From Selaginella tamariscina (lineage: Eukaryota; Streptophyta; Lycopodiopsida; Selaginellales; Selaginellaceae): a DNA stretch of 64,000 nucleotides. Each line of letters starts with the position of its first letter. The stretch's first letter is position 1. The notes beneath the pieces are model-generated. The model had not been told where the DNA came from and did not search any database. It saw only the letters and a program-made list of their open reading frames with translations. The DNA is taken from positions 59,798 through 123,797 of the forward strand of contig PUQB01000693.1 of assembly GCA_003024785.1 (NCBI GenBank). Reading direction: 5' to 3'. This document shows, one piece after another, positions 1 through 64,000 of this stretch. Both the position numbers and the translations under genes were made by a program.

Positions 1-521
1 TTACTAATTAATACTTAAGTTTTAATTATCAATTAATTATTAATAAATATATAGCTAAGCCTTAATTATTAATTAATTAATAAATTAATTCTTCATTAAC
101 CTTACTTAGTAAAGACTATTCCTAAAATATCTTAGAATATTCGTATATTCTTCATTATAAAAATATTTTACAATAATTAAAAAATACTATCAAACATAAT
201 TACAAATGAAATCATTTCCTATCAACATGTTAATCTATTTGTAATTACTTTTTCCTTAACTATATAAAGAAATCTCCTCATTTTGTCTAAGTCATCACTT
301 TCAAGATTAATCGAATCATTTTGGTTAATATATTTATGTTATGTCATCACCTAACACTCTCATGAATGCAATTAGGATTGCCATCCTTGTTAATATGTAA
401 TTTGTGAGTGCATGGAGGCTTATCTAAAAAATGAAGTTATTTAATAACAATATTGTAGAGCACCCGGTTCTCTTTAATTTATAAAATTCAAATCACAAAG
501 AAAAGCGTTAGGGTGTTTTAT
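1..521 (-). pseudogene. 3' end of composite locus copy 1 (AT-rich flank)
   Basis: This AT-rich stretch aligns by eye with 16087-16620, the 3' end of copy 2 of the ParB/MTase/FCP1 locus. In copy 2 the matching DNA (16321-16575) holds an 84-residue minus-strand ORF. Here that frame is broken. Element A was inserted at its right edge and is flanked by the target duplication ATGGT at 522-526 and 3723-3727, so 1-521 and 3723 onward were originally contiguous. No independent gene is visible. The first 180 bases are (TTAA)-rich and low in complexity. Confidence 0.6.
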
Positions 522-526
522 ATGGT

Positions 527-734
527 TGTTACGACCCATATAACGAATCAAAGAATATTCCCTAGAAAGGTATAAGCTAGAATATTCTTAAAGATCTATA
601 CCTAGATCTAAGAGAATTAAGAGCAGGCTAATATTGGAAGCCTTTTTGGAGAGTAGCGTGTGGAGACTAGAGACAGCTCGGGAAGGTCGGGTGGTTTTGT
701 AAGGGTCTCTAGTTGTACGTAGTGGTTCCTAACA
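527..734 (+). repeat. 5' LTR of element A
   Basis: This 208-bp LTR runs from TGTTACG to TAACA and closely matches 3514-3722 and the LTRs of element B at 46062-46269 and 49657-49865. The 5' flank ATGGT repeats after the 3' LTR. The primer-binding site for initiator tRNA-Met begins two bases downstream, as expected for Ty3/gypsy. Confidence 0.9.
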
Positions 735-1035
735 ATTGGTATTGGAGGAAGGTTCGAGATGAGTGCCTAGTAGGAAGGGATAATACACATGTGTGGAGAC
801 GTTGAACAATGAAAGGCAAATTGTCCAAGGAGAAGCAAGCCCAAGGGCAAAAGTTCAATGGCAGCAAGGACAAGTAGATGCCTAAGAAGCTTTAAGAGAT
901 GGAGCGTGGAGAGGAGCACAAGAAGACTTCTCTAAACCACAAGGTAAATTTCTATTTGTTCTTGCTCAATAGATAAACTACATGGCACAGGAGGAGCCAC
1001 ACTCACATGCTATTGTGGTGGAGGGACGACTTGGT

Positions 1036-1130
1036 GAGCGTCTAGTGTGAGTCCTTGTGGATAGCATGAGTAGCGATAACTTTGTGTCAACAAAGTTAGT
1101 GGAGGAATGCAACTTGCCCACAAAGAAAGT
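1036..1130 (+). pseudogene. Retropepsin (aspartic protease) remnant, element A
   Basis: The reading frame around 1050-1110 gives VLVDSMSSDNFVSTKLVEE, which matches the active-site loop of plant Ty3/gypsy retropepsins (normally VDSGSS-x-NF). The catalytic Asp is kept but the following Gly is Met. The frame runs straight into the tandem repeat at 1130, so the flap and C-terminal half of the protease are missing. Element B has the same structure at 46580-46667. The fragment is non-functional as a protease. Confidence 0.65.
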
Positions 1131-1865
1131 GCCTCAATATGAATTTGAGGGCTCAGCTATCACACAGAGCTACAATGCTTGTGTGGAGTTACAGCTAGAG
1201 GTTGGCAAAACCCAGCTGGTGGAGCTGCACGAAGACAGTGCCTCAATACGAGATTAAGGGCTCAGCTATCACATAGAGATACAATGCTTGTGTGGAGGAG
1301 TTACAGCTGGAGGTTGGCAAAACCCCGCTGGTGGAGTTGCACGAAGACTTCAATACAAGATTGAGGGATCAGCTATCACACAAAGCTATAATGCTTGTGT
1401 GGAGGAGTTACAATTGTAGGTTAGCAAAACCTAGCTGGTGGGACTGTGCCTCAATACGAGATTGAGGGCTCAGATGTCACACAAAGCAAAAGTGCTTGTG
1501 TGGAGGAGTTACAATTGGAGGTTGGCAAAACCAGATGGTGGAGATGCACAAAGACTATACGAGATTGAGGGCTCAACTATCACACAGAGCTATAGTGCTT
1601 TTGTGGAGGAGTTACAACTATAGGTTGGCAAAACCTAGCTGGTGGGACTGTGCCTCAATACGAGATTGAGGGCTTAGATGTCACACAAAGCAAAAGTGCT
1701 TGTGTGGAGGAGTTACAGTTGGAGGTTGGCAAAACCCAGATGGTGGAGATGCGCAAAGACTGTGCCTCAATACAAGATTAAGGGCTCAATTGTCACACGG
1801 AGCTAAATTGCTTATGTGGAGGAGTTACAGCTGGAGGTTGGTAAAACCCAACTGGTGAAAACTTT
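1130..1865 (+). repeat. 105-111-bp tandem repeat inside element A
   Basis: Seven tandem units begin near 1130, 1238, 1347, 1446, 1557, 1651 and 1762. Each starts GCCTCAATACGAGATTGAGG and ends near GGTGGAGCTGCACGAAGAC. The full unit is 111 bp, a multiple of three, and codes for 37 residues (VPQYEIEGSAITQSY... VEELQLEVGKTQLVELHED). The units at 1446-1650 and from 1651 onward share variants such as GATGTCACACAAAGCAAAAG, so a two-unit block of about 204 bp was itself duplicated. The same repeat sits at the same place in element B. Confidence 0.9.
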
Positions 1866-1919
1866 CTTTCTTGTGGAGCTAGTGCGTGTGGACCTCATCA
1901 TTGGGATGAGTTGAGTGGA

Positions 1920-2590
1920 GCAATAGCCAATTCCTAGCAATGTACGAGAGTTACGGAGTTTCTTGGGCATGGCTGGTTATTACCGGTAGTATGTTAAGGA
2001 TTATGCCAAAAAAGCTTCTCCATTTACTAGGTTGCTAAGGAAAGACGTTCCCTTTGCATGGAGTGCTTTAAAGGAGAGCAGTTTCCAAGCTTTGAAACAA
2101 GCTTTGTATGTGCACCAGTTTTATATATTGCAGATCCCTCTAAGCCTTATGAGGTATCATGTGATGCAAGTGGAGTGGCCATTGGAGATGTACTTATGCA
2201 AGAGGAAGGCCTATTGCTATGAGAGTCATACTTTGAATCCTGCAGAGCAACAACTCAACATATGAGCAAGAACTACTAGCTATTGTTAATGCATTATGAG
2301 TTTGGAGGCACTATCTTTATGGTGCAAGTTTCAAAGTGTTTACAGATCACAAGACTTTGGTGTATCTGTTCAAACAGAAAGAGTTAAACTCTTGCAAGCT
2401 CGTTGGATGGTTAAGCTCGTGGAGTTTGACAAATTTCTTATTGAGCATTGTGTGGGAAAGGCTAACGTGGTGATAGATGCTTTGTCACGCATTAGGAGAG
2501 CCACAGTGGTTGGAGAATTCCAAACACGCTTATGTAATGCATTAACAAAGACAGTTAATGAGTTTAGCCAGGTAGTTCAACATGTTTAAG
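1920..2590 (+). pseudogene. RT-connection and RNase H remnant, element A
   Basis: Broken frames match the C-terminal end of a Ty3/gypsy reverse transcriptase (RELRSFLGMAGYYR, near 1950), the RNase H segment with DASGVAIG near 2165, and a terminus ending VVIDALSR near 2465. Several frameshifts and stops interrupt it. The upstream RT palm with the catalytic YxDD box is absent, because the DNA jumps from about 1900 to the connection domain. Element B keeps more of the RT. Confidence 0.7.
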
Positions 2591-2639
2591 CACAAGACGC
2601 TGAGGTGTAAGAGCTTAGAGGACAACTAGAGCCACCATT

Positions 2640-3469
2640 CTCATTTTAAGATGGAGTTTTGTACTACAATGGCCGTGTGTATCTTCCTCGTGTGAACCAT
2701 TTGATCAACCAGGTGCTATATTTCCATCATGATCACCTGGAGGCTAGTCATTTTAGGGGGAGAAAAATGTATGAGTTGATCAAGAGGAGGTTCTACTAGA
2801 CGAATACGGAAGTTGATATCATAGAGTATTGCAAGACTTGTGACAAGTGTCAGCAAGTAAAGGTGCCTAGGAGAAACCAGGTGGACTATTTGTACCATTG
2901 CCTATTCTAGATAGGTGATGGGGCAGTATCTCTATGGACTTTGTCATCCATTTGCCAAGGACACAGTGGCATTGGCATGAGTCTATACTATGCTATGTTT
3001 GGACGACATCCCAAGACAGCTTTTGAGCTGGGTTTAGCAAGTAAGAAAGCTCAAGGCAACATGGATGAAGCTAAAGATTTGAGTGTTGAGCTTGGAAACA
3101 TTCAAAGTTTGTGCAAAAAGAACTGACAAGTAGCTCAAAGCCGAGCTATTAAGTTTGTTAATGAGCACAAAAGCTTCCGAGAGTTCCAGGTGGGAGATTA
3201 TGTATATCTCCGAGTGGTATTTGCCACACATGTAAGGCGGAACACTATTACAGAAGGGACACAATAATAAGTTGTCTCCCAGGTACTTAGGTCCTAATGA
3301 GATTCTGGAGCATATCGATAAGATGGCATATCAACTATGGCTGCCAGAAGGAGTGAGGGTGCACCCAGTGTTTCATGTTAGCCAGTTAAAGAGAGTACTC
3401 ACAAGGAATGAATCCCGGGTAGTTTCTTTGTGGATGTACAAGGCTAATGATACAGGACTAATTGAGTAA
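2640..3469 (+). pseudogene. Integrase remnant, element A
   Basis: A zinc-binding segment (YCKTCDKCQQVKVP near 2830) is followed by ISMDFVIHLPRTQ and then directly by IGMSLYYAMFGRHPKT. In an intact integrase these last two blocks are separated by the whole D,D-35-E core, so the core is deleted. The C-terminal part from 3272 to 3469 includes VHPVFHVSQLKRVL, typical of the GPY-type tail of plant gypsy integrases. The same deletion is present in element B. Confidence 0.75.
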
Positions 3470-3513
3470 GTTAACTACCCTTGAGGACAAGGACTTGCTA
3501 ACGGGGGGAGGAT

Positions 3514-3722
3514 TGTTACGACCATATAACGAATCAAAGAATATTCCCCAAAAAGGTATAAGCCAGAATATTCTTAAAGATCTATACCTAGATCTAAGAG
3601 AATTAAGGGCAGGCTAATATTGGAAGCCTTTTTGGAGAGCAGTGTGTGGAGACTAGAGACAGCTCGGGGGAGGTCGGGTGGTTTTGTGAGGGTCTCTAGT
3701 TTGTACATAGTGGTTCCTAACA
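3514..3722 (+). repeat. 3' LTR of element A
   Basis: A 209-bp LTR preceded by a polypurine tract (GGGGGGAGGAT) and followed by the target duplication ATGGT. It differs from the 5' LTR by scattered substitutions and single-base indels, so the insertion is clearly older than element D. Confidence 0.9.
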
Positions 3723-4216
3723 ATGGTGGATATTGCTTACAAAAGTTTTCAAGATTCTTTTTTCTGAGGCAAGTATCCAAGTAGTTCACTAGCTCATCCA
3801 TGGTATTAATATTAGAATATGGGTCGAAAGTGATTAGATGGATACAAGCAATGTTTTGGTTGAGCATAGTCTTTTGAGGAGAGTCCTTTACCACTAAGAT
3901 ATGTGCGTTCTTATCCTTAACTGATTAATCTCCCAATGAAGTCTAAATTAATCTTTCATTTACCATGATAATGAATGAAATCTCCCTGTTTGATTTCTTT
4001 TTCTTGTTCCTCAGGCCTTTGTCGATGAAGCAAAACACCATTGACATCCAACAACACAATATGGCCATGAGTAACAAGGGGCAACGTTGCCTCTTGAATG
4101 CTTTGCAACTCACTTGTTTAGTCCCTTCACATTTATCTTTTGATGTTATATTGTTGTTAATCCCTTTATCATTTACTTGTACATCATCCTTACAAGATTC
4201 AGATATTACAGGCACT
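3723..4216 (-). pseudogene. FCP1/HAD phosphatase-like module, copy 1
   Basis: Minus-strand frames match the FCP1/SCP branch of HAD phosphatases. Reading downward, the start motif HGHIVLLDVNGVLL lies near 4065, and the C-terminal part DSPQKTMLNQN...FDPYSN...MDELVNYLDTCL lies at 3728-3894. Copy 2 at 16620-17260 has the same modules in better order. The middle of the domain (the FRPGLDHLF block of copy 2) is missing here, so this copy is an internal-deletion pseudogene. Motif I reads DxN rather than DxD in both copies. The last part is cut by element A. Confidence 0.65.
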
Positions 4217-4722
4217 GAAAAAGTGGGGCTGTAGGTCTTTTGGCTTTTTGCTGGGCCATGGCCGCCATTGTTCCCGGGATCAGTGGGCCGATGCTGGCGG
4301 GGAAAAGAACGGCTTCGTGTTACATTCTCATCAGGTGGGGCTGAAGTGAGGCGGCTTCGAAACCCCAAAACCAGCCAGCAGCGCCAGCGCGCAGCTCTCA
4401 TCACTCAAGCAACAAGCTGCTGGTCGATTCGCGATCATAGAGCAGAGCGCTCCCCATGAATAATCCACCAAAGGCCCCGACAACGCCCATCATTTCATCA
4501 CACCACGTTTACCCCGGCACCCCGGCACGTCGGGGGGTGCAGATGGGTCGTCCTTCCCGCTCTGCAGCACCTCCCCGCCCGACGATGCTAATGGATGGGG
4601 GGAGTGCGCAGCAAGCATAGTGGGTTAGGTTTGGTGGTTTCCAACCCCCCCTTTATTACCTTACTGTTCGAGATGGTGTTTCGCTTTGGCCGGACTAGCA
4701 CCCAGTGAGTGCCGGGCAGCAC
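4217..4722. other. GC-rich insert of unknown origin in copy 1
   Basis: About 505 bp, much richer in G+C than its AT-rich surroundings. It sits between ATATTACAGGCACTGAA and GAACTAAAGACA, which are nearly adjacent in copy 2 (17366-17400). It contains short GC inverted repeats such as CCCCGGCACCCCGGCACG near 4513. No terminal repeats, poly-A tail, transposase or clear coding frame was seen. ORFs on both strands across it (4268-4459 plus, 3943-4404 minus) have no recognisable domain. It could be organellar or SINE-like, but I cannot decide. Confidence 0.55.
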
Positions 4723-5173
4723 AAAGAACTAAAGACAATAAAAATGGTGATGTAGAAACTAAAGTGGTCCCATAATAACGATGTTTTGAGTTGCATTATT
4801 ATTTATTTCCTGCATGAACTTTGTCATTCTGACATGTGGCACAAGAAATTTTCGTCATACCCTCTTTATCTCATGCCATTGTTGAAAATCCATGTTCTCA
4901 ACTCTTTTATTACATCTATACAATGATGGTTAGTTGGCCTTATAATTATCAAGGTATATTATTTACCTTGTTAATGTGTGATCCATGTTTAAACTAAAAG
5001 CTTCTTTAATCCTTGAGATTTTTTTTTCTGTACAAAAATGCCTTATGTTACACTCATATACAGCTATTTGTCACTTTATCAACACATTATCAATTCTTCT
5101 TCGCTGTTACCTTCTGAGTGAGGCAAAGAAGGTTTTAGCCACTTGGAAGATCGTTCAACATCTTCCGTTTCTT
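4723..5173 (-). other. Intron-like spacer of copy 1
   Basis: This AT-rich stretch matches 17395-17815 in copy 2 and lies between the FCP1-like and methyltransferase-like exons. On the minus strand it begins at a donor-like CAGAAG|GTAACAGC near 5115 and runs into the FCP1 part. It is either a longer intron of one composite gene or an intergenic spacer between two genes. No coding domain was seen in it. Confidence 0.45.
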
Positions 5174-6137
5174 CTATTGATGTTTCATAGTCAATGGAGT
5201 AATTGAATGTTCTGTACTCCTTAAGATAACTTCCCGTGTAATATATGGTTCAAGATAATTCTCAGACTCCGACATTGAACCAGATTCCTCCTCAGAGCTA
5301 TCACACTTCTTGGGAGGGAACTTCCCCAAATACTCCTGTATGGGTTTGTTAGGGTAGTTAGTTGAGAATCTCTCTATCCACTTGTTCAAGTCCTCGACCA
5401 TGGTCTTCCTTTTCAACAGCAATACACATGTATCCCAAAGGTAACACTTCTTCAAGACGGATCCCCTAGTGCAGTAGTCAAAACCCATGCATCACTGTGA
5501 AGACCCCTGATTAAGTTGACAATATGCTCCGTGCATCCTGACTTAAAATGTTTGGATAATGTACATTACCAAATACGTCCCTCTCAACTATCAATATATC
5601 AGATGGAGGTTCAGGTCCGTTGGAGTGAAAATAGATGCCTAGCCAGTCATTTGGAAGTTTAAAATGATTTGGCGCATTCCTAACAAGCAAGTGAACAACC
5701 GTATCAATACAAATGGAATCAGCATCGTTCATATAAAATCCAATCCAACAATGTTTGTTCTTCTTGGCGAAGACAAAGGCGAAGGTATCGGTGACATGAG
5801 CAAAAATTAAAAAAATAAATACCTGAAAATGTAGGTATCAACTAAGTGTGCAAAAAATTAAATAATAAATACCTTCTTTGTACATGCTTGCACGGCTAAG
5901 CTTCTCTACCAAATCTTCTAGTGCCTTATCTGAAGAAGGATTTTTTGACACCCGCTAATCAATCACAAACATTTAAAATGATTTCCTGCAAGCAGTGATG
6001 TACCCATAAAATCTCCAAATCCAATAACAAACATCTCTAGAACTTCTCATGATTTGTAGCGTCCTCCTTTATAAAGTTCAATTCGGTTCTCTATTGTTGA
6101 AGGACTACCATAAGAGAAGGCGTCATCACGATGTAGC
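5174..6137 (-). pseudogene. Methyltransferase-like module, copy 1
   Basis: Minus-strand frames give MNDADSICIDTVVHLLVRN, FKLPNDWLGIYFHSNGPEPP and FDYCTRGSVLKKCYLWDTCV, followed by an acidic Ser/Glu tail (CDSSEEESGSMSESENYLE). The FDYCTRGSVL...C(V/I)...EK pattern resembles the motif X/I region of beta-class amino-methyltransferases (DPFxGSG...GxE). A short intron of about 50 bp near 5823-5872 joins the exon ending SRASMYKE to the next. Frameshifts separate the blocks, so this copy is broken. E1 was inserted at the right edge (6138). The methyltransferase assignment is inference. The homology to copy 2 is seen directly. Confidence 0.45.
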
Positions 6138-7837
6138 TGTCATAGTTTTTACTATCACTCCTCTTTACTTTGGACGTTGACTGTTGTTACCTACTGTACT
6201 ATGTTGACAAGCCCTAGATGTAGTGAGAAACAGCCCGCTTAGTGCACTTAGGTATTTAGGGGTAGTCCGGCCGGCTGTCCTTAGATATCTGAGAAACTCT
6301 AAGCGAAGGTCACTTACCTTCTAGAAAACTCTTACCCTTGTTTTCGTGTCCCGGTTGGATTAATGGCTAGTTCCGGTGAGTTCGGCATGTCGGATATGCT
6401 TAGAAATACCCCCAGGTTTGACAGGTTAGGGTTTAGGGGTCGATGGATAACTCACCAAGTATGTTCCCTCTGGGAATGAGATTTCAGTGCTAGCCCACTT
6501 ATGTAAACAGGAAAACAGGGGGGGGGGCTCTGTCACATAAATAAGGTAGATATAGGAGTGAGGGTTCCTGGGTTCATGACTGAGCTCGTTACTCTTCTCC
6601 GGTGCAAGCTCTAGCTTGTGTCGTCAAGGCACAACCCTCTGTTGTGCCGCCCTAACTTCCAGATGCCAGGGGTACGTCCCACCTTCGGGGTAGCTTACCC
6701 TTAACGTTGGCGAATCCATGCCTGGGAGGTCTTGTCGGAATGCACGTTCCAAGAGGCAGAGGTTGAGGCTTGTCTCCAGCCTCCTCCTCCACGTCAAGCT
6801 AGGTGTAGCACTCACGGCCAAGCAAGGCACATCCGTGTCCTTGTCCAACTGTGGGCGTGGGATCTTGTTTGACAGGTTCACGTTACTTGGTTCCTGAGGG
6901 TTCATTGAGGGGTTCTAGAGTTGGCATTTAGGAGCCACGTTTGTGGCACTTGGTGCAACTCTTGAATCTAAGGGCTATGGCATGATAGCCCACATCGGGG
7001 AAGGCAGTGTCACATGGAGATGTGACACTGGGCTAAACGTCACATGGTACAACGCCTGAGGCACGCCCTTTGGGGTTATGTCATGGGCTTGTCGCCAAGG
7101 GGTTGGATACTTTAGCAAACAGACATGCTTGTGCTTGCACTAGGGTGCTAAGCCTTGGGCATCCGCTCAAGGGAGGTTAGGTCTCATAACTAGGTGTGCT
7201 TTGGCACACTTGGCTAGGGGAGTGTTCTCCTTGGAATTCAAGGGTTGAACAACCTAAACATGTTAGCAGGAGCCCTTTCGTGAGGCACTCGCAAGGTCAT
7301 GTGCTTAGGGTTATCCCAAACCTAGCCTTAGGGAGTTTGCTTAGCAGAACACTCGTGTCGCCTACGGCGCACACTCGTGTCCTCACTAAGTACTAGCCCT
7401 AGGTCTAGGGTATAACTTGGCCACTCAAACCCTTAGGGGTTAGTCGTGGTTCAGGGTACCCCTTGTCGCCCTAAAGGGGTTGTACTCCCGGATGAGGGTG
7501 ATTCCTCAAGGGGTAAGTGACGATGCCTTAGCTCTGTCAGGGGTATGTGTGGAACACACGTCTCCTTGATGGGGGTTAGGGCATGAGCCTGTCTAGGTCT
7601 TCTAGGGCAAGACCCTAAGTCAACTAGGGTTATCCCTCAAGGGTTTGGGGGCAGACATCTAGGGAGACTTAGGCTAAACCCTAAGTCTCCTGTCCACTTG
7701 GGCATTAGAGTCTAACCCTAGGGGTCGTTGGGGTTGTTCTGGGAAACTTAGCGTTGCTCACACAGGGTGATGACGCCAATGGCCACCTGGCAGCCACGTG
7801 TTGCCACGTGTTGGCCCTTTGGGTTAAAACTCTGACA
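6138..7837 (+). repeat. 5' LTR of E1
   Basis: A 1700-bp LTR of type I sequence (CCCCCAGGTTTGACAGG near 6410). It starts TGTCATAG, where GTCATAG and CTATGAC-like arms can form a hairpin, and ends CTCTGACA. It carries a poly-G run near 6520, a possible TATA-like CATAAATAAGG near 6536, CCCTAAG-rich segments at 7560-7700, and two CACGTG G-box cores about 12 bp apart near 7796 and 7808. An antisense ORF (6624-6905) recurs in the other LTR copies. Confidence 0.88.
6624..6905 (-). other. Antisense ORF conserved in E-family LTRs (hypothetical)
   Basis: A 93-codon minus-strand ORF (MNPQEPSNVNLSNKIPRPQL... at the N-terminus, DSPTLRVSYPEGGTYP near the C-terminus). It recurs open, wholly or partly, in the other LTRs: 11637-11840, 31768-32190 (140 codons), the inverted solo LTR at 14585-14899, and a partial frame at 37277-37495. 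The family is not recognised. There is no signal peptide, membrane segment or known motif. It may be a chance open frame in a GC-rich LTR. Repeated openness across diverged copies is the only argument for coding. Confidence 0.25.
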
Positions 7838-10800
7838 ATTGGTATCGGAGCCTATTCTCTGCGGTCAGTAGGACTACCTAAAGTGTAGTGTATTTTAGGG
7901 TTTAGTTAGTTCTAAATTCTTGAAGTACTCTATCACTTTCGGCTAATGTCTGAATTCTGCGTGGAGAGTTGGTCCTGAGATCTATAACTCTTCAAAGAAC
8001 ACTACTTAATAAGTGGGTGTGGGTTATGGACTCCAATGTCGAAGGTAGCACTCGGAAGGCAACTTCCAAGTTGCATGCCAGGTTACGTTTTCTCTAGGTT
8101 ACTTGACCTTAAGGTTGTCCAGGTTACTTTACCATATTACTTCCACAAGACGGCATGTTAGTTTGTTCTGGCTTACAAACTAAGTCTTGTGAAGTGGGCA
8201 TTGTGATATCTAAGTCTACACATTATTGAAAATTTTTTTTTTCTTTAAGGTGTTTGAATTTGGGATAACACATGATTTGGAAACAACAGTGTCCTTGAGT
8301 TTTGGCTTAGTCAAGATTCAATATCGGATCCAACTGTAGTGTTCAAACGGGGAAAGACTTATGTTCAAATGTGCGTCTTTGACTTCGGGAGAAGGGGCAT
8401 ATTCAAACATAAGATGAACACTACATTTGACATAAGTTGTAAAATAAGCTCTCATTATAGTGCATGTTTCCAGAGTGTAACTCTAGAAGCAGACTATGGT
8501 GATGAACTTATAATACAACAGAAAGTCAAATATTAACATATGATAAATATGTTAAGCAATGGGTTTGAAGATCCAATGTAGTCAAAGTATTGTCTGATGT
8601 TCGCAATATTTTGATGACGCTAGCTGCAAGTAACATTAGGTGGAATAGTTTACTAAGTTCAAGTCCTTAATTTGAACAAATAAACATGAAACCTTAGTTA
8701 GTTGTAAGCGCGCACTCTTATTCAAGTTAGCTAGCTCATAACTTGAATGAAATTGTCTCATATGGGATCATGAAGAGACTTGGGATAATAGCTTGAGGGT
8801 TTCGGTTTCTTATCGATACAGTTTTGGGATAGATGGCATGATCTATCAGAAAGAGTAATGTTGGAAACATACGTTTACATTTTTAGTTTACTGAGTAATG
8901 AAGAACTTGCATAGTGAAGGCGTTCGGCGCACACTTGTGCATTTTCATTGTTAACTCTTTAATCTTGAAACTGTAACGTTGTTTGCAATGTGGAGAGAAG
9001 TAACAAGGGTGATTCCTTGGTTAAGAAGAGCATGATTTGGGATTCTTCACTTTGTTTATCGACTAAGTAAGGAAACTTGCTAAGTTTGATAACTTATGTT
9101 GAGAATTACCAATGAGCTAGTAATAGTCGGATTTCCATTGGAGGTTTAAGTGCATGTACCTCCTCAGAGAGTCGGTGTTCGATGAGAATTAGAAGTTGAT
9201 ATTGATTTTCAATATCAATTTCATTTTTGAGTCGAATACGATTATTCAAAAGACGGTTTCTTGACTCTGCATCATGGTCGCAAATGTGGGCACTTAAAGA
9301 ACAAATAAAGTATGTATCTTCAATCTTTCGGAATATTGAAAAATAGAACTATTCTTGACTCAAGGTTTGATTGTATTCCTTGGGTTAGTTGTTAGTTCTA
9401 TCTCAAGGTTTGATGGTGTTCCTTGAGTTGGTTCAATATTCTTGTAAGTATGATATTGTGTAGCAGGATTAGCTCAAGAAGATGGTGTCCCTTCTTGATG
9501 ATTGTAGTTCAAGGTTCGTCCAATATCCAATTCGAGAATATGAGGTTTCCTATCACCTCATCTGTTGAGATATTTATATTCTAAACTTTGGCAGAATTTG
9601 TGACAATCTTTTCAAGATTGATTATAAATGACTTGTTAAAGTATAATATGATATCTCTTCAATATTGAGTTTGGAGCGCTCAATATCAAACTTGGTTATG
9701 ATCACATGAGGTGGCCGTAATCATATAATATAAAGACTCACTTTGGTAAGGCACTACCTTAGTGTTATAACTTGAACGTGTTTTCAAGTTAGTTGAGAAA
9801 TGAAACATTTCTCAATACATTGCTTGAGGGGCAATGTGATACTTTCTGGATTGCTAGGTGTCTAGAGTGAATAATGTATCTTAGTTCAATGTATTGAACT
9901 AGATATTTTATTCATGTTTGGGGAGATCTATTGAATTATAAGTATGACTAAAACATGAAGTTGATATAACACTTCAGTGTTATGATAACATTTATGTGGA
10001 GGTTGATATCTTACTAAATCAATTAGATGAACCAGACACTAGTTCATGATTCTTCTTAGTCTCTGAACAAAGTTCCTCGAAATACTGTCGTAACGTTATA
10101 TTTCCGTCTCAAATTGAAGTCGGTTCATGTAAACTAAACCATGTCTATATTTAGTTGTAGCATTTCAATAAATTGATATGATTGTAAGTTTATATCTGTT
10201 AATATAACAACTAGTTGGTAAGCTTAGGATTTGAACGTTGAAACGATCATTATCCATTCGAGTATCAATATCGAAATTACAACTATTTATGAATAAGGAT
10301 TAGTTTAAAAAGATGTTTATCAAAACACTAATTGCTTGAATTAGTGAAAATGCTATACTTCGGTATAGTGTTGAGAAACATTTACGAAATCAGTTTAAGA
10401 GTTGGAAATAAATATAATGTTATGGAGGCGTGCAGTATTCTGAATTCAGAGAGACTCTTATCGTGGAAACTAAGTCTTAAAATTTGGTATTTTGAACTTA
10501 GTGAGATAAAGTTAGGAAGTATTGAACGGCATCTAGTATGATGTGCTCTTTGGGGAATGAGTACAATGAGAGTGACAATTAAGAGATGTTATTAAATTGT
10601 CGATTGAGGCACTAGAGATGGGTTGAATTTCCTGGTTTCCACATTAGTTTGTAAGAAAGGTATGTTAGCTTATCTGGTCCCTGAACTGGTCGGTGTTATG
10701 AAAGAGTACAAAGATGGTTGCAAAGGAAAATGGTAAGGCTATCACACTTGGTCGCGGATTTGACTGAATTTGATTCCTATCGGGAATAAATTTATGTTAA

Positions 10801-11064
10801 TAACACACCAAGTGAATGGCAGTTGGTAGATTGGCAAGACCTTGTTGTATACATGTGTACAGCCATGCGCCTCTGTGATCGCCTCTGGCCAGATTGACAT
10901 GTTTACAAAGAACAGGGTTTTACGACTTGTACTCTTATATCGGAAAAGAACTTGATTCCGATAAAAGTCTCATACTTAGTCTGGCGTAGCTATATACTAA
11001 TGAGAGATAGGTATAGTAGCAAACCTTTATGAAAAGGGGTAATGAGAAGCACCGAGGGATGCAG
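7838..11064 (+). other. Non-coding interior of E1
   Basis: No gag-pol domain was found in any frame. The sequence matches 38599-41817 of E2 and, from about 9750, 43725-45040 of E3. Small ORFs such as 8339-8536 and 10332-10541 owe their resemblance between copies to DNA identity only. The interior ends GAGGGATGCAG directly before the 3' LTR. In E2 the same words continue for about another 515 bp to a purine tract. Confidence 0.8.
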
Positions 11065-12836
11065 TGTCATAGTTTTTACTATGACTCCTCTTTACTTTGG
11101 ACGTTGACTGTTGTTACCTACTGTACTATGTTGACAAGCCCTAGATGTAGTGAGAAACAGCCCCGCTTAGTGCACTTAGGTGTTTAGGGGTAGTCCGGCC
11201 GGCTGTCCTTAGATATCTCGAGAAACTCTAAGTGAAGGTAGCACTTACCTTTTAGAAAACTCTTAACCTCATTTTCCGTGTCCCGGTTGGATTAATGGCT
11301 AGTTCCGGTGAGTTTGGCATGTTGGATATGCTTAGAAATACCCCCAGGTTTGACAAGTTAGGGTTTAGGGGTTGATGGATAACTCACCAAGTATGTTCCC
11401 TCTGGGAATGAGATTTCAGTGCTAGCCCACTTATGTAAACAGGAAAATAGGGGGGGGGGGGCTCTGTCACATAAATAAGGTAGTATATAGGAGTGAGGGT
11501 TCTTGGGTTCATGACTGAGCTCGTTACTCTTCTCCCGGTGCAAGCTCTAGCTTGTGTCGTCAAGGCACAACCCTCTGTTGTGCCACCCTAACTTCCAGAT
11601 GCTAGGGGTACGTCCCACCTTCAGGGTAGCTTACCCTTAACATTGGCGAATCCATGCATGGAGGTCTTGTCGGAATGCACATTCCAAGAGGCAGAGGTTG
11701 AGGCTTGTCTCCAGCCTCCTCCTCCACGTCAAGCTAGGTGTAGCACTCACGGCCAAGCAAGGCACATCCGTGTCCTTGTCCAACTGTGGGCGTGGGATCT
11801 TGTTTGACAGGTTCACGTTACTTGGTTCCTGAGGGTTCATAGAGGGGTTCTAGAGTTGGCATTTAGGAGCCACGTTTGTGGTACTTGGTGCAACTCTTGA
11901 ATCTAAGGGCTATGGCATGATAGCCCACATCAGGGAAGGCAATGTCACATGGAGATGTGACACTGGGCTAAACGTCACATGGTACAACGCCTGAAGCACG
12001 CCCTTTGGGGTTATGTCATGGGCTTGTCGCCAAGGGGTTGGATACTTTAGCAAACAGACATGCTTGTGCTTGCACTAGGGTGCTAAGCCTTGGGCATCCG
12101 CTCAAGGGAGGTTAGGTCTCATAACTAGGTGTGCTTTGGCACACTTGGCTAGGGGAGTGTTCTCCTTGGAATTCAAGGGTTGAACAACCTAAACATGTTA
12201 GCAGGAGCCCTTCGTGAGGCACTCGCAAGGTCATGTGCTTAGGTTATCCCAAACATAGCCTTAGGAGTTTGCTTAGCAGGACACTCGTGTTCGCCTACGG
12301 CGCACACTCGTGTCCTCATTATGTACTAGCTCTAGGTCTAGGGTATAACTTGGCCACTCAAACCCTTAGGGGTTAGTCGTGGTTCAGGGTACCCTTGTCG
12401 CCCTAAAGGGGTTGTACTCCCGGATGAGGGTGATTCCTCAAGGGGTATGACGATGCCTTAGCTCTATCTAGGGGTATGTGTGAAACACATGTCTCCTTGA
12501 TGGGGGTTAGGGCATGAGCCTGTCTAGGTCTTCTAGGGCAAGACCCTAAGTCAACTAGGGTTATCCCTCAACGGTTTTGGGAGCAGACACTCTAGGGAGA
12601 CTTAGGCTAAACCCTAAATCAACTAGGGTTACCCTCAAGGGTTTTGGGGAGACACTCTAGGGAGACTTAGGCTAAACCCTAAGTCTCCTGTCCACTTGGG
12701 CATTAGAGTCTAACCCTAGGGGTCGTTGGGGTTGTTCTGAGAAACTTAGCGTTGCTCACACAGGGTGATGACGCCAAATGGCCACCTGGCAGCCACGTGT
12801 CGCCACGTGTTGGCCCTTTGGGTTAAAACTCTGACA
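11065..12836 (+). repeat. 3' LTR of E1
   Basis: A 1772-bp LTR of the same type I sequence as 6138-7837, followed by the target duplication GTAGC. It is longer than the 5' LTR mainly because a segment of about 75 bp (GTCAACTAGGGTTA...CTAGGGAGACTTAGGC) is present twice at 12545-12690 and once in the 5' LTR. The two LTRs also differ by scattered indels. Confidence 0.88.
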
Positions 12837-12841
12837 GTAGC

Positions 12842-13705
12842 GTTGGCATACAATAGATTCTTGCCCATTAGATAAGCATATCATTGTCTGTCACATGCAG
12901 ATATATTTGCTGACCTTCTAGTATGCTGAAGCCAACGTCTAACCAAGATTGTGACAGTGTATTCCAACCACTCCTTAAAGTGTCTGATCATCTTCAGCTC
13001 CATTGCCTTGAGATGAAAAGAAGAGGTGGGGCTGTTTTGTTAATATGTAGTTTACCATTAACCACCAAATCAGTTAACACATTCATCTCCTCCACTATTG
13101 TTCCGTTCAAGGCTTCAACCATGTGAGCTTGAAGTCGTTGTCTACATAGCCTTGGGAGTCTTATTGGGTTTCTTTGTAGACTTTTCCAAAGGCTCCCCAT
13201 CACTTGTTTGCTTTTTCTTTAGTGTTTCTTTTGCGAACAATTCCATAATCCCACCCATTTGGTGAAGACCTTATCCTTGGGGCATGAAATTAACATCATC
13301 AGAAAGGATGTTCTTTCCCACCCACTTGGGCAAAATCAACTACTGCAATTTTTCAGCTCTCTGCAAATAAAAAAAGTAACAAATTAATATACTAGCGAGA
13401 TAAATCCCACCAAAACAATTTCCTTACCTGGTATTCCGCACTTTGTTCTCTCCATGTAGTAGCTATTTGTGGCTGCCCAAGAGTTTTCTCACATGGATTG
13501 CGTGTGTTTGAACTTCTTCCATATTTTACTATTGTAGTGCTTGGTGTCGGCAGCGTCCCATTCCACTGATAGCTTATGGTACGTTTGGTTGTGAGATTTA
13601 GCTTAGCTAAAAATGTTGATCTTATTGTCAGCTTCTCATATGCTCAAAAAGTTTTGTTGCCATCATTCATTTATTGTGTTCATCGAGAAGTCGTTAGGTT
13701 GCAAT
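12842..13705 (-). pseudogene. Middle exons of composite locus, copy 1
   Basis: Matches 27930-28840 of copy 2. On the minus strand an exon ends at a donor-like GTAAGG near 13427 and resumes after TTTGCAG near 13358. The resumed frame includes a Lys-rich stretch and then DFKLTWLKPLNG-like sequence, followed by MNVLTDLVVNGKLHINK. E1 sits at the left edge and a solo LTR at the right edge, so the exon block is intact DNA between two insertions. Several frameshifts are present. The function of this part is unknown. It links the ParB-like and methyltransferase-like parts. Confidence 0.5.
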
Positions 13706-15375
13706 TGTCAGAGTTTTAACTCAAAGGGCTAACATGTGGCAACACGTGGCTGCCAGTGGCCATTCGGCTCATGACCTTGTGTGAGCAACGCTAAGTCTTC
13801 CAAGATAACCCTAAGAGTCTGACTCAAGGGCCCAATTAGGCAAAAGACTTAGAGTCCTACCCTAAGCCCCTAGAATGACCATCCCCTGAACCCTAGAAGA
13901 TAATGCTTGTCCCAGTAGACCTAAATAGGCTCATGCCCTAACCCCACAAAAGGAGATGTGTCACCATACCCTCGTGACAGAGCTAAGGCATCGTCACTTA
14001 CCCCTTGAGGAATCACCCTCATCCGAGAGTACAACCCCTTTAGGGCGACAAAGGGTACCTTGAACCACGACTAACCCGTAAGGGTTTGGGTGGCCACGTC
14101 ATACCCTAGACCTAGGGCTAGTACTTAGTGAGGACACGAGTGTGTGCTATAGGCGGACACGAGTGTTCTATTAAGTAAACTCCCTAAGGCTAGGTTTGGA
14201 AAACCCTAAGTACATGACCTTGCGAGTGCTTCATGAAAAGGCTCTTGCTAACAAGCTTAGGTTGTTCAACCCTTGGATTCCAAGGAAGACACTCCTCTAG
14301 CCAAGTGTGCCTAAGCACACCTAGTTACGAGACCTAACCTCCCTTGAGCAAATGCCCAAGGCTTAACACCCTAGTGCGAGCACAAGCATGCCTGTTGTCA
14401 GAGTATCCAACCCCTTGGCGACAAGCCCATGACATAACCCCAAAGGGCGTGCCTCAGGCGTTGTACCGTGTGATGTTTAGCCTAGTGTCACATCTCCATG
14501 TGACACTGCCTTCCCCGATTGGGCTATCATGCCATTGCCCTTAGATTCAAGAGATGCACCAAGTGCCACAAACGTGGTTCCTAAATGCCAACTCTAGAAC
14601 CCCTCAATTATCCCTCAGGAACTGGTAATGTGAACCTGTCAAACAAGATCCCATGCCCACAGTTGGACAAGGACACATATGTGCCTTGCTTGGCCGTGAG
14701 TGTTACACCTAGCTTGACGTGGAGGAGGAGGCTGGAGACAAGCCTCAACCTGTACCTCTTAGAACATGCATCCCGACAAGACCTCCCAAGCATGGATTCA
14801 CCAACGTTAAGGGTAAGCTACCCCGAAGGTGGGACGTACCCTATCATATGGAAGTTAGGGCAGCACAATAGAGGGTTGTGCCTTGATGACACAAGCTAGA
14901 GCTTGCACCGGGAGAAGAGTAACGAGCTCATGAACCCAGGAACCCTCACTTCTACATAATCTACCTTATTTATGTGACAGAGCCCCCCTCTTTTCCTATA
15001 TGTGTAAGTGGGCTAGCATGGAATGCCAACCCCTTAGTTAATGAGAGTTTGCACACTAACCCTACCCTAAACCCTACCCAAGGGGGGTGGGGTTTTAGGG
15101 CGTGGGTTAGGGAAATCCTAGGGTTAGGTCAACCCTAGGGGTTTTCCTAACCCTATTTAACATGCCTTCACTAGAACATCAAAATCAGGGGTGGGTTTTC
15201 TAGAAGGTAAGTGCTACTTTCGCTTAGAGTTTCTTGCGACATTTAAAGGTAACCGGCAAACACTTAAGTGCACTAAGCAGGGATGTTTCTCACTACATCT
15301 AGGGTCCATCAACATAGTATAGTAGATAACAACAGTCAATGTCCAAAGTAAAGGGTCGAGTCATAGTAAAAACTA
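13706..15375 (-). repeat. Inverted solo LTR of the E family
   Basis: The reverse complement of the E-family LTR. It begins TGTCAGAGTTTTAAC (the LTR end read backwards) and ends TCATAGTAAAAACTA. It belongs to type II (a GGGGTGGGGTTTTAGGGCGTGGG segment near 15080), like the 5' LTR of E2. There is no interior or second LTR, so it is a solo LTR left by LTR-LTR recombination. The flanks GGTTGC(AAT) and (AAA)GGCTGC fit a degraded target duplication. Copy 2 has an uninterrupted site at 28834-28850. Confidence 0.8.
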
Positions 15376-15840
15376 AAGGCTGCTGTTATCGTGTGTTGGC
15401 CGCTAATAATGTAATACCTTATTGATTTTTTATTCTTTGTGTGGATCTTTGTGATTTGTTCTGATGTTGTCACCCACACTATCTCAGTGCCTTTCTTTTT
15501 TTTATAGTATGAGCACAAAACAGCATTATGTGGAACGGTGTAAGAATTGTCATCCTTCATCTTTTCCATAAGCTCAGCTACACATTCCTGGTTGAGTGGC
15601 CTATAATTAAAGTTGGGGTTAACGCTGCAATACTTAACCTACACTCGTAAATCCTATCATTTAAGATCATTTCCTTGTGGCTTATTCCAGCATAAGATGC
15701 CACTGGTGCAGCTGACAAAATGACAAATGACTTTCTTCTCTAGTCAGAATCAACATGTGTGAGCCGCGACTACAGTTGTTCTAGTGTTCTTGGCACACTC
15801 TTTTAGTTTCCAAAGATTCCTAAGCAAATTGTTTAATTGT
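15376..15840 (-). pseudogene. ParB/sulfiredoxin-like module, copy 1
   Basis: The minus-strand frame includes VAELMEKMKDDNSYTVPHNA and, about 40 residues on, RYYIISGQHTITAA. This order, a helix that counts out 'other' positions followed by a (I/L)SGQH(R/T)xxAA loop, is the signature of ParB/sulfiredoxin-fold domains (compare the bacterial lIxGxHRlxAa box). Both halves are in one frame here, unlike in copy 2. Homology to copy 2 stops near 15840 (AAGCAAATTG), so the 5' exons of this copy are gone. The fold assignment rests on motif shape only. Confidence 0.45.
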
Positions 15841-16086
15841 TTATAAGGTTTAATTTTACAAGTATCGATCTATATTGATATATTTATTTATATCCATCCA
15901 CCATTTGCACAAGAGAAAAACATGTTTATATTTGTGTGTATCATATTATATGTAATAGTGCAAATATGAGTATATTATTATTAATAGTTTTTATTAATCA
16001 TATAATATAAATGTACATATGCACAAAGTAATATGCACGTTGTAACTAAAGTGGGCATGATACGTGAAAATGGGAATATAAAATAA
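15841..16086. other. AT-rich spacer between the two locus copies
   Basis: About 250 bp of AT-rich DNA separating the truncated 5' side of copy 1 from the 3' side of copy 2. No ORF, repeat boundary or gene was recognised. Confidence 0.5.
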
Positions 16087-17460
16087 ATTACTAATTAATA
16101 CTTAAGTTTTAATTATTAATTAATCATTTAATTAATATGTAATTAAGCCTTAAATATTAATTAATTAATTAATTAATCCTTCAATAACCTTACTTAGTAA
16201 GGAATATTCCTAAAATATCTTAGAATATTCATATTATTCTAAAAATAGTTTACAATAATTAAGAATACTATCAAACATAATTACAAATGAAATCATTTTC
16301 TTATCAACATGTTAATTTTTTTATAAATACTTTCTTTTTATCATATAGAGAAATCTTCTCATTTTGTTTAAATCATCACTCTCCGGATTAATTGAATCAT
16401 TTTGGTCAATATCTTGATGTTGTTGCCACCACCTAACACTCTCACGAATGCAATTGGGAGTTGCCATCTTTGTTAATACATAAGATGTGATAAGAGAAGG
16501 TCTACATAAAGGCTCATTTAAAAACTGACGTTTGTTAAGAATAATATTATAAAGCACCCGGCTGATATCCTTCATTTTATAAAATTCAAAATCACGAGAA
16601 GGAAAAGCTTTAGGAAATGTTTGATACAGTGGATACTGCTCACAAAATTTTCAAGATTTTTTCTTTCTGAGGCACGTATCCAAGTAGTTTAACTAGCTCA
16701 TCCATGATATTAGTATCAGAATATGGGTCGAAAGTGATTGGATGAATATAAGCAATGTTTTGGTTGAACATAGCCTTCTAAGGAGAGTCGTCTACCACTA
16801 ACATCTGTGCGTTCTTCATTATCCTTAAGCGACTAATCTCCTATGAGTCCCAATTATTCTTTCATTCTTGAAGAAGTATGGCTTGCTTTCTTTTTTTATA
16901 TTGTAAAATTCGAGAGGTTTATAACATATTCGTTAGTCAAAAATCCAATCTTTACGAATTGCCTCTTCTACAACATTACAATGTTTCTTAAGCAAATCAA
17001 CAACGGTGTTAAGTTGTGAATTTACATGCATGACCAAATCCTCACAAGCGCACCCATCTCCTTAAGCTTTTGAAAGAGATGATCCAACCCTGGACGAAAA
17101 ATAATATCATATCGAAATTTACCATGACAAGGAATGAAATCTCCTTGTTTGATTTCTTTTTTTTCTATCCTCGGCCTTTGTCGATGAGCAAAACACCATT
17201 GACATCTAACAACACAATATGGCCATGAGTAACATGGGATAGCGTTGCCTCTTGAATACTTCACAAATCACTTGTTTGCTCCCTTTCACATTTATCTGTT
17301 GACACTATCTCGTTGCTATCCCTTTCATTTAATTGTACATCATCCTTACAAGATTCAAATATTGCAGGCACTGAAGAAATTGATTTAAGAACTAAAGACA
17401 AAAAAATGGTGATGCAGAAACTAAAGTGGTCCCATAATAACGATGTTTTGAGTTGCATTA
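16087..17460 (-). pseudogene. FCP1/HAD phosphatase-like gene part, copy 2
   Basis: On the minus strand, in order: an N-terminal region (SVPAIFESCKDDVQLNERDS), motif I HGHIVLLDVNGVLLIDKG near 17200, FRPGLDHLFQKLKEMGALVR with IWS (motif II position) near 17070, and LVVDDSP...NQNIAYIHPITFDPYSD...IMDELVKLLG near 16720-16810. This is the FCP1/small-CTD-phosphatase layout of the HAD superfamily, which removes phosphate from Ser/Thr of nuclear proteins. The nucleophile Asp is present, but the +2 general acid is Asn (DVN). An 84-codon C-terminal ORF (16321-16575) follows. Stops and frameshifts interrupt the frame. It may be the 3' exons of the ParB/MTase gene or a separate gene. Confidence 0.65.
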
Positions 17461-17815
17461 TTATTTATTTCCTGCATGAACTTTGTCATTCTGACATGTG
17501 GCACAAGAAATTTTTGTCATACCCCTCTTTTACCTCATGCCATTGTTGAAAATCCATGTTCTCAACTCTTTTATTACATCTATAAAATGATGGTTAGTTG
17601 GCCTTATAATTATCAAGGTATATTATTTACCTTGTTAATGTGTGACCCATGTTTAAACTAAAAGCTTCATTAATCCTTGAGAATTTATTTTCTGTACAAA
17701 TATAAACGAATATACAAAAAAATGCCTTATGTTACACTCATTACATATTCGTCACTCTAAAAACTCATTAACAATTCTTCTTTGCTATTACCTTCTGAGT
17801 GAGGCGAAGAAGGTC
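17461..17815 (-). other. Intron-like spacer, copy 2
   Basis: Matches 4735-5130 of copy 1. On the minus strand it starts after a donor-like CAGAAG|GTAATAGC near 17790 and runs to a polypyrimidine tract and AG near 17380. This would join the acidic tail of the methyltransferase-like part to the FCP1-like part if spliced. No coding domain was seen. Confidence 0.4.
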
Positions 17816-18027
17816 TAAGCCGCTTTGTGAGATGGTTCATGATCTTCTGTATCTTTTATTGATGTTCCATGGGTAATGGAGTGTGCGAATGTTCTGTACT
17901 CCTCGAGATAACTTCCGGTCTAATATCTGATTGAAGTTCGTCCTCAGATCCGACATTGAACAAGATTCGTCTTCAGAGCTTCGCACTTATCGGGAGGGAA
18001 CTTTCTCAAATACTCCTGTATGGGTTT
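17816..18027 (-). pseudogene. C-terminal acidic tail of methyltransferase-like module, copy 2
   Basis: Minus-strand continuation of the module at 27127-28130, separated from it by element F. It aligns with 5115-5355 of copy 1, which codes for the Ser/Glu-rich tail after KFPPKKC. The last five bases (GGTTT, 18023-18027) are the target duplication of F. Frames are broken by small indels. Confidence 0.5.
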
Positions 18028-18580
18028 TGTTAAACAGGAAAAGGGCTCTCTGCCTCACCTTTTCCTATTTAACCTGTTTCCTTCACGCAGACAGGAAACC
18101 TTTCATACAACGTACAGGAAAGGCTACACCCTTTCCTTTCTCAACTCTCAATATATCTGTATATATATATCAGACTTCTCCCAGTGCCACTATGACTGGT
18201 CTCCAAAGTCAAGGGCAAGAACGGATTTTGGCTATTGCCTTGTTAGATCCATTCATTGAGAGTACATAAACACACACACAAGATTCTCTAATATGCACCT
18301 TTCATTACTAACATGAACACAAAAGACAAAGTGTAGAGAACCTTTATCTCCTGCTAAAACTTCAAATGGAGACCCTTCCTTCGTTGCCCTAACTTCCCTT
18401 AACTACTCTTTCTCTCGCCACGTCATCCTTTTCCCTTTTCCTTTTCCTTTTCCTTACCTTTTCCTCTCGGTAAGGATTTTCCTCTTCCAAAGCCTTTCCT
18501 TCCATACTTACTACGGACCTTCCTACCCTTATTCTCTCTACAGTAGGACGTCCTATGCTCCTAATATTTTACCTTTAACA
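18028..18580 (-). repeat. 3' LTR of element F
   Basis: A 553-bp LTR almost identical to 26577-27126. The differences I see are a TA dinucleotide, one A/C change in the (AC) run and one extra C. A purine tract (minus strand AAGGAGGGGGCAG) lies immediately inside it at 18581-18593. Confidence 0.92.
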
Positions 18581-18589
18581 CTGCCCCCT

Positions 18590-20794
18590 CCTTATTTGTT
18601 GCTGTGTCCTCACGGCAACACATCCTGCGCATCATCCTGATATTCCACCTCCTCCTGATCCTTATACTTCTGAAACTCCGCCTTTTCCTTATCGAGCTCC
18701 TGCTGCACCATTGCTACCTGAAGACGAAACGCCTGCGTCTCCTTCCTAAGCTGCTCGTTCTCGTCCTGAAGACGCTGGAACTCGTCCACCACCACCGACA
18801 ATATGTGGCAGTCTGCTGGGTTTCATCTCTTGCTCGCACTAACCTCTGGAAAATTCATCGGCTCTTGTGACGTCACCGTGGGCTTAAGCTCCACCCGGAC
18901 TTGGAGTCCTCTGCTTAATCGGTCGCTGAATCCCCTTACTCACAAGTCCCTGGAGTGCCGTCATCTTCGGCGCCATCACGCTCTCACTGCTTGTACAATG
19001 AGCCGCTGAATGTCTGCCCTATCTTTAATCGTGTACCCAGCGTTGACCAAGTGATTGAATAGACTCGCCGCCATCTGAGTTGCGTCCAAAGCCTCATTCC
19101 CCTCCAACGACCTGTTCCACCATCTCCGACTGAAGCTGCGCTAGAACCTGTGCAAACTGAATTTGCGTGTCTGTAGTCTGCACCTCTTTTCGCGCAAACG
19201 CCTTCCTGCGCTTGAAGGAGATATCCGCCTGCATTCCGCCGTCAAGATTCTGCTGATTCGGCTCCTCCTCTTCCAGGCGGAAATCAGTCACCGGCATACC
19301 CTGCGACCCACTTCCCCGATACATCCCTCGTCCATACATACCTGTATGTGTGCGTGGAGAATGCTGAAAGGGCGGCGGATTAACTGATGCCTCGGAAACT
19401 TCGCTCCCCGCGCCATCTCCTCAGCTTCTCTCGCAATTCCCACTACTTCCTCATCGGTTATATCCACCGTTGTGGGTGTAACCGTCGGAAAGGGAATATC
19501 CGAGGATACTTTCTGCTTGTCCCGATCTCCACGTCTGTTCCCCAACCGTTGGCTCACCCTCATCACATCCCTTCTTCTTAAAGGGTCTATCTCTCCCAAC
19601 GGGATTATCATCATCCGTCTCTCACGCAACAGTTTCATCATATTCTCCTGTTCCTTCCCACTGTGGTTCCAGCTCCGACTGAAGTTTTCCACTCTCCTGC
19701 CTGGCTTTTGTTCTCCGTTCCTTCTCAACCTCCTTTGGTTCCTCGTCCTCTCCAGGTTCGTCTTCTTCCTCCTGTTCCATCGAAGGTTCTTCTTCCCGTA
19801 TGATCTCTCTAACTGCTCGTCTTCCTCCTCGTCAAGGTCTACCACTATTCTCGGCTCGGAGTTATCCTGTACTCCTGCTTTGACTTCTTACCTTTTCACC
19901 CGATCTAGTATTCCTCCTTGCGGTCGTTGATCTCTCGACCTTTGATTTCTTCCTCTTTGGCGTTCTCTCCACTGTTTCTCCTCCTCTGCCTGCAGGTCAG
20001 CCTCTATTCCTTTTCCCTTCGTCTCCCCCATCTTGCGCTTGGTTTGCTTCTTCTGGAGTGACTCCGTTTCTCTCCTCACTTGCTTCATACGCGCGACTAT
20101 CTCCGGCCCGCCGGTTCGCCGTATTGGCGTACATAATCCGCGATTATCTGTACCCATGTGAAGGCCATCATGGACGAAGGCTCTCCCTTTTCTCTAACTC
20201 CTGCATTGCACAGAGGTGCTCCCTCAGCCTTTTCAGCAAATACCTTGCCACTCCTACTGGCCTCTTTCCTTTAATCCATATAAAGACATGACCGGATTCG
20301 ATGCTGTAATATAAGATGTCCGAAATTCAAATGCGTTAACGATAAAATTCATCGCTAACTGCGTTTCCTCCTCAGGTCGGAAAGCTTCAACCCCACCTTG
20401 CTCACATACTGTTTGCCTTCCTTTAAGTACTCTGTAGGTGTGCCTTCTCGGCCTTTACCTCTCCTTCCGAATGTGGGAGGTGAAATACCTCCTCCACCAA
20501 CCTATCGGTGAAAAGGAGTTTCCTCTCCTCTGCATAAGCTACAAATCCTGTATCCGGCTTCTCCACCTTCTCCAAAAGCATCACTAAGGTGAAGCATTCT
20601 TCATCATGAGGCTCGGCATCTCTTAGAATCTCCGCGTATGGCCACAAGCCTATCTCTCGCAGAACCTTCTCCATTTCACAGGAGAAATCCCATTTGGTGT
20701 GCATCAGCTGTACATTCCCCACTCTCTCTCCATCCGGAGGATTCACCAGCTCCCGGCAATTCCGCGCAGACACAAGACCCTTCTTTGCCGACAT
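18590..20794 (-). pseudogene. Extra 3' ORF of element F, function unknown
   Basis: About 2.2 kb of sense-strand coding sequence between integrase and the 3' LTR. It starts MSAKKGLVSARNCRELVNPP (20794) and includes LLFTDRLVEEVFHLPHSEGE near residue 100, then a long, highly charged Glu/Arg-rich region (19288-20157). It ends in a heptad-like coiled coil (LQDENEQLRKETQAFRLQVA at 18610-18801). Four frame breaks divide it. Placement matches the env-like or accessory ORF of some plant gypsy elements, but no transmembrane segment or signal peptide was seen. The N-terminal block recalls plant-transposon-associated domains. I do not recognise it firmly. Confidence 0.6.
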
Positions 20795-21012
20795 CTCTCT
20801 CTCACTGCGAAACCCTAGATCTGCTGCCTGTTGTTTTCGTGCACTTCAGAGAGCAGAATATGCTCTTCAACTCAACATAAATATTACTCCCTTCAACGAG
20901 GTATTTCCTTATCTTATTAAGGTTAACCTTTCCTTCTATTTCTCCTTCCAATGTTTCCAAATCCACCACACCTTCGTCCTTTACAGTTTAACCCGAAAAG
21001 GGCCTATCCAGT

Positions 21013-22075
21013 TCAAATTAAACTTTGGCCTATTTCATCCACCTTTCCCCTGTACCAAAGGACGAGATCACCTACCTTTATCTCTTTGCCTTTCCTTCGC
21101 CTATCTAGCCAAACCTTCCGCCTTCTCTGAATCGCCTGTATCGTCCACAGGGCATGCATTCTCCTCTCATCTAACTTCTCTAGCTCTATTAAACGAGCTT
21201 CCAAAGACTCCTTCTCCCCATCCTATATTGAATTGCTATTCTCAAGGACGGCACAATATACTCCATCGGAGTTATAGCCTCCAATCCATACGCAAGCTTA
21301 AAAGGTGTCGTACCTGTAGTCACCTTATAGCTGTTCTATAGGCCCATAATACTTCTGGTAACCTTTCATCCCAATCCTTCTTATTTTCCTGAACCACCTT
21401 CCTTAAAACGTTTTTAAGGACTTTGTTTGTAGATTCAGCTTGTCCATTACCTTGTGGGTAATATGGTGTAGACTTCTTATGTTTTATCACAAACTCCCTC
21501 ATAAGCATTTCTATTGTTTCATTCACGAAATGCTTTCCTCTATCACTCACAATTTCCTTAGGAATACCATAACGTACTATTATAGTATTATATATAACCT
21601 TCGCTGTATTATATGCATCAGCCTTTTCATAGGCTCTGCCTCTACCCATTTAGTCATATAATCTGTTAAAACCAATATATATTGATTCCTTTTTGAACTT
21701 ATAGGATTAACTGGTCCTATAAAATCCATTCCCCATTTTTGGAAAGGTTCCAATGGTAGAACTGGATTATAAGGTTGTATTTGTTTCTTTGGAGGCAATT
21801 GTGCACGTTGGCATTTATCGCATGCCTTACAATATCTATTTACATCTCTCCATAAAGTAGGCCACCATAACCCTGCCTGAAGGATTTTCCTTCCTGTTAT
21901 TTCCTCTGCAAAATGTCCTCCTGCAAGGCCTGAATGAGCCTCTTTAAGAACCTCTGGGGCCTCTAAAGGATCCACACACCTTCGTAATACCCCATCGGAC
22001 CCTAGTTTATACAGCTTTCCTCCCACAAGAGAAAAGTGTCGTGTCCTCACGACAAAGAGCTTCCTTTCATCGGCG
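21013..22075 (-). pseudogene. pol (IN): Integrase of element F
   Basis: The zinc-binding domain HSGLAGGHF...CKACDKCQ lies near 21830-21940. The core follows with GMDFIGPV (first Asp), EIVSDRGKHF (second Asp) and NGQAESTNKVL (Glu), in three frames at 21320-22050. The C-terminal part (21013-21204) has IKVGDLVLWYRGKVDE, the SH3-like tail. All D,D-35-E residues are kept. The reading frame is broken at 21320-21650 and near 21204. Confidence 0.8.
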
Positions 22076-22229
22076 TCTTATAAGTAAGTGGTACTATTCC
22101 AGTGGCTAGATATTGTGTAATATGATCTAACCACCTTAATGGAACATCGACACGAAATAAACTGGCATCAGGAAAGTCATCCATAGTACGAATCGGAAGT
22201 TCGCCTGTTTTAATACGACTTAAATGATC

Positions 22230-22590
22230 AGCCTGTTCGTGTTGCTTTCCAGGTTTATGAATTATTTCAAAATCATATTCCTGTAGAAGTAGGAACCACC
22301 TGGCTAACCTTCCTGTAAGTACCGGTTTATTAAGTAAATATAATAAAGCTTATGATCCACAAAAAGTTTTACTTTATTAGCCAAAAGATAATGTCTAAAT
22401 TTGTGGATGGCATATACCATGCCCAATGCTTCCTTTTCTGTAGTAGTATAATTTACTCTGCAGGTGTGAGCCTGCGACTAGCATAATAAATAGGACGATC
22501 CTTACCGTCCTCTTGCATTTGCGTAAGGACAGCTCCTATAGCAATATCAGAGGCATCAACTTGTACATGGAATTCCCGATCCCACTTGGG
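22230..22590 (-). pseudogene. pol (RNH): RNase H of element F
   Basis: It continues from the RT: FHVQVDASDIAIGAVLTQM (first Asp), TEKEALGMVYAIHKFRHYLL (Glu), KLFVDHKLY (Asp) and a terminal ADHLSR (Asp). All four catalytic acids are present, unlike the pol RNase H of element D. A frameshift occurs at the end of the 22453-23091 ORF. Confidence 0.75.
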
Positions 22591-23567
22591 ACTAACCAAT
22601 ATGGGGGCTTTAATAAGAGCCGTCCGAAGGTTATCAAATGCCTCTTGACACTCTAAAGTCCAAACATATGGCACATCAACCTTAAGCAAATCGGTTAAAG
22701 GTTTGGCGAGTTTAGCATAATGCTTTATGAACCGCCTATGGTAGCCTATTTTGCCTAAAAACCTTCGTAACTCCTTTATATCCTGTGGTGGTTGTAGGCT
22801 AAGGATAACCTTAACCTTGTCCTGATCAACCAATATTCCTTCCCTGCAAACCACATGTCCTAAAAGGACTCCTGATTTAACAAAAAAATTACATTTTTCT
22901 GGATTTAAAGCAACTGAATTTTGTCTGCATTTCTGGAAACATTTTTCCAAACACTGTAAATGTTCCTGTTTTGTACTATACACACTAAAGTCATCCATAA
23001 AGACTTTCATAAAATCTAAAAGGTATTCACGAAAGGTATCCGTTATAATTCTTTGAAACGTAAAGGGTGCATTACATAAGCCAAAAGGCATAACCCTATA
23101 GGCATAGGCACCCCACGGACTTATAAAAGCGTCTTATGTTGATCTGCTGGAGCTACCATCACCTGATTATATCCTGAAAAGCCATCCATAAAGGAATACA
23201 TTTCATGGCCTGCGACATTATCCAGCATTTCCTCTGTGAAAGGAATAGGAAATATCCTTAGTTGTAACATCATTTAGCTTTTTATAATTGACACACACTC
23301 TTAGCTTCCCATTCTTTTTAGGGACGATCACGAGTGGTGACAACCATTGCGCTCCTTGTATAGGATATATAAAGCCAACCTTCAACAGTTTATCAATTCC
23401 TCTTTCACCAATTTAGCATAGTTAGGATTCATCCTGTATGCACTTTGTTTAGCCGGTTGGCATCCCGGCAATAATTGAATAGTGTGCATACATATCTCTG
23501 GTGGTATTCCTTTAAGATCCTGATAGGACCATGCAAATACATCCTTGTATTTGGCTAACAACATCAA
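22453..23567 (-). pseudogene. pol (RT): Reverse transcriptase of element F
   Basis: It starts with DVFAWSYQDLKGIPPEICMH near 23540, the usual opening of plant gypsy RTs. The region 23100-23370 (fingers, VIVPKKNGKLR and the first catalytic Asp in FMDGFSGYNQV) is split by indels. From 23091 a 212-codon ORF gives MPFGLCNAPFTFQRI, the catalytic FMDDFSVYS, LGHVVCREGI and RRFLGKIGYHRRFI. Key residues are all present, so the enzyme was probably active before the small frameshifts. It copies element RNA into DNA from the tRNA primer. Confidence 0.82.
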
Positions 23568-23923
23568 TCCTTTATCCTAAAATCCGGATCCAATCCTTGA
23601 GCTATATTTAATATCTTAGGTTCCATTTCTGTACCTATATTAACTTGCTCTAAAGGATCGTTCGTGTAGATATATGTATATTCAGCAGGTTGTTCCTGCA
23701 AATTCATTTCATAAGGAACAGATTTAAAATTTTTCCTGCAAGCCCAGATTGTTCTGTTCTTGTTCCTTTTGAAAGATGCTTTTCTTTCCTTCAGAATGCA
23801 TATAAATCAATCTCTGCAAGAGCTTTTAGATCAGGATATGTTTTTAAAATTGCTCTTCCTCCTGATCATCCAAGCCCCGCACCCAATCATACCCTTCCAA
23901 TGCAACTGGCCGATCCTTCTGTG

Positions 23924-24799
23924 CTAAGTATCCCTTAGCATAGTATGAATATCGACCTTCAAGTCACCTTGTTCTATTGTCATTTTTCCTGAGCCCCAAT
24001 CCTGCACCGCTTGGGCCACCTTAAGCCAAGGTCGTCCTAACAACATAGTATATGTTGCATCCTGTCCTTCCATTCGTAGGACAATTAAGGATATTTTGTA
24101 TTTAAGTCCTTTAACGGATATAGTGACTGCTCTCACAATGCCCAATGGCCTTACACTTCGTTGATCAGCCATTTTAAGGTTAAATGGAGCCGGTTGGATA
24201 GGTCCCAAACCCATCTTTTTACATTCTCCTTCCTCAATAAAATTCACACCTGAACCTCCATCTATTAATACTCTCTTTAACTTATTCCTTCCCACATATA
24301 CTGTGATGCAAGGAACATGTCCATCATAATCACCTTCATACAGTACTTCCTTATCCATTTTACAAACTGTATATCCTTCACGTGAAGGTGATGTTTGTGA
24401 ACTAAACTTAATGCATTTAATATCTGGTTTCTTATGTAAGGAGCTACCTTTATCAACTGTCCAAGCGTAATCTTTCTCCTGATTTATAGCTTGGTGATAC
24501 ATGGAGTCCATTGTTTTATCATGTAATGGTAATAATGAAAAACTTTGTTCACCTTTATCTATATCACCTTTATCTGTACCTTCTGATTCGTTATCAGTCT
24601 GACCTTTCTGGTCAGAATCCTGCTCCTGCTTGCTTACATTTTCCTGTAACAAGCTCTCCTTCTTGTTAGGAGTAGTAACTACCTCACCTTCTCCATAACA
24701 AGAGGATTCCTTCTTCTTCTCTTGAAGAGCTATAACTGCCCTTACGGGTGGATACTCATCCTTTTCCTCTATTTGAATAAGCCGTGTTGTAGGCTGCAC
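23924..24799 (-). CDS. pro: Aspartic protease region of element F
   Basis: A 291-codon ORF. The N-terminal half is charged and low in complexity (KQEQDSDQKGQTDNESEG). The retropepsin follows: active site VLIDGGSGVNFI near residue 180 (about 24260), then MADQRSVRPLGIV and the closing MLLGRPWLKVAQAV near residue 260. The DGGS form instead of DSGA is typical of Athila/Tat-type and related plant elements. It would cut the Gag-Pol polyprotein. It ends with a stop before the RT frame, so an indel or unlisted frameshift separates them. Confidence 0.8.
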   Translation of the reverse strand: MQPTTRLIQIEEKDEYPPVRAVIALQEKKKESSCYGEGEVVTTPNKKESLLQENVSKQEQDSDQKGQTDNESEGTDKGDIDKGEQSFSLLPLHDKTMDSMYHQAINQEKDYAWTVDKGSSLHKKPDIKCIKFSSQTSPSREGYTVCKMDKEVLYEGDYDGHVPCITVYVGRNKLKRVLIDGGSGVNFIEEGECKKMGLGPIQPAPFNLKMADQRSVRPLGIVRAVTISVKGLKYKISLIVLRMEGQDATYTMLLGRPWLKVAQAVQDWGSGKMTIEQGDLKVDIHTMLRDT

Positions 24800-24850
24800 A
24801 TTAGTCGTTTGGTGGAAGTAGGAGGTTGTACCTTCCGCCTAGGACATTCC

Positions 24851-25351
24851 CTAGAATATGTCCTGTTTCACCACATGTATAACAAACCTGGGAAGGAAAA
24901 TTCCTACCCTGCCCTTGTTTATCATTTCCTTGTTATAGGAATCATTTCTGCCTCTTTGACCTTGATATGGTCTTTCCTCTCCTCTATATTGCCTATCATT
25001 TCTTTCAGGATAAGGTCTATCATTCTGCCACACCTTATATGGACCATTTCTTCCTGCATAATAATTTCCTCTCTAATTTCGTAAGGATTATCATTCCTTC
25101 GTCATAATATCCACTGTTCCTATTCTGATAAGGAACTTCATTCCTTCTGCATATATATTGTTCCTGTTCTCATAAGGAATGACATTATCATTCCTATCAT
25201 TCCCACGGTTCCTATTAGGTGGGAACCTTCTAGGAGGTGGACGTTCATCCATTCTCCTTTCTCTCTCTATACTAGCCACATTCTGATTTAGGAAATGTCT
25301 GCAGTTTCGGGCTACATGTCCTTCCTTTCCGCAGATTTGGCATGTAGGCAA
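24851..25351 (-). pseudogene. Zinc knuckle and basic Arg-rich linker of element F gag
   Basis: The frame begins at MPTCQICGKEGHVARNCRHF, a CX2CX4HX4C nucleic-acid-binding knuckle. It continues into an Arg/Asn-rich low-complexity linker (repeated NDR and YQGQRGRN-type words) with a frame change near 25090. Plant gypsy gag-pro junctions often have such linkers. It is part of one polyprotein with the ORFs on either side, divided here by indels. Confidence 0.65.
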
Positions 25352-26445
25352 TTGCAGCCTACATTCCTCACCGTATGGCCCGGATTGTTACATTTAGTAC
25401 ACCATACTTTTTCCTTTAACTCCTCTTTAACTGTCATTCCTTTTAAAGTTTTCATCATTTGAGCCAATGCTTTCTCATCTATAGGATATTTTCGAACTTT
25501 TACTACATCAGCTTCCTCTTCCTCTTCATCAGAGGATTCTTCCTTTCTTCCATATACTTTCAGCTTTCCTTCTGCAATCTTTTCTATCTGCCTTCTCTTC
25601 TTCTCATATATTTTTAATTGATTAATGAGATCCTCTCTATCCTTTTCATTGATAGTAAGTGCTAGATCTCTATATGGTTTTAGCAACCCTTGCTTATACC
25701 ATTGCAATAAGGCATCCATCTTCACATATGCCTTACACTTTTTCTCATGTTTCTTAAAACGGTGTGTATATTCATCTATCTTTTCTGTTTTGCCTTGAAG
25801 GATAGTCCTTAACTTCTCTAAATGTTCCTCCGGCAATTCCTCCTTTCTGAAATATTCCTTAAATGCATCAGTAACCTTCTGATAATTCTCTCTGACTTCC
25901 TTTTCTAAATCATAATACCAATCAGAGGCATTTCCTTTCAATGTATGTGGAAATATAAGCAGCCTTTCTGCATCCGTCACCTTATACAGTTTTACTACCT
26001 CTTCAAACTGTTGTAAGTGCCTTTTCGGATTTTCCTTCTTTCCTGCAGAGAATGTGGGATACATCACCGTACCCCCAAACATTCCCGGGAAAAGTGCCAT
26101 ATTTGTAATAACCCTTTGCTCTGGTGTATTTCCTCTTACACCTTCCTCCCTTCCTCTTCGGGAGTTCTCAGGAGATCCTTCTCCTTGCAATCTCGGTATA
26201 TGAACAGGCACTCCTCCTCTCACTGTTTCCTCTAAACCAGCTGTTTGATACTGCCTCCAATTCTCTGGATCAGCCTCAGATTTCTGTATTGTTTCTGCAA
26301 TATCCTCTACTATCTTGCCAAGGATATTTTGACGTCTATTTTCGTCAGTTTCAGGTTGCTGTTGGGCAGCCACTCTATTGGCCTGCCTTTGGTTCCTCTG
26401 ATCAGCTAAGGCTGGATCAGGACGATGGTTCCTCCACGGTTCCAT
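25312..26445 (-). CDS. gag: Gag of element F
   Basis: A 377-codon ORF starting MEPWRNHRPDPAL. The middle (roughly residues 110-260) is a retrotransposon gag domain with the typical FPHTLKGNASDWYYDLEKE and FKEYFRKEELPEEHLEKLRT blocks. An acidic linker (SSDEEEEEADVV) follows, then a first zinc-knuckle start WCTKCNNPGHTVRN, after which the frame is broken. A second, perfect CCHC knuckle (CQICGKEGHVARNC) lies in the next frame at 25290-25345. Gag packages the element RNA into virus-like particles. One base indel separates the two knuckles, so this copy would need a frameshift to make the whole protein. Confidence 0.85.
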   Translation of the reverse strand: MEPWRNHRPDPALADQRNQRQANRVAAQQQPETDENRRQNILGKIVEDIAETIQKSEADPENWRQYQTAGLEETVRGGVPVHIPRLQGEGSPENSRRGREEGVRGNTPEQRVITNMALFPGMFGGTVMYPTFSAGKKENPKRHLQQFEEVVKLYKVTDAERLLIFPHTLKGNASDWYYDLEKEVRENYQKVTDAFKEYFRKEELPEEHLEKLRTILQGKTEKIDEYTHRFKKHEKKCKAYVKMDALLQWYKQGLLKPYRDLALTINEKDREDLINQLKIYEKKRRQIEKIAEGKLKVYGRKEESSDEEEEEADVVKVRKYPIDEKALAQMMKTLKGMTVKEELKEKVWCTKCNNPGHTVRNVGCNCLHAKSAERKDM

Positions 26446-26556
26446 TCATTCCTTCTCCTTTACACATCGGCTCTACACCTTCCGAGCCTTTTTCAGAATG
26501 AGATTTCTATCTTTTTAGCCTCTTTTCTCAATGAATGCTAACACTGCAATGGCGAA

Positions 26557-26576
26557 ATCCCTCCGTGGTCGCCAAT
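26557..26576 (-). other. Primer-binding site of element F
   Basis: Directly inside the 5' LTR the minus strand reads ATTGGCGACCACGGAGGGA. It starts with TGG, complementary to a tRNA CCA end, two bases after the LTR. It is not the initiator-Met site used by elements A, B and E1. The tRNA was not identified. Confidence 0.6.
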
Positions 26577-27126
26577 TGTTAAACAGGAAAAGGGCTCTCT
26601 GCCTCACCTTTTCCTATTTAACCTGTTTCCTTCACGCAGACAGGAAACCTTTCATACAACGTACAGGAAAGGCTACACCCTTTCCTTTCTCAACTCTCAA
26701 TATATCTGTATATATATCAGACTTCTCCCAGTGCCACTATGACTGGTCTCCAAAGTCAAGGGCAAGAACGGATTTTGGCTATTGCCTTGTTAGATCCATT
26801 CATTGAGAGTACATACACACACACACAAGATTCTCTAATATGCACCTTTCATTACTAACATGAAACAAAAGACAAAGTGTAGAGAACCTTTATCTCCTGC
26901 TAAAACTTCAAATGGAGACCCTTCCTTCGTTGCCCTAACTTCCCTTAACTACTCTTTCTCTCGCCACGTCATCCTTTTCCCTTTTCCTTTTCCTTTTCCT
27001 TACCTTTTCCTCTCGGTAAGGATTTTCCTCTTCCAAAGCCTTTCCTTCCATACTTACTACGGACCTTCCTACCCTTATTCTCTCTACAGTAGGACGTCCT
27101 ATGCTCCTAATATTTTACCTTTAACA
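26577..27126 (-). repeat. 5' LTR of element F
   Basis: A 550-bp LTR, bounded on the plus strand by TGTTAAACAGG and TTTAACA. It contains TATA-rich sequence near 26700 and repeated CCTTTTCC words near 26980. It is followed on the right by the target duplication GGTTT. On the transcribed minus strand it is upstream of the primer site. Confidence 0.92.
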
Positions 27127-28130
27127 GGTTTGTTGGGGTAGTCAGTTGAGAACCTCTCTATCCACTTGTTCATGTCCTTAACCATGATTATCCTTTTCAA
27201 CAGCAAACACACATGTATCCCGAAGGTAACACTCCTTCAAGACGGACCCCCTAGTGCAGTAGTCAAAAACCCACGCATCACTATGAGGACCCCTGATCAA
27301 GTTGACAATGCTCTATGCCGCTTGACTTGTAATGTTTGAATAACGTGCATTGCCGAATACGTCACTCTCAGCTATCGGTGTATCGGATGGAGGTTCAGGG
27401 CCGGTGGAGTGTAAACAGATGCCTGTCCAGTCATTTGGAAGTTTGAATTGTTTGGCGCATTCCTAACAATTAAGTGAATAACCGAATCAATGCACTTTGG
27501 ATCAGCATCATTCATATAAAATCATGTCCAATGAAGTTTATTCCTCTTGGCAAAGGTGAAGGCAAAAGTATCGGTGACATGAGCAAGAATCAAGAAATAA
27601 ATACCTGAAAAACATAGATATCAGTCAAGAGTGCAAGTATGAATTCAATAATCAATACCTTCTTTATACATGCTTGCACGGCTAAGTTTTTCCACCAAAT
27701 CCTCTAATGTCTTGTCTATTGAAGGATTTTTTGACACCCGTCGATCCATCACGAACAATTGAAACGGTTTCCTATAAATAGTGATGGTACCCCATAAAGT
27801 CTCCGAATCCAACAAAACAAACATTTGTAGGGCTTGTCGTGATTCGTAGCATCCTCCTTTATAAGGTTCAACTCGATTCTCCGCTGCTGAAGGACTGCCA
27901 GAAGGCGTCATCGCAATGTTCTCCTTCTTGGCGTTGGCGTGCAATAGATTCTTGCCCAGATCTTCCCGATTAATTCACCCATTTGACAAGTATATCATCG
28001 TTTTCACATGCAAATATTTCCTGACCTCTTCGTATGTTGAAGCTGAGGTTCAACACAGTTTGTGGCAGTGTATTCCCAATCACTCCTTGAAGTGCCTGAC
28101 CGTCTTCAACTCCATTGCCTTGAGATGAAA
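27127..28130 (-). pseudogene. Methyltransferase-like module, copy 2
   Basis: Minus-strand order: AAENRVEPYKGGCYESRQAL and MFVLLDSETLWG (27645-27944), TLEDLVEKLSRASMYKE, an intron of about 54 bp (27606-27659) whose removal restores the frame, ILAHVTDTFAFTFAKRNKLH, MNDADPKCIDSVIHLIVRNA, LPNDWTGI, and finally VFDYCTRGSVLKECYLRDTC with a following EKD. The last block imitates the SAM-binding motif of beta-class amino-methyltransferases, and the earlier blocks fall where motifs IV-VI would be, but no DPPY/DPPW box is present. It may be a catalytically dead methyltransferase fold. Confidence is moderate that it is a real gene, low for the enzyme class. Confidence 0.45.
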
Positions 28131-29969
28131 AGGAGAGGTGGGGCTACTGTTGTTAATCTGTAATTTTCCATCAATCACCAAATCAGCCAAGACTTCCATC
28201 TCCTCCATCGTTGTTTCCATTTAAAGGCTTCAACCATGTGAACTTGAAATCGTTGTCTACATCCTTTAAGATTGAACAGACTTAGCCTTCGGCGTCTTAC
28301 TGGGTTTCTTTGCAGACTTCTCTGAGGGCTCCTCTTCACCTATCTGCTTCTTCTTTAGTGTTTCTTTTGCAAAGGATTCCATAATCCCCAACCATTTGGC
28401 AAAGATCCTATTCTCGGGACAAGAAATCAAACATCATCAAAAAGGATGTTTCCTTCCCGCCGACCCTGGGCAAAATCAACTGCTATAATTTCTTTAACTC
28501 TCTGGAAAAAAGACAGATTAATATACCAGCGAGATTAAATCCGCCCAAACAATTTGCTTACCCGATAGTCCGCAGATTGTGTATTCCCTTGTGGTAGCTC
28601 TTTGTGGTCGCTGAAGAGATTCCCACACGGCTCGCGTGTGTTTGAACTTCTCTCATATTTTGCTGTTGTAGTGGTTGGTGTCTGCAGCATCCCATTCCGC
28701 CGATAACTTATGGTACTGCTCGATTGTGAGATTCAGCTTCGCTAAAAACGCTAATCTTTTCGTCAACTTCTCATGGGTATGCTCGAAAAGTTTTGTTGCC
28801 ATCGTTTCTTTGTTGTGTTCATCGAGAAGTCGTTGGGCTGCCGTTATTGTGTGCTAGCCACTAATGATGTAGTACTTGACTGATTTTCTATTCTCCGTCT
28901 GAATCTTCCTCATTTGTTTCGGTGTTGTGATCCACACTTTCTCAGCGCTTTGTTTCTCTCATAGTATGGGCACAAAACAGTATTATGTGGAACGGTGTAA
29001 GAATTGTCATCCTTCATCTTCTCCATGAGTTCAGCTACACGTTCCTGGTTGAGTGGCCTGTAATTGAAGTTTGGGTTGACGCTGCAATACTTAACCTTAC
29101 ACTTGTAAATCCTATCATCCAACATCATTTCCTTGTGGCTTATTTGCAGCATGGGATGCAACAGGTGCATCTGACAAAACGACCAAGAATTTTCTTCTAC
29201 GATCCGAATCAACATGTGTGATCCTCGATTGATGCTGTTCTAATGTTTTCGGCACACTCTTCCAGCTCCTGAAATTTTCTAAGCAAATTGAACGTGATCT
29301 GTAAAGAACCTGAGACCAAGCCACCTTCTCAATCTCCCTTATGATGTCGCTGTGTTCTTCTTCAATATGAAGAGGGACGATTGCTCCACTTGTGAATTTT
29401 CTGTATTGTGAAGCAATCTCTGCTAAGAATACACCTACTCGATGAGTCTGAAGATCTTCAAAGTAGACATCCAGTTGGATCCCCTTCATAGATGGGCTTT
29501 CGTTGAGTTGAAGAAACTCCACGGTCAACATCATTAGTAAACACGTGAACATCATTATCCACAAGTCGACAAGACCACCCGAAATTAATGTTGTAACTGG
29601 TGACCTCTGGATCCGAGAATGTGACATTGGATGGAACAAGGCATATGTGTCAAGCATCGTTCAATCTGGGTTCGCAGCATGCTTTCGGATGCTTGACTAG
29701 CACACCACTTTCCATTGTTTTTGCTTGTCCATGCGATGTGACAGAGGTTAGTTTAATAACAACCATAGTTGTTCCAATGCGCTTCCCGTTTAGTTTGAAA
29801 TATGGCCAAGTTGATCCAGAATTCCCCTGCCCATCTCTTCTCCTGCTCTCGTCTTCAATGTCACCTCAATTCCACATCTGAATACAAAAATGATTAATTC
29901 TTCAAACACATATCTGAGTATAACAGATTTTGTTTTAATTCTTACCCAAAATTTGACGACGACTCCATA
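28131..29969 (-). pseudogene. ParB/sulfiredoxin-like N-terminal part of composite locus, copy 2
   Basis: A probable start codon at 29969 gives MESSSNFG. Intron 29878-29946 (GTAAGA...CAG) joins it in frame to CGIEVTLKTRAGEEMG. Further on come KLTSVTSHGQAKTMESGVLV, a 180-codon ORF (29115-29657), and NYRPLNQERVAELMEKMKDD near 29040 with HTITAAQRLLDEH near 28840, the ParB/Srx-like box (intact as SGQHTITAA in copy 1). A 60-bp intron (28502-28561) follows, then a Lys-rich linker (ETLKKKQIGEEEPSEKSAKK) and a conserved block of unknown function (FTWLKPLNG). Frameshifts between blocks make this copy a pseudogene or a poorly assembled gene. Confidence 0.5.
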
Positions 29970-30299
29970 CTAATGAGTCGATCTCCTTGTTTAATTAAAT
30001 TGTCCTTCTGCAAAAAATAATACACTATGAATACAAATCATATAAAAACGCACACACACTTGTATAAACCCGAATATACAAAAATAATACACAGAGAAGT
30101 GGACGGAATTAACTGTCCAAAGCTCACATTTGTGCTAGTGCAAAAGAAAGATAACATTCCGTTTTAGAACCACCACAAATGTGAGCTCTGGACAGTTTTA
30201 CATAGATTCCTATTTTACTCGAAATATTATGATAAGATGATAAAAGTAAATAAAATGAGATATGCAACTTATATATAACTAATACACATATATATTCAC
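29970..30299. other. 5' flank of copy 2, with hairpin
   Basis: Upstream (on the minus strand) of the copy 2 start. It is AT-rich apart from a strong inverted repeat at 30111-30134 and 30174-30197. A further AG at a polypyrimidine tract near 30010 suggests an upstream non-coding exon. No other gene was seen. Confidence 0.5.
30111..30197. repeat. 24-bp-arm inverted repeat (hairpin)
   Basis: AACTGTCCAAAGCTCACATT plus TGTG at 30111-30134 pairs with 30174-30197 at 23 of 24 positions, leaving a 39-base loop. It could be a MITE remnant, a small-RNA precursor or the core of a cruciform. No TA-type target duplication is evident next to the arms. Confidence 0.8.
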
Positions 30300-31228
30300 A
30301 TGGAAGGTGCGGTGGGATTAATCTCGCCACCCCTTCAATGCCTCCTGAAAAGAGTGGGCGGGATTAATCTCGCCACCTTTCTGGAGGCCCTGAACGGGTG
30401 TGCAAGATTAATCTTGCCACCCTCTCGGTCTCAGAGAGAACTTGGCAGAATTTATTTGGCACACCCCTTCAGGGGCAATCCCCTCCATTGGTATTTGTAA
30501 ACCTTCTACATCTCAGATAAAAACGTTTGGGATTGGTCCGACTCACCAATGGAGGAAAAAGGGAAGGGTGGCGGGATTCATCCTCCAACAGGTATTGAAG
30601 GCTCGCGGGATTAATCCCGCCGCCTAGGCCCTTCACTCGGGCCCTAGGCGACGGGATTAATCCCGTCGAATGCCAATGCCTTGTGTGGAATACGGCGGGA
30701 TTAATCCCGCCGCCTAGGCCCTTCAGGCAGGCCTTTGGCGGTGGGATAAATCCCACCGATTTCCGTAGGGCATGCGTATGCAGCGGGATTAATCCCGCCA
30801 GATGCCAATGCCCTATGCAGAATCCGACGGGATTAATCTCGCGGCCTAGGCCCTTTAGGCAGGCCTTTGGCAGCGGAATAAATCCCGCCCGATTCTGTGT
30901 AGGGCATGCGTATGCGGTGGGATTAATCCCACCACCTAGGCCCAGCACGCATAGCCTGCCTGAAGAGCGGCGGGATTAATCCTGCCGCCGAGGGTTTAAC
31001 CATATAGCGGCGGGATTAATCCTGCCGCCAAGGGTCTAACCATATAGCGGCGGAATTAATCCCACCGCCAAGGGTCTAACCATATAGCGGCGGATTAATC
31101 ACGCCGCCGAGGGGCTAACCATATAGCGGCGGGATTAATCACGCCGCTGAGGGCTAACCATATAGCGACGGGATTAATCCCGCCGCTACACACGTCTCAC
31201 CATATAGCGGTGGGATTAATCCCGCCGC
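30300..31228. repeat. Array of GGCGGGATTAATCCCGCC palindromes
   Basis: About twenty copies of an imperfect to perfect dyad centred on GGGATTAATCCC. The region has three parts: degenerate sites at 30311-30600 (30311, 30357, 30402, 30569), a zone at 30604-30960 with a spacing of 43-46 bp and recurring spacer types, and a tandem zone at 30967-31228 with 39-42-bp spacing. Substitutions in one arm are often matched in the other (GGCGGTGGGATAAATCCCACC at 30737; ACGGGATTAATCCCGT at 30651), so the dyad itself seems to be kept. Short ORFs through the array on both strands are by-products. Confidence 0.85.
30967..31228 (+). repeat. 40-bp tandem repeat at the end of the palindrome array
   Basis: Seven units begin at 30967, 31007, 31047, 31087, 31126, 31165 and 31207. 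Each consists of a GCGGCGGGATTAAT...GCCGCC palindrome followed by AGGGTCTAACCATATA. The last two units replace part of the spacer with CACACGTCTCAC and then CACACACA, which leads into the microsatellite. Confidence 0.88.
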
Positions 31229-31397
31229 TACACACACACACACCACACACACACACACCACACACACCACACATATATATATATATTATATAATATATAT
31301 ATATGTATATGTGTGTGTAGGAGAGTGTGTGTGTGCCAGAGATAAACAAATCAGATAAAATTATACTGATACACACACACACACATATATATGTATA
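31229..31397. repeat. (AC)n / (AT)n microsatellite
   Basis: Runs of ACACACACC, then TATATATA, then GTGTGTGT. No gene. The right end borders an E-family LTR fragment at 31398. Confidence 0.9.
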
Positions 31398-33205
31398 TGT
31401 GTCATAGTTTTTACTATGACTCAACCCTTTACATTGGACGTTGACTGTTGTTACCTACTGTACTATGTTGATAAGCCCTAAGTGTAGAAGAAACAGGCCC
31501 GCTTAGTGCACTTGGATATCTAGTGATGGTCCGGCCGGGTGTCATTAGGTATTTGCAAGAAACTCTAGGTGAAGCTAGCACTTCCATCTAGAAAAACTCT
31601 TACCTTGGTTTTCCGTGTCCCGGTTGGATTAATGGCTAGTTCCGGTGAGTTCGGCATGTCGGATATGCTTAGAAATACCCCCAAGTTTGACAGGTTAGGG
31701 TTTAGGGGTCGATGGATAACTCACCAAGTATGTTCCCTTTGGGAATGAGATTTCAGTGCTAGCCCACTTATGTAAACAGGAAAAAAGGGGGGGCCTCTGT
31801 CACATAAAGGTAGTATATAGGAGTGAGGGTTCCTGGGTTCATGACTGAGCTCGTTACTCTTCTCCCGGTGCAAGCTCTAGCTTGTGTAGTTAAGGCACAA
31901 CCTCTGTTGTGCCGCCCTAACTTCCAGATGCCAAGGTACGTCCCACCTTCGGGGTAGCTTACCCTTAACGTTGGCGAATCCATGCCTAGGAGGTCTTGTC
32001 GGAATGCACGTTCCAAGAGGCAGAGGTTGAGGCTTGTCTCCAGCCTCCTCCTCCACGTCAAGCTAGATGTAGCACTCACGGCCAAGCAAGGCACATCCGT
32101 GTCCTTGTCCAACTGTGAGCGTGGGATCTTGTTTGACAGGTTCATGTTATTTGGTTCCTGAGGGTTCATTGAGGGTTCTAGAGTCGGCATTTAGGAGCCA
32201 CGTTTGTGGCACTTGGTGCAACTCTTGAATCTAAGGGATATGGCATGATAGCCCACATCGGGGAAGGCAATGTCACATGGAGATGTGACACTGGGCTAAA
32301 CGTCACATGGTACAACGCTTGAGGCACACCCCTCATAACTAGGTGTGTTTTGGCACACTTGGCTAGGGGAGTGTTCTCCTTGGAATTCAAGGGTTGAACA
32401 ACCTAAACATGTTAGCAGGAGCCCTTTCGTGAGGCACTCTCAAGGTCATGTGCTTAGGCTTATCCCAACCTAGCCTTAGAGAGTTTGCTTGGCTAGGGGA
32501 GTGTTTTGCTAAGCACTCGTGTCCGCCTACGGCGCACACTCGTGTTCTCACTAAGTACTAGCCTTAGGTCTAGGGTATAACTTGGCCACTCAAACCCTTA
32601 GGGGTTAGTCGTGGTTCAAGGTACCCCTTGTCGCCCTAAAGGGGTTGTACTCCCGGATGAGGGTGTTGCCCTAAAGGGTTGTACTCCCGGATGAGGGTGA
32701 GTTGTACTCCCGAATGAGGGTGATTCCCAAAGGGGTAAGTGATGATGCCTTAGCTCTGTCCAGGGGTATGTGTGGAACACACGTCTCCTTGATGGGGTTA
32801 GGGCATGAGCTTGTCTAGGTCTTCTAGGGTTTAGGGCGTTGTACTCCCGGATGAGGGTGATTCCTCAAAGGGGTAAGTGACGATGCCTTAGCTCTGTCCA
32901 GGGGTATGTGTGGAACACACGTCTCCTTGATGGGGGTTAGGGCATGAGCATGTCTAGGTCTTCTAGGGTTTAGGCGTTGTACTCCCGGATGAGGGTGATT
33001 CCTCAAAGGGGTAAGTGACGAGCCTTAACTCTGTCCATGGGTTAGGGCATGAGCCTGTCTAGGTCTTCTTGCCCTAGAGACCTAGACAGGCTCATGCTCT
33101 AAGTCAACTAGGGTTATCCCTCAAGGGTTTTGGGGGCAGACCTCTAGGGAGACTTAGGCTAAACCCTAAGTCAATTAGGGTTATCCCTTAAGGGTTCTGG
33201 GGGCA
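31398..33205 (+). repeat. E-family LTR fragment (type I), 3'-truncated
   Basis: It starts TGTCATAGTTTTTAC like the other LTRs and matches E1 type I sequence. It ends in AAGGGTTCTGGGGGCATATAT, without the final CACGTG-rich 150 bp or the CTCTGACA terminus. Its left and right neighbours are both microsatellite DNA. It lacks the segment matching 7070-7180 of the E1 LTR (a deletion near 32330) and has a local tandem expansion at 32701-33060. Confidence 0.82.
32701..33060 (+). repeat. 138-bp tandem repeat within LTR fragment
   Basis: The segment beginning GTTGTACTCCCGGATGAGGG and ending TCTTCTAGGGTTTAGGGC is present about three times (near 32701, 32838 and 32976). Complete E-family LTRs have it once. 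It is a local amplification inside the LTR. Confidence 0.8.
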
Positions 33206-33597
33206 TATATTATGTGTACTAGTATCTGTATAATTTTATTTATTTATCTGTATAAGTATATCGTGTGTATGCGTGTGTGAAACAAAATTATACAGATACA
33301 CATATATATGTATGTATATATGTACATAGGTATATATATATATATATGTATATGTATATCGTGTGTATGTGTGTGTGAAAACAAAATTATACAGACACAC
33401 ACACACACACACATATATACCCTAAACCTTAAACCCATACATATATATGTGTAAATATATATATATATATTATATATATGTGTGTGTGTGTGTATAGGAG
33501 TGTGCGTGTGTGTCGAGAGACATATATTATGTGTACCAATATCTGTATAATTCTATTTATTTATCTATCTCTCGCACACACACGCACACTCCTATAC

Positions 33598-33629
<32 letters not shown>

Positions 33630-33912
33630 TATATATGTATGTATATTATATGTATATAGGTATATATATAATGTGTTGTGTTGTATATGTATATTGTGAG
33701 TATGTGTGTGTGAGCGAAACAAATAAAATCATACAGATAAACAGGAGTGTGCATTTATACCATGTGTGTGTGTGTATATGTATATTGTGAGTATGCGTGT
33801 GTGAGCGAAACAAATAAAATCATACAGATAAACAGAAGTGTGCGTGCGTGTGCAAAAGATAAAGTTAATATATTAATAAAATTATACAGATACACAAACA
33901 AAACACACATAG

Positions 33913-33943
<31 letters not shown>

Positions 33944-34010
33944 CGTGCGTGTGCAAAAGATAAAATTAATATATTAATAAAATATACAGATACACAAACA
34001 CAACACATAG

Positions 34011-34048
<38 letters not shown>

Positions 34049-34150
34049 TGTATATACGAGTGTGCGTTGTGTGCGAGAGATAGAGATCTAAATTATATTA
34101 TTAAGATACACACACATATAAATATATGTGAATAAAAAGAAATAAATAAA
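33206..34150. repeat. Long mixed (AT)n, (GT)n, (AC)n microsatellite tract
   Basis: Nearly 1 kb of alternating TATATA, GTGTGTG and ACACAC runs. A unit of roughly 115-160 bp recurs, containing AGATAAACAGGAGTGTGCG and ATACAGATACACA. Small ORFs with His/Thr/Tyr/Ile repeats are by-products. There is no gene. Confidence 0.9.
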
Positions 34151-34500
34151 CTCAGGAGTGTGCGTGTGAGAGAGAAATCTGATTTCACAGCCGCCGCCTT
34201 ACTTCTTGAAACCTTAGGAATATACCTAAACCCTAAAAGGAATAGAATATATATTAACCCTAATCAAATATTCTTTCTAAGAATATACTTAAACCCTAAA
34301 AAGAATAAACTATAGATTCTCCCTAAACGAATATTTTTTCATTATATTATCAGCGTGTGCGTGTGCGTGGGTGTATCACATACACCCCAAGAATAAAAAT
34401 CATGTAGGGGTTTAACATGTGTGTGTCCATGAGAGTGTTAAAGTTTTCACGTGCAACGATACATATATACACACATAGTATTATACACATAGACATACAT
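34151..34500. other. Unannotated AT-rich stretch
   Basis: Contains two similar segments with AATATAC(C/T)TAAACCCTAAAA (34210-34240 and 34282-34305). No ORF, splice pattern or element boundary was recognised. Confidence 0.5.
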
Positions 34501-35460
34501 ACATATTAGTACATATTAATATTAGAGAGACAGAGTACATGATCATGCATGGTGTGTATGTATGAGAGAAGAGTGACAATACATATTATGGATCATGCAT
34601 GGTGTGTATGTTAGAAAGACAGTACATATTAATATAGATCATGTATGGTGTGTATGTATGAGAGAAGAGAAGAGTGTGTATGTATGAGAGAAGAGAAAGA
34701 GTGTTAACAAATTAAATTCATACACATTATATATATTAGTACACACATATACATACACACGTGTATACACACAGACATACATACATATTACATGTGTAAA
34801 TTCAATGTGTTACATAGGGTTTAGGGTTAGGATGGATCATGCATGGTGTTTATGTATGTATATATGTGTACTAATATATGCAATGCGTACAAAATTAATT
34901 TTTTAACACGGAGTTGAAACGCCATTTGAATAGGAAATACGTCGATTGTGAAGTTGGATGGTGCACCTACAGGAACACCACCTACTTTACTCGCAAACAA
35001 TCTAGTAGCAGAAAAATTAAGTACATAATTCGGAATGTTAAAAGTGAGTGAGTGTTAAAAAATTAATTTTGTACGCATTGCATATATTAGTACACATATA
35101 TACATACACATATTATACACAGATATACATTATACATATTAATAATATTGTAACATCAGTACATATTATGGATCATGTATGGTGTGTATGTATGAGAGAA
35201 GAGACAGGCTACATATTATGGATCATGATCATGCATGGTGTGTATGTATGAGAGAAGGGATTATGCACGGTGACACTGTGTATGTATGAGAGAAGAGAGA
35301 GAGTGTTAACAAATGAAAATCGTACACATTGCATATATTAGTACACATATATACATACACACGTGTATACACACACAAACATACATATATATTACATGTG
35401 TAAATTCAATGTGTTACATACACACAGACTGAGTATATATAGATCATACATGCATTGAAC
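34501..35460. repeat. Imperfect repeats with GATCATGCATGGTGTGTATG words
   Basis: The word ATGGATCATGCATGGTGTGTATGTATGAGAGAAGAGA and variants occur at 34540, 34590, 34645, 34830, 35165, 35220 and 35265. A larger direct duplication relates 34690-34830 to 35290-35425 (CACACGTGTATACACAC...AATTCAATGTGTTACATA). No gene. Confidence 0.75.
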
Positions 35461-35629
35461 ATGATGTTTTTCAATAAGAAGTAACATATAATTTTCTCAA
35501 GTTTGGTTTAGGGCAATGTGCATGTGTGTGCATATGTGTCTCTGTAAGTGCTTCTAATGCGTGTGCACGTGTATATATAAATTTATGATTGTGTTTATAT
35601 ATGTGTGCAAAACAAACATCGAATAATTA
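35461..35629. other. Unannotated AT-rich stretch
   Basis: No coding potential or repeat boundary seen. Confidence 0.4.
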
Positions 35630-36400
35630 AAAAATAATATTAATACACACTATGAACATATTTTAATTATACAATAATATATGATTTTATCTAATATATA
35701 GCCATATATAGTTTTAATAATATATATTAATTTAATATTAATAATAAGGTTTAACATTAGAATATTCTTGAAATAATAAGAAATTAATTAAGAAAATCCC
35801 ATTAATATATACAAATGTAGATCAAATACTGAAATAATTAACTAAATAAATTATGATAATCATGTTTAATATTGAAATATTCTTGGAATAATAAGAAAAT
35901 AATAAAGAATATCACATTAATATAAACAAGATTAATTACTTAAGTAATTAAGAAAATGATATTAATATACACACTATGAACATATTTTAAATTATACATA
36001 ATAATACATCATTTTATCTAATATATAGTCATATATAGTTTTAATAATATATATTAATTAATATTGATAATAAGGTTTAACATAGGAATATTCTTAAAAT
36101 AATAACAAATTAATTGAGAAATCCCATTAATATATACAAATGTAGAATAATTACTGAGATAATTAAGAATAAGACTAATTTAATTATGATAATTAGGTTT
36201 AATATTGGAATATTCTTTGAATATTAAGAAAATAATAAAGAATATCCCATTAATAGTTGGAATTGTAAATTAATTACTCAAATAATTAAGAAAATAATAA
36301 TAATAAATAGACTATGAATATATTTTAAATGATACATAATAATATATCAATTTATTTATTGTATTAGTGTATATATATATATAATATAATAATATAACTT
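35630..36400 (+). repeat. AT-rich tandem repeat, about 325-bp unit
   Basis: The motif CACTATGAACATATTTTAA recurs at 35648, 35972 and 36311, which gives periods of about 324 and 338 bp and just over two units. Each unit contains two sub-repeats with GGTTTAA(C/T)AT...GGAATATTCTTGAAATAAT (35745, 35862, 36070, 36199). It resembles a local satellite. No gene. Confidence 0.8.
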
Positions 36401-36740
36401 GAATATTAAGAATGTAGAATAATTACAAAAATTTCATAATATTAAACAGCTTGAAGCACTTCAATGACATTAAATGCAATTTTAAAACACTCATTGGAAT
36501 TGGAGAATATATATGTCAGACTGTCGGTTATTTGTTTCAACTCATCTTAAATTTTCTTTTCTGTTATTTCAAAAATTTCGAATTTCTAACATAAGTATTG
36601 TCGGTCTGACATGTAAATTTGAAAATGCATTTAATTTTCCACTGAAATTCAGATCTGGTTCTTTCTCCGGCAAGGGTTTCTTCATTTCTTTATTTTTCAT
36701 TCTCAAATTTTTTTTTTCTTCTTAGTGATCAGCTCAGGAG
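36401..36740. other. Unannotated AT-rich stretch
   Basis: A 70-codon ORF at 36513-36725 (Phe-rich) has no recognised domain and is probably chance. Nothing else was seen. Confidence 0.4.
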
Positions 36741-36800
36741 CGACATTAAATTGGGTGCGGGATTAATCCGGCCGACACTCTCCGATGAGGTAGAGTCGAC
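36741..36800 (+). repeat. Isolated copy of the GGGATTAATCC palindrome
   Basis: GTGCGGGATTAATCCGGCCGAC at about 36754-36775 is a single degenerate site of the type in the array at 30.3-31.2 kb. It lies 25 bp upstream of E2. Confidence 0.6.
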
Positions 36801-38598
36801 TATTATAGTTTTTACTATGACTCGACCCTTTACTTTGAACGTTGACTATGGTTACCTACTACTATGTTGACGGACCATAGATGTAGTGAGAAACAGCCCC
36901 GCTTAGTGCACTTAGGTGTTAAGGGTAGTCCGACCGGCTATCTTTAAATGTCACGAGAAACTCTAAGCGAAGGTAGCACTTACCTTCTAGAAAACCCACC
37001 CCCGATTTTGACGTCCTAGTTAAGATGAGTTTGGCATGTTAATAAGGTTAAGAACACCCCTAGGGTTGACCTAACCCTAGGGTTGCCTTAACCCACGCCC
37101 TAAAACCCCACCCACCTTGGTTAGGGTTTAGGGGTAGGGGTTAGTGTGCAAACTCATCTCATTAACTAAGGGGCTGGCATTTAGTGCTAGCCCACTAACA
37201 CATATAGGAAAAGAGGGGGGGGGGGGGCTCCGTCACATAATAATAAGGTAAAGTATATGTAGGAGAGCTCCTGGGTTCATGACTGAGTTCGTTGCTCTTC
37301 TACCGGTGCAAGCTTCAGCTTGTTGTCGTTAAGGTACAACCCTCTGTTGTACCACCCTAACTTCCAGACGACAGGGTACGTCCCACTTTCGGGGTAGCTT
37401 ACCCTTAACGTTGGCGAATCCATGCCTGGGAGGACTTGTCGGGATGCACGTTCCAAGAAGCAGAGGTTGAGGCTTGTCTCTGCCTCCTCCTCCATGTCAA
37501 GCTAGGACAACACACACAGCTAACTAGGGCATGTTCGTGTCCTTGTCCAACTGTGGGTGTGAGTTCTTGATTGACAGGGTTTCTTACTGAGTCTTGAGGG
37601 ATAATTGAGGGGTTCTAGAGTTGGCATTTAAGAGCCACGTTTGTGGCACTTGGTGCAACTCTTGAATCTAGGGCTATGGCATGATAGCCCACATCGGGGA
37701 AGGCAGTGTCACATGGAGATGTGACACTAGGCTAAACGTCACATGGTACAATGCCTGAGGCACGCCCCTTTGGAGTTATGTCTTGCTAAGGGGTTGGATA
37801 CTCTAGCAAACAGACATGCTTATGCTTGCACTAGGGTTGCTAAGCCTTGGGCATTTGCTCAAGGGAGGTTGGGTCTCATAACTAGGTGTGCTTTGGCACA
37901 CTTGGCTAGGGGATTGTTCTCCTTGGAATTCAAGGGTTGAACAACCTAAACATGTTAGCAGGAGCCCTTTCGTGAGGCACTCGCAAGGTCATGTGCTTAG
38001 GGTTATCCCAAACCTAGCCTTAGGGGAGTTTGCTTAGCAGAACACTCGTGTTCACCTACGGCGCACACTCGTGTCTCATTAGTACTAGCTCTAGGTCTAG
38101 GGTATAACTTGGCCACTCAAACCCTTAGGGGTTAGTCGTGGTTCAGGGTACCCCTTGTCGCCCTAAAGGGGTTGTACTCCCGGATGAGGGTGATTCCTCA
38201 AGGGGTAAGTGACGATGCCTTAGCTCTGTCAGGGGTATGTGTGGAACACACGTCTCCTTGATGGGGGTTAGGGCATGAGCCTGTCTAGGTCTTCTAGGGC
38301 AAGACCCTAAGTCAACTAGGGTTATCCCTCAAGGGTTTTGGGGCAGACACTCTAGGGAGACTTAGGCTAAACCCTAAGTCAACTAGGGTTATCCCTCAAG
38401 GGTTTGGGGGTAGACATTCTAGGGAGACTTAGGCTAAACCCTAAGTCTCTTGTCCACTTGGGCATTAGAGTCTAACCCTAGGGGTCGTTGGGGTTGTTCT
38501 GGGAAACTTAGCGTTGCTCACACAGGGTGATGACGCCAAATGGCCACCTGGCAGCCACGTGTTGCCACGTGTTGGCCCTTTGGGTTAAAACTCTGACA
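36801..38598 (+). repeat. 5' LTR of E2 (type II)
   Basis: A 1798-bp LTR. The first bases are TATTATAG, where other copies have TGTCATAG, so the TG end has mutated. It contains the GCCCTAAAACCCCACCCACC segment that marks type II, shared with E3 and the inverted solo LTR. The CACGTG pair and CTCTGACA end are present. Confidence 0.85.
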
Positions 38599-41500
38599 AT
38601 TGGTATCGGAGCCTATTCTCTGCGGTCAGTAGGACTACTAAAGTGTAGTGTATTTTAAGGGTTTAGTTAGTTCTAAATTCTTGAAGTACTCTATCACTTT
38701 CAGCTAATGTACTGAATTCTGCGTGGAGAGTTGGTCCTGAGATCTATAACTCTTCAGAGTACACCTACTTCATAAGTGGGTGTGGGTTATGGACTTAGAA
38801 GGTAGCACTTGGAAGTCAGCTTCCAAGTTGTATGCCAGGTTATTTTACCTTATGGTTGTCCAGGTTACTTTACCATTTACTTCCACAAGACAAGGCATGT
38901 TAGTTTGTTCTGGCTTACAAACTAAGTCTTGTGAGATGGCCTTGTGATATCCTAATTCTACACATTATTGAAAATTTTTCTTTTTCTTTAAGGTGTTTGA
39001 ATTTGGGATAACACATGATTTGAGAAGACTATGTCCATTGAGTTTTGGCTTAGGTCAAGATCAATAGTGTTCAAACGGGGAAAGACTTATGTTCAAAGTG
39101 CATCTTTGACTTCGGGAGAAGGGGCATATTCAAACATAAGAATGAACACTACATTTTGACATAAAGTGTAAATAAGCTCTTATTATAGTGCTGTTTCCAG
39201 AGTGTAACTCAGAAGCAGACTATGGTGATGAACTTATAATACAACGGAATGTCAATATTAACATATGATAAATATGTTAAGCAATGGGTTTGAAGATCCA
39301 ATGTAGTCAAAGTATTGTCTGATGTTCGCAATATTTTGATGACGCTAGCTGCAAGTAACATTAGGTGGAATAGTTTACTAAGTTCAAGTCCCTTAATTTG
39401 AACAAAGTATCATGAAACCTTAGTTAGTTGTAAGCGCCACTCTGTATTCAAGTTAGCTAGCTCGACTAACTTGATTATGAAATTGTCTCATATGGGATCA
39501 TGAAGAGACTTGGGATAATAGCTTGAGGTTTGGTTTCTTATCGATACATTTTGGGATAGATGGCATGATCTATCAGAAAGAGTAATGTTGGAAACATACG
39601 TTTACATTTTTAGTTTACTGAGTAATGAAGGACTTGCATAGTGAAGGCGTTCGGCGCACACTTGTGCATTTTCATTGTTAACTCTTTAATCTTGAAACTG
39701 TAACGTTGTTTGCAATGTGGAGAAGCTCTTGAACAAGGGTGATTCCTTGGTTAAGAAGAGCATGATTTGGGATTCTTCACTTTGTTTATCGACTAAGTAA
39801 GGAAACTTGCTAAGTTTGATAACTTATGTTGAGAATTACCAATGAGCTAGTAATAGTCGGATTTCCATTGGAGGTTTAAGTGCATGTACCTCCTCAAGAG
39901 TCGGTGTTCGATGAGAATTGAAAGTTGATATTGATTTTCAATATCAATTTCATTTTAGAGTCGAATACGATTATTCAAAAGACGGTTTCTTGACTCTGCA
40001 TCATGGTCGCAAATGTGGGCACTTAAAGAACAAATAAAGTATGTATCTTCAATCTTTCGGAATATTGAAAAATAGAACTATTCTTGACTCAAGGTTTGAT
40101 TGTATTCCTTGGGTTAGTTGTTAGTTCTATCTCAAGGTTTGATGGTGTTCCTTGAGTTGGTTCAATATTCTTGTAAGTATGATATTGTGTAGCGGGATTA
40201 GCTCAAGAAGATGGTGTCCCTTCTTGATGATTGTAGTTCAAGGTTGTCCAATATCCGGTTCGAGAATATGAGGTTTCCTATCACCTCATTGTTGAGATAT
40301 TTATATTCTAAACTTTGAAGAATTTGTGACAATCTTTTCAAGATTGGTTATAAATGACTTGTCAAAGTATATGATATCTCTTCAATATTGAGTTTGGAGC
40401 GCTCAATATCAAACTTGGTTATGATCACATGAGGTGGCCGTAATCATATAATATAAAGACTCAAGTGGATTTGAGTCTGACACTTTGGTAAGGCACTACC
40501 TTAGTGTTATAACTTGAAACGTGTTTTCAAGTTAGTTGAGAAATGAACATTTCTCAATACATTGCTTGAGGGGCAATGTGATACTTTCTGGATTGCTAGG
40601 TGTCTAGAGTGAATAATGTATCTTAGTTCAATGTACTGAACTAGATATTTTATTCATGTTTGGGGAGATCTATTGAATTATAAGGTATGACTAAAACATG
40701 AAGTTGATATAACACTTCAGTGTTATGATAACATTTATGTGGAGGTTGATATCTTACTAAATCAATTAGATGAACCAGACACTAGTTCATGATTCCTCTT
40801 AGTCTCTGAACAAAGTTCCTCGAAATACTGTCGTAACATTATATTTCCGTCTCAAAATTGAAGTTCGGTTCATGTAAACTAAACCATCTATATATAGTTG
40901 TAGCATTTCGATAAATTGATATGATTGTAAGTTTATATGCTAGTATAACAACTAGTTGGTAAGCTTAGGATTTGAACGTTGAAACGATCATTATCCATTC
41001 GAAAGTATCAATATCGAAATTGCAATTGTTTATAGAATAAGGATTAGTTTAAAAAGATGTTTGTCAAAACACTAATTGCTCGAATTAGTGAAATGCTATA
41101 CTTCGGTACAGTGTTGAGAAACATTTACGAAATCAGTTTAAGAGTTGGAAATAAATATAATGTTATGGAGGTGTGCAGTATTCTGAATTCAGAGAGACTC
41201 TTATCGTGGAAACTAAGTCTTAAAATTTGGTATTTTGAACTTAGTGAGATAAAGAGTTAGGAAGTATTGAACGGCATTTAGTATGATGTGCTCTTTGGGG
41301 AATGAGTACAATGAGAGTGACAATTAAGAGAAGTGTTATCTAAATATTGTCGATTAAGGCACTAGAGATGGGTTGAATTTCCTGGTTTCCACATTAGTTT
41401 GTAAGAAAAGTATGTTAGCTTATCTGGTCCCTGAACTGGTCGGTGTTATGAAAGAGTACAAAGATGGTTGCAAAGGACAAATGTAAGGCTATCACACTTG

Positions 41501-42329
41501 GTCGCGGATTTGACTGAATTTGATTCTATCGGGAATAAATTTATGTTAATAACACACCAAGTGAATGGCAGTTGGTAGATTGGTAAGACCTTGTTGTATA
41601 CATGTGAGGCCATGCGCCTCTGTTGCCTCTGGCCAGATTGACATGTTTACAAAGAACAGGGTTTTACGACTTATACTATCTTATATCGGAAAAGAACTTG
41701 ATTCCGATAAAAGTCTCATACTTAGTCTGGCGTAGCTATATACTAATGAGAGATAGGTATAGTAGCAGACCCTTATGAAAAGGGTAATGAGAAGCACCGA
41801 GGGATGCAGAGATGTAAGCTATAATATCATAACATATGGAGATGTGGGACCATTAGAAAATCAAAAGAAATGCGAAGGTGTTTGGTCAAGCATTTGAGAA
41901 GTGCTTGTGTGTGTTAGACGACAGAGGTCGTCAACAGCATTTAATATAAAGGAATAAAGCAAGTCTTTATTTCTTATTAACCAAGGGGCCGGCAACAACA
42001 CTAACTAGAGGCCTCCAATATAAATTCTAGTTAAGTAAGAAATTAACCAGTGTTGTGTGCGTCGGGTGACAGACTTTGCAGACGTGCAAAAGGTCTCCAA
42101 GTGACTTCATGTCGCAGGTGGTGCCTCCGGCAGCTGGGTTTACGACTCAGTGAACGACGGTTCTGAAGTACTTGGTTTCGCGTAATGCAAGGGGGGTAAT
42201 AAAATTATGTGAACTTTTGGCTGACTCCGCATAGAGTGATATGTTAGTTTTGGTTAGTTTTCTCTAACATTATCTAGTCTTGGAGTTGGACGTCAACGAG
42301 GACGTTGACATTTTCAAAGGCGGGGAGTG

Positions 42330-42605
42330 TGTCATAGTTTTTACTATGACTCCTCTTTACTTTGGATTGACTGTTGTTACCTACTGTACTATGTTGACAA
42401 GCCCTAGATGTAGTGAGAAACAGCCCCGCTTAGTGCACTTAGGTGTTTAGGGGTAGTCCGGCCGGCTGTCCTTAGATATCTCGAGAAACTCTAAGCGAAG
42501 GTAGCACTTACCTTCTAGAAAACTCTTACCCTCGTTTTCCGTGTCCCGGTTGGATTAATGGCTAGTTCCGGTGAGTTCGACATGTCGGATATGCTTAGAA
42601 ATACT
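42330..42605 (+). repeat. Truncated 3' LTR of E2 (type I)
   Basis: It starts TGTCATAGTTTTTACTATG and follows the E1-type sequence to ATGCTTAGAAATAC, where unrelated MULE-like sequence begins. The outer LTR end and target duplication are lost. Confidence 0.85.
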
Positions 42606-43724
42606 GGTGCTGGTACTCTGCTTGGATAACTGATTGGTTTTCCACACAGAGCAGTTCCTTCCTGATTCATCCCCAAACACTTAACCTTACTAGATGCTCC
42701 GATTCGTCTGATGGCCCACTCTGTTTGAGCAATCTCCTCTCCAAAACCTCTTTGAACCTTAACCTCTTTCTCATGTTGTTTTGGACCACCCGCTCTGTGT
42801 ACTCTACATCATGTCTGTTGTGAACGTCGAGCATCAGACTGTTCTGTTCCTGTGACTGTTCTTCTAACAATTTGCACTCGAACGTTAGTGGTACTCGTGA
42901 ACTCCAGGCTGGTCAAGTTTCCTCGCCTTCCACTAGATTGATAATTGTTGATGGAGATACACTTTTCCCCTCAAAGAGTTTGCGTTGCACTCGTTTCAAT
43001 AGAGTTTCCTTCGAAGGACCTGACCCTGTATACCTCCCTTCTATTGCTGCTTTCACCTTCACACTCTGCATAACTGCATCGGTGAGGTCTAACATTGTCG
43101 CCTCCAGCAGTGGTACTCTTTTGACCAATCTTGCTCTCGTGTGGATCACTTCAGCATTGTTTGTAGTTGGAACGCTCGCGAGTCCTTCTTCGTCATGTCT
43201 CTCAGTTCCGCCATGGAGATGTGGTCCTCATGCCTAATCCACCAAGACAGCCATGTCTTCAAAGCTCGAATGTTTGACGCTCGTCCTTCCCAAAAGACTC
43301 GAGAATTGTTAGTTGTTCTTTCTTAGATTGTTCATTCAGTGCTGCAGGCCAGGCATGAGCAACCTTCATGTGTTCTTCGCGATGTTCTTTTGCGATTCAT
43401 TTCTTTGTCACTTGATGCACGGATTGCATAAAGTGAAACAGACAGCTTCTTTCCCTCCCTCTCATCTTTTCTCCGTTGTTGAATACTTGGCGCAAGGCTA
43501 TCCATATCGCTCCAGCCTCATCCGACATGAAACCAGCAAAGTTGACATTCTCCAAACCCTGCTTCTTACAAACCTCTAGCATTGTGTTCAAGAACTTCAG
43601 CACTGCAACATTATCTTCACGGCACATATCTGCGTAAGCTATAGTCACCATGGATTTGACACTGTAAGAGAGCATTAGATAACTAAGATTAGAAAGTGTT
43701 ATGAAGAGTTCTACAACTTAGTTT
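42606..43724 (-). pseudogene. MULE-like transposase remnant
   Basis: The minus-strand ORF at 43397-43675 has FAGFMSDEAGAIWIALRQVF followed by RERSCLFHFMQSVHQVTKK. The Asp...CxxH spacing and the SCxFHF-x-QSV motif resemble the middle of the Mutator-like (MULE) transposase domain as seen in seed-free plants. Two downstream minus ORFs (42913-43149 and 42667-42870) could be its continuation: charged, with KRVQRKLFEGKS and MRKRLRFKEVLERRLL. No terminal inverted repeats were found, and E-family sequence lies on both sides. It is a fragment, catalytically incomplete. Confidence 0.45.
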
Positions 43725-46061
43725 GACACTTTGGTAAGGCACTACCTTAGTGTTATAACTTGAAACGTGTTTTCAAATTAGTTGAGAATAAGGTATTTCT
43801 CAATACAGTGCTTAAAGAGCAATGTGGTGCTTTGTGAATTACTGGGTGTTTAATGGATAATGTATCTTAGTTCAACGTGTTGAACTAAATATCTTATTCA
43901 TGTTTGGGGAGATCTATTGAATTATGAGATATGACTAAAACATGAAGTAATATGACACTTAGTGTTATGATAACATTTATGTGGAAGTTGATATCTTACT
44001 AATCAGTTAGATGAACCAGACACTAGTTCATGATTCCTCTTAGTCTTTGAACAGTTCCTCGGAATACTGTCGTAACAATATTACTTCCATCTCAAAGCTG
44101 AAATTCAGTTCATGTAAACTAAGACCATATTTATATTATAGTTGTAGCATTTCGATAGATTGATATGATTGTAAGTTTATATCCACTAGTATAACAACTA
44201 GTTGATAAGCTTAGGATTTAAACGTTAAAACAATCATTATCCATTCGAGATATCAATATTGAAATTGCAACTGTTTATAGAATAAGGATTAGTTTAAAAA
44301 AATGTTTGTCAAAACACTAATTGCTCGAATTAGTGAAAATGCTATACTTCGATATAGTGTTGAGAAACATTTAGAAATCAATTTAAGAGTTGAAATAAAT
44401 ATAATGTTACGAAGGCGTGCAATATATATGAGTTTAGAAAGACTCTTATCATGGAAACTAAGTTTTGAAATTTAGTATTTTTAAACTTAGTGAGATAAAG
44501 AGTTAGGAAGTATTGAACGGCATCTAATATGATGTGTTCTTTGGGGAATGAGTATAATGAAAGTGACAATTAAAGGACGTGTTATCTAAGGTCATTGATT
44601 GAGGCACTAGAGATAGGTTGAATTTCCTAGTTCCACATTGGTTTGTAAGAAAAATATTTTTAGCTTATCTGGTCCTTGAACTGGTCGGTGTTATGAAAGA
44701 GTACAAAGTTGGTTGCGAAGGATGAATATTAGTGCTATAACACTTGGTAGTAGATTTGACTTGAATTTAATTTCTATTGGAAATGAAGTTATGTCAATGA
44801 CACATCAAGTGGATGGCTAATTTTAAGTTGACATGACCTTATTGTATACATATGTACAGCCATGCGCCTCTAGCCAGATTGACATGTCTACAAAGAACAG
44901 GGTTTCGGAATAGTACTCTAGTATCGGAAAAAGAGCTTGATTCCGATAAAAGTCTCACACCTAGTCTGGCATAACTATATACTAAAGGGGATAGGTATAG
45001 TAGCAGACCCTTATGAAAAGGGTAGTGAGAAACACGAGGGATGCAGAAAAGTGAAGCTATAATACCGTGACATGTGGAAATGTGGAACAATTAGAGAAAC
45101 GTGAACGCATCTGGTTAAGCACTTGAGATGGATGTCAAAGTGCTTGTTGTGTGCTAAGACGACAAGGTCGTTAATAGCATTTGATATTAAGAAATAAAGA
45201 AAGTCTTTATTTCTTATTAACCAAGGGGCCGGCAACAACACTAACGGACATCTCCAATATAAATTCTAATTAAGTAAAGAAATTAACCAGTGTTGTGTGC
45301 GTCGGGTGACAGACTTTGCAGACGTGCAAAAGGTCTCCAAGTGACTTCATGTCGCAGGTGGTGCCTTCGACAGCTGGGTTTATGACTTAGTGAACAACGG
45401 TTCTAAAGTACTTGGTTTCCCAATGCAAGGGGGTAATAAAACTTATGTGAACTTTTGGCTGACTCCACATAGAGTGATATGTTAGTTTTGGTTAATTTTT
45501 TCTAACATTATCTAGTCTTGGAGTTGGACATCAACAAGGACCTTGAATTTTCAAAGGCGGGGAGTGTGTCATAGTTTTTACTATGACTGACCCTTTACTT
45601 TGGACGTTGACTGTTTGTTACCTACTTACTATGTGATGGACCCTAGATGTAGTGAGAAATAGCCCACTTAGTGCACTTAGGTGTTTAAGGGTAGTTCGAC
45701 CGGTTATCTTTAGATGTCGCGAGAAAACTCTAAGCGAAGGTAGCACTTACCTTCTAGAAAACCCCCCGATTTGACGTCCTAGTTAAGATGAGTTTGGCAT
45801 GTTAAATAGGTTAGGAACACCCTAGGGTTGACCTAACCCTAGGGTTGCCCTAACCCACGCCCTAAAACCCCCACCCCCCTTGGTATGACTAGGGTATGAC
45901 TTGGCCACTCAAACCCTTAGGGGTTAGTCATGGTTCAGGGCCCCTTATCGCCCTAAAGGGTTGTACTCCCGGATGAGGGTGATTCTCGAGGGGTAAGTGA
46001 CGATGCCTTAACTCTGTCACGAGGGTATGTGTAGACACATGTCCTTTGTGGGGTTAGGGCA
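43725..46061 (+). mobile_element. Element E3: 5'-truncated E-family copy
   Basis: It begins inside the interior at the sequence equivalent to 40490 of E2 (TTGGTAAGGCACTACC), runs through a purine tract (AAAGGCGGGGAGTG) at 45566, and enters a type II LTR at 45567. The LTR has an internal deletion near 45883 and is cut at 46061 by element B. It is more diverged from E1 and E2 than they are from each other. The MULE-like remnant replaces its 5' half. Confidence 0.85.
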
Positions 46062-46269
46062 TGTTACGACCCGTATAACAAATCAAAGAATATTCTCCCA
46101 AAAGGTATAAGCTAGAATATTCCTAAAGAGCTATACCTAGATCTAAAGATTTAAGGGCATACTAATATTGGAAGCCTTTTTGGAGAGCAGCATGTGGAGA
46201 CTAGAGACAGCTCGGGGGAGGTCGGGTGGTTTGTGAGGGTCTCTAGTTTGTACGTAGTGGTGCCTAACA
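46062..46269 (+). repeat. 5' LTR of element B
   Basis: A 208-bp LTR from TGTTACGACC to CCTAACA, interrupting the type II LTR of E3 after GGTTAGGGCA. Almost identical to the 3' LTR at 49657-49865. Confidence 0.9.
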
Positions 46270-46666
46270 ATTGGTATCGAGCCAGGTTCGAGATGAGTGC
46301 CTGGTGGGAAGGGATAATACCACCTGTGTGGAGACGTTGGACACTAAAAGGCAAATTGTCCAAGGATAAGCAAGTCTAAGGGCAAAAGTTTCAATGGCAG
46401 CAAGAACAAGTAGACACCTAAGAAGCTTTAAGAGATGGAGCGTGGAGAGGAGCACAAAGGAGACTTCTCTAAACCACAAGGTAAATTCTATTTGTTCTTG
46501 CTCAATAGGTAAACTACATGGCATGAGAGGAGCCACACACACGTGCTATTATGGTGGAGGGACAACTTGGTGAGCATCCAGTGCGAGTCCTTGGGATAGC
46601 ATGAAGTAGCGATAACTTTGTGTCAACAAAGTTAGTGGAGGAGTGCAGCTTGCCCACGAAGACTGT

Positions 46667-47310
46667 GCCTCAATATAAATTTGAAGGCTCAGCTATCACA
46701 CAGAGCTATAGTGCTTGTGTGAGGAGTTACAGCTGGAGGTTGGCAAAACCCAGCTAGTGGAGCTGCACGAAGAGCCTCAATATGAGATTGAGGGCTCAAC
46801 TATCACACAGAGCTACATTGCTTGTGTGGAGGAGTTACAGCTGGAGGTTGGCAAAACCCAGCTGGTGGAGCTGCGTGAAGAGCCTCAATACGAGATTGAG
46901 GGCTCAGCTATCACACAGAGCTACATTGCTTGTGTGGAGGAGTTACAGTTGTAGGTTGGCAAAACCCAGCTGGTGGAGCTGCACGAAGACTGCCTCAATA
47001 CGAGATTGAGGGCTCAGCTATCACAACAGAGCTACAGTGCTTGTGTGGAGGAGTTACAGCTGTAGGTTGACAAAACCCAACTGGTGGAAGCACGAAGACT
47101 GTGCCTCAATACGAGATTGAGGGCTCAGCTACACACAGAGCTACAGTGCTTGTGTGAAGGAGTTACAGCTGTAGGTTGGCAAACCTAGCTGGTGGAGCTG
47201 AACGAAGGACTATGCCTCAATACGAGATTGAGGGCTTAGTTGTCACATAGAGCTAAATTGCTTGTGTGGAGGAGTTACAGCTAAAGGTTCGCAAAACCCA
47301 GTTGGTGGAG
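46667..47310 (+). repeat. 110-bp tandem repeat inside element B
   Basis: Six units begin near 46667, 46771, 46882, 46992, 47101 and 47213 with the same 37-codon sequence as element A. The first three units are open in one frame (46715-46954). Later units have indels and stops. The 204-bp block duplication seen in A is absent here, so the arrays changed after A and B separated. Confidence 0.9.
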
Positions 47311-47579
47311 ACTTTCTTTCTTGCGAAGCTAGTGCGTGTGGATCCTAAGATCTAGTGGAGCACCAAGCACATGAAGCTTGAGTATAGTGAAGTGAAAGAC
47401 ACTTGGTTTGGAGTCTCCAAACAAGTTCTTTTACTGTCACCTTGAGCAAAGCTATTGTGTGAGGAGTTTGCTGACGTCTTTCTCCCTCCTGAGCTACCTC
47501 ATGGCTACCACATGCAAGAGGTGTGGAGCTGGAATAGGGTACGAAAGCCATTTATCGTAAGTCATTCCGACTAAGCCAT

Positions 47580-48246
47580 GCTAAGGAGCAAGAGGTTAAG
47601 AGACAAGTGATGGAGCTATTGGAATATGGCTTCATACAACTGAGCAAGTCTCCATTTGGTGCACCAGTATTGCTTGTTAGGAAGAAGGATGGCACCATGA
47701 GGATGTGCATAGGCTACAGAGCTCTCAACAAGCAAACAGTGAAGGACAGGATGCCCATGCCATGTGTGGATACTATCATGGATCATCTTGATGGAGCCAG
47801 AGTGTTCACCAAGATAGTTGGGCATTTTGAGTTCACTGTTATGCCATTCGGCTTAATAAATGCCCCAGTCACATTCACTCGGTTGACGACTGAGGTGTTT
47901 GGTGACTACTTGCACGACTTTGTGGAGATCTTCCTCAACGATATTCTTATTTACAGTAAGAATATGAAGGAGCATGTGTAAGCATTTGTGAAGAGTTCTT
48001 CAGTTGTTGAGGGAGAACAAGCTCTATGCAAGGAAGAGCAAATGTGCATTTGCTCAATGCAAAGTGGAGTATTTGGGTCACATTGTGACGCCAAGTGGAG
48101 TGAAGACTAATCCACAGAAGGTGGCAGTGGTGGAGCAATGGCTAGTTCTTAGCAATGCAGAAGAGTTACGGAGTTTCTTGGGCATGGCTGGTTATTACCG
48201 GCGGTATGTCAAGGATTTATGCCTAGAAAGCTTCTCCATTAACTAG
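47580..48246 (+). pseudogene. pol (RT): Disabled reverse transcriptase of element B
   Basis: The 124-codon ORF at 47607-47981 starts MELLEYGFIQLSKSPFGAP, with GAPVLLVRKKDGTMRMCIGY (fingers). It goes directly from ARVFTKI to VGHFEFTVMPFGLINAP, which removes about 30 residues with the first catalytic Asp (normally xDLxSGYHQ). The second site reads FLNDILIYS instead of YxDD, so one of the paired Asp is Asn. The frame at 48004-48246 continues with LGHIVTPSGV and RSFLGMAGYYRRYV. The enzyme is dead on two counts. Confidence 0.8.
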
Positions 48247-48249
48247 GTT

Positions 48250-48640
48250 GCTAAGGAAGGACGTTCCTTTGCATGAAGTGCTTCAGAAGAGCAATTTCCA
48301 AGCTTTGAAACAAGCTTTGAGTGGCCATTGGAGTTGTACTTATGTAAGAGGGAAGGCCTATTGCTTATAAGAGCCTACTTGAATCCTGTAGAGCAACAAT
48401 ACTCAACGTATGAGCAAGAACTACTGGCTATTGTTAATGCATTATGAGTTTGGAGGCACTATCTTTATGGTACAAGTTTCAAAGTGGTTTACAGATCACA
48501 AGACTTTGGTGTATCTGTTCAAACAGAAAGAGTTTAAACTTTTAACAAGCTCGCTGGATGGTTAAGCTCATGGAGTTTGGCAAATTTCCTATTGAGCATA
48601 AAGCTAATGTGGTGGTAGATGCTTTGTCACGCGTTAGGAG
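48250..48640 (+). pseudogene. RNase H remnant of element B
   Basis: Broken frames with NPVEQQYSTYEQELLAIVNA (Glu), then DHKTLVYLFKQKEF (Asp), ending VVVDALSR (Asp) near 48620. The N-terminal part with DASGVAIG is reduced by a deletion near 48320, so the first Asp is lost. Confidence 0.65.
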
Positions 48641-48779
48641 AGCCACAGTGATTAGAGAATTCCAAACACGCTTATGTAATGCATTAACAAGGACAATCAG
48701 TGAGTTTATCCAGGTAGTTCAACATGCTCAAGCACAAGACGCTGAGGCAGGAGCTCAGAGGACAGCTAGAGCCACCATT

Positions 48780-49575
48780 CTCATTTTAGGATGGAGTTTT
48801 GACTACAATGGCCATGTGTATCTTCCTTATGTAGACCATTTGATCAACCAGGTACTATATTTCCATCATGATTACCCGGAGGCTGGTCATTTTGGGGGGA
48901 GGGAACGTATGAGTTGATCAAGAGAAGTTCTATTAGAGGAATATGAAAGCTAATATCATAGAGTACTACAAGACTTGTGACAAGTGTCAGCAAGTAAAGG
49001 TGCCCAAGGAAAAACCAAGTGGGCTATTAGTACCATTGCCTATTCCAGACAGGCAATGGGCAGTATCTCTATGGACTTTGTCACTAATTTGCCAAGGACA
49101 CAGTGGCATTGGAATGAGTTCATATTATGCTATGTTTGGACGGCATTCCAAGACAGTTTTGAGCTGGGTTTAGCAAGTAAGAAAGCTCAGGCAACATGGA
49201 TGAGGAAGCTAAAGATCTGAGTGTTGAGCTTAGAAACATTCAGAGTTTGTGTAAGAAGAACTTACAAGTAGCTAAGAACCGAGCTATCAAGTTTGTTAAT
49301 GAGCACAGAAGCTTCCAAGAGTTCCAGGTGGGGGATTATGTATATCTCTGAGTGGTATTTTACCACACATGTAAGGCGGAACACTATTGTGCCTTATGGA
49401 AGGGACACAATGATAAATTGTCTCCTAGGTACTCAGGTCCTTATGTGATTCTGGAGCGTATCGATAAGGTGGCATATCGACTACGGCTGCTAGAAGGAGT
49501 GAGGGTGCACCCAGTGTTTCATGTTAGCCAGTTAAAGAGAGTACTCACAAAAACAAGTCCCGGGTAGATTTTGTG
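48780..49575 (+). pseudogene. Core-less integrase of element B
   Basis: Zinc-binding domain HDYPEAGHFGGRERM and CDKCQQVKVPKEKPSG (48850-49020), then ISMDFVTNLPRTQ joined straight to IGMSSYYAMFGRHSKT near 49110. All of the D,D-35-E residues after the first Asp are gone. The tail at 49352-49567 has LSPRYSGPYVILERIDKVAY and VHPVFHVSQLKRVL. The junction is at the same place as in element A, so it was inherited. Confidence 0.78.
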
Positions 49576-49656
49576 GATGTACGAGGCTAATGATACAGGA
49601 CCAGTTGAGTAAGTTATGCTGCCCTTGAGGACAAGGACTTGCTAATGGGGGAGGAT

Positions 49657-49865
49657 TGTTACGACCCGTATAACAAATCAAAGAATATTCTCCCAAAAGG
49701 TATAAGCTAGAATATTCCTAAAGAGCTATACCTAGATCTAAGAGAATTAAGGGCACACTAATATTGGAAGCCTTTTTGGAGAGCAGCATGTGAAGACTAG
49801 AGACAGCTCGGGGAGGTCGGGTGGTTTTGTGAGGGTCTCTAGTTTGTACGTAGTGGTGCCTAACA
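49657..49865 (+). repeat. 3' LTR of element B
   Basis: A 209-bp LTR after a purine tract. The right flank starts TATATGCTGC and is not related to the left flank of the element. Confidence 0.9.
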
Positions 49866-51540
49866 TATATGCTGCACTAACTGGGTGTATTGATGGAATG
49901 GCTTCGGACACAGGTTATTAGAGTACATCCATGGTATTTAATAAGGTGGCCATCTGCTTCAAAGCTTGGTACAGTATATACGGGATCCCAAAGACCACGT
50001 TCTACCGTCGGAGGGATGAGTGGTTAGATGGAGCGCGAACCTCAGTACATGGGAACACTAGCTTGGTCAAAACCCGCTCTCATATTATGGCAGCCATAGA
50101 GATACTCAAGGCTTTTGTGGAAGCAAATGCAGACAGGATGCCTCACAAATGCCGAACCACAATGCAGAGGTCAGGGAAAATCTCAAGGTTTTGCCTTCGA
50201 TCTACACTCAATTGAAGCTGTGTGAACATGTGAACAAGTGCCTCAGCTTGATGGGGTTGCAAGCAATCTACACTGGTACCTTCAACAACATATGGAATAC
50301 TCATTTTAAGGATGTGGAGATTGCAAAACACTCTAGCTTTTCCAAGTGTGACACTTGTACATCATTGAAGGCTGCAGAGGCTTGTGCAAAAACCTTGGTG
50401 GAGATCACTACCATTCAAAAGAAGATGGGGCCCACATGATTGCACAACAAACTTGCTGGTCTCAGTACTATGCACACCGCATGCTTTCTGTGTCACGCCC
50501 ATCAGAGTACCTGTGCTTGATCCATGACAAGATGGATCATTCAAAGACCAGCATTCCAAAGCTCGTTGTAACACCAAAGTGCCTTGAAAATGTCATGAAA
50601 CTTCCGATTTCATTGACAGGTGTGTTAACACATGGACACGGTTGTGAGTCATATGGACACTTTTCACTTCCACATTGGTCTAGCAACTCCAATTTCACTA
50701 TTGGGTCGTTGGCCATGTGTTTCAGAAACCATGAAGCCCACTCACAGACAAGTCCTATCAGTGATCTCAAAGTGAAGAAAAACACCTTCAACCTTTACAT
50801 AATGCTCTCATGAACACGTCTGCACTTGAGGCTACTTGGGAATATGAGAGGCATTGTCAGCAGCCTGCACAAAAATAGATGGCCTTGTTGAGAGTTCAGG
50901 TTCAATGGAGGGATCTAGCTCAAATAGTGTACATGTGTCCTCAACATCAAATAAGCTTCTTTGTCATTTGCTTTTACAGATGGATAATTGTGCAGGCAAG
51001 AACAAAAATAGGTAAATCATTTTACTTAAGGGTTTCTCAAGCTCATACTTACTTTTATTTTCTAGATATGTGCTAGCATACTTGTCAATGCTTGTTGCCA
51101 AAGGTGTGTTTGAAACAATCACGCTCAGTTTTCTTATGGTTGGTCACACTCATGAAGATATTGCGTTCTTTAGCAAGGTCTCCAACTCTACAAAAAGGAC
51201 AAGTGCACTTACCTTACCGCATATGATGAATCTTTTCGAAAACTGCATCTCCAAAAAAAGTTGTGCTTTACTTGTGACTGAGGTGCTAGACTTCAAAAAA
51301 TTTCTCAAGGAGTATATAAAAGAGGGGAGTGATTCTTTAGTTGGTCACCTTGTGCCGCTACAATTCTTTTTCTCCATACGAGATGGTATACCTATTATGC
51401 AGTACAAGTTATGGCCATCAGAGCAGGAGTGGTTACCGAAAGAGGGGTTAATGCTCTTCAAAAGTGGAGAGAATGGAAAGCCACTTCTCCCAAAAGGGAA
51501 TGTATGTTTTCTGAAGCTTAAAGCAATTACAAAATTATAA
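49866..51540 (+). pseudogene. DUF7869-type transposase-like gene remnant
   Basis: Frames in order: YGIPKTTFYRRRDEWLDGA (helix-turn-helix-like), LGLQAIYTGTFNN-type region with a zinc-binding FSKCDTCTSLK, then CLIHDKMDHSKTSIPKL, LPISLTGVLTHGHG, DNCAGKNKNR, and after an intron YVLAYLSMLVAKGVFE, then TLSFLMVGHTHEDI. The IHDKMDH / DNCxGxNKN / GHTHED set marks the DUF7869 family, found in seed-free plants, algae and some animals and probably an RNase H-fold nuclease. A 54-bp intron (51012-51065; donor AG|GTAAATC, acceptor TTTCTAG) splits the NKNR/Y codons in phase 2. Frameshifts at about 50190, 50440 and 50810-50970 break the gene. The C-terminal ORF 51070-51540 is open. Confidence 0.7.
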
Positions 51541-52250
51541 ATATCATATATTTAATATTTATAATTATGATAAACTCTTTAATAATAGTACCAAATTTTT
51601 ACTTAACTATATAAATTTAAAAAATGATATGGAAGATTGACTATATTATTATAGGATTTATATATTATTTTACTACTACAAATTTTTAATTAATAATGTT
51701 ATATTTAAATATTAATATTTTAATAACAACATCAATATTTATATAATGTACCTCTTATGCTCTTCCTTAATTATATATTAGGCAATATATTATATAATTT
51801 AATACCTTCTACTTTTATAATGTTATTAATTTTTGTTCAATGAATGTTATAATTTATTAAAGAGTCGAATACAAAATAAAATATTTTAAAGAATATTCTG
51901 TTTTCAAACATATATTCTAAAGAATATTCCTTTAATATTAGAAAATGCTAATTAAATAGCTAAAATTGCTAATTATTAGGAAATGGGACTATAGCCATGC
52001 CCATTTTAGTTACAACATGCATGCATCGGTGCTCATTACCCTTAAGATGTGCAAATAAGGTCTTGCACATTTTATATGGTAATGGGCAGTCTTGTGCAGT
52101 ATCACCCTAAGAGACCCAGAGGGAAACTTACGATTGTCACCCAAAACCAGCATAGTCAAAGTGGTGTATTGTGAATTCTTCCTCTTTTTCATTCACAGCT
52201 CCCTCCTTCTCCTCTCCGAATTTTTACCACTACTATACATGAACTTCCCA
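51541..52250. other. AT-rich spacer without genes
   Basis: Very AT-rich to 51970, then mixed sequence with GCATGCATCGGTGCTCATTACC and repeats of TTGCACATTTTATATGGTAATGG words. It may include the 3' flank of the DUF7869-type gene and unrelated debris. No ORF with a recognised domain. Confidence 0.5.
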
Positions 52251-52281
52251 GGTCTTTGACATTATTCTGGGATGTGATTGG

Positions 52282-53300
52282 TTGAAGCAGTCGAAAGGTA
52301 TGTGTGATTTTTCACTCTCTCCTCCTGTATTACGCTTGAAGTTTGTGTCTCTGCAGTCTATTCCTTTACGTCCAGAGAAGCTTGTTGTTGTTTGTATCAC
52401 ACATACAGCTCCTTTGATTCCAGTCTTGGGGTGGTGTTCATCTCAACAGGTTCAAATGTCGGATCCGTCACCAAAATATCAAGCACAATGCATCGAACAA
52501 CTTAAGCAGCAGTATGTAAGTTTGTTCAAATTTGATATGTTCCAAGGTGCACGTGTGAAGACTCGACACTGTATACCCACTGGCAATGCAAAGCCTTTCA
52601 AAGTCCCGGTTCGACGTAGGTCACCAAAAGAGTTATCATCCATGCAAACAGCTGTTACATATATGATCGATAAGCGGGTGTGTCGTCCTTCACGGAGTCC
52701 ATGGGCATGTGAACCTCATTTGATTCCCAAGCCTGATGGATCTCTACGATTTTGTGTGGATTACCGACCTCTCAACGATGTTACCATCAAAGATGTTTAT
52801 TCACTTCCGAACTCTGCCGATCTATTAGATCATTTGGGTCAGAGTCGATGGTTTACTAAGTTGGATTTGGCATCAAGATATTGGCAAGTTCTTATGGCTG
52901 AGGAGGATATTCCAAAAACGGCCTTCCGGACACCATTTGGTCTTTACGAGTTTTTGGTTATGCCTTTTGGATTGACTTCAGCTCCTGCCACCTTTCAACG
53001 CATGATGGATGAGCTTCTTTTAGATATGCCTGATATCACTGCCGATTTTATCGACGATGTGCTCATTCATGGGTCTGGTTCTTGGGAGGATCACATTCGT
53101 GATGTACGGCGCGTTCTTGATCGATTTTGAGAAGTTGGCCTGAAGTTGAAACTTGAAAAGTGTGTGTTTGGTTCGACCGACACCACTTACTTGGTTACCA
53201 TATATCTCGAGAGGGTTTATAAGTGGATCCAATGAAGTTGCGAGCTGTTCGAGAGTTCCCTCATCCCCGTACAATACAGGAAGTCAGCGTTTCTTGGGCA
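52282..53300 (+). pseudogene. pol (RT): Reverse transcriptase of element C
   Basis: A 282-codon ORF (52282-53130) with KRVCRPSRSPWACEPHLIPK, DGSLRFCVDYRPLND, the first catalytic Asp in FTKLDLASRYWQVLM, the conserved TAFRTPFGLYEFLVMPFGL, and the catalytic box FIDDVLIHG. The next part (LKLKLEKCVFGS, then a broken thumb region) is shifted by an indel at 53130. Both Asp of the xxDD box are present. Confidence 0.85.
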
Positions 53301-53846
53301 AGGTGTAGTACTTGGGTCGATTTATTGATCATCTCACTAATCGAACTGCCCCTCTTTGGGAGTTAGTTCATTCACAGGTACCTTTCAGATGGACTCGCAG
53401 GTGTCAGAAGGCATTTGACCAGTTAAAAGAGTTCCTGACAACTCCACCATTGCTTCAATACCCAGATTTTACTCGTCCATTCATTTTATGAGTAGATGCC
53501 TCAAATGTTGATATTGGTGGTGTGTTGATGCAAACTGATGCTGTGGATCCTTCAATTTAACACCCGATGGCTTACATTAGTCGAGTACTCGTGTTGGCAG
53601 AGCAGAATTATTTCATTACTGAAAAAGAATGCCTTGCTGCTGTTTGGGGTTTTGAACGACTTCATGCTTACTTACATGGGAGTGAAACACTTTTGGAGTG
53701 TGATCATGCTGCTGTCACTTCCTTGTTAAAACAGAAGAATTTAGTGGGTCGTGTAGCCAGATGGGCATTACGTCTCCAAATATATAACTTTAAGGTGGTA
53801 CACAGGCCTGGGCAAACAATGGTGAATGGGGATGCACTTTCTTGAG
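53300..53846 (+). pseudogene. pol (RNH): RNase H of element C
   Basis: Connection DHLTNRTAPLWELV, then VDASNVDIGGVLMQTD (Asp), LAEQNYFITEKECLAAVWGF (Glu), LLECDHAAVTSLL (Asp) and VNGDALS (Asp). All four acids are recognisable. In-frame stops occur before VDAS and near 53560. The frame at 53567-53845 is open. Confidence 0.78.
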
Positions 53847-54090
53847 CACCCCTTTCTGATTCCACTTTACCTGCTCATGCAGTTGCTGCAGCGTTCGGTT
53901 TGATACAAGCCCCTCAGGTATTTGATACCGACTTACAATCCTTGGAACAGTGGCAGGATGCCCAAAAATGTAACCGTGGACGAGGCAATTACGGGATGCA
54001 TTTGCAAATCCTTCTTCCGAACCGCGGTTTCGACAATATCATGCTCAGTTTCGACAATATCATGCTCAGTTTCGACTTCAGGATGGTTTA

Positions 54091-55310
54091 TTGTATTTTA
54101 TTAGGACAAATCCAGAAGACAGATGGCGGTTGGTTGTGCCCTCTACATATGTTCCACACCTTCTTCGAGCATATCATGATTCGCCTATTGTTGGAGGTCA
54201 TCTTGGTCACCAACGAGTGTTGGAGAAGCTCCACAGATCTTTTTATTGGCCCAGCATGCGTGGTGATGTGATCAGGTATATTCAAAGCTGTCCCATTTGT
54301 CAAACTCGGAATTCTTCTACGACTCGGGCCATGGGGGTGTTAGAGTCCATCAACGTCTCTCGCCCTTTTGAGTTAATTGCAATGGATTTAATGGGACCTT
54401 TTCCACATTCTTCTCAAGGTAACCAGTACATCATTGTCGTATCTGATTATTTAACTCGTTGGGTGGAGGTTGGTGCTCTTCCAAATGCAACTGCCATGTC
54501 AACAGTTTTGTTTTTGTTCGATAATGTGGTTTTGCAGCATTCTTGTCTAGAGCGGATGTTATCAGATAATGGCCCCGCTTTCATTGCCAAGGTATTCCGA
54601 GTGTTGTGTGAGAGGTTAGGGGTAAAACACTCATTTGCCTCTCCATATCATTCACAAACTGATGGTTTGGTGGAGCGATTGAATCGGACCTTCAAGGGTA
54701 TGATCTCGAAGTATGTGAACTTCAATCACACTGATTGGGATTGGTATTTGCGATGCTTGAGATTTGCTTATGTAACAGGCATTCAGAGTTCAATTGGTAT
54801 CTCTCCATTCAAGGCATTGTATGGATATGATCTTAAGTTGCCTAGTGAATTGGGATTATCATTGAATCTGCCATGTGCCGAGAATGCAAAAATGTGGGCT
54901 CGACATTTGGATGTTGTCTTGCCTCTTCTGCGTGCAGAGTCTGTTGAACATCTTGGTCGAGCTCAAATACGGCAACAATCCTCTTACAATGCACGACATC
55001 AAATTCTACCAGACTATGCTGACGGTGACTTAGTACTGGTACATTTTCTCAAATTGACTGCACTTGGGCTTGCAACTGGTTTATTACATAAGTGACTTGG
55101 TCCTTACCGAGTACTTTGAAAGGTTGGTCCTAAGGTGTATCAGGTACAGTTGGTGGGATCTCATGAGGTTGAGATAGTTCACGTAGTTCGAATGAAACAA
55201 TTTGTCGTTCGAGACTCGTTGACTACATTCGGTCATACCTTAGATGGCCCAACTCACACGGATCCAGGACCATCAAATCCATCACCATCTACACAGCCGC
55301 AAAGGGGAGG
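54091..55310 (+). pseudogene. pol (IN): Integrase of element C
   Basis: A 334-codon ORF to 55095: zinc domain HDSPIVGGHLGHQRVLEKLH and CPICQTRNS, then AMDLMGPFPHSSQGN (Asp), MLSDNGPAFIAKVF (Asp) and HSQTDGLVERLNRTF (Glu), so the core is complete. After a stop at 55095 the tail continues as VGPKVYQVQLVGSHEVEIVH to 55312. The integrase looks intact except for this C-terminal break. Confidence 0.85.
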
Positions 55311-55314
55311 ATAA

Positions 55315-55414
55315 TGTAAGATACTGTATATTATGTAATGTAATGTATATACGCATGTGTATATACACATGCGTAATGACACATGGTGGTGATCTGGCCG
55401 CCATGTGTCAGCGC
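55315..55414 (+). repeat. Start of the 3' LTR of element C
   Basis: Follows a purine tract and starts TGTAAGATACTGTATA. It holds two hairpin-forming sequences: a perfect 26-bp palindrome at 55350-55375 (centre GTGTATATACAC) and an inverted repeat TGACACATGG (55377-55386) / CCATGTGTCA (55401-55410). Element D was inserted 4 bp after the second hairpin. Confidence 0.7.
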
Positions 55415-56181
55415 TGTCACGGGAAAATTTGGACCATCACCTTGGTAGCCCCTGGTATGCATGTAGTGGACTAGTCTTCTACTCGTATTATACTAGTCTT
55501 CTACTCGTATTATACGTCTACATTTCACTTTACTATTCACCTTCTTTGTCTTTTCTTGCATGGTCAAACTAGTCAACATTATTATGTTAATCCATATGAT
55601 TAGTGCCTGCTTTGACCATGCACATTTTCTTTGTCTTCTTCCATGCACCTTCCTAGTCACCTTCCCAAGTCAAAGTCAAGTCACCCTCTTCCATAACCCC
55701 CATCATTTATGGGTCAAGCCCACCTTCTTCCATAACCCCCATCATTTATGGGTCAAGCCCACCTTCTTCCATAACCCCCTACCATTATTCTTATGTAACC
55801 CCCATCTTACACCCTCTCTTACATCCCTACCCTACCCTACATGCATTCTTTATATTATTTTGGGTATATAAGGAACCAAGGCTCAAGGGTTTCAAGAGAG
55901 AGGACACATATAGATATAGAGATATAGAGAAGAGTCTCTAGTTTCTTCTTTTCTTTTCTTACTTTGTAAATAGGTGTGATGACATTATTTTGTGTGTGCT
56001 TATGATGAAATATAAAAATTAGTTAGTGTATCTTTCGTGTCATGAGTTTCATCTCATGTTTTCCCTTTCCTTTCTATTCTTTTATTCATGTGTGAGATCA
56101 TTAGCAAGGACTACTACGATGCGCTATCACTAAAGCCATCAAGTCCCGAACATACGAGTCCCGAATGATTTTCCTTCGACA
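55415..56181 (+). repeat. 5' LTR of element D
   Basis: A 767-bp LTR, TGTCACGGG to CTTCGACA. It contains a 17-bp direct repeat (TTCTACTCGTATTATAC, twice near 55485), a 39-bp tandem repeat (TTCCATAACCCCCATCATTT..., two and a half units at 55690-55790) and a TATA box (GGGTATATAAGG near 55862). The 103-codon ORF through it also occurs in the 3' LTR and is not a gene. Confidence 0.92.
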
Positions 56182-56218
56182 TGTTTTTGGTGCGGTGAGC
56201 GTGGAATGCTAATGTGCA
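56182..56218 (+). other. Presumed primer-binding site of element D
   Basis: A few bases inside the 5' LTR the sequence TGGTGCGGTGAGCGTGG (56189) begins with TGG, as tRNA-primer sites do. It does not match initiator Met. The tRNA was not identified. Confidence 0.4.
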
Positions 56219-56647
56219 TTGTTTATGAATGAGCCTGAGCGTCCTTTCTGGAGAAGGTTCTTTCAACTTTCAAGGTCTCTTCAAAATCAAATATTGAAGT
56301 GTTGTTTTGAGCATCCACATGGGTTTGCTTTAAATAACAAGTTGGTGGTCATTCAAGCGTGGGGATTTGAAGAATTCAAGTTTGGAATACAACTTGCAAT
56401 TGCGAATGTGCTTTTGAGGAGGCGAGAGGTGAATCGAGCATGGATCAAGATTTGGCACCCATGTGATAGTGGTGATATCGATGAGGCACATCGTTTGTGT
56501 ATGGATCTTCCATACATTGATCCTCACATCGCAGTCGTGACAATATCTCGTTGGATTCATCCAAGTCTTTGGGAATCTTGTGGAGTGTGGAGTTTGGTGA
56601 AGCAAGAGTATTGCGCGCGTTGTGAGAGGTTCGGTTGTGCTTGTTAA
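56219..56647 (+). CDS. ORF1 of element D, unknown function
   Basis: A 142-codon ORF between the 5' LTR and the RNase H ORF. The N-terminal part reads MFMNEPERPFWRRFFQLSRS, the middle is helix-rich (IQLAIANVLLRRREVNRAW), and it closes with a possible zinc-binding cluster CARCERFGCAC. No known retrotransposon domain was recognised. The TAA stop (56645-56647) overlaps the ATG (56647-56649) of the RNase H ORF as TAATG, so the two could be linked by termination-reinitiation, or they may be one protein split by a 1-base indel. There is no signal peptide or membrane segment. Confidence 0.6.
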   Translation: MFMNEPERPFWRRFFQLSRSLQNQILKCCFEHPHGFALNNKLVVIQAWGFEEFKFGIQLAIANVLLRRREVNRAWIKIWHPCDSGDIDEAHRLCMDLPYIDPHIAVVTISRWIHPSLWESCGVWSLVKQEYCARCERFGCAC

Positions 56648-57075
56648 TGTGGCAAGTCAACTTTGATGGAGCATACAAGCCAAAGAAGCAAGTTGCGAGT
56701 GTAGGGGTCGTGCTAACTGATCCAGTAGGGAAGCGAATCAAAATTTCTGAGCCAACTTCTAGTGCTAATTCTTGCAATCAAGCGGAGTATTCTGCATTGA
56801 TTCGAGGATTGAAGGAGGCAAGGAAACAAGGAGCGAAAAACGTGGTTGCGATTGGTGACTCTAAGTTGGTGGTGAACCAAGTGCAAGGTCAGTGGAAAGT
56901 GAGAAAGCCTGAGTTGTTGGTGCTTTCTGAGCGTGTTCAAGATCTCAAAAGGGGATTCGACACTTTTGAGATAAAGCACGTTCCTCGAAGAGAGAATCTA
57001 GAGGCTGACGAGCTTGCACAGAGGGGGCATTGCCTCGTCAAAGTGACGTCTCTTCATCTACTTGTAATCAGGTGA
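56647..57075 (+). CDS. Archaeal-type RNase H (aRNH) of element D
   Basis: A 142-codon ORF from the ATG that overlaps the ORF1 stop. It has the RNase HI fold signature with all four acids: Asp in VNFDGAYKPKK, Glu in CNQAEYSALIRGL, Asp in VAIGDSKLVVNQV and Asp in RRENLEADELAQRG. The NQAEYxAL and GDSxLVxNQVxGxW words are those of the archaeal-like RNase H that plant Tat-type elements captured. In Tat elements this domain lies within pol. Here it lies upstream of gag. It would remove RNA from RNA/DNA hybrids during reverse transcription, which the degenerate pol RNase H of this element probably cannot do. Confidence 0.85.
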   Translation: MWQVNFDGAYKPKKQVASVGVVLTDPVGKRIKISEPTSSANSCNQAEYSALIRGLKEARKQGAKNVVAIGDSKLVVNQVQGQWKVRKPELLVLSERVQDLKRGFDTFEIKHVPRRENLEADELAQRGHCLVKVTSLHLLVIR

Positions 57076-57103
57076 AACCTTTGCCATTTTTACACTTGTA
57101 AAG

Positions 57104-57652
57104 ATGGTGTCTATTCCAGTATATCATGGTCTGCAAAATGAGGATGCAGATAGGTATTTACGTTCATTTAAGCGAGCATGCATTTCGAATGGAGATAGAA
57201 GTTCTACCACTTGGGCAGAACTTCTACCATCCTTTTTGGAGGATGGAGCATTGAAGTGGTTTGAACGTCAAACTAGTGATGTTAAGGCTAGTTGGGAGAG
57301 GTTGAGTGAGGCTTTTCTAGGAGAGTATGGAAAGCCAGAGACATTGGATGAGGTCATGAAGCAATTGGATCAATTGAGGCAAAGTGAAGAAGAGAGTGTC
57401 AAGGCATTCAGTGAGCGTGTGTTGGAACTCCAATGTAAGCTACGAAGTGGTTTGGGAGTGGAGGCCTCCGAAGGACAGGAGGATGCATCCAAGGAGTCCA
57501 AACCAGCTGTGGGGATAGATGCATTGGTGTTCAACAAGTTTCTTACTGGATTGAAGCCGGTATTACGCCAGAAGGTAAAGAACAAAGAGCCTAGTAACTT
57601 GCAGGAAGCTGTGAAGATTGCTATGAAAAAGGAGGCACTTCTCATGGATTGA
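57104..57652 (+). CDS. gag: Gag of element D
   Basis: A 182-codon ORF beginning MVSIPVYHGLQNEDADRYL. Typical retrotransposon gag blocks: WAELLPSFLEDGALKWFERQ, SWERLSEAFLGEYGKPETLD and QLRQSEEESVKAFSERVLEL. It forms the particle shell. Its TGA (57650-57652) overlaps an ATG (57652-57654) of the next ORF as TGATG, the second such overlap in this element. Confidence 0.85.
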   Translation: MVSIPVYHGLQNEDADRYLRSFKRACISNGDRSSTTWAELLPSFLEDGALKWFERQTSDVKASWERLSEAFLGEYGKPETLDEVMKQLDQLRQSEEESVKAFSERVLELQCKLRSGLGVEASEGQEDASKESKPAVGIDALVFNKFLTGLKPVLRQKVKNKEPSNLQEAVKIAMKKEALLMD

Positions 57653-58509
57653 TGAAGCCTCAATCTCAAGTAGCACCACAACCAAGGTTGGCACCAATTC
57701 TACAAACACCCCAAGTTGTGATTCCTGCAACCGTTCCAGTCAAATCATCTGAGTTGGAGAGTAGTATTGCCAAATTAACTTCAGATCTCAACGAACTCAA
57801 GTTGCATTTGCTTCAAGCAAAGCCAACAGGACCAAAACCTCCAAGGCCACCTAGGGATCGAGCTAATGTCACTTGTTACATTTGTAAACAACAAGGTCAC
57901 TATGCCACTGAATGTCAACAACCACGACCACAGGTGACATGTTTTACATGTAAACAGGTGGGACACTATGCAAATGAGTGTCCTCAGAAACCTCAATCAA
58001 CTCCTGCACCACAACAGAGGGACCAACCTAGTGTTCATTTGGTGGAGTTAACAACCGAGCAAGGTGACTTGGATCTCTTAGGTCTTAAGAGAGCCAGAGG
58101 GGAGCAACAAGTGGAGCAACCTGAACAAGTGGAGACACGTGCAAGCAAGAAGAAAAGGAAGGAAGGTACCAAGCCACGACGTAAGGTTGGTATACAGGAT
58201 ATGGGGATTGGCAAGGGGCAGAAGGAATATTCAATTGTCGAGGATCTAGGAGATACTCGTGCCAACATTACAGTTGCACAATTATTGTCAAAATGCCCAA
58301 GCTTGAGGAGAGAGCTTCGACAAGGGATTAGTACTCGTGCAAAGAAGGTACGTCCTAGTGGTGAGGATGAGGTGATGCGAAATGTACAAGTGATAACAAG
58401 AGAATCCAATACGAATGCCGTGGCACCAATTGTGGATGTGGTAGTAGATGGAAATGCGTGTGCAACGTGTTTTAGTAGATGGTGGTGCAGAGATCAATGT
58501 CATGAGTAG
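57652..58509 (+). CDS. Nucleocapsid region of element D with two zinc knuckles
   Basis: About 285 codons. Pro/Gln-rich start, then two CX2CX4HX4C knuckles, CYICKQQGHYATEC and CFTCKQVGHYANEC (about 57875-57975). A basic patch follows (SKKKRKEGTKPRRK), possibly a nuclear signal. The C-terminal part runs toward the protease and ends with a frameshift at about 58457, after which the true protease frame is one base off. The knuckles bind element RNA. Confidence 0.8.
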   Translation: MKPQSQVAPQPRLAPILQTPQVVIPATVPVKSSELESSIAKLTSDLNELKLHLLQAKPTGPKPPRPPRDRANVTCYICKQQGHYATECQQPRPQVTCFTCKQVGHYANECPQKPQSTPAPQQRDQPSVHLVELTTEQGDLDLLGLKRARGEQQVEQPEQVETRASKKKRKEGTKPRRKVGIQDMGIGKGQKEYSIVEDLGDTRANITVAQLLSKCPSLRRELRQGISTRAKKVRPSGEDEVMRNVQVITRESNTNAVAPIVDVVVDGNACATCFSRWWCRDQCHE

Positions 58510-58760
58510 CTGGTTGATGGAGAAACTTGGTCTCAAGTGCAACCAACCATCGAATTGGAGGATTAGGGTGGCGATGATCGACGTGTCAAGCCAGTTGGAA
58601 TGATTATTGACTTGCCGATCACAGTGCACGGGATAACTACCTCTATAGATGTGCATGTCATGCAACTACGACGGGATGCACATGGTTATCCTATGATCTT
58701 GGGTCGACCTTGGCTTTATAAGGTTGATGCTAAGAATTATTGGAAAAAGGGGGAGATGAC
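58440..58760 (+). pseudogene. pro: Aspartic protease of element D
   Basis: VLVDGGAEINVMSSWLMEKL near 58468 is the active site (DGG type). After a frameshift near 58570 the domain closes with VMQLRRDAHGYPMILGRPWL (58660-58715). Two 1-base indels split the domain. All key residues are present. Confidence 0.75.
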
Positions 58761-59149
58761 TATTGGTCATAAGTCAAGACGAGTGACAATAGCCATCAAG
58801 GAGAACACAACAAAGGTTGTAGATGAGGAGTCATCTTCCAGTGAGGAATATGATTCTAGCAGTAATAGTGAGGTGACAACCTCAGATTCTGAGAGTGAGC
58901 AAGAGGAGAAGGAATTGTATGCCCTCAAGGCGATTCCTAAGGTTGCTACGCGTGTGGAGCCTCACGATAGACATGAGGTCTATGATCAACAACTCACCCA
59001 GGAGCAGGAGGCTCAAGGAGGGGTAGTAGGGGTTGTTGAAAAGGGGCAGGAAGCAAGTAGTGGCAACAAGTTTGAGGCAAAGGAAGTGGAGCGACGAGCT
59101 CTTTTGGAGAAGATGCTTAGTTCAAGTTTGACTCCTGAGGAGAAGGAGC

Positions 59150-60140
59150 AATACATGAGCATGCTATTGAAGTTCCCCAAGTTGTTTGCGACATCATATG
59201 AGGAGCTTCGTCAAGTAGATATTGTGCAACATGAGATCCCACTTAAACCAGGTATGAAGGGAGTTGCACAAAAGGCTTATAGGATGGGTCCTTTGAAACA
59301 GAGCATAGTTTATGAGGAGCTCATGAAGCTACAGCGTTCGGATTTCATTTTTAAGGTGGAAACGTCAGATTGGGTTTCTCCTGTGGTGGTAGCCCCAAAG
59401 AAAAATGGTAAGTGGCGAGTTTGTGTCAACTTCAAACGATTAAATGATGGCACACATCGAGATCATCACCCCATTCCTTTCATGGATGAGATACTGGATG
59501 AAGTGACAGGGCATGAGATGTACACATTTTGTGATGGGTACTCTGGGTATTTCCAAGTCAGGATTCGAGAAGAGGACCACTGAAGACTACCTTCACCACA
59601 CCATGGGGAACCTTTGCGTATAGGGTGATGCCGTTTGGACTCACAAATGCTCCAGCAACGTTTCAACGATTGATGAACAAGGTGTTTGAACCATATCTTG
59701 GTTCATTCATTAGGGTTTACCTCGATGACTTTTGCATCTATAGCGATAGGATGAGCCACTTGGAGAAGGTACAACTAGCATTCCAAAGGATGGATGATGC
59801 AAAAGGATGCTTGAACCCGGAAAAATGTCAGATTGGTAGTACTAAGGGCACCTTAGTAGGACATGTGATCTCAAAGGATGGCATTGAGCCAAGTCAAGAC
59901 AAGGTGGACAAGCTACTCATGTTGCCAACTCCGACTTGTGTCAAGGAGGTACGAAAGTTTGTAGGGTTGGCAGGGTACTATCGTAGATTTGTGGAGGGAT
60001 TTGCAGAGATGGCATATCCATTGAACCAGCTACTTCGTAAGGGAGTTGCATTTCAATGGACTTCTTCATGCCAAGCATCATTTGAGAGGCTTAAGATCGC
60101 ACTAAGTTCACATCCGATTTTGGTGGCACCTAAATGGGAG
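59150..60140 (+). pseudogene. pol (RT): Reverse transcriptase of element D
   Basis: The ORF 58600-59583 has an acidic Ser-rich linker (SSSSEEYDSSSNSE), then the RT start with VSPVVVAPKKNGKWRVCVNF and FCDGYSGYFQVRI (first catalytic Asp). A frameshift at 59580 moves to the ORF 59625-60188: MMPFGLTNAPATFQRLMNKV, catalytic VYLDDFCIYS, LVGHVISKDGIEPSQDKV and KFVGLAGYYRRFV. All RT acids are present. Confidence 0.85.
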
Positions 60141-60520
60141 AGTTATTTTATGTCAATCTCAGCGTTGGAGAAGTTTCAATCACTGTGATCCTGATGCAGA
60201 AGGGGAGAAGCGGATACTTGTTTCCATTTATTATGCAGGAAGGCAATTACAAGGGCCAGAGCTCAACTACCCATTGTTGGAGAAGCAAGCAGCAGTCATA
60301 TATGCAGTGGAGAAGTTCAAGCATTACTTGTGGGGGCGCCACTTTGTTTTCCTCATCAACAATGCAACACTTAAGTACATTGCCAATAAGCCTGGGCTCA
60401 CAGGGAAGTTTTCTAGGTGGATCACGACCTTGGCTGAGTATGATTTTGAGTTTCAACATGAGAAGAGCACAAGAGCGGGTTTAGCAGAAATGTTGGACCA
60501 AGGTGACATTGAGAAGTTCC
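60140..60520 (+). pseudogene. Degenerate pol RNase H of element D
   Basis: Aligned by its neighbours, the first catalytic block (usually V-x-x-DAS-x-x-aiG) reads YVNLSVGEVSITVILMQ, the third (usually FTDHKxL) reads FLINNATLKYI, and the last (usually ADALSR) reads GLAEMLDQG. Three of four acids are therefore replaced. The Glu in LLEKQAAVIYAVEKFKHYL remains. Loss of the native RNase H together with a captured one is the pattern known from Tat elements and vertebrate retroviruses, where the old domain becomes a tether. Confidence 0.72.
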
Positions 60521-60700
60521 ATTATCTTTGGAAGTTTGTGCTCTTTCACCCGACATGGAGGATTATCAAGAAGTCTACAATTTCTTGATGGATGGGAAGT
60601 TTCCAGAAGGATGTACAACAACCCAGAAGAAGACGATCATGCGACAATCTCGACCTTATATGGTAATGGGTGAGTTACTTTATAGGTAGGGCGAGATGGT

Positions 60701-61806
60701 GTGCTTCGACGAGCGGTGGGTCGTCAGGAGAGAAAACAGATCATGGAGCAATGCCATGAAGGATTTTGCGGTGGACACTTCTCACACGACTACACTTCCA
60801 AGAAGATAGTCAATGCAGGATATTATTGGCCGACCCTCTTCAAGGATGTTAAGGAGTGGTGTCGGACTTGCCAGGTTTGTCAGACTTTTGGAAGAAGAGT
60901 TGTACAAGGGACCTTTGCATCCTATTTTACCAACAGGTCCATTTGAGAAGTGGGGAATAGACTTTGTTGGTCCCTTGCCAGTGGCTTCTTCACAAAAGAG
61001 ATACATTATTGTGGGTACTGACTATCTAACGAGGTGGGTGGAAGCAGTCTCTGTTCGAGCTTGTACCAAGGAGGTCGCAACAAATTTCATCATCCAGAAC
61101 ATTGTCACCAGGTTTGGGTGCCCATTAGAGATAGTAACAGATCAGGGTTCTCATTTCTGCAATGAAGTGGTGGAGCTTCTTCTTTCTCAATTGTCCATCA
61201 CACGGCGACAATCAACAAGTTATTACCCTCAAGCTAATGGACTGGTGGAACGAACAAATGGAGTGTTGTGCAATATATTAGCTAAGCTTGCGGTGGATCA
61301 TAAGAAGGATTGGGACAAGTGGTTACCAGCAGCACTTTGGGCTTTCAGGACAACACACAAAGTTGCTACCAGGTACACACCATTTCAATTAGTTTATGGT
61401 ATAGAAGCAATACTCCCAATTGAGCTGGAATACCAAGCTTGCGTCTAGCATTGAAGCATGGGCTTGGAGATGGTGAGGACTTGCAAGCAAGGTTGGTTCA
61501 GTTGGAGAGCATGGATGAATCACGAAGACAAGCCTTGCAACTTGTGGAGCAATGCAGCAGAAGTGGAAGGCCAAATTCGATAAGAAGATTCGAGAACGAC
61601 CACTCAAGGTGGGTGATTTAGTGATGCGATATGATAGTCGATTGGATAAGACCTTCTCAAAGAAGTTCTTACCAAGATGGGATGGACCTTTCATCATTGT
61701 GGAGGTTTATAAGAATGGGTCATATCTTTTAGCAAACTTGGATGGAGAACAGCATGGCACACGGGTTAATGGTTACAGGTTGAAGCGCTTTCATGTTCGA
61801 CAGTAG
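60701..61806 (+). pseudogene. pol (IN): Integrase of element D
   Basis: Zinc domain CHEGFCGGHFSHDYTSKKIV and CRTCQVCQTF (60750-60900). A frame change occurs near 60890. The ORF 60813-61448 then has KWGIDFVGPLPVAS (Asp), EIVTDQGSHFCNEV (Asp) and ANGLVERTNGVL (Glu). The tail 61552-61806 has LKVGDLVMRYDSRLDKTFSK and NGYRLKRFHVRQ. The core is complete. A small indel near 61448 splits off the tail. Confidence 0.85.
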
Positions 61807-61865
61807 CTATGAGTTTTCAAACAACCCGCATCGCGTGGCAATGCGTGTTGTTTGGGTGGGATTTA

Positions 61866-62637
61866 TGTCACGGGAAAATTTGGACCATCACCTTGGTAGC
61901 CCCTGGTATGCATGTAGTGGACTAGTCTTCTACTCGTATTATACTAGTCTTCTACTCGTATTATACGTCTACATTTCACTTTACTATTCACCTTCTTTGT
62001 CTTTTCTTGCATGGTCAAACTAGTCAACATTATTATGTTAATCCATATGATTAGTGCCTGCTTTGACCATGCACATTTTCTTTGTCTTCTTCCATGCACC
62101 TTCCTAGTCACCTTCCCAAGTCAAAGTCAAGTCACCCTCTTCCATAACCCCCATCATTTATGGGTCAAGCCCACCTTCTTCCATAACCCCCATCATTTAT
62201 GGGTCAAGCCCACCTTCTTCCATAACCCCCTACCATTATTCTTATGTAACCCCCATCTTACACCCTCTCTTACATCCCTACCCTACCCTACATGCATTCT
62301 TTATATTATTTTGGGTATATAAGGAACCAAGGCTCAAGGGTTTCAAGAGAGAGGACACATATAGATATAGAGATATAGAGAAGAGTCTCTAGTTTCTTCT
62401 TTTCTTTTCTTACTTTGTAAATAGGTGTGATGACATTATTTTGTGTGTGCTCTTATGATGAAATATAAAAATTAGTTAGTGTATCTTTCGTGTCATGAGT
62501 TTCATCTCATGTTTTCCCTTTCCTTTTCTATTCTTTTATTCATGTGTGAGATCATTAGCAAGGACTACTACGATGCGCTATCACTAAAGCCATCAAGTCC
62601 CGAACATACGAGTCCCTGAATGATTTTTCCTTCGACA
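61866..62637 (+). repeat. 3' LTR of element D
   Basis: A 772-bp LTR. Relative to the 5' LTR it has an extra TC near 62452, one extra T near 62526, and an extra T at two places near 62615-62626. I see no base substitutions. It is preceded by a purine-rich GTTTGGGTGGGATTTA. Confidence 0.92.
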
Positions 62638-62830
62638 GCCCCACGTGTCGCATGTGTGCCACGTGGTAGGAGGTCTCTTGTATATAAGCAGGGTTTTTGT
62701 AGCTGAATATATTTGACATTTCTGAATATATATCTGCTCTTTCAAAATGTGTATTTATATTAGCCCAAAACCCTAGCTTATATACAGGAGTGAGTGGTAC
62801 AAATTTAAAGCAATCCAACGGCTATAAAAA
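62638..62830 (+). repeat. Continuation of the 3' LTR of element C
   Basis: It resumes after element D with GCCCCACGTGTCGCATGTGTG. It contains a CACGTG box and a TATA box (TGTATATAAGCAGGG near 62680), as expected in the promoter part of an LTR. The right end cannot be fixed, because no second LTR of C is in the window. Confidence 0.45.
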
Positions 62831-64000
62831 TCCCACTATGCTAATAATAGTATGTGTGCATGCAACTGTACCATGGACCTTACACCTTCAAACAATAATT
62901 TTCATTCAAAAATAAATATTTATGTTTAAATTTGCTACTCAATTCAACCTCTCCCGTAATAGAAATATATTGCTTCATGAAACCTAGAACTATGCAATGT
63001 ACGAGGAAACAACTACAATAGTAAAAGAGTACCTTGCCAAGACAATTGCATTACTCATAATCATTAGTAAATTTGGTTTAAATCATAAATTATATTTTTA
63101 AAAGAATAAAAAATATTTTAAAATTAATTTATATAGTACATTTTTATCACACAAAATCTTAATTGAATTTCAAGATATGATATATTTTAGTTATTCTCTT
63201 TTATATATTATTAATATATGCTAACTAAAAACCTAAATTTAGTTCATGTTTTTTATGATTTTGAATAATATTTGAACACTACATGGCATCTTTCACTTAG
63301 ATATCTATATTGATGGAGACCCTATAAAGGCTATATCATCCATTCACATAGATAACTAATTTTAATGTTTAATTAATTATAATAAAAGATGAACATTTAT
63401 ATTCAATAAAACTCATAATGACTTGTTTAATGTTGCTTTTGCAACTTGGTTAATATGAGTAAATTCCTCATTATAATTTTGCATTAACACTTAAATTCTA
63501 GTTAAGCATAAGCTTTTATTGTCTAAAAACTTATTTTATCCCATTATGAAACATGAATTATTCTTTATAATAAATTTAGTGAAAAGATAATAAATATACT
63601 TTTCTTTTTTCTTTTCATCTTAGGAAATAACTTTAGCTTGCCATTGGATGCAAAAGATCAGTAATTAATCATAATTAATGTAATGGTGCCACAATATTAT
63701 CAAGTAAACACTTTTAAAGTAATCTTGTCTCATTCAAGCACCTTTAATAGGAACCTCACCCCACTTGTTCATATTAAAGCACCTTGGTTAATAATTAAAA
63801 ATAAGGCTAAACTCACGAACTTGGCAATCTAATTAACCAAGCTCTTGGGATATCTCAATAGTGTCCAAGGGACATTGTTTATTACTTTTAATATAAACTT
63901 AGCATGCTACACTACATCCCCCACTTTCGAAGTAAAGGTTCACCACTCACACTTTATTAACCCTAACCCTCCCTCCCCCCATTAATTTGGTATAAAACAT
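62831..64000. other. AT-rich region without genes
   Basis: AT-rich sequence with no ORF of note, no splice-like exon and no element boundary recognised. Near the end a short TTAACCCTAACCCT occurs (63958), only two telomere-like repeats, which is not a telomere. The segment probably continues beyond the window. Confidence 0.5.

Follow-up and report, generated by a model that had tools for sequence, protein, structure and literature searches.

An archaeal-type RNase H encoded ahead of gag in a probable Tat-type Ty3/gypsy retrotransposon family of Selaginella tamariscina, with junctions that suggest polycistronic translation

Structure of element D

Element D lies near the right end of the window, the 64,000-nucleotide stretch of Selaginella tamariscina contig PUQB01000693.1 that was analysed. 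Its features are as follows.

55411..55414, no strand: left flank GCGC, an NCGN-type target site
55415..56181, + strand: 5' LTR, 767 bp, with TG...CA ends
56188..56205, + strand: 18-nt primer-binding site with complementarity to plant tRNA-Phe(GAA)
56225..56647, + strand: ORF1, 140 aa, of no known family, C-terminal end CARCERFGCAC; its stop overlaps the next start (UAAUG)
56647..57075, + strand: archaeal-type RNase H ORF, D-E-D-R-D complete
57104..57649, + strand: capsid part of gag (Retrotrans_gag, 5.7e-11)
57871..57990, + strand: two CCHC zinc knuckles of gag
58440..58740, + strand: protease region, its frame broken in the window copy, placed from copy L036 (gag-asp_proteas, 2.9e-5)
59395..59867, + strand: reverse transcriptase, split over two frames in the window copy
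60140..60520, + strand: native RNase H, its four catalytic residues replaced by S/Q/N/E
60722..61229, + strand: integrase, H2C2 zinc-binding and core domains
61866..62637, + strand: 3' LTR, 772 bp

The two LTRs show no substitutions over 767 aligned bases and four small indels. The right flank (62638-62641) reads GCCC. Exact 4-bp target duplications were found in six of the seven copies examined, all six of them NCGN, and NCGN left flanks in 11 of 12 copies of the D family. The 18-base primer site at 56188 matches plant tRNA-Phe(GAA); the tRNA sequence compared was typed as Phe by aragorn, and the identical 18-nt site is present in 21/21 D-family copies. The single ORF scanned after the integrase (61552-61803) gave no chromodomain match. 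As one component of the joint explanation set out below, which we consider likely, element D is a young, multi-copy, non-chromovirus LTR retrotransposon of the Tat type within Ty3/gypsy.

Across the D family, gag is preceded by ~890 nt that hold ORF1 and the RNase H. The ORF1 frame is intact in 6 of 21 copies, and the best match of ORF1 to the related family described below and to the remaining window reached only E = 0.70.

A complete archaeal-type RNase H and a degenerate native domain

The preliminary description had credited the ORF at 56647-57075 with a full D-E-D-D set, and D7, E47, D71 and D121 are indeed all present. The ORF is real, with the refinement that its ATG at 56647 overlaps the stop of ORF1 (56225-56647). 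It matches Pfam RVT_3 at 6.8e-28, and in an alignment of 20 sequences (D and 19 database relatives, of which the three with named organisms are all bacterial) the four acids are invariant and R114 nearly so. The AlphaFold model has a pLDDT of 92.4, and its best Foldseek matches are archaeal-type RNase HI structures, for example 3hst, 4e19 and 3aly. Of 56 candidates in a protein search with the RNase H, 18 passed a cut-off of E = 1e-3 (two named, both bacteria), and a longer query gave two matches among 432 candidates (one named, a bacterium); the length and word filters of these searches may drop plant proteins, so that missing plant matches say little. No relatives were confirmed in viral_contigs or genome_contigs.

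The native RNase H (RH) within pol was initially described as disabled by the loss of three of four acids. Its disablement stands, and the fourth position has also changed (D to E), so that all four residues differ: the catalytic columns of copy L036 hold S/Q/N/E. Thirteen of 17 database gypsy proteins were readable at all four columns, and 11 of these carry D/E/D/D, the exceptions being P0081, with N at the third column, and P0116, with N at the fourth. Of the other four, two are incomplete but retain D and E, and two of fern type read S/L and are incomplete beyond that. The readable acids are kept in four other gypsy elements within the window. The native RH of D has probably been kept as a tether (connection) domain.

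The layout is shared by the family

The copy survey covered the same assembly (300.7 Mb in 1391 contigs), in which 47 of 152 matches encode a stop-free D RNase H with >=99% identity across residues 1-128 or more. The order ORF1-RNase H-gag-knuckles is contiguous in all 20 further copies read, a set drawn from the upper part of the RNase H similarity ranking and thus selected for RNase H intactness; in 18 of the 20, RT, native RH and IN also follow in order, and 17 have LTR matches on both sides. From older RNase H subfamilies, three short stretches (L048-L050) were covered, and those translated contain stops.

The domain matches and family copies thus bear out the proposal that an archaeal-type RNase H lies before gag and outside pol. 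It had been allowed that other copies might lack this region; instead, 20/20 carry it in the same place. Plants do have cellular archaeal-type RNase H genes (PMC5348765), from which a functionless fragment could have been captured by chance in one copy, but the 20 further copies share the position of the RNase H, many encode it without stops, the native RH of D is degenerate, and the layout has been published for four mosses. Such an accident is extremely unlikely, and single-copy host capture is ruled out for the D family by the 20 further copies. The RNase H ahead of gag is a family trait.

Relation to described elements

The preliminary description knew of no plant element with this layout. 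That claim falls: Biryukov and Ustyantsev 2023 (PMC10508981) reported the same order, as structure #4, in four mosses and in S. tamariscina. The layout is therefore already known, and the clue to translation given below is a small new addition. Besides the domain order, two features of structure #4 were considered: the aRNH is archaeal-type with a complete D-E-D-D set, the catalytic core of the native RH is degraded, and both are present in D. D is most likely a member of the S. tamariscina family 'Tat C', which has structure #4, and no difference from the Tat C / Tat B structure #4 elements of PMC10508981 was shown for it. The authors of that paper raise the question of how the enzyme can function from outside pol and allow the native domain to decay; their main text is silent on target site, primer type, ORF1, AUG content and stop-start junctions.

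Other plant Ty3/gypsy elements place an extra aRNH elsewhere. In the available part of the Neumann 2019 survey (PMC6317226), which assigns aRH to the Tat lineage only and discarded elements of unexpected domain order, TatI/TatII and TatIII resemble D in having an extra aRNH but carry it either between PROT and RT or downstream of INT. The primers given there for non-chromoviruses are mainly tRNA-Ala, -Arg, -Asp, -Lys and -Trp, not tRNA-Met; the site in D matches tRNA-Phe, which is neither tRNA-Met nor one of the primers named there. Phygy of Physcomitrella, as covered there, shares the NCGN insertion preference but differs from D, with its ~890 nt ahead of gag, in that the Phygy polyproteins take up almost all of the internal part. 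The NCGN target preference common to both hints that two surveys may have given different names to related elements, Phygy on the one hand and the moss and lycophyte Tat elements of structure #4 on the other.

A related family with the aRNH inside pol

The same genome holds a related family, L021-L027, of structure #1, the dual-RH arrangement known from Ogre and Retand. Like D, it has a degenerate native RH, a complete aRNH, and related RT and gag-PR; unlike D, it carries the aRNH within pol, after the native RH and before the integrase, and L021 encodes gag-PR-RT-RH-aRNH-IN as one 1610-aa ORF. RT identity between D and this family is 69%, reciprocal best within the compared set. Five of its seven loci have the same 18-nt tRNA-Phe site (one is a base shorter and one was not read), and its 4-bp target duplications lack CG (0/6 readable sites).

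The aRNHs of the two families group together (83/88), with that of the related family on a long branch. In the RT tree, which was built without labelled Tat sequences, D forms a group (88/81) with the RH-aRNH-IN element and with twelve fragments from the database; these fragments, which include three from the fern Adiantum, are closer to D (94/85) than is the related family, with the bootstrap not settled. The aRNH of D may have moved to its pre-gag site from the RH-aRNH-IN position, where the related family still carries it. A complete aRNH elsewhere in the genome would also allow D to borrow the enzyme in trans, from this family or from the host, its own ORF being a relic. This is very unlikely, as the D RNase H retains D-E-D-R-D and a confident predicted fold while the native RH has lost its catalytic residues.

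Junctions and AUG content suggest polycistronic translation

The ORF1 stop overlaps the RNase H start as UAAUG in 21/21 copies. In 16 of 21, the gag AUG follows the RNase H stop at a distance of two bases; in the other five (the window copy, three of its kind and a fifth) the RNase H frame is shorter. The RNase H AUG, in weak context, has ORF1 and other AUGs upstream of it, which leaves the early suggestion that this enzyme would be made first as a conjecture. The gag AUG is in strong context. No strong predicted structure was found beside UAAUG (z about +1).

The RNase H ORF contains one AUG where 5.06 would be expected, a count as low as this occurring in 6 of 2000 resamplings. Under a stricter control, in which its own codons were permuted, the deficit is weaker (2.69 expected; 233 of 2000 as low). 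The in-pol aRNH of the related family shows no deficit (9 AUGs against 8.24 expected), and all 31 overlapping windows across the other ORFs of D have an AUG content of at least 1.02 of expectation. ORF1 has seven AUGs, below dinucleotide shuffles (18/500) and not below codon resampling.

Closely spaced or overlapping stops and starts, as in termination-reinitiation translation, are present in D. The UAAUG junctions, the two-base gap to gag and the AUG-poor RNase H ORF together suggest, at the level of sequence, that the RNA is translated as a polycistron, through either reinitiation or leaky scanning. The genomic RNA would be read as a chain of ORF1, RNase H and gag-pro-pol; the UAAUG overlap would give ribosomes access to the RNase H start, and the well-placed gag AUG would be reached by reinitiation or by leaky scanning through the AUG-poor RNase H ORF. 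The separate aRNH would be the catalytic enzyme, acting in trans on the RNA/DNA hybrid inside the particle. As a whole, this account of a Tat-type element with a tether native RH, a catalytic aRNH from its own ORF, ORF-chain translation and domain relocation is likely.

Two other routes were weighed. Counting from the RNase H ATG, the RNase H frame of the 16 common-form copies extends to 453, whereas that of gag is free of stops from 422 onwards, and a -1 frameshift in this doubly open stretch of ~31 nt could fuse RNase H to the Gag N-terminus and carry it into the particle. Such a fusion would solve the packaging problem, and local structure is predicted at the overlap (window copy, z -2.7, mononucleotide shuffle); against it, no canonical slippery heptamer was seen by eye in the overlap, the gag AUG context is strong, and the AUG poverty of the RNase H would go unexplained. 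We regard it as unlikely. Equally improbable is an Ogre-like arrangement with gag-pol made from spliced RNA without ORF1 and RNase H, and RNase H from unspliced RNA: the long leader with AUGs ahead of gag fits, and splicing between the gag and pol ORFs of Ogre is described in the available part of PMC6317226, but splicing would need neither an AUG-poor RNase H ORF nor a two-base gap to gag.

Returning to polycistronic translation, its strongest form, which we regard as less likely than not, would be a true polycistron whose UAAUG-coupled, AUG-purged RNase H cistron is both the source of the trans-acting enzyme and the path of ribosomes to gag; if so, the ratio of RNase H to Gag-Pol would be set without any polyprotein. 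The junctions, the AUG poverty and the in-pol relative in the same genome make the question of an RNase H outside pol testable in one species. As summarised in PMC5972666 and PMC5902531, the non-LTR retrotransposon SART1 resembles D in its UAAUG stop-start coupling, and RTBV in its AUG-poor upstream ORFs, there AUG-free and passed by leaky scanning; both differ from D in not being LTR retrotransposons and in having mechanisms reported as experimental, whereas D is known from sequence alone.

UGGGA, the core of a reinitiation motif as given in the available part of its source, occurs at one site, 56570.

An archaeal-type RNase H lies ahead of gag in element D

Element D, a Ty3/gypsy LTR retrotransposon at 55415..62637, is bounded by LTRs that show 0 substitutions over 767 aligned bases and four small indels.

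Features of the ends and leader of element D
55415-56181, 5' LTR
18 bases starting six bases past the 5' LTR, primer-binding site, tRNA-Phe
56225-56647, ORF1, no family, between the primer-binding site and gag
56647-57075, RNase H ORF (RVT_3, 6.8e-28), between ORF1 and gag
61866-62637, 3' LTR

The primer-binding site matches a plant tRNA sequence that aragorn identifies as Phe. The RNase H ORF is followed by gag, zinc knuckles, RT, the native RNase H of pol and integrase; the protease was recognised in L036, another copy of the family from the same assembly, and has the motif VDGG. In L036, gag-PR (2023-3714) and RT-RH (3693-5651) occupy different reading frames and overlap slightly, and this frame boundary varies among D copies.

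The RNase H of element D is archaeal in type. In sequence it comes closest, among solved structures, to Halobacterium RNase H1, Rv2228c and Sulfolobus RNase HI, and the fold matches of the predicted model (pLDDT 92.4) fall in the same archaeal-type group (TM about 0.82-0.84), with E. coli RNase HI only ninth in the list. The full D-E-D-D set ascribed to this ORF in the preliminary description was borne out: across 20 aligned sequences D7, E47, D71 and D121 do not vary, and R114 hardly does. A profile search of the window found no second archaeal-type RNase H, the next match having E = 0.11.

The native RNase H, by the same description, was disabled through loss of three of its four acids. The disablement stands and the count does not: when 19 gypsy RNase H domains are aligned, L036 shows S/Q/N/E in the catalytic columns, and all four residues are changed. 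Degenerate motifs were found among 21 D copies at the first position in 17, the third in 20 and the fourth in 19, while the pattern searched for did not match in the remaining copies. For the second position, only L036 and the window copy were read. The database fragments P0028 and P0113, the latter from Adiantum, have the same degenerate start of this domain as D. The native RNase H of D has thus lost its catalytic residues. Another four gypsy elements in the window retain all readable native acids. Ustyantsev 2017 (PMC5348765) describes decay of the native domain where an archaeal-type RNase H was acquired. A further gypsy element directly upstream of D (52000-55100) comprises RT, a native RNase H with intact acids, and integrase.

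The layout is a trait of the family

Surveying the assembly (300.7 Mb, 1391 contigs) with the D RNase H gave 152 matches. At least 47, the window's included, contain no stops and reach 99% identity or better across residues 1-128 or beyond; the count is a minimum, as the scoring covered 150 of 410 candidates. Many of the other matches have diverged and contain stops. Twenty of the other 46 copies, taken from the upper part of the RNase H similarity ranking, were fetched. All 20 have ORF1, RNase H, gag and knuckles in that order, RT, native RNase H and integrase are likewise in order in 18, and LTR matches flank 17. The archaeal-type RNase H ahead of gag is a family trait, and its accidental capture by a single copy, on which the earlier reading had left a check, is not borne out. 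All 20 fetched copies share an identical RNase H block of 381 bases or more, an identity that reflects the ranking selection and recent amplification and is no demonstration of purifying selection.

The preliminary description knew of no plant element with this layout. The layout is already known, in mosses and Selaginella tamariscina, from Biryukov and Ustyantsev 2023 (PMC10508981), whose family is probably that of D. Neumann 2019 (PMC6317226) places the extra RNase H at three positions, all inside the polyprotein, and states that elements of unexpected domain order were removed from the survey.

A related family carries the domain inside pol

At least seven loci of a related family in this genome (L021-L027) encode a 41%-identical RNase H within longer ORFs of 345 to 1610 residues. 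The single 1610-residue ORF of L021 comprises gag, PR, RT, native RNase H (933-1062), archaeal-type RNase H (1114-1234), H2C2 and integrase, the order of published structure #1. Its RT and that of D are reciprocal best matches among the proteins compared (69%), the tRNA-Phe site occurs in five of the seven loci (one has a base less and one was not read), and the native RNase H is degenerate too (S/D/D/R).

Between the two families the archaeal-type domains share 39% identity, close to the 41% of the native domains. They group together with 83/88 support in a tree where the related-family sequence has a long branch and similarity to D had guided the choice of the remaining rows. This grouping and the comparable divergence weakly favour one acquisition followed by a later move. 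An RT tree with 120 rows, an unsettled bootstrap and no labelled Tat reference puts D, the related family and twelve rows from the database, three of them Adiantum sequences, into one group (88/81). Inside this group D pairs first with the database rows (94/85) and only then with the related family; the nearby element at 22-23 kb falls outside. That region (19000-26500, minus strand) holds another gypsy element, with intact native RNase H acids and an RT about 45% identical to that of D, which groups with Adiantum P0128.

Leader junctions and AUG content

The ORF1 stop and RNase H start overlap as UAAUG in 21/21 copies, the window's included. The RNase H frame stops two bases ahead of the gag AUG in 16 of these, and earlier in four (the window copy among them) and in one more. 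ORF1 is open in 6/21 copies; the others have small deletions or an insertion, several common to more than one copy. At the gag AUG, position -3 is A and +4 is G; at those of RNase H and ORF1, -3 is T and +4 is not G.

AUGs are scarce in the RNase H ORF. A single one lies between the RNase H and gag starts, against 6.7 in dinucleotide shuffles (1/500 as low), and the ORF has one against 5.06 with synonymous codons at family usage (6/2000 as low); the deficit is weaker under the stricter control in which only its own codons were permuted (2.69 expected, 233/2000 as low). All 31 overlapping 151-codon windows of the D gag-PR and RT-RH ORFs reach at least 1.02 of expected AUGs. For the in-pol RNase H of the related family the count is 9, with 8.24 expected, and the polyprotein of that family ranges from 0.72 to 1.47 observed/expected over 49 windows. 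ORF1, with 7 AUGs, has fewer than dinucleotide shuffles (12.1; 18/500 as low) and about as many as codon resampling gives (8.43; 639/2000 as low).

The RNase H would probably be translated as a free-standing protein, about 151 residues long, that acts in trans inside the particle, with ribosomes moving from ORF to ORF through reinitiation or leaky scanning. Precedents are UAAUG coupling in SART1 (PMC5972666) and the AUG-free ORFs that permit leaky scanning in RTBV (PMC5902531). D, known from sequence, resembles SART1 in its UAAUG stop-start and RTBV in its AUG-poor upstream ORF; SART1 and RTBV are not LTR retrotransposons, and their mechanisms are reported as experimental. PMC5902531 has LTR retrotransposons using frameshifting, so coupling in D would be unusual. 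Our searches of the open-licence literature, mostly aimed at other points, found no report of the UAAUG and tight-junction layout.

Just past the primer-binding site, an AUG-started 8-codon frame (56206-56230), whose stop overlaps the ORF1 start region, has the same form in 18/21 copies. A local hairpin is predicted in the window copy at 57070-57115, spanning the gag AUG and the site where the RNase H frame usually stops (z -2.7 for a 106-nt stretch, mononucleotide shuffle).

Target sites and neighbouring repeats

The D family inserts at CG. With both ends set by strict motifs, exact 4-bp duplications, each of them NCGN, border six of seven copies. NCGN flanks 11/12 copies on the left and 12/18 on the right, the less strict end motif used there having misplaced one or more, and CG makes up 2.2% of window dinucleotides. 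The window copy is flanked by GCGC (55411-55414) and GCCC (62638-62641). Neumann 2019 (PMC6317226) treats NCGN as an exception peculiar to Phygy, a preference that D matches, whereas none of the six readable 4-bp duplications of the related family, read by eye, is NCGN. Elsewhere in the window, long blocks are repeated at 7606-11064 and 38365-41809 (94% identity) and at 2173-3722 and 48319-49865 (89%).
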